A stretch of DNA of 64,000 nucleotides. It comes from Peristeroidobacter soli (GTDB lineage: Bacteria; Pseudomonadota; Gammaproteobacteria; Steroidobacterales; Steroidobacteraceae). The notes below the pieces were generated by a model that was not told the origin of the DNA, made no database searches, and saw nothing but the letters and a program-made list of their open reading frames with translations. Shown in pieces: positions 1-64,000 of the stretch (the stretch's first letter is position 1; the number at the start of each line of letters is the position of its first letter). A program made the translations under genes and the position numbers. Location: assembly GCF_004138485.1 (NCBI RefSeq), contig NZ_RYEV01000006.1:558001-622000 (forward strand). The letters are read 5' to 3'.

Positions 1-72
1 AACGTTTTGTGAAGCCGTGCTCGCGAGGATACAGGTGGATGCGATCAACATCCGCAGGGGAAGCTTGTTCAT
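1..72 (-). CDS. N-terminus of an exported protein (partial, cut by window edge)
   Basis: An open frame on the minus strand starts with ATG at 72-70 and runs off the left edge after 24 codons. It reads MNKLPLRMLIASTCILASTA and then SQNV: a basic n-region, a hydrophobic core and a small-residue end, which is a classic Sec signal peptide. A purine-rich GAGAAC lies a few bases upstream as a weak ribosome-binding site. The body is outside the window, so no function can be given; an outer-membrane or periplasmic protein is likely. It is short enough that chance cannot be excluded. Confidence 0.55.
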   Translation of the reverse strand, partial: MNKLPLRMLIASTCILASTASQNV

Positions 73-173
73 GAATGTTCTCTATTCCCGATGAATGGCC
101 AGTTCGACCGATCATCCTGCCGAAGCTCTCACGGGGGAATTAATGGCTGCGACGTTGTGAATTAAGGTCATGC

Positions 174-1124
174 TTAACGTGCGCGCGGCGAGCGTGGCGT
201 GCCGCGCTTTGATTTGAGTGATATTCGCCACGGCACCGGATCGAGCGCAGCGCGCAGATCGGCAAGGAATGTGCTCGTGCGCGCGGCGCGGCCGGTGCGC
301 GCCGTCGTCAGTGCAACGATGTCGGCTGCGGGCAGGCGATAACCACTGAGCAGCCGTACCAGCTTGTCGGATTGCAGATCGTCGGCCACATCCCATTCGG
401 AACGCATGATGATGCCGTGCCCCGCGATCGCCCATTCGCGCGCGACGTCGCCATCGTTGCTGGTCATCCGGGGATGAACTCGCACTGACGTCGTGGCGCG
501 GCGCGCGTTGGAGAACTTCCAGAGAGTGACATCCTCGTCGTTCTCGCGCAGGACGATCGCCTCGTGCGATTCGAGCTCCTCCGGCGTGAGCGGTTCGCGA
601 TGGCGTTCGAGATAGGTGGGGGCGGCGCAAAGCACGCGGTCGTTCGGTGCCAGCCGATGGACGATCAGCGATGAGTCGCGCAGCTCGCCGACGTGAATCA
701 ATATGTCCCAGCGATCTTCGCTGATGCCGGCGGGATTCTCGGACAGCATCAGACTCAGATTCACTGCTGGATGCCGGCTGCTGAAGGCAGCCACGACCGG
801 TGCGACGAAACGACGTCCAAAGCCGAACGGGGCGACCACCCGCAGATTGCCCGCGACGGTGCCGCGACGCGCATTCAACGTCTCGGCCAGCGCTTCCAGG
901 TCGGCGAGGATCTGGAAGCCCTTCGCCGCCAGCAACTCGCCTTCGTCGGTCAGGCGCAGGTGCCGGGTGGAGCGGTCGACGATACGAACTTGCAGCTTGA
1001 GCTCGAGCTGCCGCAGCCTTTGGGTGACGGCGGGCGGCGTGACGTCGAGCTGGCGGGCCGCCGCCGCCAGCGATGGCGAGGTGGCGATGACCGAAAAGAA
1101 ACGCAGCTCCTCAGCGCTGATCAT
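174..1124 (-). CDS. LysR-family transcriptional regulator
   Basis: The 316-residue product has the LysR layout. An N-terminal winged helix-turn-helix (about residues 3-60: 'FFSVIATSPSLAAAARQL', then 'TPPAVTQRLRQLE') is followed by a LysR-substrate domain from about residue 88 ('GNLRVVAPFGFGRRFVAP'). The ATG at 1124 was preferred over an in-frame GTG at 1154, because LysR proteins normally start only a few residues before this helix and AAGGCGG precedes it. It is divergent from the HAD hydrolase at 1218, the usual arrangement for a LysR regulator and its target. The effector is unknown. The call is firm at family level only. Confidence 0.9.
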   Translation of the reverse strand: MISAEELRFFSVIATSPSLAAAARQLDVTPPAVTQRLRQLELKLQVRIVDRSTRHLRLTDEGELLAAKGFQILADLEALAETLNARRGTVAGNLRVVAPFGFGRRFVAPVVAAFSSRHPAVNLSLMLSENPAGISEDRWDILIHVGELRDSSLIVHRLAPNDRVLCAAPTYLERHREPLTPEELESHEAIVLRENDEDVTLWKFSNARRATTSVRVHPRMTSNDGDVAREWAIAGHGIIMRSEWDVADDLQSDKLVRLLSGYRLPAADIVALTTARTGRAARTSTFLADLRAALDPVPWRISLKSKRGTPRSPRAR

Positions 1125-1217
1125 TAACGGCCGCCTTAACTGTGTAGGTGCCACGAACTGATTGTCGCCGTGCGGCCCCCGCCCGATGATGCGCGGAATG
1201 TCTCAAGGGGATACGAA

Positions 1218-1844
1218 TTGAAGAAGTACGACGCGGTCGCTTTCGATCTGCTGACAGCGCTGCTCGATTCATGGACGTTGTGGGAATCCGTTGCCGGCAG
1301 TCGGGACAAAGCGATGTCATGGCGAGCGGCCTATCTGCAATCCACGTATGGAGCCGGTGCTTATCGTCCTTACGAAGCACTGGTTGCTGAGTCCGCCGCG
1401 CAAGTGGGTCTGCCCGTGGCGCTCGCCGACGAGTTGGTCGCACGCTGGGACGAGCTCACTGCGTGGCCGGGTGTCACTGAGGGTCTGCGTGCGATGAGCG
1501 CGCATTACCGATTGGCAATCGTGACCAACTGTTCGGAACGACTCGCACAGCGGGCCGCCGCGCGAGCCGGCGTCTTCAGTGCGATCGTGTCGGCCGAACG
1601 CGCGGGTTTCTACAAACCTCACGAGCGGCCTTATCGATTGATGCTCGAAGAGCTCGGCACATTGCCACAGCGGACGCTGTTCGTTGCGGGCTCGCCGTTC
1701 GATCTGCTCGGCGCGACTCGCGTGGGCATGCCGGTGTTCTGGCACAACCATGTGGGACTGCCGTGTCCGGCTGATCTGCCGCGCCCGGTTGCCGAAAGCC
1801 GTGACTTCTCGGCGTTGAGTGAACTGCTGAGTCACGATGCCTGA
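1218..1844 (+). CDS. HAD-superfamily hydrolase, haloacid dehalogenase type II-like
   Basis: The protein of about 208 aa carries the four HAD motifs: nucleophile motif 'AFDLLTALLDS' near the N-terminus, motif II 'IVTNCSE', the motif III lysine in 'YKPHERPYRLML', and the acidic motif 'AGSPFDLLGATRVGM'. The single Asp in motif I (no DxD) and the SPFDLLGA form resemble L-2-haloacid dehalogenases more than phosphatases. I chose the TTG start at 1218 because AAGGGG sits 7 bases upstream. A GTG at 1170 is in frame but adds 16 unlikely residues and would eat into the divergent promoter. Its substrate is unknown. Its 3' end overlaps the convergent MFS gene by 13 bases. Confidence 0.8.
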   Translation: MKKYDAVAFDLLTALLDSWTLWESVAGSRDKAMSWRAAYLQSTYGAGAYRPYEALVAESAAQVGLPVALADELVARWDELTAWPGVTEGLRAMSAHYRLAIVTNCSERLAQRAAARAGVFSAIVSAERAGFYKPHERPYRLMLEELGTLPQRTLFVAGSPFDLLGATRVGMPVFWHNHVGLPCPADLPRPVAESRDFSALSELLSHDA

Positions 1845-3124
1845 TTGCGCGCTATCGCGGCGGCAGCCATGTCGGCGCGCACGTGCTTGATTGCCAGGGA
1901 CAGATGCAGAAACAGCATCACGCCGAGCAACTTCACTAGAAACATCGAGTAGGTCAGTGACTGCTCGCCCAGCGACGGGGCGAGCGTGTCGCTGAAGATG
2001 CCGATGAGCAGAGGTCCGCCACCCGCGCCGAACAGGGTCAGCGTGACCAGAAACACGGACGATGCAAAGGCGCGCAGATGGGGTGGCACCGAGTTCTGCA
2101 CCAGCGCATACAGCGGACCGCTGGGCATCGAGCCGAACATGATGGCCGCGACATGCGCGGCGAAGGCCACGGTGACATTGGGAGCGAACAGCACCAGCGA
2201 GATCGCCGGAAACGTCAGCAGGAAGGTCACCATGCAGAAGCCGACGAGCCGCGCCGGATCCTTCGCCGCCAGCCAGTTGCCAAACGCACCCCCGAGCAGC
2301 AGTCCCAGCAGCGCGCCCAGCCCGTAGCCGCCGCCGAAAATGCTCGCTGCCGCGTCCGGCGCCAGGCCGAATTGCCGGTGATAGAACGTCGGCATCCACT
2401 GGCTCAGCCCGTAGACGGCAAAGGAAGCCCAGGCGAATCCCAGCACGATGTGCACGAAGGATCGCGATTCCAGCAGCGTACGCAGGCCGGCTCGCCAGGA
2501 AACATCGGCGGGAAGCGCGGGTTCCATCGCCGTTACCGGCAGCGGCGCGTCACGGTCGCGGATCGTGAACCATTGAACCGCGGCTAGAACGATGCCGGGG
2601 ATGGCGACCGCGTAGAAGGCGGCACGCCAGCCGTAATGTGTGGCGATCCAACCGCCTGCGATCAGCGGCAGAGCGCCGCCGGCATAGTCTCCGGCCGTGT
2701 GAATCGCCAGCGCGCCTGAGCGGCGTTCCGGCGGGAAATGATCGCTGATCAGTGCCTGGCCAACCGGCCAGACGCCGGCGGGGCCGATGCCCGCCGCGAA
2801 ACGTGCCACGGCGAACGTCCAGAATTTGGTGCACGCGCCGATCAGCGCGACCGACGCGCTCCAGAGCAGCAGACAAAAGGCGATCACGCGGGATTTGCCG
2901 TGCCGGTCAGCGACCCGCGCGATCACTGCTGCCAGCAGCGCATACGACAGGGCGGAGCCATAGCCGGTGAGCAATCCCAGCTGTGTGTCCGAAAAGCCGA
3001 ACTCATCCTTCAGTAGTGGCAGGACGGCCGCCAGCACCGCGCGGTCGGCCCCCGCGACGGCATTGCCTATCGCGAGCACGATGAGTACGTACCAGCGGGA
3101 TGCTGCTGTGGCAGTGGTTGGCAT
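1832..3124 (-). CDS. MFS transporter
   Basis: A 430-residue, strongly hydrophobic protein with about 12 transmembrane segments. The cytoplasmic loop between helices 2 and 3 has the MFS signature form 'RVADRHGKSRVI', and the first helix contains 'GNAVAGADRAVLAAVLPLL', as in spinster-like or organic-anion MFS carriers. The gene is divergent from the GntR regulator, with a 26-bp palindrome between them, so it is probably under that regulator. It may import or export a product of the S9/M17 peptidase operon on the other side. The substrate cannot be read from sequence. Confidence 0.9.
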   Translation of the reverse strand: MPTTATAASRWYVLIVLAIGNAVAGADRAVLAAVLPLLKDEFGFSDTQLGLLTGYGSALSYALLAAVIARVADRHGKSRVIAFCLLLWSASVALIGACTKFWTFAVARFAAGIGPAGVWPVGQALISDHFPPERRSGALAIHTAGDYAGGALPLIAGGWIATHYGWRAAFYAVAIPGIVLAAVQWFTIRDRDAPLPVTAMEPALPADVSWRAGLRTLLESRSFVHIVLGFAWASFAVYGLSQWMPTFYHRQFGLAPDAAASIFGGGYGLGALLGLLLGGAFGNWLAAKDPARLVGFCMVTFLLTFPAISLVLFAPNVTVAFAAHVAAIMFGSMPSGPLYALVQNSVPPHLRAFASSVFLVTLTLFGAGGGPLLIGIFSDTLAPSLGEQSLTYSMFLVKLLGVMLFLHLSLAIKHVRADMAAAAIARNQAS

Positions 3125-3164
3125 CGGCGTCCGTCACGGGAGAGCGATGCGGCACTGTAGTGTG

Positions 3165-3190
3165 TTTGCAGGTTACATGTAAAATGCAAA
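3165..3190. promoter_or_regulatory. 26-bp palindromic operator, probably for the adjacent GntR regulator
   Basis: Outer arms TTTGCA (3165-3170) and TGCAAA (3185-3190) flank a perfect 10-bp palindrome TTACATGTAA (3173-3182). Only the two linker pairs (GG against AA) fail to match. It lies between the divergent MFS gene (start 3124) and the GntR gene (start 3223), where an autoregulatory FCD-type GntR operator is expected. Confidence 0.7.
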
Positions 3191-3222
3191 TACTTGAGGA
3201 CACCCCTCTGAGGAGAACGCTG

Positions 3223-3918
3223 ATGGATCTGCCAGGCCTGCAACCGGTTGGACGCATCGTGGATTCGGTACGCGCCACGTTGCGCGCGGCAATTCTCGAC
3301 GGCAGCTTGCCCGCCGGCTCGCCGCTGAGCGTTCCTGAGCTGTCGCGGCGGCTGCAGGTGTCGCGCAGTCCGGTGCGGGAAGCCTTGTTGCAAATGGTGG
3401 CGGATGGCCTGGCGGTGGAGCGGCCACGCCGCGGCGTGGTGGTCGCCAGTGTCGCGCCTGACGATCTGCTGCAAATTCACGAAATCCGTGAAGCGCTGGA
3501 GGCCCTGTGCGCCCGTCTGTGCGCTACGCGCATCGACAAACAAGGGCTGAAGCAGCTGAGCGACATCCTGGAGCGGCAGAGCGAGTGCGTACGTCGCGAC
3601 GACGCCGATGGCTATTTCGATACGAATGCGCAGTTCCACGCCACGATTGCGAGCTATTCGGGCAATCCGCGGCTGCAGGGCATTCTCGAGGGGCTCGCGG
3701 TCCAGATGCAGATGGGGCTGCGGGAGGTCGCAAGTCGGCCGGATCAGCAGCGGCTCGGACTGCTGGAACATCAACGGGTCTTGCAGGCGCTGCGCTCGGG
3801 GGCCGCCGAGCGGGCCGAAAAGCTCATGAGCAGCCACATCAGCGATACCAAGGAACGACTGATGCAGCGGCTGCGGGAACCCGTGAAGGCGCCGAAGCGC
3901 CGCAAATCCGCTCGATGA
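3223..3918 (+). CDS. GntR-family regulator, FCD subfamily
   Basis: A 231-aa regulator. The N-terminal winged helix covers about residues 10-75 ('LRAAILDGSLPAGSPLSV', 'ELSRRLQVSRSPVREALL', 'VERPRRGVVVA'), and an all-helical FCD ligand domain follows (about 85-220). The start ATG at 3223 has AGGAG at 3211-3215; an upstream ATG at 3184 is in frame but lies inside the palindromic operator. FCD regulators usually bind small carboxylates or amino-acid derivatives. The peptidase genes directly downstream (28-base gap to the next start) and the divergent MFS gene are the likely targets. Confidence 0.9.
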   Translation: MDLPGLQPVGRIVDSVRATLRAAILDGSLPAGSPLSVPELSRRLQVSRSPVREALLQMVADGLAVERPRRGVVVASVAPDDLLQIHEIREALEALCARLCATRIDKQGLKQLSDILERQSECVRRDDADGYFDTNAQFHATIASYSGNPRLQGILEGLAVQMQMGLREVASRPDQQRLGLLEHQRVLQALRSGAAERAEKLMSSHISDTKERLMQRLREPVKAPKRRKSAR

Positions 3919-3946
3919 TCGACGCCGACCTACCGGAAGCACTGCT

Positions 3947-6013
3947 GTGAACGCGATACCCGAAGTCAGGCAGGAGCACGGCTCCCGTCTTCAACCCGCC
4001 GATTTTTTCGAGATGATCCACGCCGTCGGTCCGCAGATCTCGGCGGACGGACAACGCGTGGCTTACGTGCAGTATCGAGCCGATGCATCGCGCGATGTCT
4101 ATGAATGCACGGTCTGGGTCGTGACCGTGAGCTCGCGGCGGCAGATTTGTCTGGGCGAGGGAACTGCACCCCGCTGGTCGTCCGATGGGACGCGGCTTGC
4201 CTTTCTTCGCCATGACGGCTCGGCACAGCAGATATTTCTTTGGGACGCGCATGACGAGCAGGTTTCTCAACTCACGCACGCGCGCGAATCCTGCAGCGGC
4301 ATTGCCTGGTCGCCGGATGGATCGCAGATCGCTTGCGTCAAGCGGGTGCCGGAGATTGTCGAGACGCCGGCGCCCCCTGAGTGGGCCACGCTGCGCAATG
4401 AGCATTGGGCCGCGCCGGGGGTCTACAGCGAACGTCTGATCCGGGGCGTCGAAGGCGTAGCAAACGATTTGCCGTCGGGCACGTATCAGGTGTTTCTGGC
4501 CGATGTGTCGTCGGGCCACCTGACCCAACTCACGCACGGCACATTCGATCACGGCGGACCGCTCGCATCCACCGTCAAGGTGACCCGCTACGGTGCGATC
4601 TCCTGGGCACCAGACGGCGCCAGCATCGTGATGTCTCTGAATCGCACCGAGGCCGCCGCCGGAGCGCACGATCCGCACACGGCGATAGCGTGCGACGTTT
4701 ACGAATATCGGATTGCGACCGGTGAGGTGCGTCGCTTGACCCGCTTCAATGGCGTGGCGAGCAACGCTGCCGTCTCGCCGGATGGCCGCTGGATCGCCTT
4801 CGTGGGATTCAGGAACCGGCGCCGTGCGTTTCATACCAACGTGGTCTACGTGCTGAATCGTGACGGCGGCGAGCTGCGCGCGCTGGCCCACGTGCAGGAC
4901 ATGGAAGTTCATTCGGATTTTCAGTGGCTGCCGGACAGTAGTGGATTGCTCGTCCTCTATCCGCATCACGGTGCCGGATGCATGGCGCGGGTGGGGCTCG
5001 ATGGGGCATGGCGGACCGTGAGCCGCGATGTCGGCGGCTCGACTGGCAGCGGCTACGTGATGTGGGACAAGGCCGTGTCAGTCTCGCGAGATGGCGTGGT
5101 GGCGTTCTCTGTGGCGAGCAAGGAGGGGCCGGATGAAGTTGCGGTTGCAACGATGGCGACCGGCGAAACCCGTCGCATCACTCACAACAACGAAGCACTG
5201 CTGCGCCGACGTGAGATCGGACGCGTCGAGGAGCTCTGGTTCACCAGCAGCGCCGGGCAGCGGCGCATCCAGTCGTGGCTGGTGTGCCCGCCGGACTTCA
5301 ACCCGCGCTTGAAATATCCGCTGGTGCTGTGGATTCATGGCGGGCCGTATCTGTCGTGGGGGCCGCATTTCACCACCACTGCGCAACTGCTGGCGGCGCG
5401 GGGCTATCTGGTGTTGATGGTCAATCCGCGCGGTTCGCTGGGCTACGGTGAGGAATTCACTCAGCTCATTCATCACGCCTTTCCTGGCGATGATTACTTC
5501 GATCTGGTTGAAGCGGTCGATGCTGTGATTGGTCGCGGACACGTCGACACGGGCCGGTTGTATGTCTGCGGTGAGTCCGGAGGAGGCGTGCTGACGAGCT
5601 GGCTGATCGGCCGTACTCAGCGCTTCGCAGCGGCCGCCATGCTTTATCCCATTACCGACTGGACCAGCATGGCCTTGACCGTGGATCGGCCGGACTACTA
5701 TCCGTACTACTGGTTGCCGGCGCCGCCCTGGGAAGCCGGCATGCTCGAGCATTACTGGCGTCGCTCGCCGCTATCGCTGGTCGGCAATGTCTCAACGCCG
5801 ACGATCCTGTTATGCGGTGAACGGGATCGAAGAACACCCATCGCGCAAGCGGAGATGTATTTCACCGCGCTGAAGCTGCGAGGGATTGCCACAGCGCTGG
5901 TTCGCTTCCCGGATGAAAATCACGGGCTGCAGTGTCATCCGAGTCATTATCTGGAATCGATCGACCATATGGACACGTGGTTCCGTCGCTTTCCGGGGAG
6001 CCCGGCGCCATGA
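3947..6013 (+). CDS. S9-family serine peptidase (acylaminoacyl peptidase / dipeptidyl peptidase type)
   Basis: A 688-aa protein with a beta-propeller-like N-terminal part (about 15-410, with repeats such as 'ISWAPDG' and 'AAVSPDGRWIAFVGF') and a C-terminal alpha/beta-hydrolase domain (about 440-688). The catalytic triad is visible: Ser544 in GESGGG, Asp627 in GERDRRTP and His659 in ENHGL. 'LWIHGGPY' is the oxyanion region. No signal peptide is seen, so it is probably cytoplasmic and trims short peptides. The GTG start at 3947 follows GGAAG. It overlaps the M17 gene by ATGA, so both peptidases are likely translated together. Confidence 0.92.
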   Translation: MNAIPEVRQEHGSRLQPADFFEMIHAVGPQISADGQRVAYVQYRADASRDVYECTVWVVTVSSRRQICLGEGTAPRWSSDGTRLAFLRHDGSAQQIFLWDAHDEQVSQLTHARESCSGIAWSPDGSQIACVKRVPEIVETPAPPEWATLRNEHWAAPGVYSERLIRGVEGVANDLPSGTYQVFLADVSSGHLTQLTHGTFDHGGPLASTVKVTRYGAISWAPDGASIVMSLNRTEAAAGAHDPHTAIACDVYEYRIATGEVRRLTRFNGVASNAAVSPDGRWIAFVGFRNRRRAFHTNVVYVLNRDGGELRALAHVQDMEVHSDFQWLPDSSGLLVLYPHHGAGCMARVGLDGAWRTVSRDVGGSTGSGYVMWDKAVSVSRDGVVAFSVASKEGPDEVAVATMATGETRRITHNNEALLRRREIGRVEELWFTSSAGQRRIQSWLVCPPDFNPRLKYPLVLWIHGGPYLSWGPHFTTTAQLLAARGYLVLMVNPRGSLGYGEEFTQLIHHAFPGDDYFDLVEAVDAVIGRGHVDTGRLYVCGESGGGVLTSWLIGRTQRFAAAAMLYPITDWTSMALTVDRPDYYPYYWLPAPPWEAGMLEHYWRRSPLSLVGNVSTPTILLCGERDRRTPIAQAEMYFTALKLRGIATALVRFPDENHGLQCHPSHYLESIDHMDTWFRRFPGSPAP

Positions 6014-7386
6014 TTCCACTGCGGCTGATGTTCAAGGGCGAGCAAGTCCAGGGGGCGCCGTTGCTCGATGAGACCTCGCGCGTCTGTATGAAGGTGAATG
6101 GATTCACCGGCGATCGCGGCCAGGTACTGCGTGTGCCGGATGATCGGGGCGGCATCGCTACAGTGATTGCGGGGCTGGGAACAGCCGAGCGATTCGATCC
6201 GCTGGACCTTGCGCAGCTGTCAGCGACTTTGCCTTCGGGCACTTACCTGCTCGATGCGTTGCCGGGTGGCGCCGATGAGCGGCTGATACGATTCGCGTGG
6301 GCGCTGGGGACGTATCGTTTCGATCGATATCGTTCGTCAACGACGGCACGGCCGGCGCCGCAGCTGCGGATCGAGTCTTCGGATGCGCAGCAGGCGCAGC
6401 TCGCCGCTGTTACTTACAGTGGCTGCCAGCTTGCGCAGGACCTGATCAATACGCCGGCTGCCGATTGTGGCCCGGCGGAGTTTGAAGTCGCCGCGCGTGA
6501 AATGGCCGCGGCCCATGCGGCAACGATCCGAGTTGTCAGCGACCCACAGGAGCTGCAAGCGGGATTTCCGCTCGTGCATGCAGTGGGTCGCGCGTCGGAA
6601 CGTGCCCCGCGTGTGATCGATATGAGCTGGGGCGATGAAACCGATCCGCTGGTGACGCTGGTAGGCAAGGGCGTGTGCTTCGACACGGGCGGACTGGCGT
6701 TGAAGCCGCTCGATCGCATGCGGCACATGAAAAAAGATATGGGCGGTGCTGCCCACGTGCTGGCATTGGCGCACATGGTCATGTCGCTGCGACTACGACT
6801 GCGCTTGCGTGTGTTGTTGCCGATGGTGGATAACTCCATCGGCGAACGTGCCATTCATGTTGGCGACGTGATCAGGGCGCGCAATGGCACGACGGTGGAG
6901 ATTGCCCATCCCGATGCGGAAGGGCGTCTGGTGCTGGCGGATGCACTGGCAGCGGCCGCCGAAGAGCAGCCCGATCTGCTGGTCGACTTCGCGACGCTGA
7001 CCAGCGTGATGCGTTCGGTGATCGGGCCGGATATCGCCCCCTTCTTCAGTTCCGACGATGAACTGGCCGGACAGATCGAAGCGGCTGCGGCGCTCACCGC
7101 GGATCCGGTCTGGAGAGTGCCGTTGCATCCCGGCTATCGACGCTGGCTGGTGCCGGGGATTGCGGACCTGGCGAATCATCGCGCCGACCTGGCCGGCGGC
7201 GAGCCCATCTTCGCCGCGCTGTTCCTCGAACGCTTCATCGGCCAGGTCGCGCGCTGGATCCATTTCGATATTTTCGCCTGGTCCGGCGAGCACAAGCCGG
7301 GCCGTGCGCCCGGGGCGGTTGCGCAGGGCCTGCGGGCGATGCTGGAGGTGCTTCGTTTGCGGTATCCCGCCACGCCGCCGTCGTGA
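6010..7386 (+). CDS. M17 leucyl-aminopeptidase family protein
   Basis: A 458-aa protein with the di-metal M17 site: 'VGKGVCFDTGGLALKP' (Lys220, Asp225), 'MKKDMGGAA' (Asp243) and 'HPDAEGRLVLADAL' (Asp302, Glu304, Arg306). The usual NTDAEGR begins with His-Pro here. 'DLINTPAADCGP' is the conserved linker before the catalytic domain. It is shorter at the N-terminus than the roughly 500-aa hexameric PepA. The start ATG at 6010 overlaps the S9 stop (ATGA). It probably removes N-terminal residues from peptides produced or accepted by the S9 enzyme. Confidence 0.92.
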   Translation: MIPLRLMFKGEQVQGAPLLDETSRVCMKVNGFTGDRGQVLRVPDDRGGIATVIAGLGTAERFDPLDLAQLSATLPSGTYLLDALPGGADERLIRFAWALGTYRFDRYRSSTTARPAPQLRIESSDAQQAQLAAVTYSGCQLAQDLINTPAADCGPAEFEVAAREMAAAHAATIRVVSDPQELQAGFPLVHAVGRASERAPRVIDMSWGDETDPLVTLVGKGVCFDTGGLALKPLDRMRHMKKDMGGAAHVLALAHMVMSLRLRLRLRVLLPMVDNSIGERAIHVGDVIRARNGTTVEIAHPDAEGRLVLADALAAAAEEQPDLLVDFATLTSVMRSVIGPDIAPFFSSDDELAGQIEAAAALTADPVWRVPLHPGYRRWLVPGIADLANHRADLAGGEPIFAALFLERFIGQVARWIHFDIFAWSGEHKPGRAPGAVAQGLRAMLEVLRLRYPATPPS

Positions 7387-7461
7387 TCACTGGCCTGCGG
7401 CAAACAGACTCCGGCCCCGGCTCAATGCTGTTCGACAGAGTCTCGCTTGTATCATCGAGAC

Positions 7462-8994
7462 ATGATCGTCGTAACACGTTCCTTGCTGCGAGCGGCGGCG
7501 CTGCTGACTTGCGCGCTGTCCAGCAATGCTTCCCTGGCGGCCGCCGAGCCTGTCGCCACTCTGATTCGTAATGTCGTGATCCTGGATGGCAGCGGCGCTC
7601 CATCCTATCCGGGCGCGCTGCGCATCGCGGATGGGCGCATCGTCGAGGTCGGGCGGGCGTTGCAGGCCCGGCCCGGCGAACAGGTTCACGATGGCAATGG
7701 CCAAGTGCTGGCGCCGGGCTTCATCGATACTCACAGTCATCACGAACGCGGCTTGTTCAAGAAGCGCAGCGGCGACGAATTGCTGAGCCAGGGCGTTACC
7801 ACCATCGTCGTCGGGCAGGACGGCAGCTCGGAACTGCCGATCGGCAAGTTGTGGCGGACTCTGGAGCAGGCGCCGGTGGCGGTCAACGTGGCGTCCTATA
7901 CGGGCCACAACACGCTGCGCTCCACCGTGATCGGCAAGAACTATCGGCGCGTCTCCACGCCGCAGGAAATAACGAAGATGGCCGAGCTGCTCGCGGCCGA
8001 CATGCGCGACGGCTCTCTCGGTCTGTCCTCCGGCCTCGGCTATGATCCGGGCATCTACGCCGACATTGCCGAAGTGGTCGAGCTGGGCAAAGCGACCGCG
8101 CCCTATGGCGGGCGCTACATCAGTCACATCCGCAACGAGAACGTGACGTTGTGGAAATCGATCGACGAGTTGTTACGAGTCGGGCGCGAGGCGCGCATTC
8201 CCGTGCAACTGTCGCATGCGAAGCTGTCGATGGTGTCGCTGTGGGGGCAGGCACCGAAGCTGCTGGCCATGCTCGATGCGGCCCGTGCCGAAGGCATCGA
8301 TGCCACGCTAGATATCTATCCTTATGAGTACTGGCAGTCGACGATGACGGTGGCGCTGCCCGAGCGCGACTTCAACGATGTGACGGCCGCGCGGTGGGTG
8401 CTCGCCAACACGATCAAGCCCGACGGCATTCGCTTCACGACGTACGATGCGGACCGCTCCATCGTCGGCAAGACGCTCGCGCAGGTCGCCGCCGAGCGCA
8501 AGGCCGATCCCGCCGAGCTCTATCTGCAGCTGATTCGCGACGCGAAGGCGAAGGGGGCGAAGGAGACCATCATCGGCACCAGCATGAGCGGCGCTGACAT
8601 CGCGACCCTCATGCGCTGGTCACATGCAAACATCTGTTCGGACGGTGAGACCAATGGCTCACATCCGCGCGGCGCAGGATCGTATGCGCGCGTTCTTGGC
8701 AAGTACGTGCGGGAAGACCGCGTCCTGACGCTGGCGAGCGCCGTGAACAAGATGAGCGGCATGGCGGCCGATCACATGGGCTTCAAGGATCGCGGTTATC
8801 TGCGACCGGGCCTGGTGGCGGATCTGGTGTTGTTCGATCCCGCGACGATTCAGGATCGGGCCACGGTGGCGACGCCGAACCGCCTGGCGACGGGAGTCAG
8901 CCAGGTGTGGGTCAATGGCGAGGTGACGTGGAGCGCCGGTCGGCCGACCGGCAAGTATCCGGGCAGAGCGTTGCGACGCGCGGCGCGAGAGTGA
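7462..8994 (+). CDS. N-acyl-D-amino-acid deacylase (D-aminoacylase), exported
   Basis: A 510-aa amidohydrolase of the D-aminoacylase family. Residues 1-28 form a signal peptide ending near 'NASLAAAEP', so it is probably periplasmic. Metal-ligand regions include 'DTHSHHE' (His91, His93), 'GLSSGLGYDPG', 'YISHIRNE', 'VQLSHAKL' and 'SDGETNGSHPRG'. The C-terminal beta-sandwich ends in '...FDPATIQDRAT', typical of this family. The reaction is hydrolysis of N-acyl-D-amino acids or D-residue dipeptides. It lies 75 bases after the M17 gene and may belong to the same transcript. A TTG at 7447 is an alternative start. Confidence 0.9.
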   Translation: MIVVTRSLLRAAALLTCALSSNASLAAAEPVATLIRNVVILDGSGAPSYPGALRIADGRIVEVGRALQARPGEQVHDGNGQVLAPGFIDTHSHHERGLFKKRSGDELLSQGVTTIVVGQDGSSELPIGKLWRTLEQAPVAVNVASYTGHNTLRSTVIGKNYRRVSTPQEITKMAELLAADMRDGSLGLSSGLGYDPGIYADIAEVVELGKATAPYGGRYISHIRNENVTLWKSIDELLRVGREARIPVQLSHAKLSMVSLWGQAPKLLAMLDAARAEGIDATLDIYPYEYWQSTMTVALPERDFNDVTAARWVLANTIKPDGIRFTTYDADRSIVGKTLAQVAAERKADPAELYLQLIRDAKAKGAKETIIGTSMSGADIATLMRWSHANICSDGETNGSHPRGAGSYARVLGKYVREDRVLTLASAVNKMSGMAADHMGFKDRGYLRPGLVADLVLFDPATIQDRATVATPNRLATGVSQVWVNGEVTWSAGRPTGKYPGRALRRAARE

Positions 8995-9250
8995 GTCGGC
9001 GCCGGACGGCGATGGTGGCCCGCCACTCGGCCCCCGTTTGACCGGTCCAGTTCTCGGACCTGTGAACTCAGCCGCGTCGCGCGGCTCGAGCCGTTGCTAA
9101 GCTTTCGCGCAACACAAATAACAAGCTGGTTTGCTGCGAGTGTGTCCGTGATGGATTCATCAACGGCCTCATTACCACGCAAGGCCGCGGCGCGTGCAAT
9201 TACACCGTGGTCGCGGGCGGCGAGCGGACGACAGGTCACTGACACATCGG
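8995..9250. other. 256-base intergenic region before the DUF5916 gene
   Basis: I find no credible gene here. It holds one perfect 7-bp stem-loop (AGCCGCG at 9070-9076, loop TCG, CGCGGCT at 9080-9086) without a T-tract. The promoter of the following gene should lie in this stretch; no clear -35/-10 pair stands out. Confidence 0.5.
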
Positions 9251-11488
9251 ATGCGGCATTCATTTCCCACTGTTGTTCTCCTGGTCCTGTGCGGTCTGAT
9301 CGCGATGCCGGCGCTTGCGATCGAGGTCGACGGCCGGATCGATCCCGAGGAGTGGCAGGGCGCCCAGCACATCACCGACTTCCGTAAAGTGGAGCCGTTG
9401 AACGGCGACCCCGCGTCGCTGGCGACGGAAGGGTTTGTCTTAGCCACGCCTCAGGGTCTGGCGGTGGCCTTTCGCAATCGCCATCCGGACTCGGTGCCGT
9501 TATCCCAGCAGCGCGTGCAGCGCGACTTCGAAGATCAGGTCGATCGGGTCACCGTCATGGTCGACTTCGACGGCGACGGACGCACCGGTTATGTCTTCAC
9601 GGTCAGCGCCACCGACGGTGTCTATGACGCAATTCTCAGTAACGAACACGATCTGAATGCCGACTGGGATGGCAAGTGGCGTCACGCGGTCCAGCGCGAC
9701 CGGGACGGCTGGAGTGTCGAGGTGCTGCTGCCCTGGCATATCGCGCCGATGCGCAAGTCGACCAGTGACCAGCGCGTCGTCAAGGTCTATCTGGATCGGG
9801 TCATCGGCTACACCGGCGAGCGCTCGGCGTGGCCGTACGCGAGCATCCAGCGACCGCGCTTCCTTTCCGAGTTCGCGCCGATCGAGCTGACCAACTATGG
9901 CCAGCAGTTGCTGGCGATCACTCCGTTCGTCTCGGCGTTGCGGGACAACGTCGATCGCGACAACCGGCTCGATGGCGGCCTGGACCTGTTCTGGAAGCCC
10001 AGCGGTCAGACCCAGCTGACGGCGACGGTCAATCCCGACTTCGGTCAGGTGGAGAGCGACGATCTGATCGTCAATTTCAATGCGACGGAAATCTTCATCC
10101 GCGACAAGCGCCCGTTCTTCACCGAGAACCAGGGCATCTTCGAATTCACCACGCCGTCCGACGACAGTCAGCTGCTCTATACACGCCGCGTCGGCGGGCC
10201 GGCCGATGATGGCGATGGCTCGGGCGATATCGCCGCGGCTCTGAAGCTCAACGGCAGTGTCGGTTCGATGAAGTACGGCGTGTTCGCGGCGGATGAAGCT
10301 GGAGAAGCCGGTCGTACTTTCAGCGCGCTGCGCCTGGTTCGCGACTTTGAAACCCAGAACCTGGGCATCATGGCGACCAACGTCGAGCGACCGTTCTACG
10401 ATCGCGAAGCCAGCGTCGTCGGCATCGATCACGACTGGCGTCCGACGGCGCGCTGGAACGTGCGCACGCGACTCGTGGGCAGCGACATCCAGCAGGCGGG
10501 CGAGAGTGTTCGCGACACTGGCGCGACGCTCATCACTGACTACGAGTGGAATCAACGTTGGCGCGCGCAGTTCGTCGGCATGCATTTCGGTGATGAGTTG
10601 CAGTTGAACGATGCCGGTTATCTGTCACGCAACAACTACAACTACGCGCACGTGCAACTGAGCCGTCGCTTCACCGAACTGCCCGAGACATCGCGCTACG
10701 CATCGAAAGACTGGCGGGGCCGCTTCATCGAGACCTACGACGATCATGGGCAGCTGCTGAATCATCAGCTGCGGCTGACTCGCGAGAGCCGCTGGCGCAA
10801 TGGCAGTTGGGAATATGGCCAGATCGTGATCAACAGCGCCGGTGTCGACGACCTGGTGACTCGCGGCAACGGCGCGATGAATCGTCCACCGAGCTTCGGC
10901 TCCTATTTCACGATCGAGCGCCCGCGCCGGGGCAACTGGTCGTACACGACCGAGGCCGAATTGTTCAGCGGCAAGCTGGCCGGCAACAAGGTGCTCGGTT
11001 ACAGCTTCTCGATCGTGCCCACCTATCATGTGAGCGACGCCTTCAACGTCTACGTCGGCGGCTACGTCGATTACAACCCGGACTGGATCATCTGGGAGGG
11101 CGGCAACCTGGTGGGCAGCTTCGCCAGCCGGGAGACCCACTTCGATACCGGCATCAACTGGATCGCGACCCCGAAACAGGAGCTGCGCCTGAAACTGCAG
11201 GCGATCGGCATCAACGCGAAGCTGCGTCAGGCCTATCGCATCGACTCACGCGGCAATGCCATCAAGAGCAACGACCCGGTCGACGATTTCAGCGTGGCCA
11301 ATCTGGGCGTGCAACTCCGCTACCGCTACGAGCTCGCACCGCTGTCCTACCTCTACGTCGTATACGGCCGAGGCGGTTACAACGAAGATCCGCTGGCGCA
11401 GAACCTGGGCCGCTCGTTGCGCGATAGCTTCTCGCTTCGCGACGAGGAGCAACTGCTGATCAAGTTGAGCTATCGGTTCGAGCCGTAA
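9251..11488 (+). CDS. DUF5916-type outer-membrane protein with N-terminal CBM9-like domain
   Basis: A 745-aa exported protein with a signal peptide (about 1-22, ending 'AMPALAIE'). A family-9 carbohydrate-binding-like domain follows (about 25-190: 'VDGRIDPEEWQGA', 'VMVDFDGDGRTGYVF', 'WSVEVLLPW'), then a long aromatic-rich beta-strand region ending in 'LIKLSYRFEP', as expected for an outer-membrane barrel. 'NPDFGQVESDDLIVNF' and 'KRPFFTENQGIFEF' are hallmark DUF5916 stretches. The family has no settled function. The neighbouring D-aminoacylase and peptidases suggest a role in peptide or amide handling, but that is only context. ATG 9251 directly precedes the signal peptide. Confidence 0.85.
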   Translation: MRHSFPTVVLLVLCGLIAMPALAIEVDGRIDPEEWQGAQHITDFRKVEPLNGDPASLATEGFVLATPQGLAVAFRNRHPDSVPLSQQRVQRDFEDQVDRVTVMVDFDGDGRTGYVFTVSATDGVYDAILSNEHDLNADWDGKWRHAVQRDRDGWSVEVLLPWHIAPMRKSTSDQRVVKVYLDRVIGYTGERSAWPYASIQRPRFLSEFAPIELTNYGQQLLAITPFVSALRDNVDRDNRLDGGLDLFWKPSGQTQLTATVNPDFGQVESDDLIVNFNATEIFIRDKRPFFTENQGIFEFTTPSDDSQLLYTRRVGGPADDGDGSGDIAAALKLNGSVGSMKYGVFAADEAGEAGRTFSALRLVRDFETQNLGIMATNVERPFYDREASVVGIDHDWRPTARWNVRTRLVGSDIQQAGESVRDTGATLITDYEWNQRWRAQFVGMHFGDELQLNDAGYLSRNNYNYAHVQLSRRFTELPETSRYASKDWRGRFIETYDDHGQLLNHQLRLTRESRWRNGSWEYGQIVINSAGVDDLVTRGNGAMNRPPSFGSYFTIERPRRGNWSYTTEAELFSGKLAGNKVLGYSFSIVPTYHVSDAFNVYVGGYVDYNPDWIIWEGGNLVGSFASRETHFDTGINWIATPKQELRLKLQAIGINAKLRQAYRIDSRGNAIKSNDPVDDFSVANLGVQLRYRYELAPLSYLYVVYGRGGYNEDPLAQNLGRSLRDSFSLRDEEQLLIKLSYRFEP

Positions 11489-11818
11489 AGCCACCGCAAG
11501 CATGTGGCGCCATGGTGCGCACCAGCTGCGCGTTCCTCATGGGGCCAGTTTTCCCGCCTCGGTGGCAGTGCTACTCGGCCGCCTCGTGATGCGCTCCAGC
11601 CTGCCGCCGCATATCACACTCCAGACGCGCTGTTCGAGCCGCCCGTATCGTGAGCTGGTTCGAGCGGCACCTGCAGACTGGCGGCATCCCCGCATTAATA
11701 AGGTAAGACGTCGAATTTTCGACAATCCTCCACGGGCGGCGAAATAGTTTCGGGCGCGGCGTTCGGCCGGCTCGACCGTGTTAAGGTCGCGCTACTACCG
11801 GGGGATGGTCGTGCATCC
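11489..11818. other. 330-base intergenic region upstream of the ECF sigma gene
   Basis: No credible gene. It contains a 14-bp palindrome (GTCGAA, TT, TTCGAC at 11710-11723) and a 5-bp inverted repeat CGACC/GGTCG (11773-11777 and 11785-11789) close to the sigma-factor start. These may be part of its promoter; no consensus -35/-10 was recognised. Confidence 0.5.
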
Positions 11819-12355
11819 GTGCAACCTTTGATTACTGACTTACGTTTGCAGCTCAGTAGTCGCTTTCAGCGGCCGCTGATGACGTTTTTCCTGCGGCGTT
11901 GTCATGACCACGAGGAAGCCAAGGATCTGACGCAGGAGGTGCTGCTGCGGGTAGTCCGAGCCATCGGTTCGGAGCGGACCGAGCGCATCGAGCGCGCGGA
12001 GAGTTTTGTTTTCAAGGTTGCGATCAATCTGCTGCGCGACCGTCGCCGCCGGGTCGAGCGGGACGGCAACCCCGGCTTCGTGCCCATCGAGGATATCGAG
12101 GAGGGCGAGGGCGAGTGGCGGCTGGCGGAGGAAATGTCCCCGGAACGGGTCATCTCCAGTCGCGAGTCATTGGCGGATGCGCTGCGGGCACTGGAGGAGC
12201 TGGGAACCAGGACGCGCGATATCTTCATCCTGTTCCGGCTGGAAAACATGAAGCAGAAGGACATCGCCGCGCTGTACGGCATCGGCCAGAGCACGGTGGA
12301 GAAGCACGTCATGAAGGCGACGCTGCATCTGGCGATCAGGTATGGCAGGAGATAA
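11819..12355 (+). CDS. ECF sigma factor, FecI-like
   Basis: A 178-aa sigma-70 family protein. Region 2 covers about 15-90 ('FFLRRCHDHEEAKDLTQEVL', 'SFVFKVAINLLRDRRRR') and region 4 about 118-172 ('RTRDIFILFRLENMKQKDIA', 'GIGQSTVEKHVMKATLHL'). It is followed by a FecR anti-sigma and an STN-type TonB receptor, the canonical cell-surface signalling trio in which substrate at the receptor releases the sigma factor to transcribe the transport operon. The GTG at 11819 is the only start before the conserved region; the longer ATG upstream hits a stop. Confidence 0.93.
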   Translation: MQPLITDLRLQLSSRFQRPLMTFFLRRCHDHEEAKDLTQEVLLRVVRAIGSERTERIERAESFVFKVAINLLRDRRRRVERDGNPGFVPIEDIEEGEGEWRLAEEMSPERVISSRESLADALRALEELGTRTRDIFILFRLENMKQKDIAALYGIGQSTVEKHVMKATLHLAIRYGRR

Positions 12356-12359
12356 GGAC

Positions 12360-13409
12360 ATGATGCGTACCGAGAGTGCAGAGGAGGCGGCGCGCTTGCT
12401 GCGACTGGCCGAGGCGGCGGCGTGGCGAACCCGGCTGACTGAAGAGAGTATCGACAGCAGCTCCGCGTTCGAGGCGTGGCTGGCAACTCACGAGGACAAT
12501 CGCCGGGCGTGGTCTCAGGTGCAGGGGCCGTGGGAACTGTTTGGCGAACAGGCTCACTCGCCTGAACTGATCGAATTGCGGCGTGCCGCGTTGGGACGTG
12601 CGCGCGATGCCGGACGGCATCGCTGGCTGCGATCCTCGGGGGGGCGCATGAGGTTGCTCGCCGCCGCGGCCATGGCGGTCGTGATGATCGCCGGATTTCT
12701 GACCTGGCACGCGGGGCGGCCCGATATCTATCGCACGCAGGTCGGCGAACGTCGTGTCGTGACGCTGACGGACGGCTCGAAGATCGCACTCGATTCACAG
12801 ACCGAAGTCCGCGTCAGCTACTCGCAGGAGGCGCGTGACTTGAGTCTGCTGAGCGGCCAGGCACGATTCGATGTAGCCAAGGACGTCCAGCGTCCCTTTG
12901 CCGTCTACGCGGCCGGCCGCAAGGTGGTGGCGACCGGCACCGCATTCAACGTCGATCTCATCGGCTCGGAGGCCCTGATCACCCTGATCGAGGGGCATGT
13001 GGTCATTTTCACCGACGCGGATGAGTCCGTCCGCAAAGAAACAGTGGCGCTCAGCGAAAGGCCGCGTCCGGTTCGACGCGATCAAACCATCGAGCTTGCC
13101 GCCGGTGAACAACTGGTCCTTGCCGCCGGTACCGCACCCACCGTGACCACTGCCAATGTCGAACAAACGACGGCGTGGCAAAGCGGCCGGCTGGTTTTCG
13201 AGAACGAGCCGTTGGCTTCGGTCATCGAGCGCATGAACCGCTACTCCGCCCGTGCGTTGCGCATCGCCGATCCGCGCGCGGCCGAGCTGCGCATGAGCGG
13301 CGTGTTCAACACCGGCGATGTAGAAAGTTTCGTTGCCACGGTGACGGCTTATCTGCCGGTGCGAGCCGAGAATCTGCGCAGCGGCGATATCCTGTTGCGT
13401 CATCGCTAG
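12360..13409 (+). CDS. FecR-family anti-sigma factor / transmembrane sensor
   Basis: A 349-aa protein. The cytoplasmic DUF4880 sigma-binding part covers about 8-60 ('AWRTRLTEES', 'FEAWLATHEDNRRAWSQV'). One transmembrane helix follows at about 98-116 ('LLAAAAMAVVMIAGFLTW'), then the periplasmic FecR domain at about 125-215 ('VVTLTDGSKIALDSQTEV', 'LLSGQARFDVAKDVQRPF', 'VVATGTAFNVD'). A C-terminal tail can contact the receptor STN domain. The ATG at 12360 has GGAG 8 bases upstream; an ATG at 12342 overlapping the sigma gene is the alternative. It controls the sigma factor directly upstream. Confidence 0.92.
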   Translation: MMRTESAEEAARLLRLAEAAAWRTRLTEESIDSSSAFEAWLATHEDNRRAWSQVQGPWELFGEQAHSPELIELRRAALGRARDAGRHRWLRSSGGRMRLLAAAAMAVVMIAGFLTWHAGRPDIYRTQVGERRVVTLTDGSKIALDSQTEVRVSYSQEARDLSLLSGQARFDVAKDVQRPFAVYAAGRKVVATGTAFNVDLIGSEALITLIEGHVVIFTDADESVRKETVALSERPRPVRRDQTIELAAGEQLVLAAGTAPTVTTANVEQTTAWQSGRLVFENEPLASVIERMNRYSARALRIADPRAAELRMSGVFNTGDVESFVATVTAYLPVRAENLRSGDILLRHR

Positions 13410-13410
13410 C

Positions 13411-13433
13411 GTGCGCTGGAACTTTTTGCGCAC
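13411..13433 (+). other. Stem-loop between FecR and the TonB receptor gene
   Basis: GTGCGC (13411-13416) and GCGCAC (13428-13433) form a 6-bp stem around an 11-base T-rich loop, just after the FecR stop. It could reduce read-through or mark a processing site. There is no T-tract after the stem, so a true terminator is doubtful. Confidence 0.3.
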
Positions 13434-13523
13434 GGATTGGAGGATCGTTCGAAAAGTCGCGTCTCTATTTAAGTGAGGGGTCGTCGTATGTCACGGCGAC
13501 GGATGTTTGGGGAGAGCGACAGA

Positions 13524-16500
13524 ATGATTTGCCCACCGAAAAGAGCCACGTCCGTGGCCGTGAAGGCAGTGATTGCCTTGCTGGCGACCGCGGCGGTTGC
13601 GCAAGAGCGCAGTTTTCATTTCGACATCGCCAGTCAACCGCTGTCGCAGGCCTTGAAGACCTTCGGCCAAGTCTCCGGTCTGGAAATCATTTTTACTGAA
13701 GAGGTGGTCGCGGGCCGCGACGCCGGGGCGCTCAAAGGCGAATATACGACTGAAGCCGCGATCGAGCGGTTGCTCTCGGGCACCGGTTTGATCGCGGAAC
13801 GTTCGCCTGCGGGGGCGTTGATGATTCGCCCGGCCGCCACCAAAAAAACCACGACTTCGCGTGACAGCGGCGACGATGTCGAAGAGATCATGGTGACGGC
13901 GAAGAAGCCGTTCATGGATCGCAACGTCGACATCGTGCGCACCGCGAACGACGCGCAACCCTATTACATCCTCAACAACGCCGCCATCGAGCAGTCCGGC
14001 GCCGCCAACGTCGAGGATTATCTCAAGCAGAAACTGACCATGAACGCCATGCCGCTGGCCAACAGTCAGTACGCGACCTACGGTCAGGGCAACATCAGTT
14101 CCATCAATCTGCGCGGCCTCGGTTCCAACCAGACCTTGATCTTGATCAATGGCCGGCGCACCTCGGTGTCGAACTTCACCGGCACCGCCAATCAGCCCGA
14201 TGTGAATTCGATTCCATTGGCCGCCGTCGATCGCATCGAGGTATTGCCATCGTCGTCCGCGGCGATCTATGGCGGCTCGGCCGTCGGCGGCGTGGTCAAT
14301 ATCATTCTCAAGCACAACTACGACGGCGCGCAGATCAAGGCGACCTACGAGAACACCTTCGAGACCGATGCGGCGATTCGCAAGATCGACCTCGCCTATG
14401 GCTTCAACTTCGAGGAAGGGCGGACCAATGTGCTGCTGACCGGCAGCTACTCCGATGCAGATCCGATGCTGCGCGGTGATCGGCCGCAGATCGCACGCAA
14501 GGGCATCGAGACCGTGCTGCGCAACTATCCGGCGTTGTTGTACTCGAACGCTTCGCCGTTCAACGCCGGCGCGACCACCAACATCGCGTCGGCGAACGGC
14601 TCGCCGCTCATCTTTCGCGACGGTACGCCGCTGGGTTCGTCGTATACGAATGTGCCGGCCAACATCGCGCCGGATTCGCCGTTGGCATCGCTCAACGCGG
14701 GGCTGCTGGCCAATGCCGGCTCCTACAATCTCAATCTGCCCGATACCTCGAACTACTACACCGGCAGCCGTTTCTACATGGGCAGCGCGCCCACGGTGAA
14801 GTCGTTCCAGGCGTCGATCCGCCGCAAGATGACCGAGCACATCGAGGCATTCGTGGAATTCTCCATGGGCCGCAACAGCGCCGAGTCGGGCTTCAACTCG
14901 CTGTTCACGTTGCCGGTGCCGGCCAGCTCGCCGGTCAATCCGTTCCAGCAGAATCTGACCATCACGATGCCGGACCCGTACTCGGCGCCGTACTACGCCG
15001 AGATCGACAACCGTCGCGCCACCGTCGGTGCAACGATGGATCTGCCGCATGACTGGCGCCTGCAGACCGACTACACCTGGAACTACACCGAGGTGACGTT
15101 CGGATCGACCAACGCCAACACCGCGCGTTTGAATACGGCACTGGCCACCGGTGCGATCAATCCTTTCGTCAACACGCAACTCTATCCTTTGAATCTGGCG
15201 CCGTATCTCGGACGTTACGAGTACAACGCACCGGCCGAGTTGAACGATGTCGGCCTGCGTGCCGCAGGTCCGCTGTGGCACATGCCCGCCGGTCAACCGC
15301 TGTTGGCGATCGGATTGGAACATCGTAAGGAAGGTTTCGAGCGCGGCACGCAGTGGTTTCGCTACGCCGGCTTTCCGGAGGACGATTCCGACCGGGTCAT
15401 TCTCGATCAAGAGCAGAACACCGATAGCATCTACGCCGAGTTGAAAGTGCCGTTCTATTCGCCGCTGAACGCGATTCCCGGCGTGCGTCTGCTCGACGTG
15501 CAGATCGCCGCGCGCATGGAGCGCTACTCGGTGACCACCGGCCCGACACAATATTACCTGCGCGGCACCCCGGCGCAGCTCGCGACCAATGTGCCGCTCA
15601 CCAAGACGGAGATCGACTACAGCTCGACCAATCCAACGATTGGCGTGCGTTACAAGCCGGTCGAGAGCCTGATGTTACGTGCGAGCTATGGCACGGCATT
15701 CCTGCCGCCGGGTTACACGCAGCTCGCCGCGCCGATCGACAATCCGAACGCCGCGGCGACGGTGCTCGATCCCCTGCGGGGCAATGCGTTGACCAACATT
15801 CATCCGCAGTACGGCGGCAATCCGAGCATCAAGCCGCAGGAATCGAAGAATTGGAACGTCGGCCTGGTGTTCGAGCCCGACTTTCTGGAAGGCGCACGGC
15901 TGACGCTGGAATGGTACCGGCTCGAACAGGATAACGTGGTCATCACGCCGACCGCGCAGCAGGTCGTGAATCTGGAAAGCCAGTTTCCGGGCCGCGTCAC
16001 GCGCGCCGCTCCGGCGCCGGGTGAGACCGTGGGTGCGATCACCGACGTGGATGCCACACTGATCAACGCCAACGAGGGCAAGACCGACGGCTTCGATCTC
16101 ACCTTGGAATATCGCAAGCGCACCGACCTGGGCACGTTCGCGTTCTTCGCGATGGCGACGCGGGTAGGTCACTACTGGATCCAGAACGGCGTGGGCGCGC
16201 CGCTGGAAGATATCGTGAACGAGCTCGGCCGCGGCGGGCCGGCGAAATTCAAGGCCAACGCCAGCATCAGCTGGACGCTCGACAACGTCAGTGCCGGCTG
16301 GGCGATGCGTCACTTCGGCTCGTACGAGCAGTATGACCTGGGCACGCAGGCCTACGTCCTTGCGCAGGGCAGCGACCGCATCCCGAGTCAGAGCTATCAC
16401 GATCTGTTCGCCAGCTATCGCTTCGAGGATTACGACGGCGGGCGCGGCTCCAGCCTGCTGAACGGCACGGAAGTGCAGTTCGGCATCAAGAACGTGTTCA

Positions 16501-16610
16501 ACAAGGTGCCGCCGTTCGACGCCTACTACGGCGTGCAAGGCTACTACTACAGCCCGTTGGGCGATCCGCGCCTGCGCAGTTACTGGGTGTCCATCGCCAA
16601 GAATTTCTGA
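13524..16610 (+). CDS. TonB-dependent receptor with N-terminal signalling (STN) domain
   Basis: A 1028-aa outer-membrane receptor. A signal peptide (about 12-27) is followed by the STN domain (about 30-103: 'FDIASQPLSQALKTFGQVSG', 'LLSGTGLIAE'), a TonB box-like 'VEEIMVTAKK' (about 118-127), a plug with 'INLRGLGSNQTLILINGRR', and a barrel ending in aromatic F. The start ATG at 13524 follows GGGGAG; GTG 13473 and ATG 13488 are in-frame alternatives. With the sigma/FecR pair it should sense and import the same substrate. The downstream enzymes point to a peptide or amide rather than iron, which is inference. Confidence 0.93.
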   Translation: MICPPKRATSVAVKAVIALLATAAVAQERSFHFDIASQPLSQALKTFGQVSGLEIIFTEEVVAGRDAGALKGEYTTEAAIERLLSGTGLIAERSPAGALMIRPAATKKTTTSRDSGDDVEEIMVTAKKPFMDRNVDIVRTANDAQPYYILNNAAIEQSGAANVEDYLKQKLTMNAMPLANSQYATYGQGNISSINLRGLGSNQTLILINGRRTSVSNFTGTANQPDVNSIPLAAVDRIEVLPSSSAAIYGGSAVGGVVNIILKHNYDGAQIKATYENTFETDAAIRKIDLAYGFNFEEGRTNVLLTGSYSDADPMLRGDRPQIARKGIETVLRNYPALLYSNASPFNAGATTNIASANGSPLIFRDGTPLGSSYTNVPANIAPDSPLASLNAGLLANAGSYNLNLPDTSNYYTGSRFYMGSAPTVKSFQASIRRKMTEHIEAFVEFSMGRNSAESGFNSLFTLPVPASSPVNPFQQNLTITMPDPYSAPYYAEIDNRRATVGATMDLPHDWRLQTDYTWNYTEVTFGSTNANTARLNTALATGAINPFVNTQLYPLNLAPYLGRYEYNAPAELNDVGLRAAGPLWHMPAGQPLLAIGLEHRKEGFERGTQWFRYAGFPEDDSDRVILDQEQNTDSIYAELKVPFYSPLNAIPGVRLLDVQIAARMERYSVTTGPTQYYLRGTPAQLATNVPLTKTEIDYSSTNPTIGVRYKPVESLMLRASYGTAFLPPGYTQLAAPIDNPNAAATVLDPLRGNALTNIHPQYGGNPSIKPQESKNWNVGLVFEPDFLEGARLTLEWYRLEQDNVVITPTAQQVVNLESQFPGRVTRAAPAPGETVGAITDVDATLINANEGKTDGFDLTLEYRKRTDLGTFAFFAMATRVGHYWIQNGVGAPLEDIVNELGRGGPAKFKANASISWTLDNVSAGWAMRHFGSYEQYDLGTQAYVLAQGSDRIPSQSYHDLFASYRFEDYDGGRGSSLLNGTEVQFGIKNVFNKVPPFDAYYGVQGYYYSPLGDPRLRSYWVSIAKNF

Positions 16611-16625
16611 GCGGCGGGGACAGCT

Positions 16626-17624
16626 GTGGAATCCCTGGACAGCGGCCTGTGGCGCGAGGCCCGCTCATTGCACGAGCAACTGTTCGTCGTGAACGGCCTC
16701 GACGCTTCCGGACTCAGCGAGCAGGTACTGCGCACGCTGCAGGCCGGAGGCGTGCATGCAAACATGACGACGCTCCGGCTGGAGGTCGGCTCGGCCGAGC
16801 ATCGGTTTCTGCACGAGTGCCGGGATCGTGCGCTGAAAGCGACGTCGATCGCGCAGATCGAGGCGGCGCGCCGGCAAGGCAAGCTCGCGCTGATCCCGTG
16901 CTGGCAAAGCGTCGAACTGGGGCGGGGCCGGCTCGATGAGTTGTATGGTTTCCAGGCCCTGGGGCTGCGCTCCTCCGGCCTGGTCTACAACCTCGGCAAC
17001 GCGGTGGGCTCGGGCTGCCTGGACCCGCAGATGGGGCCGTTGAGTCATTTCGGGGTGGAGGTCGTGCGGACTTTGCAGGCGCTGCGGGTCGTCGTCGACG
17101 TGGGCGGACATACCAGCGAGGCGACCGGCTTCGACGCCATCGAACAGACGCGTGGGCCGGTGGTTTGCTCGCATGCCAATCCGCGCGCTTTACGCGATGT
17201 CCGACGCAACATCACCGACGAGTTGATACGCGCGATCGCGCGGCGGGGTGGCGTCGTCGGCATCCCCGCATTCAACTTCTTCCTCGCCGACCAGCGTTCG
17301 CCCGGGCCGAAGTCGGCGCCGCTCGATGAGTATCTGCGTCACATCGACTACGTGGTGCGGCTGGTCGGCGATGAACACGTGGGCATCGGTCTGGATCAGA
17401 TCATCGGCCGGCGTGGCGTCGGCGCCGTGGATCCGGCGTTCTTTCCCGCCGACGTTTATCCGCAGCACAAACAGGACTGGATCTATGTCGAGCATCTCGA
17501 CGACTTCAGCGGGGTGCCGCTGATCACCGCCGGGCTGATGCGTCTTGGCTATGCGCGCGAGCGTATCGAGCGAATCATGGGATTGAACTGGCTGCGCGTG
17601 TGGCGCGAGGTGTGGGGGGAATGA
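16626..17624 (+). CDS. M19 (membrane dipeptidase) family protein, metal site degenerate
   Basis: A 332-aa protein of the M19 amidohydrolase fold. Recognisable family landmarks are 'GLVYNLGNAVGSGC', 'VVVDVGGHTSEATGF', 'VVCSHANPRALRDVRRN' and 'HVGIGLDQIIG'. The second-site histidines (GGHTS, CSHAN) and the Asp of GIGLD are kept. The first-site HxD is replaced by 'VNGLD', and no Glu aligns in 'LIPCWQSVE' with the usual bridging Glu. No signal peptide is seen. The GTG start follows GGGGA. It overlaps by ATGA the next, even more degenerate M19-like gene. It is either a divergent dipeptidase or a mono-metal or non-hydrolytic relative. Confidence 0.8.
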   Translation: MESLDSGLWREARSLHEQLFVVNGLDASGLSEQVLRTLQAGGVHANMTTLRLEVGSAEHRFLHECRDRALKATSIAQIEAARRQGKLALIPCWQSVELGRGRLDELYGFQALGLRSSGLVYNLGNAVGSGCLDPQMGPLSHFGVEVVRTLQALRVVVDVGGHTSEATGFDAIEQTRGPVVCSHANPRALRDVRRNITDELIRAIARRGGVVGIPAFNFFLADQRSPGPKSAPLDEYLRHIDYVVRLVGDEHVGIGLDQIIGRRGVGAVDPAFFPADVYPQHKQDWIYVEHLDDFSGVPLITAGLMRLGYARERIERIMGLNWLRVWREVWGE

Positions 17625-18613
17625 ATCGCAACGACACGCTCGCGTTGACGCGGCGGAGCTTCGTCAGTCTGGCCGCCGCGATTCCCGTGACGGCTGTGTC
17701 GTCGGCACACGAGACGGAAGAAACACGCAGCGTTACAAACAATCGCGGCAGCGCCTTCGTGACGGCGGCGCTCGAAATAGACATGCGGCCGGGGGCTGAA
17801 CCACAGTTCACGGAGCAAGTGCGATTGGCGCGTGCCCTGGGAATCGGCTCGTTGCTGGTCAGTCTCGACGCCGCGCCGACACGCGATGTTTTATTCCGAA
17901 ACTGGTTGCGCCTGCGGCGCTGGGTCTCGAGCGCCGAGGCTGCGATCGTGCAGTCGAATGCCGAACCGGCAGCGCCGGATCAGCTCGGCGTGATTGCCTG
18001 TTTGCGAGACCCGCTATGTTTCGCGATCCAGCTCGACGATCTGGCGGATTTGCGCGCGTCGGGCATTGCGGTGATGGGAATGGCCTGCGACTGGAAGGGC
18101 GCCTACGGCGACGGTGCTTTGGAACGATCGGATCTGTCGCTCACATCGTTGGGCGCCAGTGCCGTGAAGCGCATGAACGCCGAGTGCATCGTGATCGATG
18201 TGGCTCGCATGGGCCGGCGCGGCAGCCTCGAAGTCATGACGTCGAGCGCGCACCCGACGATCTTCAGTCACACCAACGCCGCGGCTCTGCAAGAGCATCC
18301 GCTGAACGCGACCGATGAGCAGATCAAGGCATGTGCCGCGCGCGGCGGTGTCATTGGTGTCGGTCATTCGCCTTTGCCAGTCGGCGGCCAGCAGGGCGCG
18401 CAAGTCGAAGAGACGATCAGGCACATCGAGCACGTGATCCACCTCGTCGGCCTGGAACACACCGGCCTGGCGATGTTGGAGATCGAGCCGGTGGTGGCGC
18501 GATTGCGGTCGCGCGGCTTGGGCGATCGGCAGATCGCGCAACTGACCGGGGGCAATTTTCGACGCGTGTTCCAGCAGGTATGGGCGTCGCGGTCGACGGG
18601 GAATGCGGCATGA
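17621..18613 (+). CDS. M19-like protein with Tat-type signal, probable pseudoenzyme
   Basis: A 330-aa protein. It starts with MNRNDTLALTRRSFVSLAAA, a twin-arginine motif (RRSF) plus hydrophobic segment, so export by Tat is likely. The body keeps M19 landmarks: 'TIFSHTNAAAL', 'LNATDEQIKACAARGGVIGV' and 'IRHIEHVIHLVGLEHTGLA'. It lacks the HxD, the bridging Glu, the first His ('DVARMG' instead of DxSH) and the catalytic Asp ('LAMLEIEP'). Only one metal-ligand His remains, so catalysis by the normal mechanism is unlikely. It is coupled by ATGA to both neighbours. It may be a partner of the M19 protein upstream. Confidence 0.75.
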   Translation: MNRNDTLALTRRSFVSLAAAIPVTAVSSAHETEETRSVTNNRGSAFVTAALEIDMRPGAEPQFTEQVRLARALGIGSLLVSLDAAPTRDVLFRNWLRLRRWVSSAEAAIVQSNAEPAAPDQLGVIACLRDPLCFAIQLDDLADLRASGIAVMGMACDWKGAYGDGALERSDLSLTSLGASAVKRMNAECIVIDVARMGRRGSLEVMTSSAHPTIFSHTNAAALQEHPLNATDEQIKACAARGGVIGVGHSPLPVGGQQGAQVEETIRHIEHVIHLVGLEHTGLAMLEIEPVVARLRSRGLGDRQIAQLTGGNFRRVFQQVWASRSTGNAA

Positions 18614-20232
18614 ATGTTTGTTCCGTGTGGTGGGTGCGATTGCTGAGCCTGTCGTGGCTCGGCATGGTCGCGGTTGCCGATGCCGCGCCCGGCAATGCCT
18701 TGCGCGATCTGGATCGATATGTCGAGCAGGCGCTGGTGGATTGGCAAGTGCCGGGCGCGGCGATCGGCGTCGTGCAGGATGGCAAAGTGATTTATGCGCG
18801 GGGCTTCGGGCAGCGCCAGGTGGGGGCGAAGCCGCGGGTCGATGAGCGGACGCTGTTCCAGATCGGATCGATGACCAAGGCGTTCACGGCCGCCGCCATC
18901 GGGCTGCTGGTGGATGAAGGCCGGCTGAAGTGGGACGACCGGGTCATCGATCATCTGCCGTGGTTTCAGCTCAGCGATGGCTGGCTGACCGAGCATGTCA
19001 CTATTCGCGACTTGCTCGCGCACCGCACCGGCATCGAATCAACGATGATGGTGGTGACTCTGCTGGACGCCAAGGAGATCGTGCGTCGGGCTCGTTACGT
19101 CGAGCCGACCGCGGAGTTTCGCCACCAGTATCTCTACAGCAATCTCATGTATGGCGTGGCGGGACAGGTGATCGAAGCTGTTACCGGTCAACCGTGGGCA
19201 GACTTCGTCAAGCGGCGCCTGCTGGAACCCTTGGAAATGCAGGCCAGCGGCACGAGTCCTTATCAATTTTGGGATGACGCGTACGTCGCGCCGAGTTTTC
19301 ATGGCGTGCCGAGCGCCGGTGCCGTGGTGAATGCGTCGAGCGCGCGTAGTAACAACGTGGCGATGCCTCACTGGCTCACTCCCGAAGGAGTGCGAGTCAT
19401 ACCCTGGCAGTCGTACGACAACGCGGCGGCGGGCGGCGCCATCGTCTCAAATCTGACCGACATGCTGCAGTGGTTGCGGATGCAGCTGGAACAGGGGCGT
19501 GCGAGCGGTGTCCAGATTCTCCGTCCGGACACCGTCGCGGAGATGCACGCGCCACAGATGCTGATGGCGAATTCACCGGATCCGATCTGGGCAGCGGTGC
19601 AACGCGTGAGCCCCACGACCGATCGGCCGTCCTATGCGCTCGGTTGGTTTCACAACGACTATCGCGGCCATGAGTACGTCAGTCACTCCGGCGGCATCCT
19701 CGGCTTTCCTGCGTTCGGCGCGATGTTGCCCGAGCGGCGCATCGGCGTGATCGTGCTGGCGAACAGCTTTGGTCGCGGCAATCTGGCGGCGTTCAACCGG
19801 CTGATTTCTTTTCGAGTGTTCGATGCGTTGCTGGGTCTGCCACGGCACGACTGGAGCGCGGACCTGCTGCAAGTCGTCGAGCAGCGCGAGCAGGAAGCCG
19901 CAGTCGCCGCTCGCGAGCAAGCCGGGCAAAGGCTACCCAACACATCGCCGTCGCTGCCACTGACGGACTACGTCGGTGAATACCAGAATCCGCAGGTGGG
20001 CCGAGTGCACATCGAGCTGGCGGACGGGCAACTCCAGTTGCGTGTGCCGGGCGCGTTCCTGGGGCGGCTGGAACATTGGCATCTCGATACCTTTCGCATG
20101 ATCTGGACCGGTGGCATGGCGGGCCACGCGAGCTTCGCCACTTTCAAAATCGATCCTCGGGGACACGCGGTCACGCTCGATGCCGGTCGCTTGTTCGGCG
20201 GCGAGCTGCAGCGGGTCGAGAGCGGCAACTGA
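18610..20232 (+). CDS. Serine hydrolase, class C beta-lactamase fold, exported
   Basis: A 540-aa protein with a signal peptide (about 1-25, '...VAVADAAPG'). The beta-lactamase-like domain shows SxxK (Ser87-Met-Thr-Lys90 in 'QIGSMTKAF'), the Tyr-x-Asn motif (Tyr176-Ser-Asn178 in 'YLYSNLMYG') and 'SHSGGILGF' as the HxG motif. A C-terminal DUF3471-like beta domain (about 440-540) follows. Relatives include D-aminopeptidases, esterases and penicillin-binding-type hydrolases, so a role in D-amino-acid amide or peptide hydrolysis fits the operon. ATG 18610 overlaps the preceding stop (ATGA). Confidence 0.88.
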   Translation: MNVCSVWWVRLLSLSWLGMVAVADAAPGNALRDLDRYVEQALVDWQVPGAAIGVVQDGKVIYARGFGQRQVGAKPRVDERTLFQIGSMTKAFTAAAIGLLVDEGRLKWDDRVIDHLPWFQLSDGWLTEHVTIRDLLAHRTGIESTMMVVTLLDAKEIVRRARYVEPTAEFRHQYLYSNLMYGVAGQVIEAVTGQPWADFVKRRLLEPLEMQASGTSPYQFWDDAYVAPSFHGVPSAGAVVNASSARSNNVAMPHWLTPEGVRVIPWQSYDNAAAGGAIVSNLTDMLQWLRMQLEQGRASGVQILRPDTVAEMHAPQMLMANSPDPIWAAVQRVSPTTDRPSYALGWFHNDYRGHEYVSHSGGILGFPAFGAMLPERRIGVIVLANSFGRGNLAAFNRLISFRVFDALLGLPRHDWSADLLQVVEQREQEAAVAAREQAGQRLPNTSPSLPLTDYVGEYQNPQVGRVHIELADGQLQLRVPGAFLGRLEHWHLDTFRMIWTGGMAGHASFATFKIDPRGHAVTLDAGRLFGGELQRVESGN

Positions 20233-20241
20233 GGCGGGATC

Positions 20242-21741
20242 ATGTCGAGCACCGCGAATCCTCAGGCCGCGCCGGTGGGTGAGGAAGCCAAGCGCACGCT
20301 CGGCTGCTTCGATGCCACCATGCTGGTCGCCGGGTCGATGATCGGCTCGGGCATCTTCATCGTGTCCGCCGAGATGGCTCGACAGGTCGGCAGTCCCGGC
20401 TGGCTGTTGGCCGCATGGCTCATCACCGGGCTGTTGACCATGGCGGCGGCACTGTCCTATGCCGAGCTGGCGGCGATGATGCCGCGTGCCGGCGGCCAGT
20501 ATGTTTATCTGCGCGAGGCGTGGTCGCCGCTGCTCGGATTCTTGTATGGCTGGACATTGTTTCTAGTCATCCAGACCGGCCTGATCGCCGCGGTCGCAGT
20601 GGCGTTCGCGCGCTTTCTCGAGATTCTCTGGCCGTGGGCCGCGGATCATCGCTATCTGATTCCGCCGATTCATCTGTCGAGCCGCTATGCCGTGTCGTTG
20701 TCGACCGGCCAGGCGGTCGCGGTGCTGCTGATCGCGCTGCTGACCTGGACCAATATCGGCGGCCTGAAATACGGCAAGCTCATCCAGAATCTGTTCACGT
20801 CCGCGAAACTCGGCGCGCTGCTGATCGTGATCGTGCTGGGCGTGCTGATCGGTTGGAACGTCGATGCGGTCCGCGACAACTTCGGCAACCTTTGGGAGCC
20901 GCGCGGCTATACGCCGACGGCGCCGGGGCTGTCGCCGGAGACTTTGTTCGGTTTGATGGTCGCACTTGGCGTCGCGCAGGTCGGGTCGCTGTTCTCCTCG
21001 GATGCCTGGAACAACGTGACGTTCACCGCGGGATCGGTCCGCGACCCGCAACGCAATCTGCCGCGAGCGCTCGCGGCCGGCACCTTGCTGGTGATCGGCA
21101 TCTATCTGTGCGCGAATCTGGCGTATCTGGTGGTGTTGCCCTGGGAACAGATTCAAACCGCGCCGAACGATCGCGTGGCCGCCGTGATGCTCGATGCCAT
21201 GTTCCCTTCATTCGGCGCGGCCGTCATGGCTGTGGCGATCCTGATTTCCACGTTCGGTTGTATCAACGCGCTGGTCATGTCGGGCGGCTGGGCCTATTAC
21301 GCGATGGCACGCGACGGCTTGTTTTTCCGGCGCGCCGAAGCGCTGAATCGCGCGCAGGTGCCGGGCGTCGCACTGGCCATGCAAGGGGTGTGGGCGTCGG
21401 CCTTGGTGCTGATCCGGACCCACGATCCCGCGACCCAGGCCTACGGCAATCTCTATAACAACCTGCTCGACTACACCGTCTCCGCGGCCTTGCTGTTTTA
21501 CGTGCTGACGGTCGCCGGTGTGTTTCGTTTGCGCTGGCTACGACCCGACGTGCCGCGTCCGTATCGTGCCTTCGGCTATCCCATCGTGCCTGCCTTTTAT
21601 ATCTGTGGCGCGGTCGCGATCCTCGGTACCTTGCTTGCGTATCGACCGGCAACGACCCTTCCGGGTTTCCTCATGGTCTTGCTCGGAGCACCGGTCTATT
21701 TCGTATTTCGCCGCAAGTCGACTCAGGCACTGCCGGCGTGA
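20242..21741 (+). CDS. APC-family amino acid permease
   Basis: A 499-aa membrane protein with about 12 helices. The first helix has 'GSMIGSGIFIVSAEMARQVG', the APC substrate-binding signature (GSGIF), and helix 3 has 'YAELAAMMPRAGGQYVYLRE'. The closest in style are LAT-like and putrescine/amino-acid antiporters. It lies 9 bases after the serine hydrolase and should carry the released amino acid across the inner membrane. The substrate is not readable. Confidence 0.92.
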   Translation: MSSTANPQAAPVGEEAKRTLGCFDATMLVAGSMIGSGIFIVSAEMARQVGSPGWLLAAWLITGLLTMAAALSYAELAAMMPRAGGQYVYLREAWSPLLGFLYGWTLFLVIQTGLIAAVAVAFARFLEILWPWAADHRYLIPPIHLSSRYAVSLSTGQAVAVLLIALLTWTNIGGLKYGKLIQNLFTSAKLGALLIVIVLGVLIGWNVDAVRDNFGNLWEPRGYTPTAPGLSPETLFGLMVALGVAQVGSLFSSDAWNNVTFTAGSVRDPQRNLPRALAAGTLLVIGIYLCANLAYLVVLPWEQIQTAPNDRVAAVMLDAMFPSFGAAVMAVAILISTFGCINALVMSGGWAYYAMARDGLFFRRAEALNRAQVPGVALAMQGVWASALVLIRTHDPATQAYGNLYNNLLDYTVSAALLFYVLTVAGVFRLRWLRPDVPRPYRAFGYPIVPAFYICGAVAILGTLLAYRPATTLPGFLMVLLGAPVYFVFRRKSTQALPA

Positions 21742-21808
21742 GCGCACGCCTCGCGGCATCGTCGGGGTCGGAATCGTCGTGTCCTGGCCGGATCGTGGAG
21801 CTTTATTG

Positions 21809-23362
21809 ATGATCAAGAACAAGGGTCGCTGGCTGTGCCGTACTGGCGCTCTAATCCTCGGATGCCGGGCGCTGCTGCCAGTGGGCGAGACGGCTCGCGC
21901 CGAGTCGGCCGCGACGAAACTGGCTCTGGAGCGTGACAATGGCCCTGCGCCGCAGTTCACCGTGTACCAGCCGGAAGTGTTCGCAGCGCCGGGCGCGTTG
22001 GCGAATGCCTGGGCGGATTTCGACAACGATGGCGATCTCGATCTGGCGGTTTCGTTCAAGAGTGGCGAGGTGCGGCTCTATCGCAACGATCGTGGCAGCT
22101 TCAGCAATGTCGGCGCCACGCTCGGTCTGCCCACGCAAGGCGATGAGGTCCGCGGATTGTCCTGGGGCGATTACGACGCGGACGGCTTCCTCGATTTGTA
22201 TGCAGGCACGCGCAAGGTGCCCATCGCCAGTCGCAACCTGCTCTATCGCAACGATGCGGGCCGAGGGTTTGTCGAGGTGGCGGAAGCCGCCGGCGTGGCC
22301 ATGCCCGGCGTCAGCAGCCGCCAATCCAACTGGATCGACTACGACAACGACGGCGACCTGGATCTGTTCGTGGCCAATCGCATCGGCGAGAACGGTTTGT
22401 TCCGCAACGACGGTGGCAAGTTCGTGAGCGTCGCCAAGGAACTCGGGCTGGCCGACGTCCGCCGCTCGGTGGGCGCTTGCTGGTTCGACATGGATCAGGA
22501 CGGCGACCTGGATGTATTCGTCGCCAATCAGGAGGGCGACAAGGATGCCCTGTATCGCAACGATGGCGGCCGGTTCACCGATGTCGCGCCCGAGCTGAAC
22601 ATGGATCAGCCGCAGCGTCGACTCGCCGAGGGCGGTGTCGGTTGCACGGTCGGCGATTACGACAACGACGGCGATCTGGATTTGTTCGTGGCCTCGTATG
22701 GATTGAATCTTTTGTATCGCAATGACGGCGGCGGCCGATTCGTCGATGTCGCCAGGGAGCTCGGCATCACTGAGCGGGGGCTCGCGGTCGCAGCGAGTTG
22801 GGGCGACTACGATCTGGATGGTCTGCTCGACCTCTACATCGCCGGTTACGTGCGTGGCGCGAACGGGCTGGAGCCGAAAGATCTGCTCCTGCGCAACACG
22901 GGGCACGGGTTCGTCAATGTGATAGCCGCGACCGATGTGTTGAACCACGCCGATCACGGTGTGCAGTGGGCGGATTTCGATGGTGACGGCGATCTGGACC
23001 TGTCGCTCACCGACAGTCGCGATGCCGGCCGTCATTGGGTGCTGAAGAACGAAGTTGCACGCCGGGATGCGCCGCGCTCGCTGCAGGTCACGGTGCTTGA
23101 TCGACAGGGCCGCCACTCTCGCGCGGGTGCCGAGGTACGTCTGTTCGATGCGGCGGGCAAGGTGCTGGGGACGCGTTTGGTGACGACGGGCGAGGGCTAC
23201 GACTCGCAAAGCGTGCAGCCGGTGCATTTCGGCCTGCCTCGAACCGAACGCGTTACCGTCGAGGTGACTTTCCTGGGGCCCGCAGGACGCACGCGCCAGT
23301 ACGTTCGCAATGTCGATCCCGCGCGCTTTGCCGGCAGCTCCCTGGTCGTGAGGCAGAACTGA
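21809..23362 (+). CDS. Exported FG-GAP/VCBS repeat protein with ASPIC/UnbV domain
   Basis: A 517-aa protein with an N-terminal hydrophobic export segment (about 8-31). At least seven calcium-type loops follow: DFDNDGDLDL, DYDADGFLDLY, DYDNDGDLDLF, DMDQDGDLDVF, a second DYDNDGDLDLF, DYDLDGLLDLY and DFDGDGDLDL. Each is spaced as a blade of an integrin-alpha-like propeller. The C-terminal about 100 residues ('LQVTVLDRQGRHSRAGAEVR', 'SVQPVHFGLP') match the ASPIC/UnbV domain of CRTAC1-type proteins. Its role in a peptide operon is not known; adhesion or substrate capture at the surface are options. ATG 21809 was chosen because GTGGAG and the signal peptide follow the permease stop. Confidence 0.85.
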   Translation: MIKNKGRWLCRTGALILGCRALLPVGETARAESAATKLALERDNGPAPQFTVYQPEVFAAPGALANAWADFDNDGDLDLAVSFKSGEVRLYRNDRGSFSNVGATLGLPTQGDEVRGLSWGDYDADGFLDLYAGTRKVPIASRNLLYRNDAGRGFVEVAEAAGVAMPGVSSRQSNWIDYDNDGDLDLFVANRIGENGLFRNDGGKFVSVAKELGLADVRRSVGACWFDMDQDGDLDVFVANQEGDKDALYRNDGGRFTDVAPELNMDQPQRRLAEGGVGCTVGDYDNDGDLDLFVASYGLNLLYRNDGGGRFVDVARELGITERGLAVAASWGDYDLDGLLDLYIAGYVRGANGLEPKDLLLRNTGHGFVNVIAATDVLNHADHGVQWADFDGDGDLDLSLTDSRDAGRHWVLKNEVARRDAPRSLQVTVLDRQGRHSRAGAEVRLFDAAGKVLGTRLVTTGEGYDSQSVQPVHFGLPRTERVTVEVTFLGPAGRTRQYVRNVDPARFAGSSLVVRQN

Positions 23363-23363
23363 G

Positions 23364-25109
23364 ATGAGTAGAACGACGATTAAAAAATGTCTGCTGTTGT
23401 TCGTTGTGTTGATGACGGCCGCGGCACTGACGCGCGCCGACGATGCTGGCATCGTTGTCGACTACAACGTGATGGTACCGATGCGCGACGGCGTCCGTTT
23501 GTCCACGGACATTCATCGTCCGGCGGGTGACGGACGGTATCCGGTCATTCTGGTGCGCGATCCGTATCACAACGGAGCGGAGCAGACCTGGGTCGAGGCC
23601 GGGCAGCGATGGGTACGACGCGGTTACGTGTTCGTGCATCAGAACGTACGCGGACGTGTCGATTCGGAAGGGGCGTTCTATCCGTACTCCTCGGAGGCAG
23701 CGGATGGTTACGACGCTCAGCAGTGGGCCGCGGCCCAATCCTGGTCGAATGGAAAAGTCGGGACGCAGGGTCTTTCGTACCTGGCGTCGACTCAATGGTT
23801 GAGTGCGCATCTACGCGCACCCGCACTCGCGACGATGGTTCCGACCATGACGCCTTTCAACTACTACCAGGATGTCGCGTATCCAGGCGGGGCGCTTTCA
23901 CTCGGTTCGCGGCTCGGCTGGGCGGCATTGATGGGGTCGCGCACCAACCAGGAACCGCAGCGAGATTGGCAACCGGTGTTGCGGCATCTGCCATTGCAGA
24001 CCATGGATACAGCGCTGGGCGTGTCGTTGCCGCATTGGCGTGACTGGATCGCTCATCCCACCTACGACAGCTACTGGCAGCAGTTCGACGTCGCCGCCCG
24101 GGTCGGTGAGATCGACGTGCCTGCCTTCAATATCGGTGGCTGGTACGACGTGTTTCTACGAGGCACGTTGTCGAGCTACACCCACATGCGCAAACAGGCA
24201 CGCAGCGAACATGCGCGAGCTCATCAAAAACTTCTCATCGGCCCCTGGCGGCATACACCCCAGCCGGCAACCGCGCTCGGCGAGCTGGATTTCGGGCCCG
24301 ACGCGGTCCCCGATCTGGAAGGATTGCATGCGCGCTGGTTCGATCATTGGTTGAAGGGCAACGAGGACGGCTTCATCGACGAGCCGCCGGTGCGGATTTT
24401 CGTGATGGGCGAGAACCGCTGGCGCTCCGAACAGGAATGGCCGCTGGCCCGGACGCAGTACACGAAGTATTACTTCCACAGCGGAGGCAAGGCGAATGGC
24501 CCCGGCGGCGACGGCGTGCTCGAAGCGCGCAAACCGACCTCCCGCCAGCCCACCGATGACTACGTCTACGATCCGATGAACCCGGTGCCCACGCTCGGCG
24601 GCAATCTGATGTTCAAGCCCACGCCGGCGGGTCCGTACGATCAGGCCAAGCTCGGCGAGCGCGATGATATTCTGGTGTTCACATCGGCGCCGCTGTCGCG
24701 CGACCTGGAAGTGACCGGGCCTGTCACTGTCACCCTGTACGCCGCGTCCTCGGCCAGGGATACGGACTTCACCGCGAAACTCGTCGATGTCCACCCCGAC
24801 GGCAAGGCCTACAATCTCGCGGATGGCATCATTCGCGCGCGCTACCGGGAGTCATTCGAAACACCCACGTTGCTGAGCCCGGGTCGAATCTATGAGTACA
24901 CCATCGATCTGTGGGCGACCAGCAATGTATTCAAACGAGGACATCGCGTTCGGGTGGATATTTCCAGCAGCAACTTTCCGCGCTTCGATCGCAATCCCAA
25001 CACCGGCGGCGAGTTCGGTATGGAGACGCGTATGCAGATGGCAACTCAGACCATTCATCACTCGCGCGAGTACCCGTCGCACATCACGCTGCCGGTGATT
25101 CCGAGATAG
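23364..25109 (+). CDS. CocE/NonD family hydrolase (X-Pro dipeptidyl-peptidase S15 type), exported
   Basis: A 581-aa protein with a signal peptide (about 1-25, '...AAALTRADD'). The S15/CocE layout is clear: 'YNVMVPMRDGVRLSTDI' at the start of the hydrolase domain, nucleophile Ser138 in 'GTQGLSYLAST' (the usual GxSYxG ends in Ala here), 'VPAFNIGGWYDVFLRGT' with the acid residue, 'LLIGPWRHTP' near the catalytic His, and a C-terminal jelly-roll ('VTVTLYAASSARDTDFTAKL'). The family cleaves amides and esters including cocaine, glutaryl amides and X-Pro peptides. The start is 2 bases after the preceding stop. A close relative sits at 52252. Confidence 0.9.
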   Translation: MSRTTIKKCLLLFVVLMTAAALTRADDAGIVVDYNVMVPMRDGVRLSTDIHRPAGDGRYPVILVRDPYHNGAEQTWVEAGQRWVRRGYVFVHQNVRGRVDSEGAFYPYSSEAADGYDAQQWAAAQSWSNGKVGTQGLSYLASTQWLSAHLRAPALATMVPTMTPFNYYQDVAYPGGALSLGSRLGWAALMGSRTNQEPQRDWQPVLRHLPLQTMDTALGVSLPHWRDWIAHPTYDSYWQQFDVAARVGEIDVPAFNIGGWYDVFLRGTLSSYTHMRKQARSEHARAHQKLLIGPWRHTPQPATALGELDFGPDAVPDLEGLHARWFDHWLKGNEDGFIDEPPVRIFVMGENRWRSEQEWPLARTQYTKYYFHSGGKANGPGGDGVLEARKPTSRQPTDDYVYDPMNPVPTLGGNLMFKPTPAGPYDQAKLGERDDILVFTSAPLSRDLEVTGPVTVTLYAASSARDTDFTAKLVDVHPDGKAYNLADGIIRARYRESFETPTLLSPGRIYEYTIDLWATSNVFKRGHRVRVDISSSNFPRFDRNPNTGGEFGMETRMQMATQTIHHSREYPSHITLPVIPR

Positions 25110-25158
25110 CCTGGCTGGCATCAGCGACCTGCGCCGCCGAAGCCTGTAAGCTCCGGCA

Positions 25159-25686
25159 ATGCGCGCGAAACCACTGGAACTCCGGCAGCGGCGTGCCGCG
25201 ATTGGGATCGCGGTTCTCGTCGGTGTCGCCATTGCCCTGGCGGTCGGGTGGGACTCCTTTGAGCGCAGCCGGATCCACTCGGTCGAATTGGGTGACGGCG
25301 TGCTCGCTCGGGTTCTTGGGCGCAGCCAGCTCGAGCCGAGCGCGGGCTCCGAGCACAAATTATGGCTGGACGGCGAGGCGGTGATCGACACGTCGGCGAC
25401 CGCGACGCTGACCCTGCGCTCGACGCTGTTGGAAGTCGTCGTGGAGGGCGACGAGCCCGCGCGCTTCTACATCGACGCTCACGCCAAGCAGCCCGGTGCG
25501 CAAGTTCTGGTGCTGCGTGGTCACCTTCGAGTCGGCAAGGCCTACGCCTCGCCGAGGCCCGAGTCGCACCGCCTCGGTCCCGGCGAGATGCTCATGGTGA
25601 ATCGCGACATCGATTTCGTGGAGAACGAGAAGTTCACCCCGGCCGAGCTGCCCGACTGGGTGCGCGGCGATTATTCGGCGCGCTAG
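25159..25686 (+). CDS. Orphan FecR-like membrane protein lacking the sigma-binding domain
   Basis: A 175-aa protein. One N-terminal transmembrane helix (about 13-31, 'AAIGIAVLVGVAIALAVG') is followed by a periplasmic domain with FecR-like rhythm: 'LWLDGEAVIDTS', 'FYIDAHAKQPGAQVLVLRGH' and 'HRLGPGEMLMVN'. No DUF4880-like cytoplasmic part precedes the helix, so it cannot hold a sigma factor in the usual way. It is followed by a broken sigma gene and a broken receptor gene, so it is probably the surviving piece of a decayed signalling locus. It may still be expressed from the operon upstream (49-base gap). Confidence 0.65.
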   Translation: MRAKPLELRQRRAAIGIAVLVGVAIALAVGWDSFERSRIHSVELGDGVLARVLGRSQLEPSAGSEHKLWLDGEAVIDTSATATLTLRSTLLEVVVEGDEPARFYIDAHAKQPGAQVLVLRGHLRVGKAYASPRPESHRLGPGEMLMVNRDIDFVENEKFTPAELPDWVRGDYSAR

Positions 25687-25752
25687 GGTAGTGTTTTGCC
25701 GTTCTGGTTCATCCCCTATCTTGCGTTCCCTTGATTTCGAGCCGCACAGACC

Positions 25753-25950
25753 TTGGACCCCGCCTTCCGCCATCGCTGGGTGATCGGCCACATCCTTCCG
25801 CACGAGCCGGAGGTGCGTGGCTGGCTGCGCCGTCAGGTGCGGAGTTTGAGTGCAGCCGATGTCGACGATGTGATTCAAGAGGCCTACAGCCGCCTCTACG
25901 GCGCGGATCTCGGCGAGATCGCCAGCGGCCGCAGCTACCTGTGTGTCCGA
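25753..25950 (+). pseudogene. ECF sigma factor remnant (region 2 only)
   Basis: From a TTG at 25753 the frame gives about 65 residues typical of ECF sigma region 2: 'RGWLRRQVRSLSAADVDDVI', 'QEAYSRLYGADLGEIASGRS', 'YLC'. Region 4 is missing. The same frame runs straight into TonB-receptor sequence after 'VRRRRRRSNA', so a deletion has fused the two. It cannot make a working sigma factor. Confidence 0.75.
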
Positions 25951-25964
25951 CGACGACGGCGACG

Positions 25965-26560
25965 CAGCAACGCGCTCATTTCAGAGTTGAACAGTCCGAA
26001 GTACGACGTCGTGAACGCAGTACTGCGTCTGGATCTGGGCTGGGGTTCGCTGGTCAACAGCTTCGGTTATCTGAATGCGCAGAACGATACGACCACCGAC
26101 CTGTCGTCTGTGTATGTGCCGCTGCTGCCGCTGCTCGGCTTTCCCAACGGCTTCATCACCAGCGTGGGGCTGGGCTCGACTTCCAACATCGATGTCTACA
26201 CGGACGAAATTCGACTGGCGTCGAATCCTGGCGGCGTGCTCGACTGGACCGTGGGACTGTACGGCCGGCAGTTGGATCGCGACGGAATATCCAGAACCAC
26301 GACGGCGCTGGCAGCGCTCCCTTCGATCTCATCTCGGCCAGTGCCACGAGCGAGTCCACGGCATGGGCGGCTTTCGGTGAGTTGGCGTGGCACGCCACTG
26401 ATCGGCTCACTCTGATTGGTGGACTTCGCTATTACGATGAGAAGCGCACGCTCACGGCGACGTCGGCCAGCTTCGGTCTGCCGGCCAGCAACGCCAATGA
26501 AGGCACTTTTACGAGCGTGAATCCACGCGTCAACGTGAGCTACAAGCTCTCGCAGGATGC
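25965..26560 (+). pseudogene. TonB-dependent receptor remnant (barrel middle, frameshifted)
   Basis: The first part (about 25965-26310) reads 'LRLDLGWGSLVNSFGYLNAQ' and 'NIDVYTDEIRLASNPGGVLD' in the sigma-remnant frame. It continues from about 26318 in another frame with 'TAWAAFGELAWHATDRLTLI', 'GGLRYYDEKRTL' and 'NPRVNVSYKLS'. These are typical TonB-receptor barrel segments. Signal peptide, plug and C-terminus are absent, and there is a frameshift near 26300-26325. It ends abruptly at about 26560, where DUF885-like sequence begins in frame. Confidence 0.75.
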
Positions 26561-26730
26561 GATGGCTGCTTTGGCTGAGAAGGGGCGGGCACTCGTCGAG
26601 GAAATAGTGAAGCCTGCTTTCGTTTCTTATGCCGAGTACCTCGAGAGAGAGGTGTTGCCCGTTGCGCGCGACAGCTTGGCCTGCACGGCCGACATGGATG
26701 GCGGTCGACTGTACAGCTACCACATTGGCA
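26560..26730 (+). pseudogene. DUF885-like fragment
   Basis: About 57 residues ('ALAEKGRALVEEIVKPAFVS', 'YAEYLEREVLPVARDSLACT', 'ADMDGGRLYSYHIG') resemble the stretch of DUF885 peptidase-like proteins in which a helix ending in LP-AR precedes a PdG-x-x-Y turn. It is joined in frame to receptor sequence before it and oxidase sequence after it. Nothing of the HEx2H-type remainder is present. Identification is by pattern only. Confidence 0.5.
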
Positions 26731-27036
26731 GATACATCACGATCGGTCCGTCGCCAGACGCGAAGGCACGGGTGGCGCGGGCCATCGAGCAATTGCGTCC
26801 GTTGTTCGGCGAACGACTGAGCGTCGGAACAGCCGTTCGCGAGCAACACGGTCGTGGCGAAGCGTTCGCGCAAGGATATCCGCCCGACGCAGTGATCTGG
26901 CCTCTCAGCGCCGGGCAAGCGCGACAAACTGATCGACGAGTTCGGCCCGGCCGCGGTCGAGCTCATGTGCAAGCTCAAGGATGCCTGGGACCCGAACGGC
27001 ATCCTGAATCCCGGCAAAGTGTTCGATCTGAAATAG
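26731..27036 (+). pseudogene. FAD-linked oxidase (glycolate / D-lactate dehydrogenase type) with large internal deletion
   Basis: The N-terminal part (about 26750-26912) reads 'LRPLFGERLSVGTAVREQHG' and 'YPPDAVIWPLSA', as at the start of the FAD_binding_4 domain of cytochrome-linked D-lactate dehydrogenases. At about 26915 the frame changes, and the sequence resumes with the extreme C-terminus 'KRDKLIDEFGPAAVELMCKL', 'KDAWDPNGILNPGKVFDLK' and a TAG at 27034. Some 350-400 residues between are lost. Confidence 0.75.
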
Positions 27037-27040
27037 CGGG

Positions 27041-27075
27041 AAAAGCAAACGGCCCGAGGAGGGCTCCCCGGGCCG
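27041..27075 (-). terminator. Rho-independent terminator of aceA
   Basis: On the minus strand, just after the aceA stop, CGGCCCG/CGGGCCG arms (27069-27075 and 27050-27056) extend inward through GGAG/CTCC with one mismatch. The hairpin is followed by GTTTGCTTTT. It is strong and correctly placed. Confidence 0.85.
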
Positions 27076-27091
27076 CCCGATCAACAGTCTC

Positions 27092-28684
27092 TTAGAACTG
27101 ATTCATCGTGTTGTGTTTGCCGCCGGCCTTGAGCGCGGCTTCACCGGCAAAGTATTCCTTGTGATCGTCGCCGATGTCCGAGCCGGACATGTTCTGATGC
27201 TTGACGCAGGCAATACCCTCGCGAATTTCCTTGCGCTGGACGCCGGCAACATAAGCCAGCATGCCTTCTTCGCCGAAATAACCCTTGGCCAGATTGTCGG
27301 TGGACAAGGCAGCCGTGTGGTACGTCGGCAGCGTGATCAAGTGATGGAAAATGCCGGCGTCGCGCGCCGCATCGCGCTGGAAGCTTTGAATGCGACGATC
27401 GGCTTCCTTCGACAGCTCGGAGGCGTCGTAGTCCGCGCTCATCAGCTTGGCACGGTCGTAAGCCGACACGTCGCGGCCGTCCTTGCTCCAGGCATCGAAC
27501 ACCTGCTGACGGAAATTCAGGGTCCAGTTGAACGACGGGCTGTTGTTATAAACCAGCTTGGCGTTCGGCACGACCTGGCGGATACGATCCACCATGCCCT
27601 TGATCTGACCGATGTGGGGTTTCTCGGTCTCGATCCACAGCAGGTCGGCGCCGTTGCGCAGGCTGGTGATGCAGTCGAGCACGCAACGATCTTCGCCGCT
27701 GCCGGTGCGGAACTGGAACAGGTTGCTGGGCAGACGCTTCGGACGCAGCAGCTTGCCGCCGCGATTGATGATGACGTCGCCATTCTTCATGGTGTCCGGC
27801 GTCACTTCTTCGCAATCCAGGAAGCTGTTGTACTGATCGCCGAGGTCGCCGGGTTCGCGCGTGTAGGCGATCTGTTTGGTCAGGCCGGCACCCAGGGAGT
27901 CGGTACGAGCGACGATGACGCCGTCATCGACGCCCAGTTCCATGAACGCATAGCGCACGGCGCGAATCTTGGCCAGAAAGTCTTCATGCGGCACGGTGAC
28001 CTTGCCGTCCTGGTGACCGCACTGCTTTTCATCCGACACCTGGTTTTCGATCTGGATGCAGCAGGCACCCGCTTCGATCATCTGCTTGGCCAGCAGGTAA
28101 GTCGCTTCGGCGTTACCGAAGCCGGCATCGATGTCGGCGATGATCGGCACCACATGAGTCTGAAAATTGTCGATGCGGCTCAGTACGTCCTTTTCCTTGG
28201 CCGCATCCTTCGCGCCACGCGCCGCATCGAGATCGCGGAACAGACCGCCGAGCTCGCGAGCATCGGCCTGACGAAGGAAGGTGTACAGCTCGCCGATCAG
28301 CGCCGACACGGACGTCTTTTCGTGCATCGACTGGTCCGGCAGCGGACCGAATTCGGAACGCAACGCCGCCACCATCCAGCCGGACAGATACAAATAGCGA
28401 CGCTTGGTCGAGCCGTGATGCTTCTTGATGGAGATCAGCTTCTGCTGACCGATGAAGCCATGCCAGCAGCCCAGCGATTGGGTGTATTGACCGGCATCCT
28501 TGTCATAGGCGGCCATGTCCTCACGCATGATCTTCGCGGTATAGCGCGCGATATCCAAACCCGTCTTGAAGCGGTTCTGCAGACGCATCCGCGCGACATA
28601 TTCCGGGCTGATGGCGCTCCAGCTCGGGCCGTTTTGAGCGATGACCGCGCCGGCTTGATCCGCGGTGCTTGCATAGTTCGACAC
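27092..28684 (-). CDS. aceA: Isocitrate lyase, long form
   Basis: A 530-aa enzyme splitting isocitrate into succinate and glyoxylate, the first step of the glyoxylate bypass used during growth on acetate or fatty acids. Sequence landmarks are 'IQIENQVSDEKQCGHQDGKV' with catalytic Cys222, 'GVDDGVIVARTDSLGAGLTK', 'LLWIETEKPHIGQI', 'YNNSPSFNWTLNFRQQ' and the C-terminus '...HNTMNQF'. This closely follows the Pseudomonas-type long ICL. The GTG start at 28684 has CAGGAG 8 bases upstream. It has its own terminator and a palindrome-rich upstream region. It stands apart from the remnants on both sides. Confidence 0.97.
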   Translation of the reverse strand: MSNYASTADQAGAVIAQNGPSWSAISPEYVARMRLQNRFKTGLDIARYTAKIMREDMAAYDKDAGQYTQSLGCWHGFIGQQKLISIKKHHGSTKRRYLYLSGWMVAALRSEFGPLPDQSMHEKTSVSALIGELYTFLRQADARELGGLFRDLDAARGAKDAAKEKDVLSRIDNFQTHVVPIIADIDAGFGNAEATYLLAKQMIEAGACCIQIENQVSDEKQCGHQDGKVTVPHEDFLAKIRAVRYAFMELGVDDGVIVARTDSLGAGLTKQIAYTREPGDLGDQYNSFLDCEEVTPDTMKNGDVIINRGGKLLRPKRLPSNLFQFRTGSGEDRCVLDCITSLRNGADLLWIETEKPHIGQIKGMVDRIRQVVPNAKLVYNNSPSFNWTLNFRQQVFDAWSKDGRDVSAYDRAKLMSADYDASELSKEADRRIQSFQRDAARDAGIFHHLITLPTYHTAALSTDNLAKGYFGEEGMLAYVAGVQRKEIREGIACVKHQNMSGSDIGDDHKEYFAGEAALKAGGKHNTMNQF

Positions 28685-28771
28685 AACCGTACTCCTGATC
28701 GAGATGACAGATTCTGGTGGGCACCGGTCTCAACAGGGCGGGCGCCAGGGCCGGTAGCCGCAGGGTGAGGG

Positions 28772-28842
28772 AACCATAGCCGGTTGGCTCCTCGACGTAA
28801 AATATATGGTTCATTGATGAGCCATATCTTTTGAGTATGGTT
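28772..28842. promoter_or_regulatory. Palindrome and repeated TATGGTT half-sites upstream of aceA
   Basis: TATGGTT occurs at 28805-28811 and 28836-28842 and in reverse (AACCATA) at 28772-28778. The middle copy is part of a 24-bp imperfect palindrome at 28804-28827 (ATATGG/CCATAT outer arms, TCAT/ATGA inner arms; 10 of 12 pairs match). The cluster lies about 90-160 bases before the aceA start, a position suited to an activator or repressor of the glyoxylate bypass. The binding protein is not identifiable. Confidence 0.55.
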
Positions 28843-28899
28843 GTCGGTTGATCAGGGTCGTGAGAAATAATCCCTATTTTCAATGGGTTGGTGATGCAG

Positions 28900-28921
28900 A
28901 AACCGCTGAGTCGGCGGTTTT
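28900..28921. terminator. Stem-loop with T-run (second terminator-like hairpin)
   Basis: AAACCGC (28900-28906) and GCGGTTT (28914-28920) form a perfect 7-bp stem with a 7-base loop, ending in TTTT on the plus strand and GGTTTCTG on the minus strand. No plus-strand gene needs it, so it may back up the receptor-remnant terminator next to it. Confidence 0.5.
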
Positions 28922-28935
28922 ACCGCAGCCATGAC

Positions 28936-28965
28936 AAAGGCCGGGCTCCGTTTGGCAGCCCGGCC
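28936..28965 (-). terminator. Terminator of the minus-strand TonB-receptor remnant
   Basis: GGCCGGGCT (28939-28947) and AGCCCGGCC (28957-28965) make a perfect 9-bp stem with a 9-base loop, followed on the minus strand by TTTGTC. It lies 20 bases beyond the remnant's stop at 28986, so the 3' end of the old gene is preserved. Confidence 0.75.
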
Positions 28966-28985
28966 TCGGCCTCAAGGAGGTCCGG

Positions 28986-29792
28986 TCAATCCTTTAAGCG
29001 CATATTCATGCGCACGCCCACCATGCGGGGCTGGTAGAGGATCAGCGCGCCATGCGCCGGCGCCGTGAAATCCGTGAAGCTGGACAGCCAGTATTTCTCG
29101 TTCAACAAGTTGGTGGCGAACAGCGAAACATCCACTTCGGGGCAATGACGCCGATGCTGGCATCGACCGTGTCGAACGCGGGATAGATGTCGGTGAGGTC
29201 ACCCTCGCCGAGCGAATCGTAGTTGCGCGCCTGCCAGACGTAGTCGATTCGATAGTTGGCGCGCAGCCCGCCGATGCCCAAATCATGCTCATAGGTGGCG
29301 CTGGCGTTCGCGGTCCAGGGACGTACGGTGGGCATGGCCACGTCTTTCAGAACGTCTTCGTCGGTGAAGCGCACTTCCTTGATTTCGGAGTCGACGTGGC
29401 CGACGCCCACGTGCAGCTCCACGCCCGTGAACGGGCGCACCGTGGCTTCGAGCTCGAAGCCGCGGATCGCGGCTTCGCCGGCATTGATGTTGAAAGCGGG
29501 TTCATCGGCAATATCCAGCACCGAGCCGCCGTACACCTGCAGGTCGGTGTAATCCATATAGAACACCGCGCCGGCGGCGATCGAAGAACACGCCCTTGAA
29601 CCCCAGCTCGTAGTTCTTGATTTTCTCGACGTCGACATCTTCGGGCACATTGAAGAGGTCCGGGCCGCGGTCGGTGAGATGCAGGCCGGCGGCGCGGCCG
29701 TTGCTGTAGCCGTCGCGGAAGCCGGTGGCATATTGCACATACGCAGTCGCGTTGTCGCTCAGATCGATGTTGAGCGCGACGCGCGGGCTAGC
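28986..29792 (-). pseudogene. TonB-dependent receptor remnant (C-terminal third, two frameshifts)
   Basis: Reading leftward from 29792: 'SPRVALNIDLSDNATAYVQY', 'ATGFRDGYSNG' and 'IKNYELGFKG', then after a frameshift near 29575 'VFYMDYTDLQVYGGSVLDIA', 'AAIRGFELEATV' and 'ANYRIDYVWQARNYDSLGEG'. After a second shift near 29140 come 'VDVSLFATNLLNEKYW' and the end 'MVGVRMNMRLKD' with TGA at 28986. This is a receptor barrel C-terminus, with the terminator still in place. The 5' two-thirds is gone; the break falls where the esterase gene ends. Confidence 0.85.
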
Positions 29793-30996
29793 GGCCCGCG
29801 GGTTTGGTCAGTTTCTCGAGCTTTTCGCGGTAGGACACCAGCGGGTCCTGGTAGGGGCTCTCGTCCTGGAGTTGCAACTGAAGTGCCTGGTCATATTCGC
29901 GCCGGGCTTCTTCGGGGCGGTTCAGTTCTACCAAGGTGTCCGCCAGCGAGGCATGAACTTCGGCGAGCCACGGATAGTCACGCACGTTGCGTCGACGCAG
30001 CTCGAGCGCGGCGGTGTGATCTTTTTGGTCCGCGAGATTGCGAGCGACGTGGTCGATGGCGTCGGCCGTGGGTCTCACCGTAAATCCATACTGCTGCGAC
30101 AGGTTGGCGTAGTGGGCTTCGATGGCGGCGAGATCGAGCTTCTGATTCACATCGTCGATCTCGAAACGCGGCTGCCAGTTCGCGAACAGCTCTTCGAGCC
30201 CGTCGTAATGGCTGCGATGAGGTGTGGTGCCGTGATCGTCGCCGGCGTAGTAGCGCTGCGACCATTGCAGATTCGGCGGCGGGTTCGCTTTGAGCCAGTC
30301 GATCAGCTCGGCGGTCGAATCCCGAATCACATTCTCGTTGTCGCCCCAGGTCAGGCGCAGGAAATGCCGGCCCGGCGGCGTGGCGCCCAGCCGCGCCTTG
30401 GCCTGTTGCACGCTGGCCCGATCGTTCCACCAAAGCGATGGACTCACGGCGAGATAGGCCTGGAAGGTTTGCGGTCGATTGATCAGTGCATGTACCGCGA
30501 ACAGGCCGCCGAGTGAATGGCCCGCCAGGATGCGATAGGGCTGAGTGCGATAGTTCGCGTTGACCCACGGGGCCAGTTCGTCCGCCAGAAAAGCCAGGAA
30601 CGGATCGGCACCGCCCGCGGTCGGGTGCTCTTTACGATGCTTCGGATCGGCGCTCGCGGGCGTGAGATCGCGCATGCGGTTGGTGTTGGTGACGCCGACG
30701 ACGATCAGTTCCGGAATGCGGCCGTTGCCGGCGAGGAACTCGACGATGCCGCTGGTGTGAGCGAACTGCGCTTCGGCATCCAGCAGATACAGTACCGGAT
30801 AACGTTCGTTCGATTGCGCGTAGTGCTTGGGCAAATGGATCAGCAGGCGGCGCTGTTCCTGTAACGTCCTGGACCAGATGTGAGTGCTCTGGCCGATGGC
30901 GACAGTGGAATCCACGCGCTGGGCCTGGGCGACTCCGCCGACGGCGATTGCGCTCAACAGCCAGCCGAGGGTCAGCACGGAAGCGATTTTTTTCAT
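29788..30996 (-). CDS. Exported alpha/beta-hydrolase esterase (Fes/BesA/IroE-like)
   Basis: A 402-aa protein with a signal peptide (about 1-25, '...GGVAQAQR'). The esterase D-like hydrolase domain (about 35-280) has the nucleophile in 'RILAGHSLGGLFAVHAL', 'PSLWWND' typical of ferric-siderophore esterase relatives, and His in 'GDDHGTTPHRS'. The C-terminal about 120 residues are helical and TPR-like ('AALELRRRNVRDYPWLAEVH', 'LVELNRPEEARREYDQAL'). Such enzymes hydrolyse siderophore lactones or general esters; no siderophore genes lie near, so the substrate is open. The start ATG at 30996 is at the signal peptide; the 54-base upstream extension is unlikely. Confidence 0.85.
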   Translation of the reverse strand: MKKIASVLTLGWLLSAIAVGGVAQAQRVDSTVAIGQSTHIWSRTLQEQRRLLIHLPKHYAQSNERYPVLYLLDAEAQFAHTSGIVEFLAGNGRIPELIVVGVTNTNRMRDLTPASADPKHRKEHPTAGGADPFLAFLADELAPWVNANYRTQPYRILAGHSLGGLFAVHALINRPQTFQAYLAVSPSLWWNDRASVQQAKARLGATPPGRHFLRLTWGDNENVIRDSTAELIDWLKANPPPNLQWSQRYYAGDDHGTTPHRSHYDGLEELFANWQPRFEIDDVNQKLDLAAIEAHYANLSQQYGFTVRPTADAIDHVARNLADQKDHTAALELRRRNVRDYPWLAEVHASLADTLVELNRPEEARREYDQALQLQLQDESPYQDPLVSYREKLEKLTKPAGR

Positions 30997-31140
30997 GGGG
31001 TGCTCGTCGATGAGGAGCGGCCATGGGAGCACAGCGGCGCGGGTTTGCAAACCGGGCCGCCGGTCTCGAGTCTCGAGGTTGTCCGAATCGCGTCGATGGC
31101 TGTCGCAATTTCCGAAGCATTGTCCGCCTGAGCGGATGTA

Positions 31141-32319
31141 TCAGGCGCCGCACTCCCTCGCGAGCAGCGCGCCCAGAATGGCGATGCCACGCTGGATCCG
31201 TTCGGGCGACACGGTGACGAACGACAGGCGCAGGGTGTTTTTTTGCGGTTGGCTGGCGAAGAAGGGCTCGCCCGGGACGAAGGCAACGTTCTGCGCAATG
31301 GCCTTGCTGAGCAGTTCCATGCTGTCGATGCCCGACGGCAGCGTCACCCAGATGAACATGCCGCCTTCGGGCCGATTCCACGTCACGCCGCGCGGGAAGT
31401 GCTCGCGCATCGCTGCCAGCATCACGTCGCAGCGTTGCCCGTAGAGTTGGCGGATCTTGGGAATGTGGCTGTCGAGAAAGCCGTCCTTGACGCTTTCGTA
31501 AACGATGCGCTGGGTGAACGAAGGCGTGTGCAGATCGGCGGCCTGCTTGGCCTGCACGAGCTTGCGATGCAGAGCCTGGGGCGCGATCAGATAGCCCACG
31601 CGCAGCCCGGGTGTCAGTACCTTCGAGAACGAGCCCAGGTATACGACGTGCTCCGGCATCATCGATTTCAACGTCGGCAGCACCTCGCCGTCGTAGGAGA
31701 GGGCGCCATAGGGATCGTCCTCGACAATGAGCAACCCTGCGTCGATGGCGACCTGCGCCAGTTGCTCCCGTCGCGCCAGGGGCATGCGTCGCCCGGTGGG
31801 ATTCTGGAAGTTTGGCAGGCAGTACATGAAGCGCGCGCCGTGCAGCAGATCGTTGGTCAGCATTTCGGGTTGCGGGCCTTGCTCATCCGAAGGCACGGAA
31901 ACGAAATTCGGTTCGCTGAGCGAGAAGGCTTGTAACGCGCCGAGATAGGTCGGGGTCTCGACCAGTACGCGACTGCCCGGATCGATCAGGATCTTGCCGA
32001 GCAGATCCAGTGCCTGCTGGGAACCCGTGGTGACCAACACGTCCGCCGGATCGATGCGCATCGAGGCGGTGGAGTGGCGTGCGGCGATCCATTCCCGCAA
32101 TGGCAGGTAACCCTCGGTCGGACCGTACTGAAGCGCCGGCATCGGTGCCGTTTTGAGAATCGATTCGGTGCTCGCCAGCAGCCGATCGACCGGAAAGGTT
32201 TCGGGCGAGGGCAGGCCGCCGGCGAAGGAGATGATCTCGGGCCGTTCCGTGACTTTCAGGATTTCGCGGATGACCGAGCTGGTGAGCTTCAGTGCGCGTT
32301 GTGACAGGATCAGATTCAT
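31141..32319 (-). CDS. PLP-dependent aminotransferase, class I/II (2-aminoadipate aminotransferase-like)
   Basis: A 392-aa fold-type I aminotransferase. 'SFAGGLPSPETFP' near the N-terminus, 'YGPTEGYLPLREWI', 'TTGSQQALDLLGKI', 'YCLPNFQNPTGRRM', 'VEDDPYG' and the PLP lysine in 'YLGSFSKVLTPGLRVGYLIA' are all typical of the LysN/MocR-type aminotransferase group. No DNA-binding domain is present. It is divergent from the AraC regulator and close to a DadA-like dehydrogenase, which suggests amino-acid catabolism. The exact donor is not readable. Confidence 0.92.
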   Translation of the reverse strand: MNLILSQRALKLTSSVIREILKVTERPEIISFAGGLPSPETFPVDRLLASTESILKTAPMPALQYGPTEGYLPLREWIAARHSTASMRIDPADVLVTTGSQQALDLLGKILIDPGSRVLVETPTYLGALQAFSLSEPNFVSVPSDEQGPQPEMLTNDLLHGARFMYCLPNFQNPTGRRMPLARREQLAQVAIDAGLLIVEDDPYGALSYDGEVLPTLKSMMPEHVVYLGSFSKVLTPGLRVGYLIAPQALHRKLVQAKQAADLHTPSFTQRIVYESVKDGFLDSHIPKIRQLYGQRCDVMLAAMREHFPRGVTWNRPEGGMFIWVTLPSGIDSMELLSKAIAQNVAFVPGEPFFASQPQKNTLRLSFVTVSPERIQRGIAILGALLARECGA

Positions 32320-32495
32320 GAGGATTCGCTCTGGTCAGCCGACGTTTGCAGTACCGGCACTCGCCGCATTGTGCCGCGAGACGCAGGTCACTGTGTATCC
32401 GCGCTGGTAACAAAGTGCGTTCCGCATAGTCCGGTCGCGCCCGGGCATAAGGGACGGCTGGATTTTCGAGCATTCCGCGTTATCCTGCGGCGGTC

Positions 32496-33578
32496 ATGAA
32501 GCCGACAGCGAATCGACGCGCGACCGCGCGCTTCTCCTACGATATCAACGAACTCGTCGGTGCCGACAGCGGCTTGGGCATCCAGGGATTCCGGCCGGCC
32601 CGCTGGCAACCGTATCCCGCCGGCCTGGGCCTCAGGCTGCATACGCCGCTGGCGATGGACGATGACGATCCCGGCTTCTCCGAAGTCGTGCACGTTGCGG
32701 AAGGCTTGCATGCGTTCATCGCGGATTGGCGCACCGACCAGCGACGCGTCGGTGAGTCGGTCTGGGCGGAAGTGATCGCGGATGACTATGGATGGTTGTA
32801 TCTGGGACTGGATGGCGATGGCAGCCTCGAGGTCGAGGGCTTTGGCCCGGCGCGACGCCCCGGAGCGACGTGCGCACTCACCGTGGTGCCTCGGAATACC
32901 ACCTGCTTCTGGTCCGTCGGACCCGAGAGCGCCCGGCGGGGCGTCAGCATCGCGTTTCACGTCAGCTATCTTCGGCAGCGTTATCCGGAATTGATGCGGA
33001 CCTGCGCCTACTCGCTCGGCGATTGGCTGGCGGGGAACGAAAACAAGCTGCGCGACTTCGAGCTGCCGTTGCTGCCGGTGATGACCGCGTCGACGGCAAG
33101 TCTGCTGACCCTCACTTTGGAAGGCGAATTCAGACACCAATACGTTTGCGCGACCGTGAATCAGTTGCTGTGTCTGGCGTTGTCCGCGTTGGCCGAGCGG
33201 GAGAAGCAGGCCGCTGCGCCGATACGGCTCTCCACGCGGGACAAGGCCGCTCTTCATCAAGTGCGCGCCATGATCAGCAGCGATCTTCGCAACGCCCCCG
33301 ACATCGACGCGTTCGTCCGGCGCGTCGGCTTGAATCGCAACAAGATCCGCTATGGTTTCAAACAACTCTATGGCATGACGCCCGGCGATTATTGGCAGGA
33401 CCTGCGAATGAATCATGCCTGGAACCTGCTGGCCGATGGCGACAGCTCCTTGGCCGAGGTCGCCGCCGCCATTGGCTACGGACACATCACCAACTTCACC
33501 ACCGCATTCAAACGGCAGTTTGGCCGGGCGCCCCGATCGTACTTCGACGCGCGCGGCAAGGAGTGCGGCAAGAAATAG
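32496..33578 (+). CDS. AraC-family transcriptional regulator
   Basis: A 360-aa protein. The N-terminal about 230 residues are an effector domain without clear family landmarks. The C-terminal about 110 residues form the double helix-turn-helix: 'DIDAFVRRVGLNRNKIRYGF', 'KQLYGMTPGDYWQDLRM' and 'LAEVAAAIGYGHITNFTTAF', ending 'KRQFGRAPRSYF'. It is divergent from the aminotransferase (177-base gap) and followed by the DadA-like gene, so it may control either. ATG 32496 is the natural start. Confidence 0.9.
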   Translation: MKPTANRRATARFSYDINELVGADSGLGIQGFRPARWQPYPAGLGLRLHTPLAMDDDDPGFSEVVHVAEGLHAFIADWRTDQRRVGESVWAEVIADDYGWLYLGLDGDGSLEVEGFGPARRPGATCALTVVPRNTTCFWSVGPESARRGVSIAFHVSYLRQRYPELMRTCAYSLGDWLAGNENKLRDFELPLLPVMTASTASLLTLTLEGEFRHQYVCATVNQLLCLALSALAEREKQAAAPIRLSTRDKAALHQVRAMISSDLRNAPDIDAFVRRVGLNRNKIRYGFKQLYGMTPGDYWQDLRMNHAWNLLADGDSSLAEVAAAIGYGHITNFTTAFKRQFGRAPRSYFDARGKECGKK

Positions 33579-33690
33579 TCGCGACCTGTCGCGACCGGTT
33601 CTTATGCGTTCCGCACGGCGAAGCTATGCGCCGGGCATTTCATGCACGCGACGCTGCGCTTTGTGTGGCCTTCGCTGCGACACTTGACGC

Positions 33691-34953
33691 ATGAACAATG
33701 CCAAGACAGTGATCATCGGCGGCGGTTTGATGGGGCTCACGACTGCATGGGAGCTCATCTCGCGCGGCGAGCCGGTCGAGTTGCTCGAAGCCGCGAACGA
33801 TGTGGCATTGGAAAGCAGTTATGCGAACGGGGCCATGCTGACGCCGGCGATGCCCGATCCCTGGAACGGGCCCGGCGTGTATCGGCAACTGGCCGCGTCG
33901 CTGTTCAATCCATACTCGCCCATGAAACTCAGGATCAGTGCGGTGCCCTCGCTCATCGGCTGGGGAATCGACTTTCTGCGCAATTCGAGTGTGACGAGGC
34001 ATCGCGAGGCGACACGCGCCAGTTACGCGCTCGCTGCATATTCGGTCGCGGAGACGAGCAAGTTGCGCGAGACCTTGCGGCTCGAGTACGACGCGGCCGC
34101 AACCGGCTCGATGAAGGTTTTTCGAGACGCCGCCGCGCTCGCCGGTCCGCAGCGGATTGCGGGCTATCTGACTGACCTGGGGCTTCGATACGAGGTCCTC
34201 GACGCCGACGCCGCGGTGGCCGCCGAGCCGCAACTCGCGCCGATTCGATCTCAGATCGTGGCGGCGCTGCGCTATCCCGATGACGAATCGGGTGATGCCT
34301 ATAAATTCTGTCGAGCGCTTGCGGATAGCATCCGACAGCAGGGCGGCGTGATCCGTTGCGGTGTGAAGGTCACTCGCCTCGTGAACCGAGGTGGCCGCGT
34401 GCTGGCCGTGGAGACTGATCGAGGCCGTATCGAAACTCATCGCATCGTGCTTGCAGCCGGCAACGGCAGCGTGCCGCTCGCACGGACCGTTGGATTGCGA
34501 ATTCCGATCCGGCCGGCGAAGGGCTACTCCGTTACGATCCGACGTGACGCGAGGGTGGAGTGGCCGCGCATGACGGTCATCGATGACATGATGCATGCGG
34601 CGCTGGTGCCGATCGGGGATCGACTGCGCCTGGTCGGAACCGCCGAGTTTGCCGGTCATGACAAACGGATTCGTCAGGCGAGGATCGACAATCTCTTCCG
34701 CTTGCTCGAGAACGTCTACCCGCATATCGCGGCCAGCGTCGACCGCTCGACGGCACAGCCCTGGGCCGGGCTTCGTCCCATGTCTTCGAACGGGCTGCCG
34801 AGCATCGGTCGCGCCGGACCGGAGGGTTTGTTTCTCAACTGTGGCCACGGCCATCTCGGTTGGACGCATGCCGTGGGCTCGGCGAAGCTTCTCGTCGATC
34901 AGATGCTGGGAGTGACGCCCGCGCTCGACCCGACGCCTTACCGACCGCACTAA
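33691..34953 (+). CDS. FAD-dependent D-amino acid dehydrogenase (DadA-like)
   Basis: A 420-aa flavoprotein. A Rossmann motif 'VIIGGGLMGLTTAWELISRG' near the N-terminus, 'SYANGAMLTPAMPDPWNGPG' (the DadA-type substrate loop), 'RPAKGYSVTI' and the C-terminal 'GLRPMSSNGLPSIG' with 'NCGHGHLGWTHA' are hallmarks of the DadA group. It oxidises D-amino acids to 2-oxo acids and passes electrons to the respiratory chain. The D-aminoacylase and dipeptidase genes in the window would feed it. Its end overlaps the convergent M19 gene by 4 bases. Confidence 0.92.
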   Translation: MNNAKTVIIGGGLMGLTTAWELISRGEPVELLEAANDVALESSYANGAMLTPAMPDPWNGPGVYRQLAASLFNPYSPMKLRISAVPSLIGWGIDFLRNSSVTRHREATRASYALAAYSVAETSKLRETLRLEYDAAATGSMKVFRDAAALAGPQRIAGYLTDLGLRYEVLDADAAVAAEPQLAPIRSQIVAALRYPDDESGDAYKFCRALADSIRQQGGVIRCGVKVTRLVNRGGRVLAVETDRGRIETHRIVLAAGNGSVPLARTVGLRIPIRPAKGYSVTIRRDARVEWPRMTVIDDMMHAALVPIGDRLRLVGTAEFAGHDKRIRQARIDNLFRLLENVYPHIAASVDRSTAQPWAGLRPMSSNGLPSIGRAGPEGLFLNCGHGHLGWTHAVGSAKLLVDQMLGVTPALDPTPYRPH

Positions 34954-36119
34954 GCGTCACATACGTTCTCGAAGACGCGCAGCGCGTTCTCTCCGAGCAC
35001 TCCTTTGATCTGCTGTTCGGACCAGCCGCGCTTCACCAGGCCGCGCGTGATGTTCGGCATGTCCCTCACGTCGTCGAACCCTTTGAGGTTCACGGTCACG
35101 TCGAGGCGATGTTCCTTGCGGAAGCCGACGATCTTGTTGGCGGGTTGAAATATCGGTTCCAGGACGTCGCGCGGCGCCTGCAGCGGCCAGTCCGAGCCGA
35201 TCGCGACATGCTGCCAGCCGACCAGGTCGGCGACATAGTCGATGTGATCCAGCATGTGCTCGATGGTTGGCGCAGGATCGTCGGTAAGAAACGCCGGCAC
35301 GGCCACGATGCCGACGACGCCGCCGGTGTCGGCGATGGCGCGCAGGCAATCGTCGCTCTTGCCCCGCGCATGGAAATACAAACCACGAGCGCAGGTGTGA
35401 TTCGCGGTGACCGGTTTGCTCGACACGCGACACGCATCCATCGAGGTTTCGTGGCCGCAGTGGCTCACGTCGACGATCATGCCGATGTCGTTGCAGCGCT
35501 TGACCACGTCGACGCCGTGATTCGACAGGCCCGCATCGACGCGCTCGGTGCAGCCCACGCCGACCGTCGTCATATTGTTATAGGTCAGCATCAGCGAGCG
35601 CAGACCGCGTTGATAGGCGAGGTTGATTGCTCCCAGGTCGTGCGGGATCGAGCTGTCGGGCTGGCAATTCGCATAGGACGCGATGACGCCATCAGCCTTG
35701 GCCTGACGCATTTCTTTCGCGGTGGTGACGTGCCGTAACCAAGGCAGGTTCTGGTAGGGGACGACCAGCAGATCGTAGAGATGCCCCGGGATGTCCTCGA
35801 CCGAGATGCCATGCGATATGACTGTCACGCCGGCCTGGCGATACCAATCCGCGATCAAGTCGGACTGGCCGCGTCGCGAAATCTCGTATGGCCAGATCAC
35901 CGAGCGCAGGAACTTCTCGTAGTAGTTGCCAGCCTGCTCCAGCGTCGCCGCGAGCTCGGCACGAAGATCCGCGGGATAGTGGTCGAAGATGTTCGCGCCG
36001 GCGTGTTGGGACAGCAGATCGAATACGATCGCCTCGCGGTGGATGCGCCCGGCGGTCGCTTCCTGTTCCGGTGTGAGGCCGAAGTCGTAGCGCCCCGGCG
36101 ATGCAAGTGGCTGAGTCAT
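34950..36119 (-). CDS. M19 dipeptidase family protein
   Basis: A 389-aa protein with clear M19 landmarks: 'SLMLTYNNMTTVGVGCTERV', 'GMIVDVSHCGHETSMDACRV' (metal His), 'KPVTANHTCARGL' (second His), 'CLRAIADTGGVVGIVAV', 'HVAIGSDWPL' (Asp) and 'VLGENALRVFENV'. The first-site region reads 'FDLLSQHAGANIFD' rather than DGHND, and the usual bridging-Glu position shows 'IASYANCQPDS', so this is a divergent subfamily. No signal peptide. Start ATG 36119 follows GGAACGACCC. It is the last gene of the leftward operon that begins with the TonB receptor at 41431. Confidence 0.88.
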   Translation of the reverse strand: MTQPLASPGRYDFGLTPEQEATAGRIHREAIVFDLLSQHAGANIFDHYPADLRAELAATLEQAGNYYEKFLRSVIWPYEISRRGQSDLIADWYRQAGVTVISHGISVEDIPGHLYDLLVVPYQNLPWLRHVTTAKEMRQAKADGVIASYANCQPDSSIPHDLGAINLAYQRGLRSLMLTYNNMTTVGVGCTERVDAGLSNHGVDVVKRCNDIGMIVDVSHCGHETSMDACRVSSKPVTANHTCARGLYFHARGKSDDCLRAIADTGGVVGIVAVPAFLTDDPAPTIEHMLDHIDYVADLVGWQHVAIGSDWPLQAPRDVLEPIFQPANKIVGFRKEHRLDVTVNLKGFDDVRDMPNITRGLVKRGWSEQQIKGVLGENALRVFENVCDA

Positions 36120-36153
36120 GGGTCGTTCCAATGATGAATTCTGCTGAGCGGGT

Positions 36154-36489
36154 TCACGGGTCCGGACTGACGACCAGCACCAACGTGTCCTCGACCGACT
36201 GCTCGGCGTGCCTGCCTCCGGGCGGCACGACGTAACAATCGCCGGCTTTGATGAGCTCGGTGCCGCTGGCCGCGGTGACGCGCATGCAACCCTCGATCAC
36301 CATCACTTGAACCCACGACTCATGTCTGTGAGGTCTGATCTCGGTGCCTCGCGGCAAGCGATAGAAGGCGGAATAGATGCCATGCTCACCGTTCATGGTG
36401 CGGGCTTCCATCATGGGTGTGCCGCGCACGTCGACCTCCTTCCAATGCAACTGGTCGGAGTGAAAGATTTGAGTTTGCTCGGTACTCAT
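36154..36489 (-). CDS. Small cupin-domain protein
   Basis: A 111-aa single-domain cupin. Motif 1 is 'EIRPHRHESWVQVMVIEG' with metal His residues and motif 2 is 'KAGDCYVVPPGGRHAEQS'. Such small cupins act as isomerases, epimerases, metal-dependent dioxygenases or sensors; which applies here is unknown. It sits 5 bases after the serine hydrolase and 34 before the M19 gene in the same leftward operon. Confidence 0.88.
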   Translation of the reverse strand: MSTEQTQIFHSDQLHWKEVDVRGTPMMEARTMNGEHGIYSAFYRLPRGTEIRPHRHESWVQVMVIEGCMRVTAASGTELIKAGDCYVVPPGGRHAEQSVEDTLVLVVSPDP

Positions 36490-36494
36490 GTGCT

Positions 36495-37784
36495 TCAGGC
36501 GCGACGTAGCGCGCGTAGTGCGATATGCATGTGAGTGGGCGCACTGCCATCGCCGAGGAAGTTGACTTCCGTTTCGATTCCTTCGCGGCCGCTGCTGATG
36601 CGTGCGAGATAGCTTCGCCGCCCTGTCGGCTGCAGCTCGACGCGGTCGGGCGACAGATTCGAGGTCGCAAACAAACGCCCGTGCTCCGCTTGAACCTCAA
36701 ACGCGAACAACGGGCTCGTGTAGCGTCCGACCACTGTGTGCATATCCGTGTCGTGAGCTGTCGGCACCGTGACCGGCTGGGGCAAATTGAAGATGCGTCG
36801 AAACTCGGTGCGTCCGATTTCGGCACCGTTGGGGGTATTGGAAAGGAAGATGCCCAAGCGACGCTGGCCGGGGATTCCAAGCGCAAACGCGGAAGTTCCG
36901 CCCATGTGCGCAACCGTTCCCTGCTCGGCATCCACCGACCAGCCGAGCCCCCAGGATTTCGCCAGCACGCTGGGACCGGGCAGCCGAGCCTGCACACTGT
37001 GCATTTCCGCGAGCATGGCGGCGCCGATCCACGCCGGACCGCCGGGCTTGGCGGAGTCGTGGCCGCACATCACCGAAGAGATAATATGAGTGGCGTCGCG
37101 AATGCCCGAGGCGAAACTCGAACCGGCAGCTTCGAGAAACGGCCCGGTGTGCGGCCAGAGCGGTGCCGCGGTTGGAACACCATCCTTGAACATATAGTCG
37201 CTCGCGGTATTCGCGTCATCCGGTGCAACGACAAACACGGCGGTGCGTGCATCGAGCGGATCGATGATGCGATTGAGCACGCTGTCGCGCCAGGATCGCC
37301 CCGAGACTTGTTGGATGAGCGCGCCGAGCAATGCGTAGCCGGCATTGGTATAGGAGAACAACGTGCCCGGTGCTGCGATCGAGCCTTCCGCGGCAAGTCG
37401 GGCGATGATCTGCCCGGCGTCATCGAAGCGTTCGAACAGATCGACCAGCCCGGCCTGGTGCGCGAGCAGATGACGGATCGTGGTTGTGCCGTTGTCGCCG
37501 ATGCGAGCACTGAAGCCGGGCAGATGTTTGTCGATGGGATCGTCCAGACGCAGCCGGCCTTCATCCGCGAGCTGACAGACCAGAAAGGCGGTGATGAGCT
37601 TGGTCACCGATCCCCATTTGAAACGGGTATCGACGTCGACGGCGCCCTCGGCGTCGAGTCGGGGCCGCCCGACGGTGGCATAAGTGAACGTGCCGTTCTC
37701 GTATCTGCCGAGCGCGGCGGCGACCAACTCGTCGCGACGTGCGTCCAGGAGAGGCTGTAAATCGAGGGTATGCGAAGTTGTCAT
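36495..37784 (-). CDS. Serine hydrolase, class C beta-lactamase fold
   Basis: A 429-aa protein with SxxK (Ser59-Val-Thr-Lys62 in 'FKWGSVTKLI'), the Tyr-x-Asn motif in 'FSYTNAGYALLG' and the HxG motif in 'VAHMGGTSAF'. A C-terminal beta domain follows. No signal peptide is seen, unlike the homologous enzyme at 18610, so it may act in the cytoplasm on imported amides, esters or D-peptides. It overlaps the MFS gene by 4 bases, so the two are translationally coupled. Confidence 0.88.
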   Translation of the reverse strand: MTTSHTLDLQPLLDARRDELVAAALGRYENGTFTYATVGRPRLDAEGAVDVDTRFKWGSVTKLITAFLVCQLADEGRLRLDDPIDKHLPGFSARIGDNGTTTIRHLLAHQAGLVDLFERFDDAGQIIARLAAEGSIAAPGTLFSYTNAGYALLGALIQQVSGRSWRDSVLNRIIDPLDARTAVFVVAPDDANTASDYMFKDGVPTAAPLWPHTGPFLEAAGSSFASGIRDATHIISSVMCGHDSAKPGGPAWIGAAMLAEMHSVQARLPGPSVLAKSWGLGWSVDAEQGTVAHMGGTSAFALGIPGQRRLGIFLSNTPNGAEIGRTEFRRIFNLPQPVTVPTAHDTDMHTVVGRYTSPLFAFEVQAEHGRLFATSNLSPDRVELQPTGRRSYLARISSGREGIETEVNFLGDGSAPTHMHIALRALRRA

Positions 37785-39181
37785 TGTGCCTGCACCGCTG
37801 AAGCTGCTCCGGAAACCTGCCGACTGCGCAAGGAGAATGCCGCCAGCGCGGCGATCAGCATCGCAGCGGTGGCGATCACGAATCCCGTCAGGAAGCTCTG
37901 CGCGTTGGCTTCGACGTGGACAAAGCTGATGGTCACCTGTCCGCCGATGGCGGCGCCGATCATCTTGAGGACATAGACGAGTCCGCCGATGCTGGCGACG
38001 CGGTCGGGCGGCACGATGGAACCGACCAGATCGAACGTTTGGGTCAGGATCATGCCGATGCCAAAGCCGAGCGCGGCAGTGGCGGTGGCGACGATCCAGA
38101 TATTCGGGGCGAAGGCGAGCGTGAGTGGTGCGAGCGTGGCGAAGACGCTGCCTGCGATCATCACCACGGCAGCGCCCAGACGCTTGCGCAACGGCGCTAC
38201 AAACATTGGCGCGAGAATGCTGGCCAGACCGAAGGGCGCGAGCGCGTAGGCGGCGGCGGACTCATTCAAGCCCAGGCCGCCGGTGCCGGTTGGCGATACG
38301 ATCAGGAGCGGCACGAGCACGAACGCGGCGAAGGTGCCGAAGCCGGTCGCTGCTTGAATGATGGCCGTGCGACTGATCGCCGGATCGCGAAGCAGCCTGA
38401 GGTCGATGATCGGCGAGGGAGTACTGAGCGAGCGCCGGATCCATAGCAGTGTCACGACGATGGCGCTGGCGAGCAGGCCAAGCACTAGCGGCGCGCTCCA
38501 GCCAGCGCTCTCCACGAGAGTGACAGCGATGAGGCCGGACAGGAGTGCCGCAGCGAGCAACGATGCGCCCAGCCAGTCGATTTCGTCCAGGCGTCGCTGT
38601 GACGCCGCCGCTCGCGGAGAGCCTTTCAAGCTGAGGATTGCGGCGAGCACGATGATTACATTCGGTACCAGCGCGATCCAGAAGAGGCCGCGATAATCCG
38701 TCCACCGCAGAACGACGCCCGCGAGCAGCAGCCCTGCTGCGGTACTGATCGCGGCTGCGAGCATCAACGGTGCGGTGCTGAGTTTCGAGCGATCCACACT
38801 CGCCGCGCTCAGCATGGCGACGGACAGCGGGACCAGCGCCATGCCGAGTCCTTGGAGCGCCTGACCCGCCAGCAAGGTTTCGAAGCTACCACCGAACAGC
38901 GCAAGCGCGATCCCAACGGTGATTGCTACGAATACCGCGGCGAGAACTTCTCTACTGCCGAAGATATCGGCGAGGCGGCCGAGCAAAGGCAGCGACACCG
39001 CGGCGGACAGCGTCAGCGCTGTGAATACCCACGTCACCTGCGAGGGCGTGAGGTCGAGCGCCGTGCGAATCGACGGCAGTGCCGGCACCAGCATGGTCTC
39101 GAGCGTCGCGTTTACGAATACCGCGACGATGCAGATCAGCTGCCAGCGCAACAGATCGGACTTTATTGTGGCGTTCGTCAT
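37781..39181 (-). CDS. MFS transporter, DHA2 (14-TMS) family
   Basis: A 466-aa membrane protein with about 14 helices. 'FVNATLETMLVPALPSIRTA' in helix 1 and 'SLPLLGRLADIFGSREVLAA' (motif A) match drug-proton antiporter family 2. Despite the family name, its operon (TonB receptor, serine hydrolase, cupin, M19) suggests movement of the operon's substrate or product. Start ATG 39181 (MTNATIK) was preferred to a 24-base longer form. The gap to the TonB receptor stop is 69 bases. Confidence 0.9.
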   Translation of the reverse strand: MTNATIKSDLLRWQLICIVAVFVNATLETMLVPALPSIRTALDLTPSQVTWVFTALTLSAAVSLPLLGRLADIFGSREVLAAVFVAITVGIALALFGGSFETLLAGQALQGLGMALVPLSVAMLSAASVDRSKLSTAPLMLAAAISTAAGLLLAGVVLRWTDYRGLFWIALVPNVIIVLAAILSLKGSPRAAASQRRLDEIDWLGASLLAAALLSGLIAVTLVESAGWSAPLVLGLLASAIVVTLLWIRRSLSTPSPIIDLRLLRDPAISRTAIIQAATGFGTFAAFVLVPLLIVSPTGTGGLGLNESAAAYALAPFGLASILAPMFVAPLRKRLGAAVVMIAGSVFATLAPLTLAFAPNIWIVATATAALGFGIGMILTQTFDLVGSIVPPDRVASIGGLVYVLKMIGAAIGGQVTISFVHVEANAQSFLTGFVIATAAMLIAALAAFSLRSRQVSGAASAVQAQ

Positions 39182-39250
39182 CGACGCTCCCCGGCAGACA
39201 AACAAACTGCCGCATGCGAACGTGCGCTCGCATGCGGCATCGATGGCAGG

Positions 39251-41431
39251 TTAGAACTGCGTCCGCAGCGACACACCAAACGTGCGTGGCCGCATCATTG
39301 CCACGGACGGTTGTCCGGAAGCGGTGATTGCCGACAGCTCGCCGCGTTCGTTGCTCACGTTGTAGACGAACAATTGCAGGTCGACCGCGCCGAGTGTGAG
39401 TCCGCCACGCACGTCGACACTGGTGTACGCAGGCAGATCGTGGCGCAGGGGAGCCAGGCTGAAGGTCGTGTCACGCTCTGAAACGTATCGCAACGAGGCA
39501 CCGATCGTCGGTCGCAGCGTACTCGACGAGAACTCATAGTCCGCATCGACCGCGGCGGTGAACTCGGGGACGTTCGGCAGCGAATCGTCTTTCGCGGCGT
39601 AGAGATTCGGATCCGCCCGGGACAGCGACGCGTCCTGATAGGCAAAGCTGCCACTGAAACGCAAATCATCGATCGGACGCGCGACCGCGGCGAGCTCGAA
39701 GCCATCGATGGTGGCCCGGCCGGAATTGCGCATGCCGCCCAGCGGATTGGTCAGATCGAACACTTGAATATCGGACCAGTCGACGTGGTACACCGCTGTA
39801 TCGAGCGAGTAGGCGCGATCGCTGCTCTCGATCCGGTAGCCGATTTCGTAGCTGTGCAACGAATCGGACTCGAAGGTCGAGGGCGTGCCGGGCAGCACCA
39901 CGAAATTCGGGCCGCCCGGGCGATAGCCGGTGGCATAGCGGACGTACAGCGTGGAATGTTCGTTGAAGCTGTAGCGCGCGTTGGCCAGATAGGTGGTGAC
40001 GTTTTCATCCGAGCTGGCCGGGAAATAGCCCGTGAAAGGTTCGAGCAGCAGCCCGCTGAGGGTCTGGTTGTAGGTCTGATCGATGGTCGAATAGCGAGCC
40101 CCCGCCGTGACATCGAAACGATCGGTGAGATGGAAGGTCAAGTCGCCGAAGAACGCCAGTTCTTCATAGGTCGACGGCGCGTCGATGAGGGCCAGCGGCA
40201 TGCCGAAAGCCGAGATGTAGTTTGGCGCGGGCGCGCCCGAGACGTCCTCGAGCACGGTCGCTGAGGCTCGGGTGCTGTCTTCGTCCGTGTAGAACCCGCC
40301 GAGGATCCAATCGACACGATGCTTGCCGCTGGAGGCGAGGCGGATCTCTTGCGTGAACTTCTCCGTGCGCGGCCGATCGGTGAGGCCGATGCCGCCGTAG
40401 GGCAGTCCGACCGAGGCGAGCAGTGGCACGAACGAAGGCGACAGGTCGGTCACGTTCTTGGTATCGGTTTCCTGATAGCTGGAAATGCTGGTCAGGGTGA
40501 CGCCACCGAAATCGTAGCTGACGGTGCCGGCGAACAATTGAAACGTCTGATCGAAGGGCTCGGCGATGGGACGAACCTGGCTCAGATCGTCGACCACGGG
40601 GCGAGCGTTCGGCTCGGGAGTGAAGTCGACGGTGCCGGTGCCGTCGCGTTGGATATCCTGCAACTCGGCGACCAGCCGGATCGACAACGCCTCCGTCGGT
40701 TTCATCAGGAAATCGGCGCGCAGACCGCTGAGGTCGGCCTGGTTCACGTCTTTGTCACGGTTGCTCGGATTGTCGACGAAGCCGCCGTCGTGCGTGTAGA
40801 ACCCGCTGAGGCGCAGCGCGGCCACGTCCGTCACAGGAATGTTTACTGCCAGCGCACCGTTGTAGGAGACACCGCCGTCCTCGGTGCTGGAGATTCCGGA
40901 ATTGGCGCTGCCGCTGAACTGCGTGGCATCGGGTTCGACTGTCACATACTTGATCAGGCCGCCCATCGAGCTTGCGCCGTAGAGCGTGCCTTGCGGTCCA
41001 CGCAGGACTTCGATACGTGACACGTTGAAGAGCGAGCCGTCCGAGCCGTAGTGCGAGTTGCGCCCGAAGCCGCTGCTCGACCCATAGGGCACTTCATCGA
41101 CATACGTGCCCACCGTCGCGCTGACATCGACGCCGCCAACGGTGATGCCGCGCAGAGAAATCTGGTTTTCACCAGCGCCGCGCGTGGAGAGAGAAATGCC
41201 CGGCACGGCGCTCGCCAGTTCTCGCAGCTGAGTCACGCCCGAGCGACTGAGGTCGTCGGCGGAGAGCACGGAAACTGCTTGAGGCACGTCGATCAGGCGT
41301 TCGGCGCGTCTTTGCGCCGTCACTACGACCTCCTCCAATTGATTGATGTCGGATGCGTTTTGGGCGTGAGCCGCGGCGCCGATCGCCAGCGTCGATGACA
41401 GCACGCAAGCCAGTTGACGTGACCTCTTCAT
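39251..41431 (-). CDS. TonB-dependent receptor
   Basis: A 726-aa outer-membrane receptor: signal peptide 1-24 (ends 'AAAHAQ'), TonB box 'LEEVVVTAQRR' (about 32-42), plug (about 45-160, 'VPQAVSVLSADDLSRSGVTQ', 'VLRGPQGTLYGASSMGGLI'), then the barrel ending 'PRTFGVSLRTQF'. It belongs to the FecA/FyuA-like 'pesticin-type' group common in substrate-rich catabolic clusters. AGGA lies just before ATG 41431, and a GntR-type palindrome lies 24-42 bases upstream. It is the first gene of a leftward operon reaching 34950. Confidence 0.95.
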   Translation of the reverse strand: MKRSRQLACVLSSTLAIGAAAHAQNASDINQLEEVVVTAQRRAERLIDVPQAVSVLSADDLSRSGVTQLRELASAVPGISLSTRGAGENQISLRGITVGGVDVSATVGTYVDEVPYGSSSGFGRNSHYGSDGSLFNVSRIEVLRGPQGTLYGASSMGGLIKYVTVEPDATQFSGSANSGISSTEDGGVSYNGALAVNIPVTDVAALRLSGFYTHDGGFVDNPSNRDKDVNQADLSGLRADFLMKPTEALSIRLVAELQDIQRDGTGTVDFTPEPNARPVVDDLSQVRPIAEPFDQTFQLFAGTVSYDFGGVTLTSISSYQETDTKNVTDLSPSFVPLLASVGLPYGGIGLTDRPRTEKFTQEIRLASSGKHRVDWILGGFYTDEDSTRASATVLEDVSGAPAPNYISAFGMPLALIDAPSTYEELAFFGDLTFHLTDRFDVTAGARYSTIDQTYNQTLSGLLLEPFTGYFPASSDENVTTYLANARYSFNEHSTLYVRYATGYRPGGPNFVVLPGTPSTFESDSLHSYEIGYRIESSDRAYSLDTAVYHVDWSDIQVFDLTNPLGGMRNSGRATIDGFELAAVARPIDDLRFSGSFAYQDASLSRADPNLYAAKDDSLPNVPEFTAAVDADYEFSSSTLRPTIGASLRYVSERDTTFSLAPLRHDLPAYTSVDVRGGLTLGAVDLQLFVYNVSNERGELSAITASGQPSVAMMRPRTFGVSLRTQF

Positions 41432-41454
41432 TGCTAGTCCTCCCCGTGTGTATT

Positions 41455-41473
41455 TTTGGAGACTTTATCCAAT
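41455..41473. promoter_or_regulatory. ATTGGATA-type operator before the leftward TonB-receptor operon
   Basis: TTGGA (41456-41460) and TCCAA (41468-41472) are perfect inverted arms 7 bases apart. Read on the minus strand the site is ATTGGATAAAGTCTCCAAA, matching elements at 41619, 46225, 48740 and 49975. It lies 24 bases before the receptor start codon. Confidence 0.65.
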
Positions 41474-41618
41474 ATCATTTTTTCACCGCGGATCGCAAAT
41501 GATTCGATGCTGTGCAGCAGATAACGGCTGCATCGTGGAACTGAAGACTATCGAGCCGCATCAACAGGGCTCAGCCAGCGCTGGTGTTTTAGATCACTCC
41601 CAGTACAATAGCGGCACT

Positions 41619-41637
41619 AATGGATTTTGTATCCAAT
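41619..41637. promoter_or_regulatory. ATTGGATA-type operator before the reductase-oxidase-dehydrogenase operon
   Basis: Minus-strand reading ATTGGATACAAAATCCATT, with TGGAT/ATCCA inverted arms. It lies 56 bases before the GTG start at 41693, divergent to the site at 41455, so the 261-base region between the two operons carries one element per operon. Confidence 0.65.
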
Positions 41638-41692
41638 AACGAGAGAATCTGATGGGATCAAGTGATCGCGCCGGCGTACTCAGGGGCAGGCG

Positions 41693-42637
41693 GTGAGCCC
41701 GCCTCATTTCGATAGCGCCGCGCTGAACCGGCTGCTGCAGACGCCGGCGCTCATCGAGGCCTTGGCGGACGCGTTCCGGCGCCCGGCCCAGGTTCCGCTT
41801 CGTCAGAATTTGAAGGATGGCAGTCGCGAGCTGTTGATCATGCCCGCCATCGCCAATGGTCTGGCCGGCGTCAAACTGCTGACCATCGTGCCGGAGAATC
41901 GAGAGACGCCCCGGCGGGTGATCGACGGCTTGTTCATTCTTCTGGACATGAAGAACGGGGGCGCGGTTGCGACCATGGATGCGAGCAAGCTCACTGCGCG
42001 TCGTACCGCCGCAATCTCCGCATTGGCGGCCCGTCAGCTTTCTCGAAGCGCCGCGAGCACTCTGCTGATCGTGGGGGCCGGGCATCTCCCGCCCTATCTG
42101 GCGGAGGCCCACGCCAGCATTCGACCCATTCGTAACATTCTGGTGTGGGCGCGCGATCCCGATAAGGCGGCGCGCTGTGCGGAGGAAATTCGTCGGCGCT
42201 TGCCGGGGCTCACGATTGAAGTCGCACGCCGACTTGCGCCAGCCGTGGCCGAAGCGGACATTGTCTCGGCGGCCACGCGTGCCACCGAGCCGCTGATCAT
42301 GGGCGAGTGGCTGCGCCCCGGCGTGCACGTGGATCTGGTGGGCGGCTATCGGCCCGATATGCGCGAGATCGACGATGTGGGAATCGCTGCCGCCGAGATT
42401 TATGTCGACGATGTCGCTGCGGCGCTGGCTGAAGCGGGCGATCTACGCTCGCCGATCGAACGAGGCATCATCGGTCGTGAGGCGATTCGTGGCGGGCTGG
42501 CTGAGTTACTCACACGAGACCCGGCGGTTCGTCACCGACCGGTGACACTGTTCAAGGCGGTAGGCACCGCGCTGTCCGATCTGACCGCAGCCGCGTTGGC
42601 TTGGCATTCCCATCATGGGGGATGCGATGAACGATGA
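41693..42637 (+). CDS. Ornithine cyclodeaminase / mu-crystallin family protein (possible ketimine reductase)
   Basis: A 314-aa NAD(P)-dependent family member: 'MPAIANGLAGVKLLTIVPEN', 'DGLFILLDMKNGGAVATMDA', 'LTARRTAAISALAARQLSR', 'LIVGAGHLPPYLAEAH' (a Rossmann region with GAGHLPP in place of GxGxQA) and 'GVHVDLVGGYRPDMREIDD'. Family members include ornithine cyclodeaminase, alanine dehydrogenase and delta1-piperideine-2-carboxylate (ketimine) reductase. The pipecolate-type oxidase and ALDH7 gene behind it favour the reductase role, which is inference. GTG 41693 follows AGGGGCAGG. Confidence 0.85.
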   Translation: MSPPHFDSAALNRLLQTPALIEALADAFRRPAQVPLRQNLKDGSRELLIMPAIANGLAGVKLLTIVPENRETPRRVIDGLFILLDMKNGGAVATMDASKLTARRTAAISALAARQLSRSAASTLLIVGAGHLPPYLAEAHASIRPIRNILVWARDPDKAARCAEEIRRRLPGLTIEVARRLAPAVAEADIVSAATRATEPLIMGEWLRPGVHVDLVGGYRPDMREIDDVGIAAAEIYVDDVAAALAEAGDLRSPIERGIIGREAIRGGLAELLTRDPAVRHRPVTLFKAVGTALSDLTAAALAWHSHHGGCDER

Positions 42638-43910
42638 TCCGCGCTCGCACGGGCTCTGGGAGAGCTCGGCGCCGGCGGCGCCTGCAACCCGTGAGCTCGA
42701 GGGCGATCTGCAAGCGGATGTCGTGATTCTGGGCGCCGGTTTCACTGGATGTTCAGCGGCGCTGCATCTTGCGCAGCGAGGCGTCCGCGCCATCGTTCTG
42801 GAAAAAAACGACATTGGCTTTGGTGGCTCCGGTCGGAATGTCGGGCTGGTCAATGCGGGCATGTGGGTGATGCCCGATGAGTTGCCGCGCGTGCTTGGCG
42901 CCGAGTATGGTGAACGCCTGCTCACGCAGCTGGGCGAAGCGCCCTCGGTGGTGTTCGATCTCATCGAGCGATTCGCGATCGATTGTGAGGTGACGCGCAC
43001 TGGCACGTTGCATTGTGCAGTGGGACGGCGCGGGCTCGAGGAAATCAAGGAGCGGGCGCGCCAGTGGCAAGCTCGCGGTGCCGATGTGGTGTTGCTGGTC
43101 GGCAAAGAAGTCGAGCGCCTGGTCGGCACTCAGCGGTATGAGGGCGCATTGTTGGATCGGCGCGCGGGAACGATACAACCGCTGGCCTACGTGCGTGGTC
43201 TGGCAAAGGCTGCAATTGAACTTGGCGCGTCCGTGTTCATCCGGTCCGCAGCGCTGCGGAGGGAAGATGTTTCCGGCCGGTGGAAGATCAGCACCGCGCG
43301 TGGCAGCGTCACGGCGGGTTGCGTGCTCCTGGCCACCGATGTTTATTCCACGGACATTGGCGCCGCAATCAAGAACGAGCAGGTGAGATTGCCGTACTTT
43401 CAGCTGGCCACGGCGCCGTTGAGTGAACGGGTGCGCCAATCGATTCTTCCCGAGCGACAGGGCGCGTGGGATACCAAGCAGATCCTTTCTTCCTTCCGTC
43501 TCGATCGATCGGGCCGCCTCATCTTCGGTAGCGTCGGCGCCTTGCGTGGCGGCGGTGCGCAGATTCACAGAGACTGGAGCCGTCGGGAGCTGATACGTCT
43601 GTTTCCGCAGCTTGGCGATGTAGCGATCGACCACGAGTGGTTCGGCATGATCGGCATGACTGCCGATGCGCTGCCAAGGCTGCACATCCACGACCGACAG
43701 GTATTTTCGATCAGCGGCTACAACGGGCGCGGCATCGGCCCGGGTACTGTGATGGGTCGCAACCTGGCGCGACTCGCGCTCGGCGATGTCTCTATTCACG
43801 ATCTTCCTTTGCCGGTCACCGACGTGTCGCCTGCAAGCTTACGCACCGTCAAGGAAGCCTTTTACGAAGTGGGTGCCCAGCTTGCGCATTTCACCGGTGC
43901 CCGCATTTAG
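42627..43910 (+). CDS. FAD-dependent amine/D-amino acid oxidase, possible pipecolate oxidase
   Basis: A 427-aa DAO-family flavoprotein. 'DVVILGAGFTGCSAALHLAQ' is the FAD Rossmann motif. 'DIGFGGSGRNVGLVNAGMWV' is the conserved GxSGRNxG loop of glycine, sarcosine and pipecolate oxidase relatives. 'ISGYNGRGIGPGTVMGRNLA' is the C-terminal FAD contact. ATG 42627 follows GGGGGA and overlaps the preceding gene; ATG 42615 is an alternative. With an ALDH7 gene 24 bases downstream it fits L-pipecolate oxidation to delta1-piperideine-6-carboxylate, but other cyclic or secondary amines remain possible. Confidence 0.87.
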   Translation: MNDDPRSHGLWESSAPAAPATRELEGDLQADVVILGAGFTGCSAALHLAQRGVRAIVLEKNDIGFGGSGRNVGLVNAGMWVMPDELPRVLGAEYGERLLTQLGEAPSVVFDLIERFAIDCEVTRTGTLHCAVGRRGLEEIKERARQWQARGADVVLLVGKEVERLVGTQRYEGALLDRRAGTIQPLAYVRGLAKAAIELGASVFIRSAALRREDVSGRWKISTARGSVTAGCVLLATDVYSTDIGAAIKNEQVRLPYFQLATAPLSERVRQSILPERQGAWDTKQILSSFRLDRSGRLIFGSVGALRGGGAQIHRDWSRRELIRLFPQLGDVAIDHEWFGMIGMTADALPRLHIHDRQVFSISGYNGRGIGPGTVMGRNLARLALGDVSIHDLPLPVTDVSPASLRTVKEAFYEVGAQLAHFTGARI

Positions 43911-43934
43911 CATCAGCGACGAGGCCGTTCGTTC

Positions 43935-45455
43935 ATGACCACTGCATTACGGATCGAAACACACACTCTTCTGAAACAACTGGGCGTCGATGCTGAATTG
44001 CTCCAGGGCGGCACGCTCGCGGTCAGATCGCCGGTCACCGGCGAGGCAATCGCCGAAGTGCACCAGACCAGCACTGCTGAAGCCGAGAGATTCATCGCCC
44101 AGGCCGACGAGGCGTTTCAACACTGGCGCATGGTGCCAGCGCCTCGACGCGGCGAGTTCGTGCGACAACTCGGTGAGGAATTGCGCGTGCACAAGCAGGC
44201 GCTCGGCAGGCTGGTGTCGATCGAGGTCGGCAAAGCCATCTCCGAAGGCCTGGGCGAAGTGCAGGAAATGATCGATATCTGCGACTTCGCGGTGGGGCTG
44301 TCGCGCCAGCTCTATGGCCTGTGCATTCCCTCGGAGCGACACGACCATCGCATCACTGAGCAATGGCATCCCATCGGGCCGGTCGGCGTCATCTCGGCGT
44401 TCAACTTTCCCGTAGCGGTGTGGAGTTGGAATGCTGCCCTGGCCTTTGTCTGCGGCAACAGCGTGCTCTGGAAGCCCTCGGATAAGACTCCGCTGACGGC
44501 GCTTGCAGTACATGCGCTGGTTGAGCGCGTGATGTCACGTTTCGGTGAAGATGCGCCGCGCGGCCTGTCGAGCGTATTGATCTGCGGCCGTGCAATCGGC
44601 CAGCTGTTGGTCGACGATCCGCGCATCCCTGTCGTTTCAGCCACCGGCTCGACTCGAATGGGGCGCGAAGTGGGAGCGCGTCTCGCGCAGCGTTTTGGCC
44701 GAGCCATTCTCGAGTTGGGCGGCAACAACGCCGCGATCGTGACACCCTCGGCGGATCTGGATCTGGTACTGCGCGCCGTTGCGTTCGGCGCCATGGGAAC
44801 CGCCGGTCAGCGCTGCACGACCCTGCGGCGTCTCATCGTCCACGCGGATGTCTACGATAAAATCGTGCCTCGGCTGATCGGTGTTTATGAAAAGGTCAGC
44901 GTCGGCGATCCGCTGCGCACGGATGCACTGGTGGGACCGCTGATCGATGGCGCTGCATACGAAGCAATGACCAAAGCGCTCGAGAGCGCACGCGCCGCCG
45001 GCGGCCGCGTTCATGGCGGCACGCGTGTCGATGTCAACGGCCCGGACTCCTTCTACGTTCGTCCTGCCTTGGTAGAGATGAAGGAGCAGGCGGCCTGCGT
45101 GCGTGAGGAAACATTCGCGCCCATTCTTTACGTACTCAAATATGAGAGCCTCGATGAGGCGATCAAGTTGCAGAACGCGGTCCCGCAGGGCTTGTCGTCA
45201 TCGATTTTCGCAACCGACATGCGCGAGGTCGAGCAGTTCCTGTCCGCCAGGGGCTCCGATTGCGGTATCGCCAATGTGAACATGGGCACCTCGGGTGCGG
45301 AGATCGGCGGTGCCTTCGGCGGCGAGAAGGAAACAGGCGGAGGCCGCGAGAGCGGTTCGGATTCCTGGAAGGCGTATATGCGCCGTCAGACGAACGCCAT
45401 CAACTACGGACGTTCGCTGCCGCTGGCGCAGGGAGTGAAATTCGAGGTCGAGTGA
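43935..45455 (+). CDS. amaB: ALDH7-family aldehyde dehydrogenase (alpha-aminoadipate semialdehyde dehydrogenase type)
   Basis: A 506-aa NAD-dependent aldehyde dehydrogenase with catalytic Cys294 in 'GTAGQRCTTLRR' and Glu260 in 'ILELGGNNAAIV'. 'WHPIGPVGVISAFNFPVAVW', 'NSVLWKPSDKTPLTALA' and 'GGEKETGGGRESGSDSWKAY' are typical of the antiquitin (ALDH7) group, which oxidises alpha-aminoadipate semialdehyde, the open form of piperideine-6-carboxylate. This makes the three-gene set a plausible lysine/pipecolate branch leading to 2-aminoadipate. The gene symbol is by analogy with Pseudomonas AmaB. The 3' end meets the convergent GntR gene through a short hairpin. Confidence 0.9.
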   Translation: MTTALRIETHTLLKQLGVDAELLQGGTLAVRSPVTGEAIAEVHQTSTAEAERFIAQADEAFQHWRMVPAPRRGEFVRQLGEELRVHKQALGRLVSIEVGKAISEGLGEVQEMIDICDFAVGLSRQLYGLCIPSERHDHRITEQWHPIGPVGVISAFNFPVAVWSWNAALAFVCGNSVLWKPSDKTPLTALAVHALVERVMSRFGEDAPRGLSSVLICGRAIGQLLVDDPRIPVVSATGSTRMGREVGARLAQRFGRAILELGGNNAAIVTPSADLDLVLRAVAFGAMGTAGQRCTTLRRLIVHADVYDKIVPRLIGVYEKVSVGDPLRTDALVGPLIDGAAYEAMTKALESARAAGGRVHGGTRVDVNGPDSFYVRPALVEMKEQAACVREETFAPILYVLKYESLDEAIKLQNAVPQGLSSSIFATDMREVEQFLSARGSDCGIANVNMGTSGAEIGGAFGGEKETGGGRESGSDSWKAYMRRQTNAINYGRSLPLAQGVKFEVE

Positions 45456-45476
45456 AGCGCCGGGCGCGGCGGCGCT
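45456..45476. terminator. Stem-loop between convergent ALDH and GntR genes
   Basis: AGCGCCG (45456-45462) and CGGCGCT (45470-45476) form a perfect 7-bp GC stem directly after the ALDH stop and overlapping the GntR stop. There is no T-tract on either strand, so it is only a possible terminator. Confidence 0.4.
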
Positions 45477-46179
45477 ATGAAGCGAAGCCGCGCTTGTCGA
45501 GCAGCATCAGCAGTTCGTCGCCGTTCGCCTGGATGTGATCGCGCGTCAGCGCCACGGCTTGATTGATCTGACGCTTGCGGCAGAGCTCGAGCAATGCCGC
45601 ATGTTCTTCGAGCGCCCGGGAGAAAGATTTGCCCAAGGTCAGCAGCACCTGCGTATAGCGCTCGGAATTGATGAGCAGGCCGCGCACGATTTCGAGCGTC
45701 CGGGTGCGATTCGAGGGCGCGTACAGCACCATGTGAAAACGCCGGTTCAGGTCGCCCCAGGAATGGATGTCGTCGCCGCTGATGGCGTCGTCGAACTTGC
45801 GGATCAACGCGTTCGCCTCGCTGAACACCGCTTCGGTGAGATTGGGTATTGCCAGGCGGATCAGCTCGGGTTCGAGCATGACGCGCAGATCGAACAGCTC
45901 CTGGATTTCGCTGCGCGACAGGCCGGTGACGACATAGCCCCGGTGCGGGAAGCTCGCGACCAGTCCTTCGCTTTCCAGCCGGGACAGCGCTTCACGGACC
46001 GGAATGCGGCTCGTGCCCATTTCTTCGGCGAGCGCGTCCTGGCGCAGCGGCGCGCCGTCCTTCACCGCGCCCGACAGGATGAGGCGGCGCAATTGCTCGG
46101 TCACGGCGTCCACGACGGTCACTCGCGCGACCGGTTTGGAAATACGTTTCGTCGCTTCTCTGGCCACACTACATCCCAA
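45475..46179 (-). CDS. GntR-family regulator, FCD subfamily (candidate local master regulator)
   Basis: A 234-aa regulator. The winged helix covers about 20-85 ('TVVDAVTEQLRRLILSGAVK', 'LRQDALAEEMGTSRIPVREA', 'LSRLESEGLVASFPHRGYVV') and the FCD domain about 95-225 ('IQELFDLRVMLEPELIRLAI', 'WGDLNRRFHMVLYAP', 'HAALLELCRKRQINQAVALT'). The start is either TTG 46179 or GTG 46167. It sits centrally among five operons that share an ATTGGATA palindrome, the length and form expected for FCD-GntR operators. One copy lies before its own gene, suggesting autoregulation. Confidence 0.9.
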   Translation of the reverse strand: MGCSVAREATKRISKPVARVTVVDAVTEQLRRLILSGAVKDGAPLRQDALAEEMGTSRIPVREALSRLESEGLVASFPHRGYVVTGLSRSEIQELFDLRVMLEPELIRLAIPNLTEAVFSEANALIRKFDDAISGDDIHSWGDLNRRFHMVLYAPSNRTRTLEIVRGLLINSERYTQVLLTLGKSFSRALEEHAALLELCRKRQINQAVALTRDHIQANGDELLMLLDKRGFAS

Positions 46180-46224
46180 ACGAATACATCCGATACAGCA
46201 TACCGGCGTCCCTAAACAGCAGCA

Positions 46225-46243
46225 ATTGGATTAAATCGGCAGG
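46225..46243. promoter_or_regulatory. ATTGGATT half-operator before the GntR gene
   Basis: AATTGGATTAAATC (46224-46237) matches one arm of the ATTGGATA elements found at the neighbouring operons, but the second arm is poor. A related GAATACATCCGATAC at 46182-46196 may be a second site. Both lie just upstream of the GntR coding region. Confidence 0.4.
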
Positions 46244-46257
46244 ATGCCGCCGGCCGG

Positions 46258-47829
46258 CTAGGCAAGCACGGCCTCGATCAAACAGGGGCCGGGTTCGGCG
46301 CTGGCCCGTCGAAAACAGTTCTCGAATTCTTCCGCGGTCTGGCAACGCGTGGCGGGCACGCCCATGCCTCTGGACAAAGACACCCAATCCAGGTCGGGCG
46401 GGGTCAGATTCAACAGCGTCGCCGCCGACGCGTGCGGCGAGCCGGCGCCGGTGCGAGTGAATTCCTGATGCAATATTTTGTAGGAACGATTGGCGAAGAC
46501 GATCGTGACCACGTCGAGCGATTCACGCGCCATGGTCCAGAGACCTTGCAGCGTATACATCGCCGCGCCGTCGCCACTGAGACAGACAACCTTGGAGGCG
46601 GGCTTGGCCACGGCGGCGCCGATCGCCAGAGGAATGGCGATGCCGATCGAGCCGCCGGTCAAGGCGAGTACTTCGTGAGGTCGGGCTGTGCTGCTCGCGG
46701 CGGTGACGCCATCGCGTGAAGTGACGGAATCGTCGCAAACGATGGCGTTTTCGGGCAGGTGTCTCGCGATCGATACGCCAACGCTGAGCGGCGTCAACTT
46801 GCCGCTCGGCGCCTCGGGCAGATGCAATTCCTGCGTCGGTCCTCGCAGCGGCGCTTCGAGGGCATCGGCGAGATCCGCCAATGCATGCACGGCATCTTCG
46901 GTGCGAGAGGCGAGTGATATATCCCGGCAGCCTTCGGGGACGAAGGAGGAGGGCTGGCCTGGATACGCAAAGAAGGCGACGGGTGAGTCGGTTCCCGCAA
47001 GAATCATTACATCGACGCCGGCGAGCTCCGCTTTCACTCCTTCGGCGCGATACGGCAGGCGCGCGGGGGCGAAGTGCCCGGCGCCGCGAGGTTGACGGGC
47101 GATGAAGGTGTCGACGAACACGCGAACGCCCAGAGCTTCGAGCCTGGCCGCTTGCCGCAGACCGGCGTCGAGAGCGGCTTGATGACCCAGCAGCAGCACA
47201 GGTTTGGCTGCCGCGCGAACGGCTCTGGCGATTGCCTCGATACGTTGGCTATCGACGCGCGCCCGTTCGGGCGCCGTAACTTTCGGCGGCGGCTCGGCTC
47301 GCAGTCCGCTCCAGGCTGTATCGGCGGGCAGTATCAGACTGACCGGCCCGTTCGGCGGCGTGAGGCTGGCGCGAATCGCTTCGACCGTGATTGCGGCCAT
47401 CTCGCTGGCGCTTTCGGCTGAACGACACCACACCGAGTTGGGTCGCGCCAACGACATGATGTCGGAATTCAGTGGTGCGTCGTACGCCCGATGATAGGTG
47501 GCGTGATCGCCGATGATATTGACGATGGGGGTGTAGGCCCGGCGCGCGTTGTGAAGATTGGCGGCGCCGTTGGCATAGCCGGGGCCGAGGTGCAGGAGCG
47601 TGCACGCCGGCCAGTCCGCCATTCGACCGTAACCGTCGGCGGCGCCAGTGGCGACGCCTTCGAACAGACAAAGGATGGGGCGCAACGAGGGGCAGTGGTC
47701 GAGCGCGGCGACGAAATGCATTTCGCTGGTGCCTGGATTGGCAAAACAGGCGCGCACATTGTTGGCGGTGAGTGTGTCGACCAGCGTCGTCGCGCCAGTC
47801 GAGCTGAGAGCATCGGTCGTGGTTGTCAT
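46258..47829 (-). CDS. Thiamine-diphosphate-dependent enzyme, acetolactate synthase large-subunit-like
   Basis: A 523-aa ThDP enzyme. 'RACFANPGTSEMHFVAALD' holds the catalytic Glu36. 'LLHLGPGYANGAANLHNARR' and 'YTPIVNIIGDHATYHRAYDA' complete the PYR domain. The C-terminal PP domain has 'TGGSIGIAIPLAIGAAVAKP' and the ThDP motif 'CLSGDGAAMYTLQGLWTMAR' with the later Asn in 'VFANRSY'. This branch is usually labelled acetolactate synthase, but it is about 40-50 residues shorter than IlvB and may be a 2-oxo acid decarboxylase. It starts 12 bases after the alpha/beta hydrolase and would use 2-oxo acids from the transaminases. Confidence 0.88.
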   Translation of the reverse strand: MTTTTDALSSTGATTLVDTLTANNVRACFANPGTSEMHFVAALDHCPSLRPILCLFEGVATGAADGYGRMADWPACTLLHLGPGYANGAANLHNARRAYTPIVNIIGDHATYHRAYDAPLNSDIMSLARPNSVWCRSAESASEMAAITVEAIRASLTPPNGPVSLILPADTAWSGLRAEPPPKVTAPERARVDSQRIEAIARAVRAAAKPVLLLGHQAALDAGLRQAARLEALGVRVFVDTFIARQPRGAGHFAPARLPYRAEGVKAELAGVDVMILAGTDSPVAFFAYPGQPSSFVPEGCRDISLASRTEDAVHALADLADALEAPLRGPTQELHLPEAPSGKLTPLSVGVSIARHLPENAIVCDDSVTSRDGVTAASSTARPHEVLALTGGSIGIAIPLAIGAAVAKPASKVVCLSGDGAAMYTLQGLWTMARESLDVVTIVFANRSYKILHQEFTRTGAGSPHASAATLLNLTPPDLDWVSLSRGMGVPATRCQTAEEFENCFRRASAEPGPCLIEAVLA

Positions 47830-47841
47830 GGTCGCGAGTGA

Positions 47842-48717
47842 TCAGGCCTGAGCACGAAGAAAGGCGAGGATTTCAGCGCCGATGAGGTCCGGCTGTTCGG
47901 CGTGCAGAAAGTGACCGACGCCGTCGATCACCCGACGTTGCAGGCTTCCGGTGAAGAATGGCGCCATCGCTGCGCCGAGGTCGGCGCCGATGCAGCCGTC
48001 ATTCCGGCCGTGCAGATAGAGCGTGGGAACGGTGATGGGCTGTTTGAGTCTGGCGGCGATTTCACCCGGCGGAGCGGGGCCGGCGCCAAGGGCCTGACGA
48101 TAGTAGGCCAGAATTTCTGGCAGCACGCCCGGCACCGCCAGGCGTTGCTTCAGCTCCTGCATCTGCGCGGCGGGCAGTTCGAAGCCGGGTGACCATTCTC
48201 GCCAGAGCCGCGCGATGAACGCGAAATCCTCGTGCGCCACTGCCGCTTCGGCGAACGGCAGTTGCAGAAAGAACCAATACCAGGAGCGCCGCTGCTGATC
48301 GCCGTCGAACAGCATCGCGCGACCGAAGGCGGGGCCGTATGGCACGGCCAATGTCACCAGATGTTTGATTCTTTCCGGTGCCAACGCCGCGGCTGTGTAC
48401 GCCGCCGCTGCGCCCCAATCATGGCCGATGATCGCCGCGTGCTCGTAACCAAGCGCCGATATGAGTTCGAGTGCATCGGATGCGGTCGCCCACTCGCGAT
48501 AATTTCCATCGGGCGCCTTGGCGGCCGGGGTATATCCACGCAGCGCTGGCGCGACGGCGCGAAAACCATTCGCCGCAAGTTTGCTCATGAGTGGAGTCCA
48601 GGTGCGGGGCTGATCGGGAAAGCCGTGCAGGCACACGACCAGCGGGCCTTCGCCTTGCGTGAGGATCTCGATCTCCATGCCGTGGAGTTGCACGGCATCC
48701 CGCATCGGTTCTGGCAT
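47842..48717 (-). CDS. Alpha/beta hydrolase, epoxide hydrolase-like
   Basis: A 291-aa hydrolase. Oxyanion motif 'CLHGFPDQPRTW', nucleophile Asp in 'AAIIGHDWGAAAAY', acid in 'YLHGRNDGCIG' and His in 'VGHFLHAEQPDLIG' fit the epoxide hydrolase / haloalkane dehalogenase group with an Asp nucleophile. I chose the ATG at 48717, with GGGAG 8 bases upstream. The ATG at 48738 would put the start against the operator and leave no leader. It is first in a leftward pair with the ThDP enzyme. Confidence 0.88.
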   Translation of the reverse strand: MPEPMRDAVQLHGMEIEILTQGEGPLVVCLHGFPDQPRTWTPLMSKLAANGFRAVAPALRGYTPAAKAPDGNYREWATASDALELISALGYEHAAIIGHDWGAAAAYTAAALAPERIKHLVTLAVPYGPAFGRAMLFDGDQQRRSWYWFFLQLPFAEAAVAHEDFAFIARLWREWSPGFELPAAQMQELKQRLAVPGVLPEILAYYRQALGAGPAPPGEIAARLKQPITVPTLYLHGRNDGCIGADLGAAMAPFFTGSLQRRVIDGVGHFLHAEQPDLIGAEILAFLRAQA

Positions 48718-48739
48718 CTCGAGGGCTCCCAGTTGCATA

Positions 48740-48758
48740 ATTGGATATAATCTACAAT
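48740..48758. promoter_or_regulatory. ATTGGATA-type operator between hydrolase and aminotransferase genes
   Basis: ATTGGATATAATCTACAAT is a 19-bp odd palindrome with 7 of 9 matching pairs centred at 48749. It contains TATAAT (48746-48751), usable as a -10 for the rightward aminotransferase. It lies 22 bases before the leftward hydrolase start and 33 before the rightward gene, so one site could control both. Confidence 0.65.
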
Positions 48759-48791
48759 AGTCTATCCGTTTGAACAGTGCGAGCCAATTCT

Positions 48792-49946
48792 ATGAGCGAG
48801 CTGATGGTCGATGCCGGGATCGCGCCCTTCCACGCCAAGGAGCTGAGCTTGCTGGCTCGCCGTCTGGCCGAGGAGGGACGCTCGGTTCTGCACATGGAAT
48901 TCGGTCAGCCGTCGGCCGGCGCGCCTCGAGGAGCGCGACAGGCCGCGCAAGCCGCGATCGATACCGATCCTATGGGCTACTGGGAGAGTCCTTCGTTGCG
49001 ACAGGGACTATCGCGTCACTATCGCGACGAATACGGGCTGAACATTTCCTCGGACAGATTCGTCGTCACCGCCGGCGCATCGCCCGCGCTCGTGCTGGCG
49101 TTGCTCTCGCATCTGAAGCCCGGTGCGCGCGTCGCCATTTCGCGGCCGAGCTACGCTGCATATAGAAACACACTGCGCGCGTTGCGCCTCACTCCTGTCG
49201 AGATCGCATGCGGAGCAGAGGTTCGTTATCAATGGACGGCGGAGGCCATCGCCCGTATCGACCCGGCGCCGGCAGCGATCATCATCGCCAGCCCCGCCAA
49301 CCCGACCGGGACCATTCTATCTCCCGAGCAACTGCGCGCGATTGCTGGCGTGTGTCGGGAGCGGGAAATCCTGATGATTTCCGATGAAATCTATCATGGT
49401 CTGAGCTACGGTCCGCGCACTCACTCGATTCTGGAGTTCGAGCCGGACGCGCTCGTCATCAATAGTTTCTCCAAATATTTCGCCATGCCTGGCTGGCGCC
49501 TGGGCTGGCTCGTTGCGCCGGAGTCGCGGGTTCAGCGCATTCGTGACTACGTGAGTTGCCTGTTCCTGACGCCGCCCTCCGTCAGTCAACACGCGGCCAT
49601 CGCGGCGTTGAATTGCAGAGCCGAGCTCGACGCCAACCTCGAGACGTACCGGCGCAATCGCGCGATGTTGATCGAAGCCATGCCGCGCCTGGGCTTGCAA
49701 ACCATCGCGCCTCCCGATGGTGCGTTCTATATCTATGCGGATGTGGGGCATCTGACCGCCGACAGCCTGTCGTTCTGTCGCGAGCTGCTCGAGCAGACCG
49801 GCGTCGCCCTCGGACCTGGCATCGATTTCGATCCCGTCGAGGGGCATCGCTTCGTGCGATTTTGTTTCGCCATTTCAGCGGCGCAGACCGAGGAGGCGAT
49901 CGCGCGACTGGTGCCCTGGTTTACGCAGTATCGGCGACGCCTCTGA
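48792..49946 (+). CDS. PLP-dependent aminotransferase, class I/II
   Basis: A 384-aa fold-type I aminotransferase: 'LHMEFGQPSAGAPRGARQAA', 'VVTAGASPALVLALLSHLKP', 'IIIASPANPTGTILSPEQLR', 'LMISDEIYHGLSYG' and the PLP lysine in 'INSFSKYFAMPGWRLGWLVA' (the class I signature). It ends with '...RLVPWF', as in AspC-like bacterial enzymes. Within the putative regulon it could transaminate 2-aminoadipate or the amino acid released from the imported compound. GTG 48777 is an alternative start. Confidence 0.92.
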   Translation: MSELMVDAGIAPFHAKELSLLARRLAEEGRSVLHMEFGQPSAGAPRGARQAAQAAIDTDPMGYWESPSLRQGLSRHYRDEYGLNISSDRFVVTAGASPALVLALLSHLKPGARVAISRPSYAAYRNTLRALRLTPVEIACGAEVRYQWTAEAIARIDPAPAAIIIASPANPTGTILSPEQLRAIAGVCREREILMISDEIYHGLSYGPRTHSILEFEPDALVINSFSKYFAMPGWRLGWLVAPESRVQRIRDYVSCLFLTPPSVSQHAAIAALNCRAELDANLETYRRNRAMLIEAMPRLGLQTIAPPDGAFYIYADVGHLTADSLSFCRELLEQTGVALGPGIDFDPVEGHRFVRFCFAISAAQTEEAIARLVPWFTQYRRRL

Positions 49947-49969
49947 TGTGACGTCACCGGGTTGCGTTG

Positions 49970-49997
49970 TTGAAATTGGATAAAATATCTGTAGTAT
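49970..49997 (+). promoter_or_regulatory. Promoter with ATTGGATA element before the TonB-CocE-MFS-M19 operon
   Basis: TTGAAA (49970-49975), a 16-base spacer and TAGTAT (49992-49997) resemble a sigma-70 promoter. The spacer carries ATTGGATAAAATATC (49975-49989), the same element as at four other operons here, although its second arm is weaker. Repressor binding in the spacer would block transcription. Confidence 0.55.
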
Positions 49998-50035
49998 CGA
50001 TTTCGTCGGCGAACAAAATGACCAGGGGTTGATCG

Positions 50036-52249
50036 ATGAAGCTGCACGCGCCTGTCGTGGCCACACTGCTTGGCTTGAGTTTGCACAGTCCGAGCGGTCA
50101 GGCGCAGGACACGAATCAAACCGGCGGCGGTCTGGAAGAAGTCATCGTCACCGCCACCAAACGTTCCGAATCCATTCAAGATGTCCCCGTCAGCATCCGC
50201 GCGCTGGGCGAGCAGGAGCTGCGGCGCATGGGCGCCGATTCGCTGGAGGATTACGCCGGTGTCACTCCCGGACTGCAATTGACCGGTACTCGCAACAACA
50301 GTCAGATCATCGTGCGCGGCGTGACCACCGGTCCCGTCAATCACGATCAGACCGAGATCAAGGAAACGGTCGGCGTGTATCTGGATGAAACACCGATCGC
50401 CGTACAACGCTACAGCCCGAACCTGAAGCTGTTCGATCTGGAGCGCATCGAAGTTCTGCGTGGCCCGCAGGGCACGCTCTATGGTGCCGGCTCGATGGCG
50501 GGTGCGATCCGCATGATCACTCGCAAGCCTCAGCTCGACCGCGTCGCCGGCGAAGTCCGCGGCATGATGTCCAGCACCGAGCATGGCAGTGCCAGCAATT
50601 CGTTCGATGCAATGTTGAACGTGCCACTGATCGACGACGTGCTGGCCATGCGCGCCGTGGGTTTCTATCGCGACGTCGGTGGCTTCATCGACAACGTTGC
50701 AACTGGAGATGACGACGCTAATTCCGAGCTCAGCCGCGGCGGTCGCGTGGCGACGCGGTGGACGCCCAACGAAACTCTCACCGTCGACAGCCTGGTGTTC
50801 TTTCAACAGTCGGATTTCCGCGCGATCTCGCAATATGCCGCCGAGGCGGGCGAGCTGAAAACCTACGTCGCCGAGAACGAGCCGGTCCACGATCGCAATC
50901 TGATCGTGTCGCTCAGCGCCACTCAGCAGCTCGATCCGTTGGAGGTGACCGCGGTGGGCTCCTACCGCCGCAAGAAGCTGCAATATTTCTCCGAGAACGG
51001 CACCTTCACCAACTTCATCACCGGCTTCCGTGACGGCCTGGGTGGCACGTTCGACAATCGCTCCAATCAGCGCGATTACAGCTTCGAGCTGCGGGCGGCG
51101 TCCAAGTCCGACTCCTGGTTGCAATGGACCGTCGGTGCTTTCTACGAGGATCGCACCAACTTCTATTCGCAGGACTACACGGTGGCCGGCGTCGACGCGG
51201 TGGCCGGTATCGACAGTCGCGATTTCGATGCCAACATCGATCAGCTGTATTTCAGCAATATCGATGTGAAGGAGAACCAGGTCGCGCTGTTCGGCGAAGT
51301 GGTGTTCCCGCTGACCGATGCGTTGAAGCTCACCGCCGGCGGCCGCTACTTCCGGGCCGAACAGCAGGCGGATATCACTTTTCTCGGCGTGTTCGCCTAT
51401 CCCAACATCGGCGTCGGTCGCTTCAAGAACGACGAGGACGGTTTCAATCCGCGCGTGAACCTTTCCTACGCCATCGATCGGGATCGCATGGTGTATGTGC
51501 AAGCCGCGCGCGGCTTCCGTCTCGGCGGCACCAACGAACCGATTCCGCAACCGGCATGTACGGCGGATTTGCAGAGTCGCGGTCTGTCGAACGCGCCGGA
51601 CAGCTTCGACTCCGACCATCTATGGAATTTTGAAGTCGGCACCAAGACGGATTGGCTCGACCGGCGCCTCACTGTCAACGTCGCGGCGTACAAGATCGAT
51701 TGGAAAAAGCCCCAGGTCACCGATCAGCTCGGCTGCGGCTTCAATGTCTTCGTCAACGCCGGCGGCCTGGATATCTACGGTGCGGAAGTAGAGACGATCG
51801 TGCGTCCCACCGATTACCTCACGGTGCGTGGCGGTGCTGGATACACCGATAGCACGTTGAACGAGGACCTGGTGTTTGTCGGCGGCCGCGAAGGCGATCG
51901 CGCGCCCTATGTTCCGAAGTGGACCTACAGCGCATCGCTCGACTACACCCGGCCGCTCGGTCAAAGCTTCGAGGGCTTCGCCTTTCTGAGCTATCAGCAC
52001 ACCGGTGCGCGCGACACGCGTTTCAACCCGTCCGTTGCCGCGTCCCGGCATCTGGACAGCTACGGTCTGCTCAACGCCCGCATCGGCATCAACGCCGCCA
52101 ACTGGTCGGTGGAACTGTTCGGTGAGAACCTGACGGACGAGCTCGGCGAAATCGACAAGCGTTACAACCCGTATCCGTTGACTCCAGCCACCTACGTGAC
52201 GGTGGTTACGCCGCGGACCGTGGGGTTGGAAGTCACATATCGGTATTGA
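50036..52249 (+). CDS. TonB-dependent receptor
   Basis: A 737-aa outer-membrane receptor: signal peptide 1-24 (ends 'SGQAQ'), TonB box 'LEEVIVTATKR' (about 33-43), plug (about 45-165, 'DVPVSIRALGEQELRRMGAD', 'VLRGPQGTLYGAGSMAGAIR'), and a barrel ending '...RTVGLEVTYRY'. It is similar in type and length to the receptor at 39251. It lies 38 bases after a promoter with an ATTGGATA element and is followed, with overlapping starts and stops, by a CocE hydrolase, an MFS carrier and an M19 protein. Confidence 0.95.
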   Translation: MKLHAPVVATLLGLSLHSPSGQAQDTNQTGGGLEEVIVTATKRSESIQDVPVSIRALGEQELRRMGADSLEDYAGVTPGLQLTGTRNNSQIIVRGVTTGPVNHDQTEIKETVGVYLDETPIAVQRYSPNLKLFDLERIEVLRGPQGTLYGAGSMAGAIRMITRKPQLDRVAGEVRGMMSSTEHGSASNSFDAMLNVPLIDDVLAMRAVGFYRDVGGFIDNVATGDDDANSELSRGGRVATRWTPNETLTVDSLVFFQQSDFRAISQYAAEAGELKTYVAENEPVHDRNLIVSLSATQQLDPLEVTAVGSYRRKKLQYFSENGTFTNFITGFRDGLGGTFDNRSNQRDYSFELRAASKSDSWLQWTVGAFYEDRTNFYSQDYTVAGVDAVAGIDSRDFDANIDQLYFSNIDVKENQVALFGEVVFPLTDALKLTAGGRYFRAEQQADITFLGVFAYPNIGVGRFKNDEDGFNPRVNLSYAIDRDRMVYVQAARGFRLGGTNEPIPQPACTADLQSRGLSNAPDSFDSDHLWNFEVGTKTDWLDRRLTVNVAAYKIDWKKPQVTDQLGCGFNVFVNAGGLDIYGAEVETIVRPTDYLTVRGGAGYTDSTLNEDLVFVGGREGDRAPYVPKWTYSASLDYTRPLGQSFEGFAFLSYQHTGARDTRFNPSVAASRHLDSYGLLNARIGINAANWSVELFGENLTDELGEIDKRYNPYPLTPATYVTVVTPRTVGLEVTYRY

Positions 52250-52251
52250 GC

Positions 52252-54009
52252 ATGCCGAACCTGAAATGGTGGATGCTCGTGTTCATCGCGGCAACGATGG
52301 CGCAGGCCGTCGTTGCCGAGGTGACGCCGAACGAGCCGGGTCACGACGTCGAGTACGAGCTCAACGTGCGCGTTCCGATGCGCGATGGAACATCGTTATC
52401 GGCGGATATCTTTCGTCCCAAGGCGGACGGTAGATTTCCGGTGCTGTTGACGCGCACGCCTTATACGAAGAACAAAGGAAGCGCGAACTCCTATGCCAGG
52501 CAGGGACGCTACTGGGCCTCGCGCGGCTATGTATTCATGGTTCAGGACGTGCGTGGCCGAGGCGATTCCGACGGACGTTTCTACCCGTTGATCAACGAGG
52601 CGACGGACGGTTTCGACAGCCAGCAGTGGGCGGGGGCGCAGCCCTGGTCGAGCGGCAAGGTTGGCACTTTGGGCGGCTCGTATCTCGGCTGGACACAGGT
52701 TTACGCGGCCCCGCTGCGCAGCCCGCACCTGGCTGCGATGGTCCCGACGGTGACGCCGCCCGATCCGAACCGAAATTTTCCGACGGCCTCTGGCGTGTAC
52801 ATGCCCGCCGCATTGTTGTGGCTCGCAGGCCTCGATGGACGGATCAATCAGGATCTGGACGGTCCCGATATCAACGCTGCGTTGAGTAGCAGTCCGCTGG
52901 TGACGATGGACCGGCGAATCGGCCGCGATTTGCAGGTGTGGCGCGACTGGGTGGCGCATCCCGCCAACGACGAGTATTGGCAGCGTCAGTCCTATCAGGA
53001 TCGGTTGCTCGACGTCGATACACCCATGCTGCACGTGAGCGGCTGGTACGACGATGTCCTGGTCGGTACCACTGAAAATTTCATCAACATGACGACTCGC
53101 GCCCGCACGCCTCAGGCCAAGGCGCGCCAGCGCATGCTGATCGGTCCTTGGGGGCATGCCGTGAATGCCGGACAAAAACTCGGCGCCATCGATTTCGGAC
53201 CGCAGGCCGTGATCGATTTCGATGGGCTGCAGGCGCGCTGGTTCGATCGCTGGCTGAAGCAGATCGACAACGGCGTCGATCGTGAGGCGCCGGTGCGCGT
53301 GTTCGTCATGGGCCGCAACCAATGGGTCGATGAAAACGAGTGGCCGATCGCTCGCACTCGATACACCAGGTACTACCTCCGCAGCGGCGGCAACGCGAAC
53401 GGACGCGAGGGTGACGGTGTGCTCAGCACTCGTGCGCCCGGCAGCGAAAAGCCCGATCGATTCCAGGCCGATCCCGCCAATCCAGTGCCGTATCTGACCG
53501 CGCTCAACTGGCATCAAGTCGGCGGTCCCGACGATTTCAGCGAGATCGAGTTGCGACGGGATCTGCTGGTTTACACCGGGCCGGTGGTCGACGAACCTGT
53601 GCGGATCTGTGGCCCATTGCGAGTCAAATTGTTTGCAGCTTCCTCGGCGCGCGACACCGACTGGACCGCCAAGATTCTGGATGTGCATCCGAGCGGATTC
53701 GCGCAGCGTCTGAATGACGGCGTCGTGCGTGCCCGATTTCGCAATGGACCGGATCAGGAACGGCTGCTCACCCCTGGCAAGGTGGAGGAGTATGAGATCG
53801 ATGCCTGGTCCACCTGCGTCGAGTTGCAGAAGGGGCATCGCTTGCGACTGGAGATCGCATCGAGCGCCTTCGGCAAGTTCGATGTGAATCCAAACACCGG
53901 TGGCCCGATAGGCACCGAAACACAACGGGCGATCGCGCAGCAGACGGTTTATCACGACCGACTGCGGGCTTCCTACTTGCTGCTACCGGTAGTGTCGCCT
54001 CGTCCATGA
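52252..54009 (+). CDS. CocE/NonD family hydrolase (S15 type), exported
   Basis: A 585-aa protein with a signal peptide (about 1-22, '...AQAVVAEV'). 'LNVRVPMRDGTSLSADIFRP' opens the hydrolase domain, nucleophile Ser143 lies in 'GTLGGSYLGWT' (canonical GGSYxG), the acid is in 'LHVSGWYDDVLVGT', the His region is 'MLIGPWGHAVNAG', and a C-terminal jelly-roll contains 'LRVKLFAASSARDTDWTAKI'. It is a paralogue of the enzyme at 23364. It likely cleaves an amide, ester or X-Pro peptide bond in the periplasm next to its receptor. The ATG lies just after the receptor stop; TTG 52246 is an alternative. Confidence 0.92.
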   Translation: MPNLKWWMLVFIAATMAQAVVAEVTPNEPGHDVEYELNVRVPMRDGTSLSADIFRPKADGRFPVLLTRTPYTKNKGSANSYARQGRYWASRGYVFMVQDVRGRGDSDGRFYPLINEATDGFDSQQWAGAQPWSSGKVGTLGGSYLGWTQVYAAPLRSPHLAAMVPTVTPPDPNRNFPTASGVYMPAALLWLAGLDGRINQDLDGPDINAALSSSPLVTMDRRIGRDLQVWRDWVAHPANDEYWQRQSYQDRLLDVDTPMLHVSGWYDDVLVGTTENFINMTTRARTPQAKARQRMLIGPWGHAVNAGQKLGAIDFGPQAVIDFDGLQARWFDRWLKQIDNGVDREAPVRVFVMGRNQWVDENEWPIARTRYTRYYLRSGGNANGREGDGVLSTRAPGSEKPDRFQADPANPVPYLTALNWHQVGGPDDFSEIELRRDLLVYTGPVVDEPVRICGPLRVKLFAASSARDTDWTAKILDVHPSGFAQRLNDGVVRARFRNGPDQERLLTPGKVEEYEIDAWSTCVELQKGHRLRLEIASSAFGKFDVNPNTGGPIGTETQRAIAQQTVYHDRLRASYLLLPVVSPRP

Positions 54010-55334
54010 ACGTCCAATCGACGGCGGTGCCGCTCGGTAACGATACGGCGACTTATCCATCGGCCGCGCGCGGCTGGTGGATGGTCGCCGTTTTCTGTCT
54101 GGCCGCGTTCGTTTCATACACCGACCGGCTCATTCTCAGCGCGCTGTTCGATCCGTTGCGCGCCGACCTGGGCATCTCAGACGCGCAGGTCAGTCTGCTG
54201 CAGGGAGCTGCTTTCGTAGTGATCTACGTGTTGGCCGGATTGCCGCTGGGTCGGCTGGCGGATCGTGGCCGTCGCCGCAGTCTGCTGCTGTTCGGCGCCA
54301 TCACCTGGTGTCTCGGCACCGCGTATTGTGGAATGGCGCCGGACTTCTGGAGTCTGTTCGTCGGCCGCTTGATCGTAGGTATCGGTGAAGCGGCGCTGGC
54401 GCCCGCTGGCGTCTCGATGCTTGCCGACAGCATTCCGCCGGAGCGTCGCGGCACTGCCATCGGCATTTTCATGATGGGCACGGTAGTGGGCGGCCCGGCC
54501 GCTGTCGCCATCGGCGGGATATTGCTTGGCGCGGCGGAGACGGGAGCGCTGAGCTCATTGCCGTTGATTGGCGAGGCGGCGCCGTGGCGTATCGTGCTGG
54601 TCGTCGTCGGCATTTGCGGCTTGATCGTTCCGCTATTGTTTCTGACGCTGCGCGAACCGGCGCGTACTGGAACGACGGGGCACGACATGCCGCTGTCGCA
54701 AGTCGTGAGCCGCTTCGTACGCGACTGGCGATTGTTCGTGCCGCTCTATCTGGGGATGGCGTTGTTGTCGGTGGGTGACTATGGATTGTTCTCGTGGGTG
54801 CCAGCCTCGCTCTCGCGCCGTTTTGCCTGGTCATCGGAGCAGATCGGTACGCTGATGGGCGCGATCACGGCGGTGGCGGGCGTGACTGGATCGCTTGCCG
54901 CCGGTGCGCTGTCCGATGCCGCTGCACGACGTGGCGGCACTCGCGCACGTCTGGGCCTGGTTGCAGCGGGCGCTCTCGTTGCGGCATTCGGCGCCTCGCT
55001 GGTGGCGGTGAACCATCCTGGATTCGTGCTCGCGGGCCTGGGGCTTTGGACGTTCGCTTCGGCGCTCGGCGGTATCGGCGGCATCGCCGCGCTACAGGAA
55101 ATCGTGCCCAACGAGCTGCGCGGTGTCAGCATGTCGGTGCTCGCCTTCTGCAATACGTTGCTGGGACTGGGATTCGGCCCGACAGCGGTAGCATTGGTCA
55201 CCGAGCGAGGATTCGGCGAACCGGCAGCCGTGGGTACCGCGATCAGCGTGGTCGTCGCGCCGGCCGGGTTGATCTCTTGTTTATTATTTGTCGTGTTGAG
55301 AAATCGCAGCCCCAGGGGATCGCATGATCGATGA
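54006..55334 (+). CDS. MFS transporter (spinster-like)
   Basis: A 442-aa protein with about 12 helices. 'FVSYTDRLILSALFDPLRAD' in helix 1 and 'LAGLPLGRLADRGRRRSLLL' (motif A) place it with the spinster/organic-solute MFS group. 'GIGEAALAPAGVSMLADSIP' is the typical helix 4-5 region. ATG 54006 overlaps the CocE stop by ATGA. It probably moves the hydrolysis product across the inner membrane. Confidence 0.92.
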   Translation: MNVQSTAVPLGNDTATYPSAARGWWMVAVFCLAAFVSYTDRLILSALFDPLRADLGISDAQVSLLQGAAFVVIYVLAGLPLGRLADRGRRRSLLLFGAITWCLGTAYCGMAPDFWSLFVGRLIVGIGEAALAPAGVSMLADSIPPERRGTAIGIFMMGTVVGGPAAVAIGGILLGAAETGALSSLPLIGEAAPWRIVLVVVGICGLIVPLLFLTLREPARTGTTGHDMPLSQVVSRFVRDWRLFVPLYLGMALLSVGDYGLFSWVPASLSRRFAWSSEQIGTLMGAITAVAGVTGSLAAGALSDAAARRGGTRARLGLVAAGALVAAFGASLVAVNHPGFVLAGLGLWTFASALGGIGGIAALQEIVPNELRGVSMSVLAFCNTLLGLGFGPTAVALVTERGFGEPAAVGTAISVVVAPAGLISCLLFVVLRNRSPRGSHDR

Positions 55335-56328
55335 GCTCGACTACACAGCCCGCGCCCGCGACCTGGTCCGTGACACATTCGCCTGGGACAACCATGCGTG
55401 CATGCCGTTGCGGCCGAACGACGACACTTTTCTGCAGCAGATCGAGCGTCACCGGAATGCGGGCTTCAGCGCGGTCACGGTGAATGTCGGGTTCGGTGAG
55501 AACACGGTCGAAGATCATGTCCGCATGCTGGCTCACTTCATCCAGTGGTTCTCATCGCGACCTGACGCATACGTGCTCGCGAAGTCGACGGACGATCTGC
55601 GACGTGCCCGCGAGCAGCGCAAGCTGGCCGTCTGTTTCGATATCGAGGGCATGTGCGCGGTCGCCGATCAGGCCAGCCTGGTGTCGCTGTACTACGAGTT
55701 GGGCGTGCGCTGGATGCTGATCGCTTACAACAAGAACAACCCGGCCGGCGGCGGTTGTCAGGATGCCGACAGCGGCTTGACCGAATTCGGACGCAAGGTG
55801 ATCGACGAGATGACCCGCGTCGGCATGATGGTGTGCTGCTCGCACACCGGATATCGCACGGCGCGGGAAGTGATCGAGTATTCGCCCAACCCGGTGCTCT
55901 TCTCTCACAGCAATCCGCGCGCGCTGCACGACCATCCCCGGAACATTCCAGACGACCTGATGAAAGCATGCGCACAGCGCGGCGGCCTCGTTGGCATCAA
56001 CGGCGTCGGCATCTTTCTGGGCGCCAACGACACGCGCACCGAAACCATCGCGCGGCACATCGACTATGCGGTAAACCTGATCGGCGAGGACCATGTCGGC
56101 TTGGGGCTGGATTATGTGTTCGACAGCTCGGAGCTCGACGACTACATGAAAAAGATGGCCGCAACGTTTCCCGCCGGAATGGGGTACGGCGTCGGCATGC
56201 GACTGGTCGAGCCCGAGCGGCTGACCGATATCACGGCGCAACTGATGCGGTTGGGATATCGCGACTCGAGCCTGCGCAAGATCCTCGGTGGCAACCTGCT
56301 GCGGCTGGCTGAGCAAGTCTGGCGCTGA
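55324..56328 (+). CDS. M19 dipeptidase family protein
   Basis: A 334-aa M19 enzyme. 'KLAVCFDIEGMCAVADQASL' carries the bridging Glu. 'GMMVCCSHTGYRTAREVI' and 'VLFSHSNPRALHDHPRNIPD' carry the metal His residues. 'DHVGLGLDYVFDS' carries the Asp. The N-terminal site reads 'AWDNHACMPLRP', so the HxD motif has become HxC. Of the four M19-like proteins here this is the most complete. No signal peptide, so it likely acts on dipeptides after import. It overlaps the MFS gene by 11 bases and is the last gene of the operon. Confidence 0.9.
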   Translation: MIDELDYTARARDLVRDTFAWDNHACMPLRPNDDTFLQQIERHRNAGFSAVTVNVGFGENTVEDHVRMLAHFIQWFSSRPDAYVLAKSTDDLRRAREQRKLAVCFDIEGMCAVADQASLVSLYYELGVRWMLIAYNKNNPAGGGCQDADSGLTEFGRKVIDEMTRVGMMVCCSHTGYRTAREVIEYSPNPVLFSHSNPRALHDHPRNIPDDLMKACAQRGGLVGINGVGIFLGANDTRTETIARHIDYAVNLIGEDHVGLGLDYVFDSSELDDYMKKMAATFPAGMGYGVGMRLVEPERLTDITAQLMRLGYRDSSLRKILGGNLLRLAEQVWR

Positions 56329-56344
56329 CCCGGTCGGCGCGCTT

Positions 56345-56368
56345 TTCACTCACACGCGTGAGAGTGAA
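56345..56368. promoter_or_regulatory. 24-bp palindrome upstream of the TetR gene
   Basis: TTCACTC (56345-56351) and GAGTGAA (56362-56368) flank the 8-bp palindrome CACGCGTG (56353-56360). Only one base pair in 12 (A against A) is mismatched. It lies 115 bases before the TetR start. A similar TCACTCAC-containing element precedes the TonB receptor at 57296, so it is likely the TetR operator. Confidence 0.65.
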
Positions 56369-56482
56369 TGTTGACATCGGACCGACTTGATGGCTCACTT
56401 CGGGTTGCAGACCGTCGCCGCGTCCGTGGGGGAATGACGCGATGGTCTGTTTCCGACTGCCGAAGAGGGCGGAGCCTGAATC

Positions 56483-57199
56483 GTGCTGGCACACACAAAA
56501 ACTCGAGGTGAGCACCCGGTTGCGCCGAAGCGGCGCCCGGCCGGCCGCAAGCGTGTCAGCAAGGCGGAACAGCGGGCGGAAACGATGGAACAGATCCTGG
56601 ACACGGCGGAGGGGCTGTTCTCCAAGCACGGTCTGTACGGGGTCACGCTGAAGGATGTGGCGCAACGTCTGGGCGTGCACCACACGTTGATGAACTATTA
56701 CTTCAAGGACAAGAAAAAACTGTTCGACGCCGTGTTTGCCCGCCGCGCCGTCGTCACCAGCACGCGTCGCATGCGGGCCTTGGACGAATACGACCTCGCG
56801 ACCAACGGCGAGCCGACGGTGGAAGGCGCGCTACATGCGTTTCTGGATACCGACCTCGATCTTTATATCGAAGGCGGCGAGCGCTGGAAGAACTATGGGG
56901 CGCTCGGCGCGCAAGTAGCCAACACCCCGGAGTGGGGCGCCGAGCTGATGGACAAACACTTCGATCCCGTGGTGCTGCGTCTGATCGGACTGCTCAAGCG
57001 CGCGCTGCCGGATTGTTCCGAAGAAGATATTTTCTGGGGCTATCACTTCGTGACCGGCGCGCTGCTGCTCACGCTCGCGCGCACCGGCCGGATCGACAAG
57101 CTGTCGGGCGGCGCGTGCAAATCGGACGATTTCGGCGCGGTGAAACAGCGCATGGCGACGTTCATGGCGGCGGGCTTTCGCGAAGTGTGCGGCAGGTGA
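56483..57199 (+). CDS. TetR-family transcriptional regulator
   Basis: A 238-aa regulator. A basic N-terminal tail (about 1-30) precedes the TetR helix-turn-helix (about 35-85: 'QILDTAEGLFSKHGLYGVTL', 'KDVAQRLGVHHTLMNYYFKD', 'KKKLFDAVFARR'). A helical ligand domain fills the rest. The start is a GTG. It likely represses the TonB receptor operon 97 bases downstream and itself. The ligand is unknown. Confidence 0.9.
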   Translation: MLAHTKTRGEHPVAPKRRPAGRKRVSKAEQRAETMEQILDTAEGLFSKHGLYGVTLKDVAQRLGVHHTLMNYYFKDKKKLFDAVFARRAVVTSTRRMRALDEYDLATNGEPTVEGALHAFLDTDLDLYIEGGERWKNYGALGAQVANTPEWGAELMDKHFDPVVLRLIGLLKRALPDCSEEDIFWGYHFVTGALLLTLARTGRIDKLSGGACKSDDFGAVKQRMATFMAAGFREVCGR

Positions 57200-57239
57200 C
57201 CCAACCGACCAATGCCCGCTGATTTTTTCGGTGAGTTAC

Positions 57240-57257
57240 TCACTCACGTGTGAATGA
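57240..57257. promoter_or_regulatory. TetR-type palindrome before the TonB-DUF3604 operon
   Basis: TCACTCACGTGTGAATGA (57240-57257) pairs 7 of 9 positions around 57248.5 and shares TCACTCAC with the palindrome at 56345. It lies 39 bases before the receptor start. Confidence 0.55.
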
Positions 57258-57295
57258 AGATCAAGATAGATCGGACGACCAACAGGGGGATCAGT

Positions 57296-60200
57296 ATGAA
57301 ACTCGCGTTATACGGGGCTTCGGGCGTTGCATTGCTCATCGGTGTGACCGGCGGCGCAGGGCCGGTCTGGGCACAGTCGGTGCCCGCTCCAGGGACGAAT
57401 GACGAGGTGGCATTGACCGAAATCATCGTCACCGGTTCGTTCATCCGGGGCACCGCGGTGGACACCGCGTTGCCGGTCGAAGTGTATTCGCAGGAGGACC
57501 TCGAGTTGCGCGGCGCGCCGTCCGCGCTGGAATTCGCCAAGAGCCTGACCATCGCCGGGCCGACCACCGGCGAGTCCTATTATTTCGGCGGCCCCACCTT
57601 GATCGGCTCGGTCAACTACAACTTGCGCGGGCTGGGCTCCGACAAGACGCTGATCCTGCTCAACGGCCGCCGCATGGACATCAACACGGCGAACATTCCC
57701 TCGCTGGCGTTGGCTCGCACGGAAATTCTCAAGGACGGCGCAGCCGTGATCTACGGCGCCGACGCCACCGGCGGCGTGGTGAACTTCATCACTCGCGATC
57801 GCTTCGTCGGTCTCGATATGAGCGCGCAATACAAATACATCGATGGCTCCGACGGCGACTATTCCGCCGGCATCCTCGGCGGCGTCGGGGAAGGGCGCGT
57901 GAATCTGATCGCATCGGTCGAGTACGAACATCGTTCGCGACTGCGCGCTCTGGAACGGGATTTCACTCGCGACTCGCTCGATCCCACCAAGACCGGATAC
58001 AACCCCGCGCCGTGGTCGACGCTGACCAACCTGGCAGGATGGGTGCCGCGCGGTACGCTGCCGGCCGTTCCCACTGCCACGATCGACGGCGAATTCGGCG
58101 CGCCGGTCGGGGGCATCGTGGCCGATTTCACGCGTCAGTCGTGCGAAGCGGTCGGCGGCAGGTACGACAACAACTTCACTTGCGCTTACAACTACATTCC
58201 GTACTACAGCCTGGTCGAGGACAACGACATCTATCGCGGCTATCTGCAACTCAACGCAGAGCTCTCGGAGCGCATGGACTTTCACGCCGATGCTTCCTAC
58301 GCCCGAGTGACCTCGCCTCAGGTGTTCGCTTCGCCGGCGCAGCCGATGGTGCGAGGCCCGGCGATGGCGACCGGCTCGACGTTTCAGATCTACGTGCCGA
58401 TCACGAATCCATACGCGGCGGATTTCGCAGCTCGCAACGGTATCGTCGGCGCCTCGGGCTTCACGCCGGTGACCTATCGACTGCTGGGTCACGGTGGCAA
58501 TTTCGCGTTCGGCGATGGCGAGGGCTACGGTGTGCCCGATCGGATCGACAACGAGATCTGGCGTCTGTCGGCAGGTGTCAACGGAACGTTGGGCGACTGG
58601 GCGGGTATCGCGCGCGACGTGGGTTACGACTTTGCGGTGACTTACAACCATTCGGACGCGTACAACACGCACCCGGACACGATCGGCTATCGTCTGCAAC
58701 AGGCTCTCAACGGTTTCGGCGGCCCCAACTGTCAGGCGGCCGACCTCGATCCGACACGCTTCGGTACGCAGAATCCCGCGGCCGCCGGTCAGAGCGGTTG
58801 CATGTGGTGGAATCCGTTCTCCACCTCGTTCGCGGGTCAGCCGGTCCGCAATCTCGCCAATCCAAACTATGCCGCGGGCTCGGAAAATTCACTGGAGCTG
58901 ACGCGTTGGCTGTTCGATCCTCGCGCCACGCGCACGATCAACGAGAACACCACCGTGGATCTGGTGTTCGACGGCCGTCTGGGCGTGCATCTGCCGGGCG
59001 GTGAAGTGGGTTGGGCGGTGGGCGGTCAGTATCGCGACGTGAAGAGTCGCGAAGACATTCCGGATCCGCTGTACAACGGCAGTCTGGCGTGCGAGTGGCC
59101 CGCCCAATTCACCAGCGGCAACGGCGTCGGATCGCCCAATCTGCCGGCATCGCCGTTGCCGACCAACGATCCGAACTTCCGCGGCTGTACGCCGGACAGC
59201 CCGGGACCGTTCGTGCTGTTCGCGCCCAATCCTCCGGATTCGCTGGGACGCACTCAATACTCGGCGTTCACCGAGCTGCGCATTCCGGTGCTCTCGAACC
59301 TGGATTTCCAGGCCGCCGCGCGTCACGAGGAATTCGAAGGCGGGCTCGGCGCCACTGTTTACAAACTCGCCGGCAAATGGAATGTCTGGGGGCCGCTGTC
59401 GTTGCGTGGCTCGTACGGCACCAACTATCAGGCGCCGCCATTGGGCGTGGTGCCTGGCCAGGTGACGGTCGCGGCCCGCACCTACACGGCCGCGGCCAGC
59501 AACTGGCTGGCCGCGCAATTCATCACCGATCCGAATCTGAAACCGGAAACGGCGACCGCCAGGAACTTCGGCGTGATCTGGCAGAGCGACGGCTTCGCGC
59601 CGGGCCATCACTTCCAGGCGATCGTGGATTATTTCGACATCCGCACCAAGGATCAGATCGGTCAGGTGGCCGACCCCAATCAGATCGCGAGCCTGGTGTT
59701 CAACGGACCGGGCGGCACGATCACGACCTGCGATCCGGGCGCGCAGCCGCTGCTGAACCGCGTGACCTTCAATGCCGGCTGCACCGTCGGCATGAGCGGC
59801 GTCGGTTCGTTCTCGTCGGTGTCCACTCGCTACGGCAACGGTCCGGGTCAGACCACCAACGGCTTCGACTTCCAGAGCATGTACGACATGCCGCTCGCCG
59901 CCGGCGATCTGACGCTGAGCCTGAACGCCACCAAGATCACCGAGTTGAAAACCGGCCCCACCGCGCTCGACGGCGTCATCGTCTCGACCGGCGACGACCG
60001 GTTGGGCATGCTGAACTTCGCCACCTTCGCGCAGGCGGCGCCGGAATGGCGGGCCAACTTCGCCGCCAATTACCGCTTCGATCGTCACAACATGCGAGTC
60101 GGCGTGAACTATGTGTCGGCCGTGAAGGACGAGCGGCCGGGTGTGCAGTATGGCGAGGACGGCGAGGACTGGATCACCGTCGATCTCACTTATCGTTTCG

Positions 60201-60349
60201 AGTTCAATGACGGTCTGGCGCTCTCGGCCACCGTGGCCAATGCGTTCGACCGCGATCCGCCTCCGGCTCAGGAGGAGTTCGGCTACGACCCGTGGACGGC
60301 GAATCCGCTGGGCCGCACCGCCGAGATCGGCCTCAGGATGAGCTTCTGA
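57296..60349 (+). CDS. Large TonB-dependent receptor
   Basis: A 1017-aa outer-membrane receptor without STN domain: signal peptide (about 1-27, '...AGPVWAQ'), TonB box-like 'LTEIIVTGSF' (about 39-48), plug with 'VNYNLRGLGSDKTLILLNGR', and a long barrel ending 'GRTAEIGLRMSF'. The LRGLGSxxTLIL-NGRR plug motif is shared with the STN receptor at 13524, placing both in the long receptor group seen in oligotrophic proteobacteria. ATG 57296 has AGGGGGA upstream; ATG 57254 lies too close to the operator. The next gene starts within its stop codon. Confidence 0.95.
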   Translation: MKLALYGASGVALLIGVTGGAGPVWAQSVPAPGTNDEVALTEIIVTGSFIRGTAVDTALPVEVYSQEDLELRGAPSALEFAKSLTIAGPTTGESYYFGGPTLIGSVNYNLRGLGSDKTLILLNGRRMDINTANIPSLALARTEILKDGAAVIYGADATGGVVNFITRDRFVGLDMSAQYKYIDGSDGDYSAGILGGVGEGRVNLIASVEYEHRSRLRALERDFTRDSLDPTKTGYNPAPWSTLTNLAGWVPRGTLPAVPTATIDGEFGAPVGGIVADFTRQSCEAVGGRYDNNFTCAYNYIPYYSLVEDNDIYRGYLQLNAELSERMDFHADASYARVTSPQVFASPAQPMVRGPAMATGSTFQIYVPITNPYAADFAARNGIVGASGFTPVTYRLLGHGGNFAFGDGEGYGVPDRIDNEIWRLSAGVNGTLGDWAGIARDVGYDFAVTYNHSDAYNTHPDTIGYRLQQALNGFGGPNCQAADLDPTRFGTQNPAAAGQSGCMWWNPFSTSFAGQPVRNLANPNYAAGSENSLELTRWLFDPRATRTINENTTVDLVFDGRLGVHLPGGEVGWAVGGQYRDVKSREDIPDPLYNGSLACEWPAQFTSGNGVGSPNLPASPLPTNDPNFRGCTPDSPGPFVLFAPNPPDSLGRTQYSAFTELRIPVLSNLDFQAAARHEEFEGGLGATVYKLAGKWNVWGPLSLRGSYGTNYQAPPLGVVPGQVTVAARTYTAAASNWLAAQFITDPNLKPETATARNFGVIWQSDGFAPGHHFQAIVDYFDIRTKDQIGQVADPNQIASLVFNGPGGTITTCDPGAQPLLNRVTFNAGCTVGMSGVGSFSSVSTRYGNGPGQTTNGFDFQSMYDMPLAAGDLTLSLNATKITELKTGPTALDGVIVSTGDDRLGMLNFATFAQAAPEWRANFAANYRFDRHNMRVGVNYVSAVKDERPGVQYGEDGEDWITVDLTYRFEFNDGLALSATVANAFDRDPPPAQEEFGYDPWTANPLGRTAEIGLRMSF

Positions 60350-62259
60350 TGCTGGAACGTCGTGCGATGCTGGCTGTCTCGCTGTTGCTCGCTTCATGCA
60401 TGCAGCCGCGACAGCAGGATTCGCTCGACGCGCAGGCCACGGCGGCGGCTGATGCAACAGCCGCCGTCGCGGCGCCTGTGGCCAATCCATTGCGCGACGT
60501 GTATTTCGGCGACCTGCATCTACACACGCGCAATTCATTCGATGCCTACGTCTTCAACGTGCGCGCCAATCCCGATGACGCATACGCCTACGCGAAAGGC
60601 CAGACGATCAAGCACGCCATGGGCTTCGATCTGCGCCTCACGCATGCGCCGCTGGATTTTCTCGCAGTCACCGACCACGCCGAATATCTCGGCGTGGTTC
60701 AGGCGATCGATACGCCGGGTACGACGTATTCAAAGGTCCCATACGCACGCGATCTGTTCTCGAGCGAGCGCTCCGGCATCCTCGCCGCTTTCGCGCGCTT
60801 TGCCGACAGCTTGAGCGGCGGCAAGCGCTTGCCCGAGCTCTCGGACCTGTCCGCGACACGCTCGGCATGGCAGGAAACCCTGCGCAGCGCCGAGCGCAAC
60901 AACGATCCCGGTAGATTCACGACCTTCATCGGCTACGAATTCACTTCGATGCCGGAGTCGCGCAACCTGCATCGAAATATCATCTTCTCGGGCGCTCGTG
61001 CTCCAGCGATGCCTTACTCGGCGCTCGACTCGCAGAATCCGGAGGATCTGTGGCGTTGGATGGAGCAGCGGCGCGGCGAAGGCATGGAAGCGTTGTCGAT
61101 CCCTCACAACGGCAACGGCTCCGACGGCACCATGTTCGAACGCACCCTGTGGAACGGCCAACCCATCGATCGCGCCTACGCCGAGCTGCGTTCGCGCAAC
61201 GAGCCGCTGGTCGAAATCACACAGTCCAAAGGGCAGTCCGAGACCCTGCCGCTGCTGTCGCCGAACGATGAGCTCGCCGGATTCGAATTGATGACTTCAT
61301 ACATCGGCGTGAACCGGCCGATCACGAAGTTCGAGGGTGGCTATGTGCGCGACGCTCTGAAGCGGGGCATGGAGCTGGAGGCTCAGCTCGGCGCCAATCC
61401 CTACAAGTTGGGCTTCGTCGCGGGCAGCGACAGTCACAACTCGGCCGGCGCTTATGAAGAGGATCATTATTTCTCGAAGGTGGGCGTGCTGGATGGATCG
61501 CCCGATCGTCGCGGTGCCGTTCCGCCGGCCGATTACCGGAGCTGGGATGAGTTCTATGCGGCCGGCAAGACCGTGTCGGTCACTTCTACCTGGGGATCTG
61601 CGGGGCTGACTGGGATATGGGCGGAGCAGAACACGCGCGAGTCGCTGTTCGCGGCGCTTCGACGGAAGGAAACATTTGCCACCACGGGCCCGCGCATCCG
61701 CGTGCGGCTGTTCGCGGGCCATGGGTTGGAGGGAGTCAATCTGGCGACTGAAGCCGGGGTGCGCACCGCCTATGCGAAGGCAGTGCCGATGGGAGGCGAT
61801 CTGGTCGACGAGCCGGGGCACGAGCCGCAATTCGTCGTGATCGCGATGCGCGACCTCCATTCGGCACCGCTTCAGCGCATCCAGATGGTCAAGGGCTGGC
61901 TGGATCCCAATGGGACGGCTCACGAAAAGATCTTCGATGTGGTCTGTTCCGATGGCGGCAAGGTCGATGCCGCGACTCGTCGTTGTCCGGACAACGGCGC
62001 GACCGTCGATCCGGGCACATGCGAATTCTCACGCGACAAAGGCGCCGGTCAGCTGCAAAGCGCCTGGAGCGATCCCGAGTTCGAACCGAGTCGGCATGCG
62101 TTCTACTACGCGCGCGTGATCGAGAATCCGACCTGTCGCTGGTCCACGTGGGATGCGATCCGTGCCGGAGTGGCACCCAACCCGAAGCTCCCAAGGACGA
62201 TCCAGGAGCGTGCCTATACATCGCCGATCTGGTTCGTACCGACCAAGCATGCCGAATGA
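60349..62259 (+). CDS. DUF3604 lipoprotein (PHP-like metal hydrolase fold)
   Basis: A 636-aa protein. It begins MLERRAMLAVSLLLASCMQP: the LASC lipobox with Cys17 marks a lipoprotein. Metal-type motifs in the DUF3604 domain are 'YFGDLHLHTRNSFDAY', 'LAVTDHAEYLG', 'LSIPHNGNGSDG' and 'VAGSDSHNSAGAY'. The family resembles PHP phosphoesterases, but its reaction is not settled. Coupling to the TonB receptor (TGATG overlap) and to the PpiC and HupE-like genes suggests an envelope unit. The start was fixed by the lipobox and overlap. Confidence 0.9.
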   Translation: MLERRAMLAVSLLLASCMQPRQQDSLDAQATAAADATAAVAAPVANPLRDVYFGDLHLHTRNSFDAYVFNVRANPDDAYAYAKGQTIKHAMGFDLRLTHAPLDFLAVTDHAEYLGVVQAIDTPGTTYSKVPYARDLFSSERSGILAAFARFADSLSGGKRLPELSDLSATRSAWQETLRSAERNNDPGRFTTFIGYEFTSMPESRNLHRNIIFSGARAPAMPYSALDSQNPEDLWRWMEQRRGEGMEALSIPHNGNGSDGTMFERTLWNGQPIDRAYAELRSRNEPLVEITQSKGQSETLPLLSPNDELAGFELMTSYIGVNRPITKFEGGYVRDALKRGMELEAQLGANPYKLGFVAGSDSHNSAGAYEEDHYFSKVGVLDGSPDRRGAVPPADYRSWDEFYAAGKTVSVTSTWGSAGLTGIWAEQNTRESLFAALRRKETFATTGPRIRVRLFAGHGLEGVNLATEAGVRTAYAKAVPMGGDLVDEPGHEPQFVVIAMRDLHSAPLQRIQMVKGWLDPNGTAHEKIFDVVCSDGGKVDAATRRCPDNGATVDPGTCEFSRDKGAGQLQSAWSDPEFEPSRHAFYYARVIENPTCRWSTWDAIRAGVAPNPKLPRTIQERAYTSPIWFVPTKHAE

Positions 62260-63133
62260 TGCAGTCAGCGAACGGGCCGCTCGCGGCGCGAACAACCTGT
62301 TCACGCGCGCCATGCGCGAGCCGCTGCTGCAGTTCCTGGGCATCGCCGTCGTCCTGTTCGCGGCCAACCAGTTGATGCATGGTGGCAGCGTTCAGTTCTC
62401 GAATGAGCTCATCACTATCTCGCAAGGACGCGTGCAACAGATTGCCGAGAGCTACCGGTTGCTTGCCGGGCGCATGCCGAGCCGGGCCGAGTTGCAGGCG
62501 CTGGTGAACGACTTCGCGGACGAGGAGATCGCTTATCGCGAGGCCATCGCCCTGGGGCTCGATGCCGACGACACCATCGTCCGTCGACGCATGCGCCAGA
62601 AGCTCGAGTTTCTGGCCGAGGAGGCCGAGGCCAGCGAGGAGCCGACGGATGAGCAACTCGCGGGCTGGCTGGCCGATCATGCCGCGGATTATCGATTGCC
62701 GGAACGCATTTCGTTTCGACAGGTCATGGCGAGCGCCGACGTGCGCGGGAAGCGCATGAACGAGGAGGCGGCCGCACTACTGAACCAACTGCGCTCGGGC
62801 GCGGACGCGAGCAGGCTGGGCGATCCATCCATGTTGCCAGCGACATTGCCGCCGACGACACAACGTGGCGTAGCCGCGTCATTCGGCGAAACGTTTGCCG
62901 ACGCACTGTTCGCGCATGCGGGCGAGGGCTGGTTCGGTCCACTCGTCACGCCGCTGGGCGCACATCTCATACTGGTATTGACGCGAGAACCGGCGCGCGC
63001 CCCGGAGCTTGCGGACATTCGTGGCAAATTGCGATCGGACTGGATCGAGGCGCGCCGCCGGCAACAGCGCGAGCAGTTCCTCGCTCGACTGCGCCAACGT
63101 TATTCGGTGACGGTCGAGTGGCCGGAAATGTAG
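62249..63133 (+). CDS. PpiC-type peptidylprolyl isomerase-like membrane-anchored protein
   Basis: A 294-aa protein: an N-terminal membrane anchor (about 28-45, 'LLQFLGIAVVLFAANQLM'), a SurA/PrsA-like helical region (about 60-155, 'DFADEEIAYREAIALGLDAD'), and a parvulin-like C-terminal part ('RLPERISFRQVMAS', 'FGETFADALFAHAGEGWFGP', 'LVTPLGAHLILVL'). It is probably a periplasmic chaperone for its operon partners. ATG 62249 overlaps the DUF3604 end by 11 bases. Confidence 0.85.
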   Translation: MPNDAVSERAARGANNLFTRAMREPLLQFLGIAVVLFAANQLMHGGSVQFSNELITISQGRVQQIAESYRLLAGRMPSRAELQALVNDFADEEIAYREAIALGLDADDTIVRRRMRQKLEFLAEEAEASEEPTDEQLAGWLADHAADYRLPERISFRQVMASADVRGKRMNEEAAALLNQLRSGADASRLGDPSMLPATLPPTTQRGVAASFGETFADALFAHAGEGWFGPLVTPLGAHLILVLTREPARAPELADIRGKLRSDWIEARRRQQREQFLARLRQRYSVTVEWPEM

Positions 63134-63136
63134 TGC

Positions 63137-64000
63137 ATGCCATTGCGGACGCTCGTCATTCTTGCGATCCCGTTCGCTGTTCTCGTGATAGCGGGCGCGC
63201 CGGCCTCGGCCCATGAAATTCGCCCCGCGTTCCTGCAGATTCGCGAGATCGAGCAGTCGACCTACGATGTGCTGTGGAAGACTCCGGCGCAGGGGGACAT
63301 GCGCCTGGCACTCGACGCCGTCATGCCGCCACAGTGTCGAGATCTCGGAGCGACGCGCGCGACGCTCGTCGATGCCGCCGCCATCGAGCACCGGCGCATC
63401 GTCTGCGAAGGCGGGATCTCCGGCAGGCAGATCGCCTTCGAGAATCTCGCAAGCACGCTGACCGATGTGATCGTGCGCTTCGAGCCGCTCGCAGGCTCAC
63501 CCAAGACCCTGCGCGTGAATGGCGCCACGCCTTTCATCGAGATTCCCGCGCGGCAGTCCATGGGGGAGCTGGCTGGCGAATATTTCCGTTTCGGCGTCGA
63601 GCACATCTGTTTCGGCTTCGATCATTTATTGTTCGTGCTCTGTCTGCTGATGCTCGTCGCCGACCGCAAGCGCCTGCTCTCAGCCATTACCGCCTTCACC
63701 GTGGCGCATACGATCACACTCGCAGGCACGACATTCGGCTGGCTGCGTCTGGCGAGCGCTCCGGTGGAGGCTTGCATAGCACTGTCGATCGCCTTCGTGG
63801 CGGCCGAAGTCATCAAGACGCGCGCAGGCCGACCCAGCTCGACGCAACTTCGCCCTGAGATTGCAGCGTTCGGGTTCGGCCTGTTACACGGATTCGGCTT
63901 CGCCTCGGCGCTGCATGACATCGGCCTGCCCGACGACGCGCTACCGCTCGCGCTGGTTTCGTTCAACCTGGGCGTGGAAGCGGGACAGATCGCATTCGTG
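63137..64000 (+). CDS. HupE/UreJ-family membrane protein (partial, cut by right edge)
   Basis: 288 codons are visible and the frame is still open at the edge. A signal peptide (about 1-26, '...GAPASAHE') and an exported domain (about 27-150) precede the HupE/UreJ-2 membrane domain ('YFRFGVEHICFGFDHLLFVL', 'AITAFTVAHTITLAG', 'GFGLLHGFGFASAL', 'LVSFNLGVEAGQIAFV'), whose conserved His and Asp residues suggest metal handling. The same order DUF3604-PpiC-HupE is, to my knowledge, recurrent in proteobacteria. It starts 3 bases after the PpiC stop. Confidence 0.88.
   Translation, partial: MPLRTLVILAIPFAVLVIAGAPASAHEIRPAFLQIREIEQSTYDVLWKTPAQGDMRLALDAVMPPQCRDLGATRATLVDAAAIEHRRIVCEGGISGRQIAFENLASTLTDVIVRFEPLAGSPKTLRVNGATPFIEIPARQSMGELAGEYFRFGVEHICFGFDHLLFVLCLLMLVADRKRLLSAITAFTVAHTITLAGTTFGWLRLASAPVEACIALSIAFVAAEVIKTRAGRPSSTQLRPEIAAFGFGLLHGFGFASALHDIGLPDDALPLALVSFNLGVEAGQIAFV

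Follow-up and report, generated by a model that had tools for sequence, protein, structure and literature searches.

A predicted operator shared by promoters around an FCD-GntR gene and its putative pipecolate-type regulon

Among the systems closest to the locus considered here, HypR is an FCD-GntR protein that represses the use of L-hydroxyproline in Streptomyces coelicolor (PMC6608401), while the CsiR/GlaR repressors are released by glutarate and have asymmetric sites, TTGTN5TTTT, in E. coli (PMC6265302, PMC6667623). Operators of the FadR subfamily frequently carry extra half-boxes 7-12 nt from their centre (PMC4494728). The locus lies in a 64-kb window, which is the whole stretch of DNA analysed, and centres on an FCD-GntR gene at 45475-46179. 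With a probability of about 0.8, five elements around this gene are operators of its product, which would repress six units until an imino acid or a later intermediate releases it. An earlier note on this DNA had proposed one operator and a local regulon of about 17 genes; the shared predicted operator and the local regulon are upheld, but the genes number 16. They are given below with the TetR-type gene that follows them.

34950..36131, minus strand: peptidase M19 (membrane dipeptidase family), last of the leftward operon (PF01244, 243.7 bits)
36154..36489, minus strand: small ORF, the cupin of the earlier note, coding by codon usage
36495..37784, minus strand: serine hydrolase, class-C beta-lactamase/esterase fold (PF00144, 163.9 bits)
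37781..39205, minus strand: MFS transporter (PF07690)
39251..41431, minus strand: TonB-dependent receptor, first of the leftward operon (PF00593, PF07715)
41693..42637, plus strand: delta1-piperideine/pyrroline-2-carboxylate (P2C) reductase-like protein, ornithine cyclodeaminase/mu-crystallin family (PF02423, NF004793)
42615..43910, plus strand: L-pipecolate oxidase-like FAD enzyme (NF050086, PF01266)
43935..45455, plus strand: L-piperidine-6-carboxylate (P6C) dehydrogenase by NCBIfam name, ALDH family (NF050084)
45475..46179, minus strand: GntR/FCD regulator (PF00392, 61.1 bits, cut-off 27; PF07729, 84.9 bits, cut-off 24.3)
46258..47829, minus strand: thiamine-diphosphate (ThDP) enzyme, acetolactate synthase/benzoylformate decarboxylase-like (NF005760, 706.2 bits, cut-off 363)
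47842..48738, minus strand: alpha/beta hydrolase (PF00561)
48777..49946, plus strand: class I/II aminotransferase (PF00155; NF006514, 341.8 bits, cut-off 554)
50036..52249, plus strand: TonB-dependent receptor (PF00593, PF07715)
52246..54009, plus strand: CocE/NonD (S15) hydrolase (TIGR00976, 425.1 bits, cut-off 66.3)
54006..55334, plus strand: MFS transporter (PF07690)
55324..56328, plus strand: peptidase M19 (membrane dipeptidase family; PF01244, 258.3 bits)
56483-57199: TetR-type regulator, after the right-hand operon

By the family assignments computed for its three products, the oxidative branch looks like a D-lysine/pipecolate route. The dehydrogenase scores 811.9 bits with NF050084, above the cut-off of 730. 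The oxidase reaches 448.6 bits with NF050086 (AmaA, an exception model), under the cut-off of 600, and this is its best family, the runner-up standing at 111.2 bits; the reductase reaches 315.8 bits with NF004793, also its best family, 6 short of the equivalog cut-off of 322. Also present in the source genome are a DUF1338 gene and one resembling a D-amino-acid dehydrogenase. For the serine hydrolase, the NCBIfam matches listed (25 of 44) all fall far under their cut-offs, and the N-terminus of the CocE/NonD hydrolase appears, by eye, to resemble a signal peptide. Some M19 enzymes are associated with L-Xaa-D-Xaa dipeptides; the literature searched yielded no paper on this. The earlier note read the cluster as one pathway, putatively made up of two receptors, two hydrolytic arms and an oxidative branch. 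At E 1e-80 the oxidase is matched in 46 of the 217 genomes of the family, the source genome among them; 12 of these places were fetched, several on short contigs. At the five best places outside the window (51-62%) no GntR match lies near the oxidase gene; a reductase relative is present at one and an aldehyde dehydrogenase fragment (26%) at another. Palindromes at these five places reach at most 11/14; one of that score, in genome G234, lies about 100 bp 5' of the oxidase gene and has no A/T centre.

Five intergenic ATTGGAT elements had been reported in the earlier note, and all five are present (41473(-), 41637(-), 46225(+), 48740(+) and 49975(+)). Codon-usage analysis places each of them between genes, 1-60 bp from a start codon, as follows.

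41455..41473, minus strand: predicted operator W1, ATTGGATAAAGTCTCCAAA, 23 bp from the TonB receptor start codon
41619..41637, minus strand: predicted operator W2, ATTGGATACAAAATCCATT, 55 bp 5' of the reductase gene
46225..46236, plus strand: predicted operator W3, ATTGGATTAAAT, block only, 45-60 bp from the gntR start
48740..48758, plus strand: predicted operator W4, ATTGGATATAATCTACAAT, between the divergent hydrolase and aminotransferase genes
49975..49993, plus strand: predicted operator W5, ATTGGATAAAATATCTGTA, 42 bp 5' of the TonB receptor start codon

W4 abuts the annotated start of the hydrolase gene, and the aminotransferase gene likely starts at the ATG at 48792. The actual start of gntR is perhaps further in, at the GTG at 46164 or, by codon usage, at 46122; the position of W3 ahead of this gene makes autoregulation probable. 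The perfect 5-bp arms described in the earlier note exist at W1 (TTGGA/TCCAA) and W2 (TGGAT/ATCCA) but not elsewhere. Matched to the 19-bp form ATTGGAT-N5-ATCCAAT, W2 scores 13 out of 14, W4 and W1 12 each, W5 10 and W3 9. Scores of at least 12 are rare (3 observed vs 0.15 expected per 64 kb), whereas scores of at least 10 are commonplace (15 vs 10.8), and W5 and W3 are thus at chance by palindrome score and distinguished only by the block ATTGGATNNAAT. The right arm is good at W4, poor at W5 and absent at W3, and is clear in three of the five sites. As read from these letters, the predicted site lacks symmetry: its ATTGKATAnAAT block is strong and its MTMCA arm weaker, and a uniform 19-bp palindrome is not an apt description.

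Could the shared letters instead be a core-promoter feature (a -10 element like TATAAT or TAAAAT) or an A/T-rich intergenic coincidence, with no operator at all? The element centres do look like -10 hexamers, and ATTGGAT alone is at chance, with six copies in the window (the sixth, at 40311(-), within the TonB ORF) against a mean of 5.8 in 60 first-order Markov sequences. The single sigma-70-like match in 41200-50100, where 1.9 would be expected, lies over W5 at 49970-49997. W1-W4, however, are uncovered by any such match, and ATTGGATNNAAT occurs at only four places in the 9.37-Mb genome, three of them within this gene cluster, despite the thousands of promoters presumed to exist. ATTGG is not known to be a promoter consensus, and this explanation is very improbable. 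Descent is a further possibility, in that TonB, MFS and M19 genes are present in both outer operons, which might be duplicates holding their sites in common without present function. Yet the DNA flanking the elements is dissimilar by eye, an element also stands 5' of units without a duplicate here (reductase, gntR, aminotransferase), and other genomes have similar elements, so that duplication is the least credible of the alternatives.

The reading of the elements as operators draws on their computed rarity and clustering, for which genome-wide scans were made with patterns, weight matrices being confined to 64-kb sequences or loci. At up to two mismatches, ATTGKATANAATMTMCANT is found in the whole genome solely at three of the window sites. 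W4 is the sole match of the refined pattern without mismatch in the genome; W3 falls outside three mismatches of it. The palindrome at up to two mismatches has 11 places in the genome, three of them here, and the only one-mismatch place is W2, the best 19-bp palindrome of its form genome-wide. The hundreds of unrelated sites that the earlier note had named as telling against a regulon are absent for the full motif; the palindrome at up to three mismatches does occur at 124 places, against 12 for a reversed control, and in that loose form is therefore unspecific. Of 20 look-alike places fetched elsewhere in the genome, 18 were analysed (L059 and L060 being left out), among them all eight outside palindrome places at up to two mismatches and all 11 refined-pattern places at three; by codon usage 13 are coding and five intergenic, and a weak distant member of the regulon may be among these five. 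With a combined matrix, the five window sites, which belong to its training set, score 20.9-31.3 bits, against a best of 20.83 in 40 random 64-kb sequences.

The central FCD-GntR protein very probably binds the elements, because of the rarity of the motif and because similar sites flank gntR homologues in two other genomes. Its histidines H149, H193 and H215 are spaced by 44 and 22, as are H142/H186/H208 of HypR, and are predicted to form an FCD-type metal-binding triad. The best NCBIfam match is PhnR of the Burkholderia type (TIGR03338, 101.4 bits), albeit under the equivalog cut-off of 271.5, and the CsiR model NF008576 gives 64.2 bits, under its equivalog cut-off of 218. The genome has 15 further GntR-type matches (E 1e-5), of which one lies in the window at 3244-3870 and one about 8.6 kb past its right end. 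A single regulon with another binder, whether the TetR-type regulator, encoded after the right-hand operon, or one of these 15, is improbable, since the site is absent from all 15 of those loci (3.3-3.7 kb each; best 15.8 bits), one element (46225) stands 5' of the local gntR, and the gntR homologues in G232 and G573 are flanked by closely similar elements.

Those two genomes encode homologues of the regulator. Overlapping samples of 196 genomes of the order, 217 of the family and 369 of the class contain no GntR match above 45% identity, and no orthologous cluster turned up. The similar sites computed at the two homologous genes lie on either side of gntR, as ATTGGATACAATCTACAGT and ...CATT in G232 (39-40% identical) and as ATTGTATAAAATATACCAA and ...TATATC in G573 (45%). 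Such an element was seen at only two of 26 homologue loci, a single distant match (28%) among the genome contigs being left out of these 26; a third locus, in G258, has a 12/14 palindrome without an A/T centre and was not counted. The window sites read TTGGAT, and those in G573, G219 and G117 read TTGTAT; the protein may bind either the wide or the narrow symmetry. With a matrix built from five foreign sites (G232, G573, G219), no other place in 64 kb ranks above any of the five window sites, at a length of 12 bp as well as 19 bp, a test that is partly circular since the G232 and G573 sites were chosen by eye for resemblance to the window arms. Across 396 order genomes, ATTGKATANAATMTMC is matched 13 times, in 11 genomes, and its reversed control once; a GntR relative (homologue profile, E <1e-35) is present at four of 11 such loci outside the window, or three of 10 new ones as G232 was previously known, compared with one of 24 control loci at the same threshold and three of 24 at E 1e-6. 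Of the 24 controls, 14 come from this genome's own set of motif look-alikes, three of the test loci lie on short contigs, and chance may account for some matches; the association of ATTGKATANAATMTMC with GntR relatives is only suggestive. A proline-racemase-family and/or DHDPS-family gene is present at 20 of the 26 homologue loci and at none of 26 controls, which suggests that this regulator was recruited from hydroxyproline catabolism. The 64-kb window contains no proline-racemase or DHDPS match and lacks the context of hydroxyproline regulators of the HypR/LhpR type, namely nearby 4-hydroxyproline epimerase and DHDPS-type deaminase genes.

In the scheme that we infer, from the grouping into transcription units through DNA binding and repression to the effector, the substrate and the sequence of steps, an FCD-GntR dimer would bind ATTGKATAnAATMTMCA near or across each promoter and so repress six transcription units, namely TonB/MFS/serine hydrolase/small ORF/M19, reductase/oxidase/dehydrogenase, gntR itself (weakly), hydrolase/ThDP, aminotransferase, and TonB/CocE/MFS/M19. 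A small carboxylate in the metal-bearing FCD pocket would free the repressor from DNA, the likeliest effector being a cyclic imino acid, either piperideine-2-carboxylate or pipecolate, or else an intermediate further along, for instance aminoadipate. The two outer-membrane receptors would take up a compound resembling a peptide or an amide, hydrolysis would follow, and the released lysine or pipecolate would be oxidised to aminoadipate. A bolder and rather doubtful proposal is that a regulator from the hydroxyproline-catabolism clade was retuned to an imino acid with a six-membered ring and now governs a 16-gene island, fed by TonB receptors, in which every promoter carries the one operator; the island would scavenge a peptide or amide with a pipecolyl, D-lysyl or aminoadipyl group. 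If true, the locus would be a self-contained utilisation locus for a compound containing one of these moieties. The comparison with regulators next to hydroxyproline genes points to what may be a natural example of an FCD repressor that switched its target pathway and largely kept its operator. With the five elements read as operators, generically named genes (TonB, MFS, M19, CocE, ThDP) become one testable unit with a regulator, an operator and a chemical theme, and the effector search narrows to a handful of lysine/pipecolate intermediates. Among the literature matches listed on GntR, pipecolate and lysine catabolism there is no prior description of the regulon; within the literature searched, nothing links ATTGTATACAAT with GntR, and for ATTGGATA with GntR there is only a match judged unrelated.

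Set beside the described systems, the A/T-rich, palindromic type of FadR-subfamily operators resembles the window sites, and paired sites of divergent operons tend each to lie near their own operon, as at 41455/41619; the FadR consensus TKGT...ACMA has GT/AC, however, whereas the window left arm has GG and AC is absent from the centre in four of the five (PMC4494728). The operators of DhdR and LhgR also differ from the window sites (PMC8651671, PMC8206213). The CsiR/GlaR proteins, known from E. coli and Pseudomonas putida, share with the window regulator the GntR family and, by prediction here, a repressor role in a lysine-derived pathway, but control genes other than its predicted targets (PMC6265302, PMC6667623). 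The D-lysine/L-pipecolate pathway of P. putida has a P2C reductase and pipecolate-oxidising and subsequent enzymes, as predicted for the window; the window reductase, though, belongs to the mu-crystallin family, that of P. putida being a putative malate/lactate dehydrogenase by a title cited in PMC6034422, and in the window the pathway genes share their predicted operator with TonB receptor and hydrolase genes (PMC6034422). With HypR the likeness extends to an FCD-GntR autorepressor (here predicted) whose three metal-binding histidines have the same spacing, and which acts at several promoters to control the catabolism of an imino acid as well as a putative collagenase, while HypR differs in its operator, CTNTGC(A/C)ATGTCAC, and in its hydroxyproline gene targets (PMC6608401). 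The arrangement is of an already known kind.

The 7-mer ATTGGAT occurs six times in the window when both strands are counted, at chance level (5.8 expected). One copy, at 40311 (-), is within a TonB receptor ORF; the other five lie between genes, at the positions proposed by the earlier note.

Candidate operators (first coordinate, strand) and their distances to start codons
41455 (-), 23 bp from the start codon of a TonB receptor gene
41619 (-), 55 bp from the reductase start codon
46225 (+), 45-60 bp from the gntR start codon
48740 (+), 1 bp from the hydrolase start and 33 bp from the aminotransferase ATG
49975 (+), 42 bp from the start codon of a TonB receptor gene

The wide palindrome ATTGGAT-N5-ATCCAAT has 11 places in the 9.37 Mb genome at up to two mismatches, three of them in the window, with 41619 the sole one-mismatch place; at up to three mismatches there are 124 places (reversed control, 12). 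Similarly, three of the four genomic places of ATTGGATNNAAT fall within the window, and ATTGKATANAATMTMCANT at up to two mismatches recovers 48740, 41619 and 41455 only. Exactly three mismatches add 12 further places, including 49975; 46225 is not recovered in the genome scan even at that setting. Among look-alike places elsewhere in the genome, 13 of 18 analysed are coding by codon usage. The five-element observation is real and far from chance; its distinctive features are the longer element and how this is distributed over the genome, not the 7-mer. An intergenic GATGTATATCGTATACTAT (locus L110, 3127-3145; G000:C1:1974126-1974144), between two divergent large ORFs, is perhaps the operator of some other regulator.

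By its domain matches, the product of the central gene (45475-46179, -) is a GntR/FCD protein. A search for relatives across 196 order, 217 family and 369 class genomes gave matches in 7 (E 1e-40), 20 (1e-35) and 3 (1e-40), own genome included, and none exceeded 45 % identity outside the own genome. Best palindromes were inspected at 26 homologue loci. Sites closely similar to those of the window flank gntR in genomes G232 (ATTGGATACAATCTACAGT and ATTGGATACAATCTACATT; GntR 39-40 %) and G573 (ATTGTATAAAATATACCAA and ATTGTATAAAATATATATC; 45 %); they were chosen by eye on the likeness of two arms, and the centre, AnAAT, agrees although it was no part of the selection. A third locus (G258) has ATTGGAAGTCGTATTCAAT, with 12 of 14 arm positions and without the centre, and was left uncounted; no comparable element was seen near gntR in the remaining loci. 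A weaker element, ATCGTATACAGTATnCCAC, occupies corresponding places in G132 (GntR 45 %; 14.0 bits), where it precedes an aldehyde dehydrogenase-family gene and is not the top-scoring place of the locus, and in G120 (44 %; 15.7 bits). These two loci (L031, L032, about 12300-12600) also carry a CocE/NonD relative (35 %), and those of G161 and G280 (L036 17533, L038 1072) an M19 relative (47 %), both being families of the window.

With a matrix built from the four G232/G573 sites and one from G219, the five window sites are the top five distinct places in 64 kb, at both 12 and 19 bp. Under a combined matrix, for which they were among the training sites, they score 20.9-31.3 bits, and 40 random sequences reached 20.83 at most. 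ATTGKATANAATNTAC matches four places in the 217 family genomes (reversed control, 0). One is in the window; two are at the gntR of G232, as expected of sites that shaped the pattern; the fourth, in G219, precedes a TonB receptor gene and lies 9 kb from a GntR match (32 %). The window's own genome has 15 further GntR-type loci, and the operator is absent from all of them (best 15.8 bits). One of these is a second GntR-type gene of the window (3244-3870, +; G000:C5:561244-561870), 27 % identical. The foreign-site matrix, the flanking sites in G232 and G573 and the 15 site-free loci support the central GntR protein as likely binder, and its assignment to the putative operators is, within the limits given above, well supported by computation.

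In a 10-site alignment, information is high at positions 1-4, 6-8, 10-12 and 14, about 1 bit at 5, 9, 13 and 15-17, and lower beyond, which fits an operator with a strong left half, an A/T centre and a weaker right half. The perfect arms named in the earlier note are present in two of the five sites. In G117, ATTGTATACAATATACAAT (L128, about 9951) comprises three consecutive half-sites upstream of a GntR-profile match (4.2e-36). Extra half-boxes beside a palindrome have been described for the FadR subfamily (PMC4494728). Given the three half-sites, the operator could be either the wide palindrome first proposed or a narrow one plus an extra box, and ATTGTATACAATATACAAT is a possible model for the origin of extra half-boxes.

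Several units share the site, as had been claimed for a local regulon of about 17 genes; the count is 16, in six presumed transcription units. The proposed reductase/oxidase/ALDH7 branch is present and can be named more closely: the piperidine-6-carboxylate (P6C) dehydrogenase exceeds its equivalog cut-off (811.9 bits; 730), whereas the best-named models for the other two, L-pipecolate oxidase (448.6; 600) and piperideine-2-carboxylate (P2C) reductase (315.8; 322), fall below theirs. Together, these enzymes would form a section from P2C through pipecolate and P6C to aminoadipate, and this is the chemistry of that section of the D-lysine route. The route is reported from P. putida (PMC6034422). 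Outside the regulon, a D-amino-acid dehydrogenase-like gene (33691-34953, +; 346.4 bits, cut-off 383), convergent with the leftward operon and with no ATTGGAT nearby on either strand, could provide P2C from D-lysine; with a match to DUF1338 (HglS) at another genomic place (82 bits, cut-off 25; positions 48-291 of 386), it could complete the route. The aminotransferase could act upstream or downstream of the P2C-aminoadipate section; decarboxylation of a 2-oxo acid is a possible role for the ThDP enzyme. Import and cleavage of a peptide or amide are suggested by the pairs of TonB receptors, MFS carriers and M19 dipeptidase-family proteins and by three hydrolases: one of CocE/S15 type, one serine hydrolase with a class-C fold and one of the alpha/beta type. 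The single pathway proposed earlier is plausible and now more specific. Nearby, 31141-32319 (-) has an aminotransferase fold, its best NCBIfam matches, none of which reaches its cut-off, being PdxR/MocR-type models and MppQ, an enduracididine enzyme; on the right, the regulon adjoins genes for a TetR regulator and then a TonB-dependent receptor of 1031 aa (56483-60349, +), where ATTGGAT was not found on either strand.

A proline-racemase-family and/or DHDPS-family gene lies within about 1.5 kb per side at 20 of the 26 homologue loci and at none of 26 control loci, several loci having gntR immediately 3' of the proline-racemase-family gene; neither family was found in the window. Three of six proline-racemase-family proteins scanned (G573, G213, G219) pass the 4-hydroxyproline epimerase cut-off, while those of G232, G132 and G774 fail it, the G232 protein being best named trans-3-hydroxyproline dehydratase (404.7 of 550). 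From these neighbourhoods and scans, the regulator's relatives appear mostly to serve hydroxyproline catabolism, and the gene neighbours suggest that the window regulator was recruited from it and sits over a six-ring analogue of that pathway. The central GntR protein resembles HypR in its equal histidine spacing, as that of HypR has been reported, and the proposed regulon is a further example of a known arrangement.
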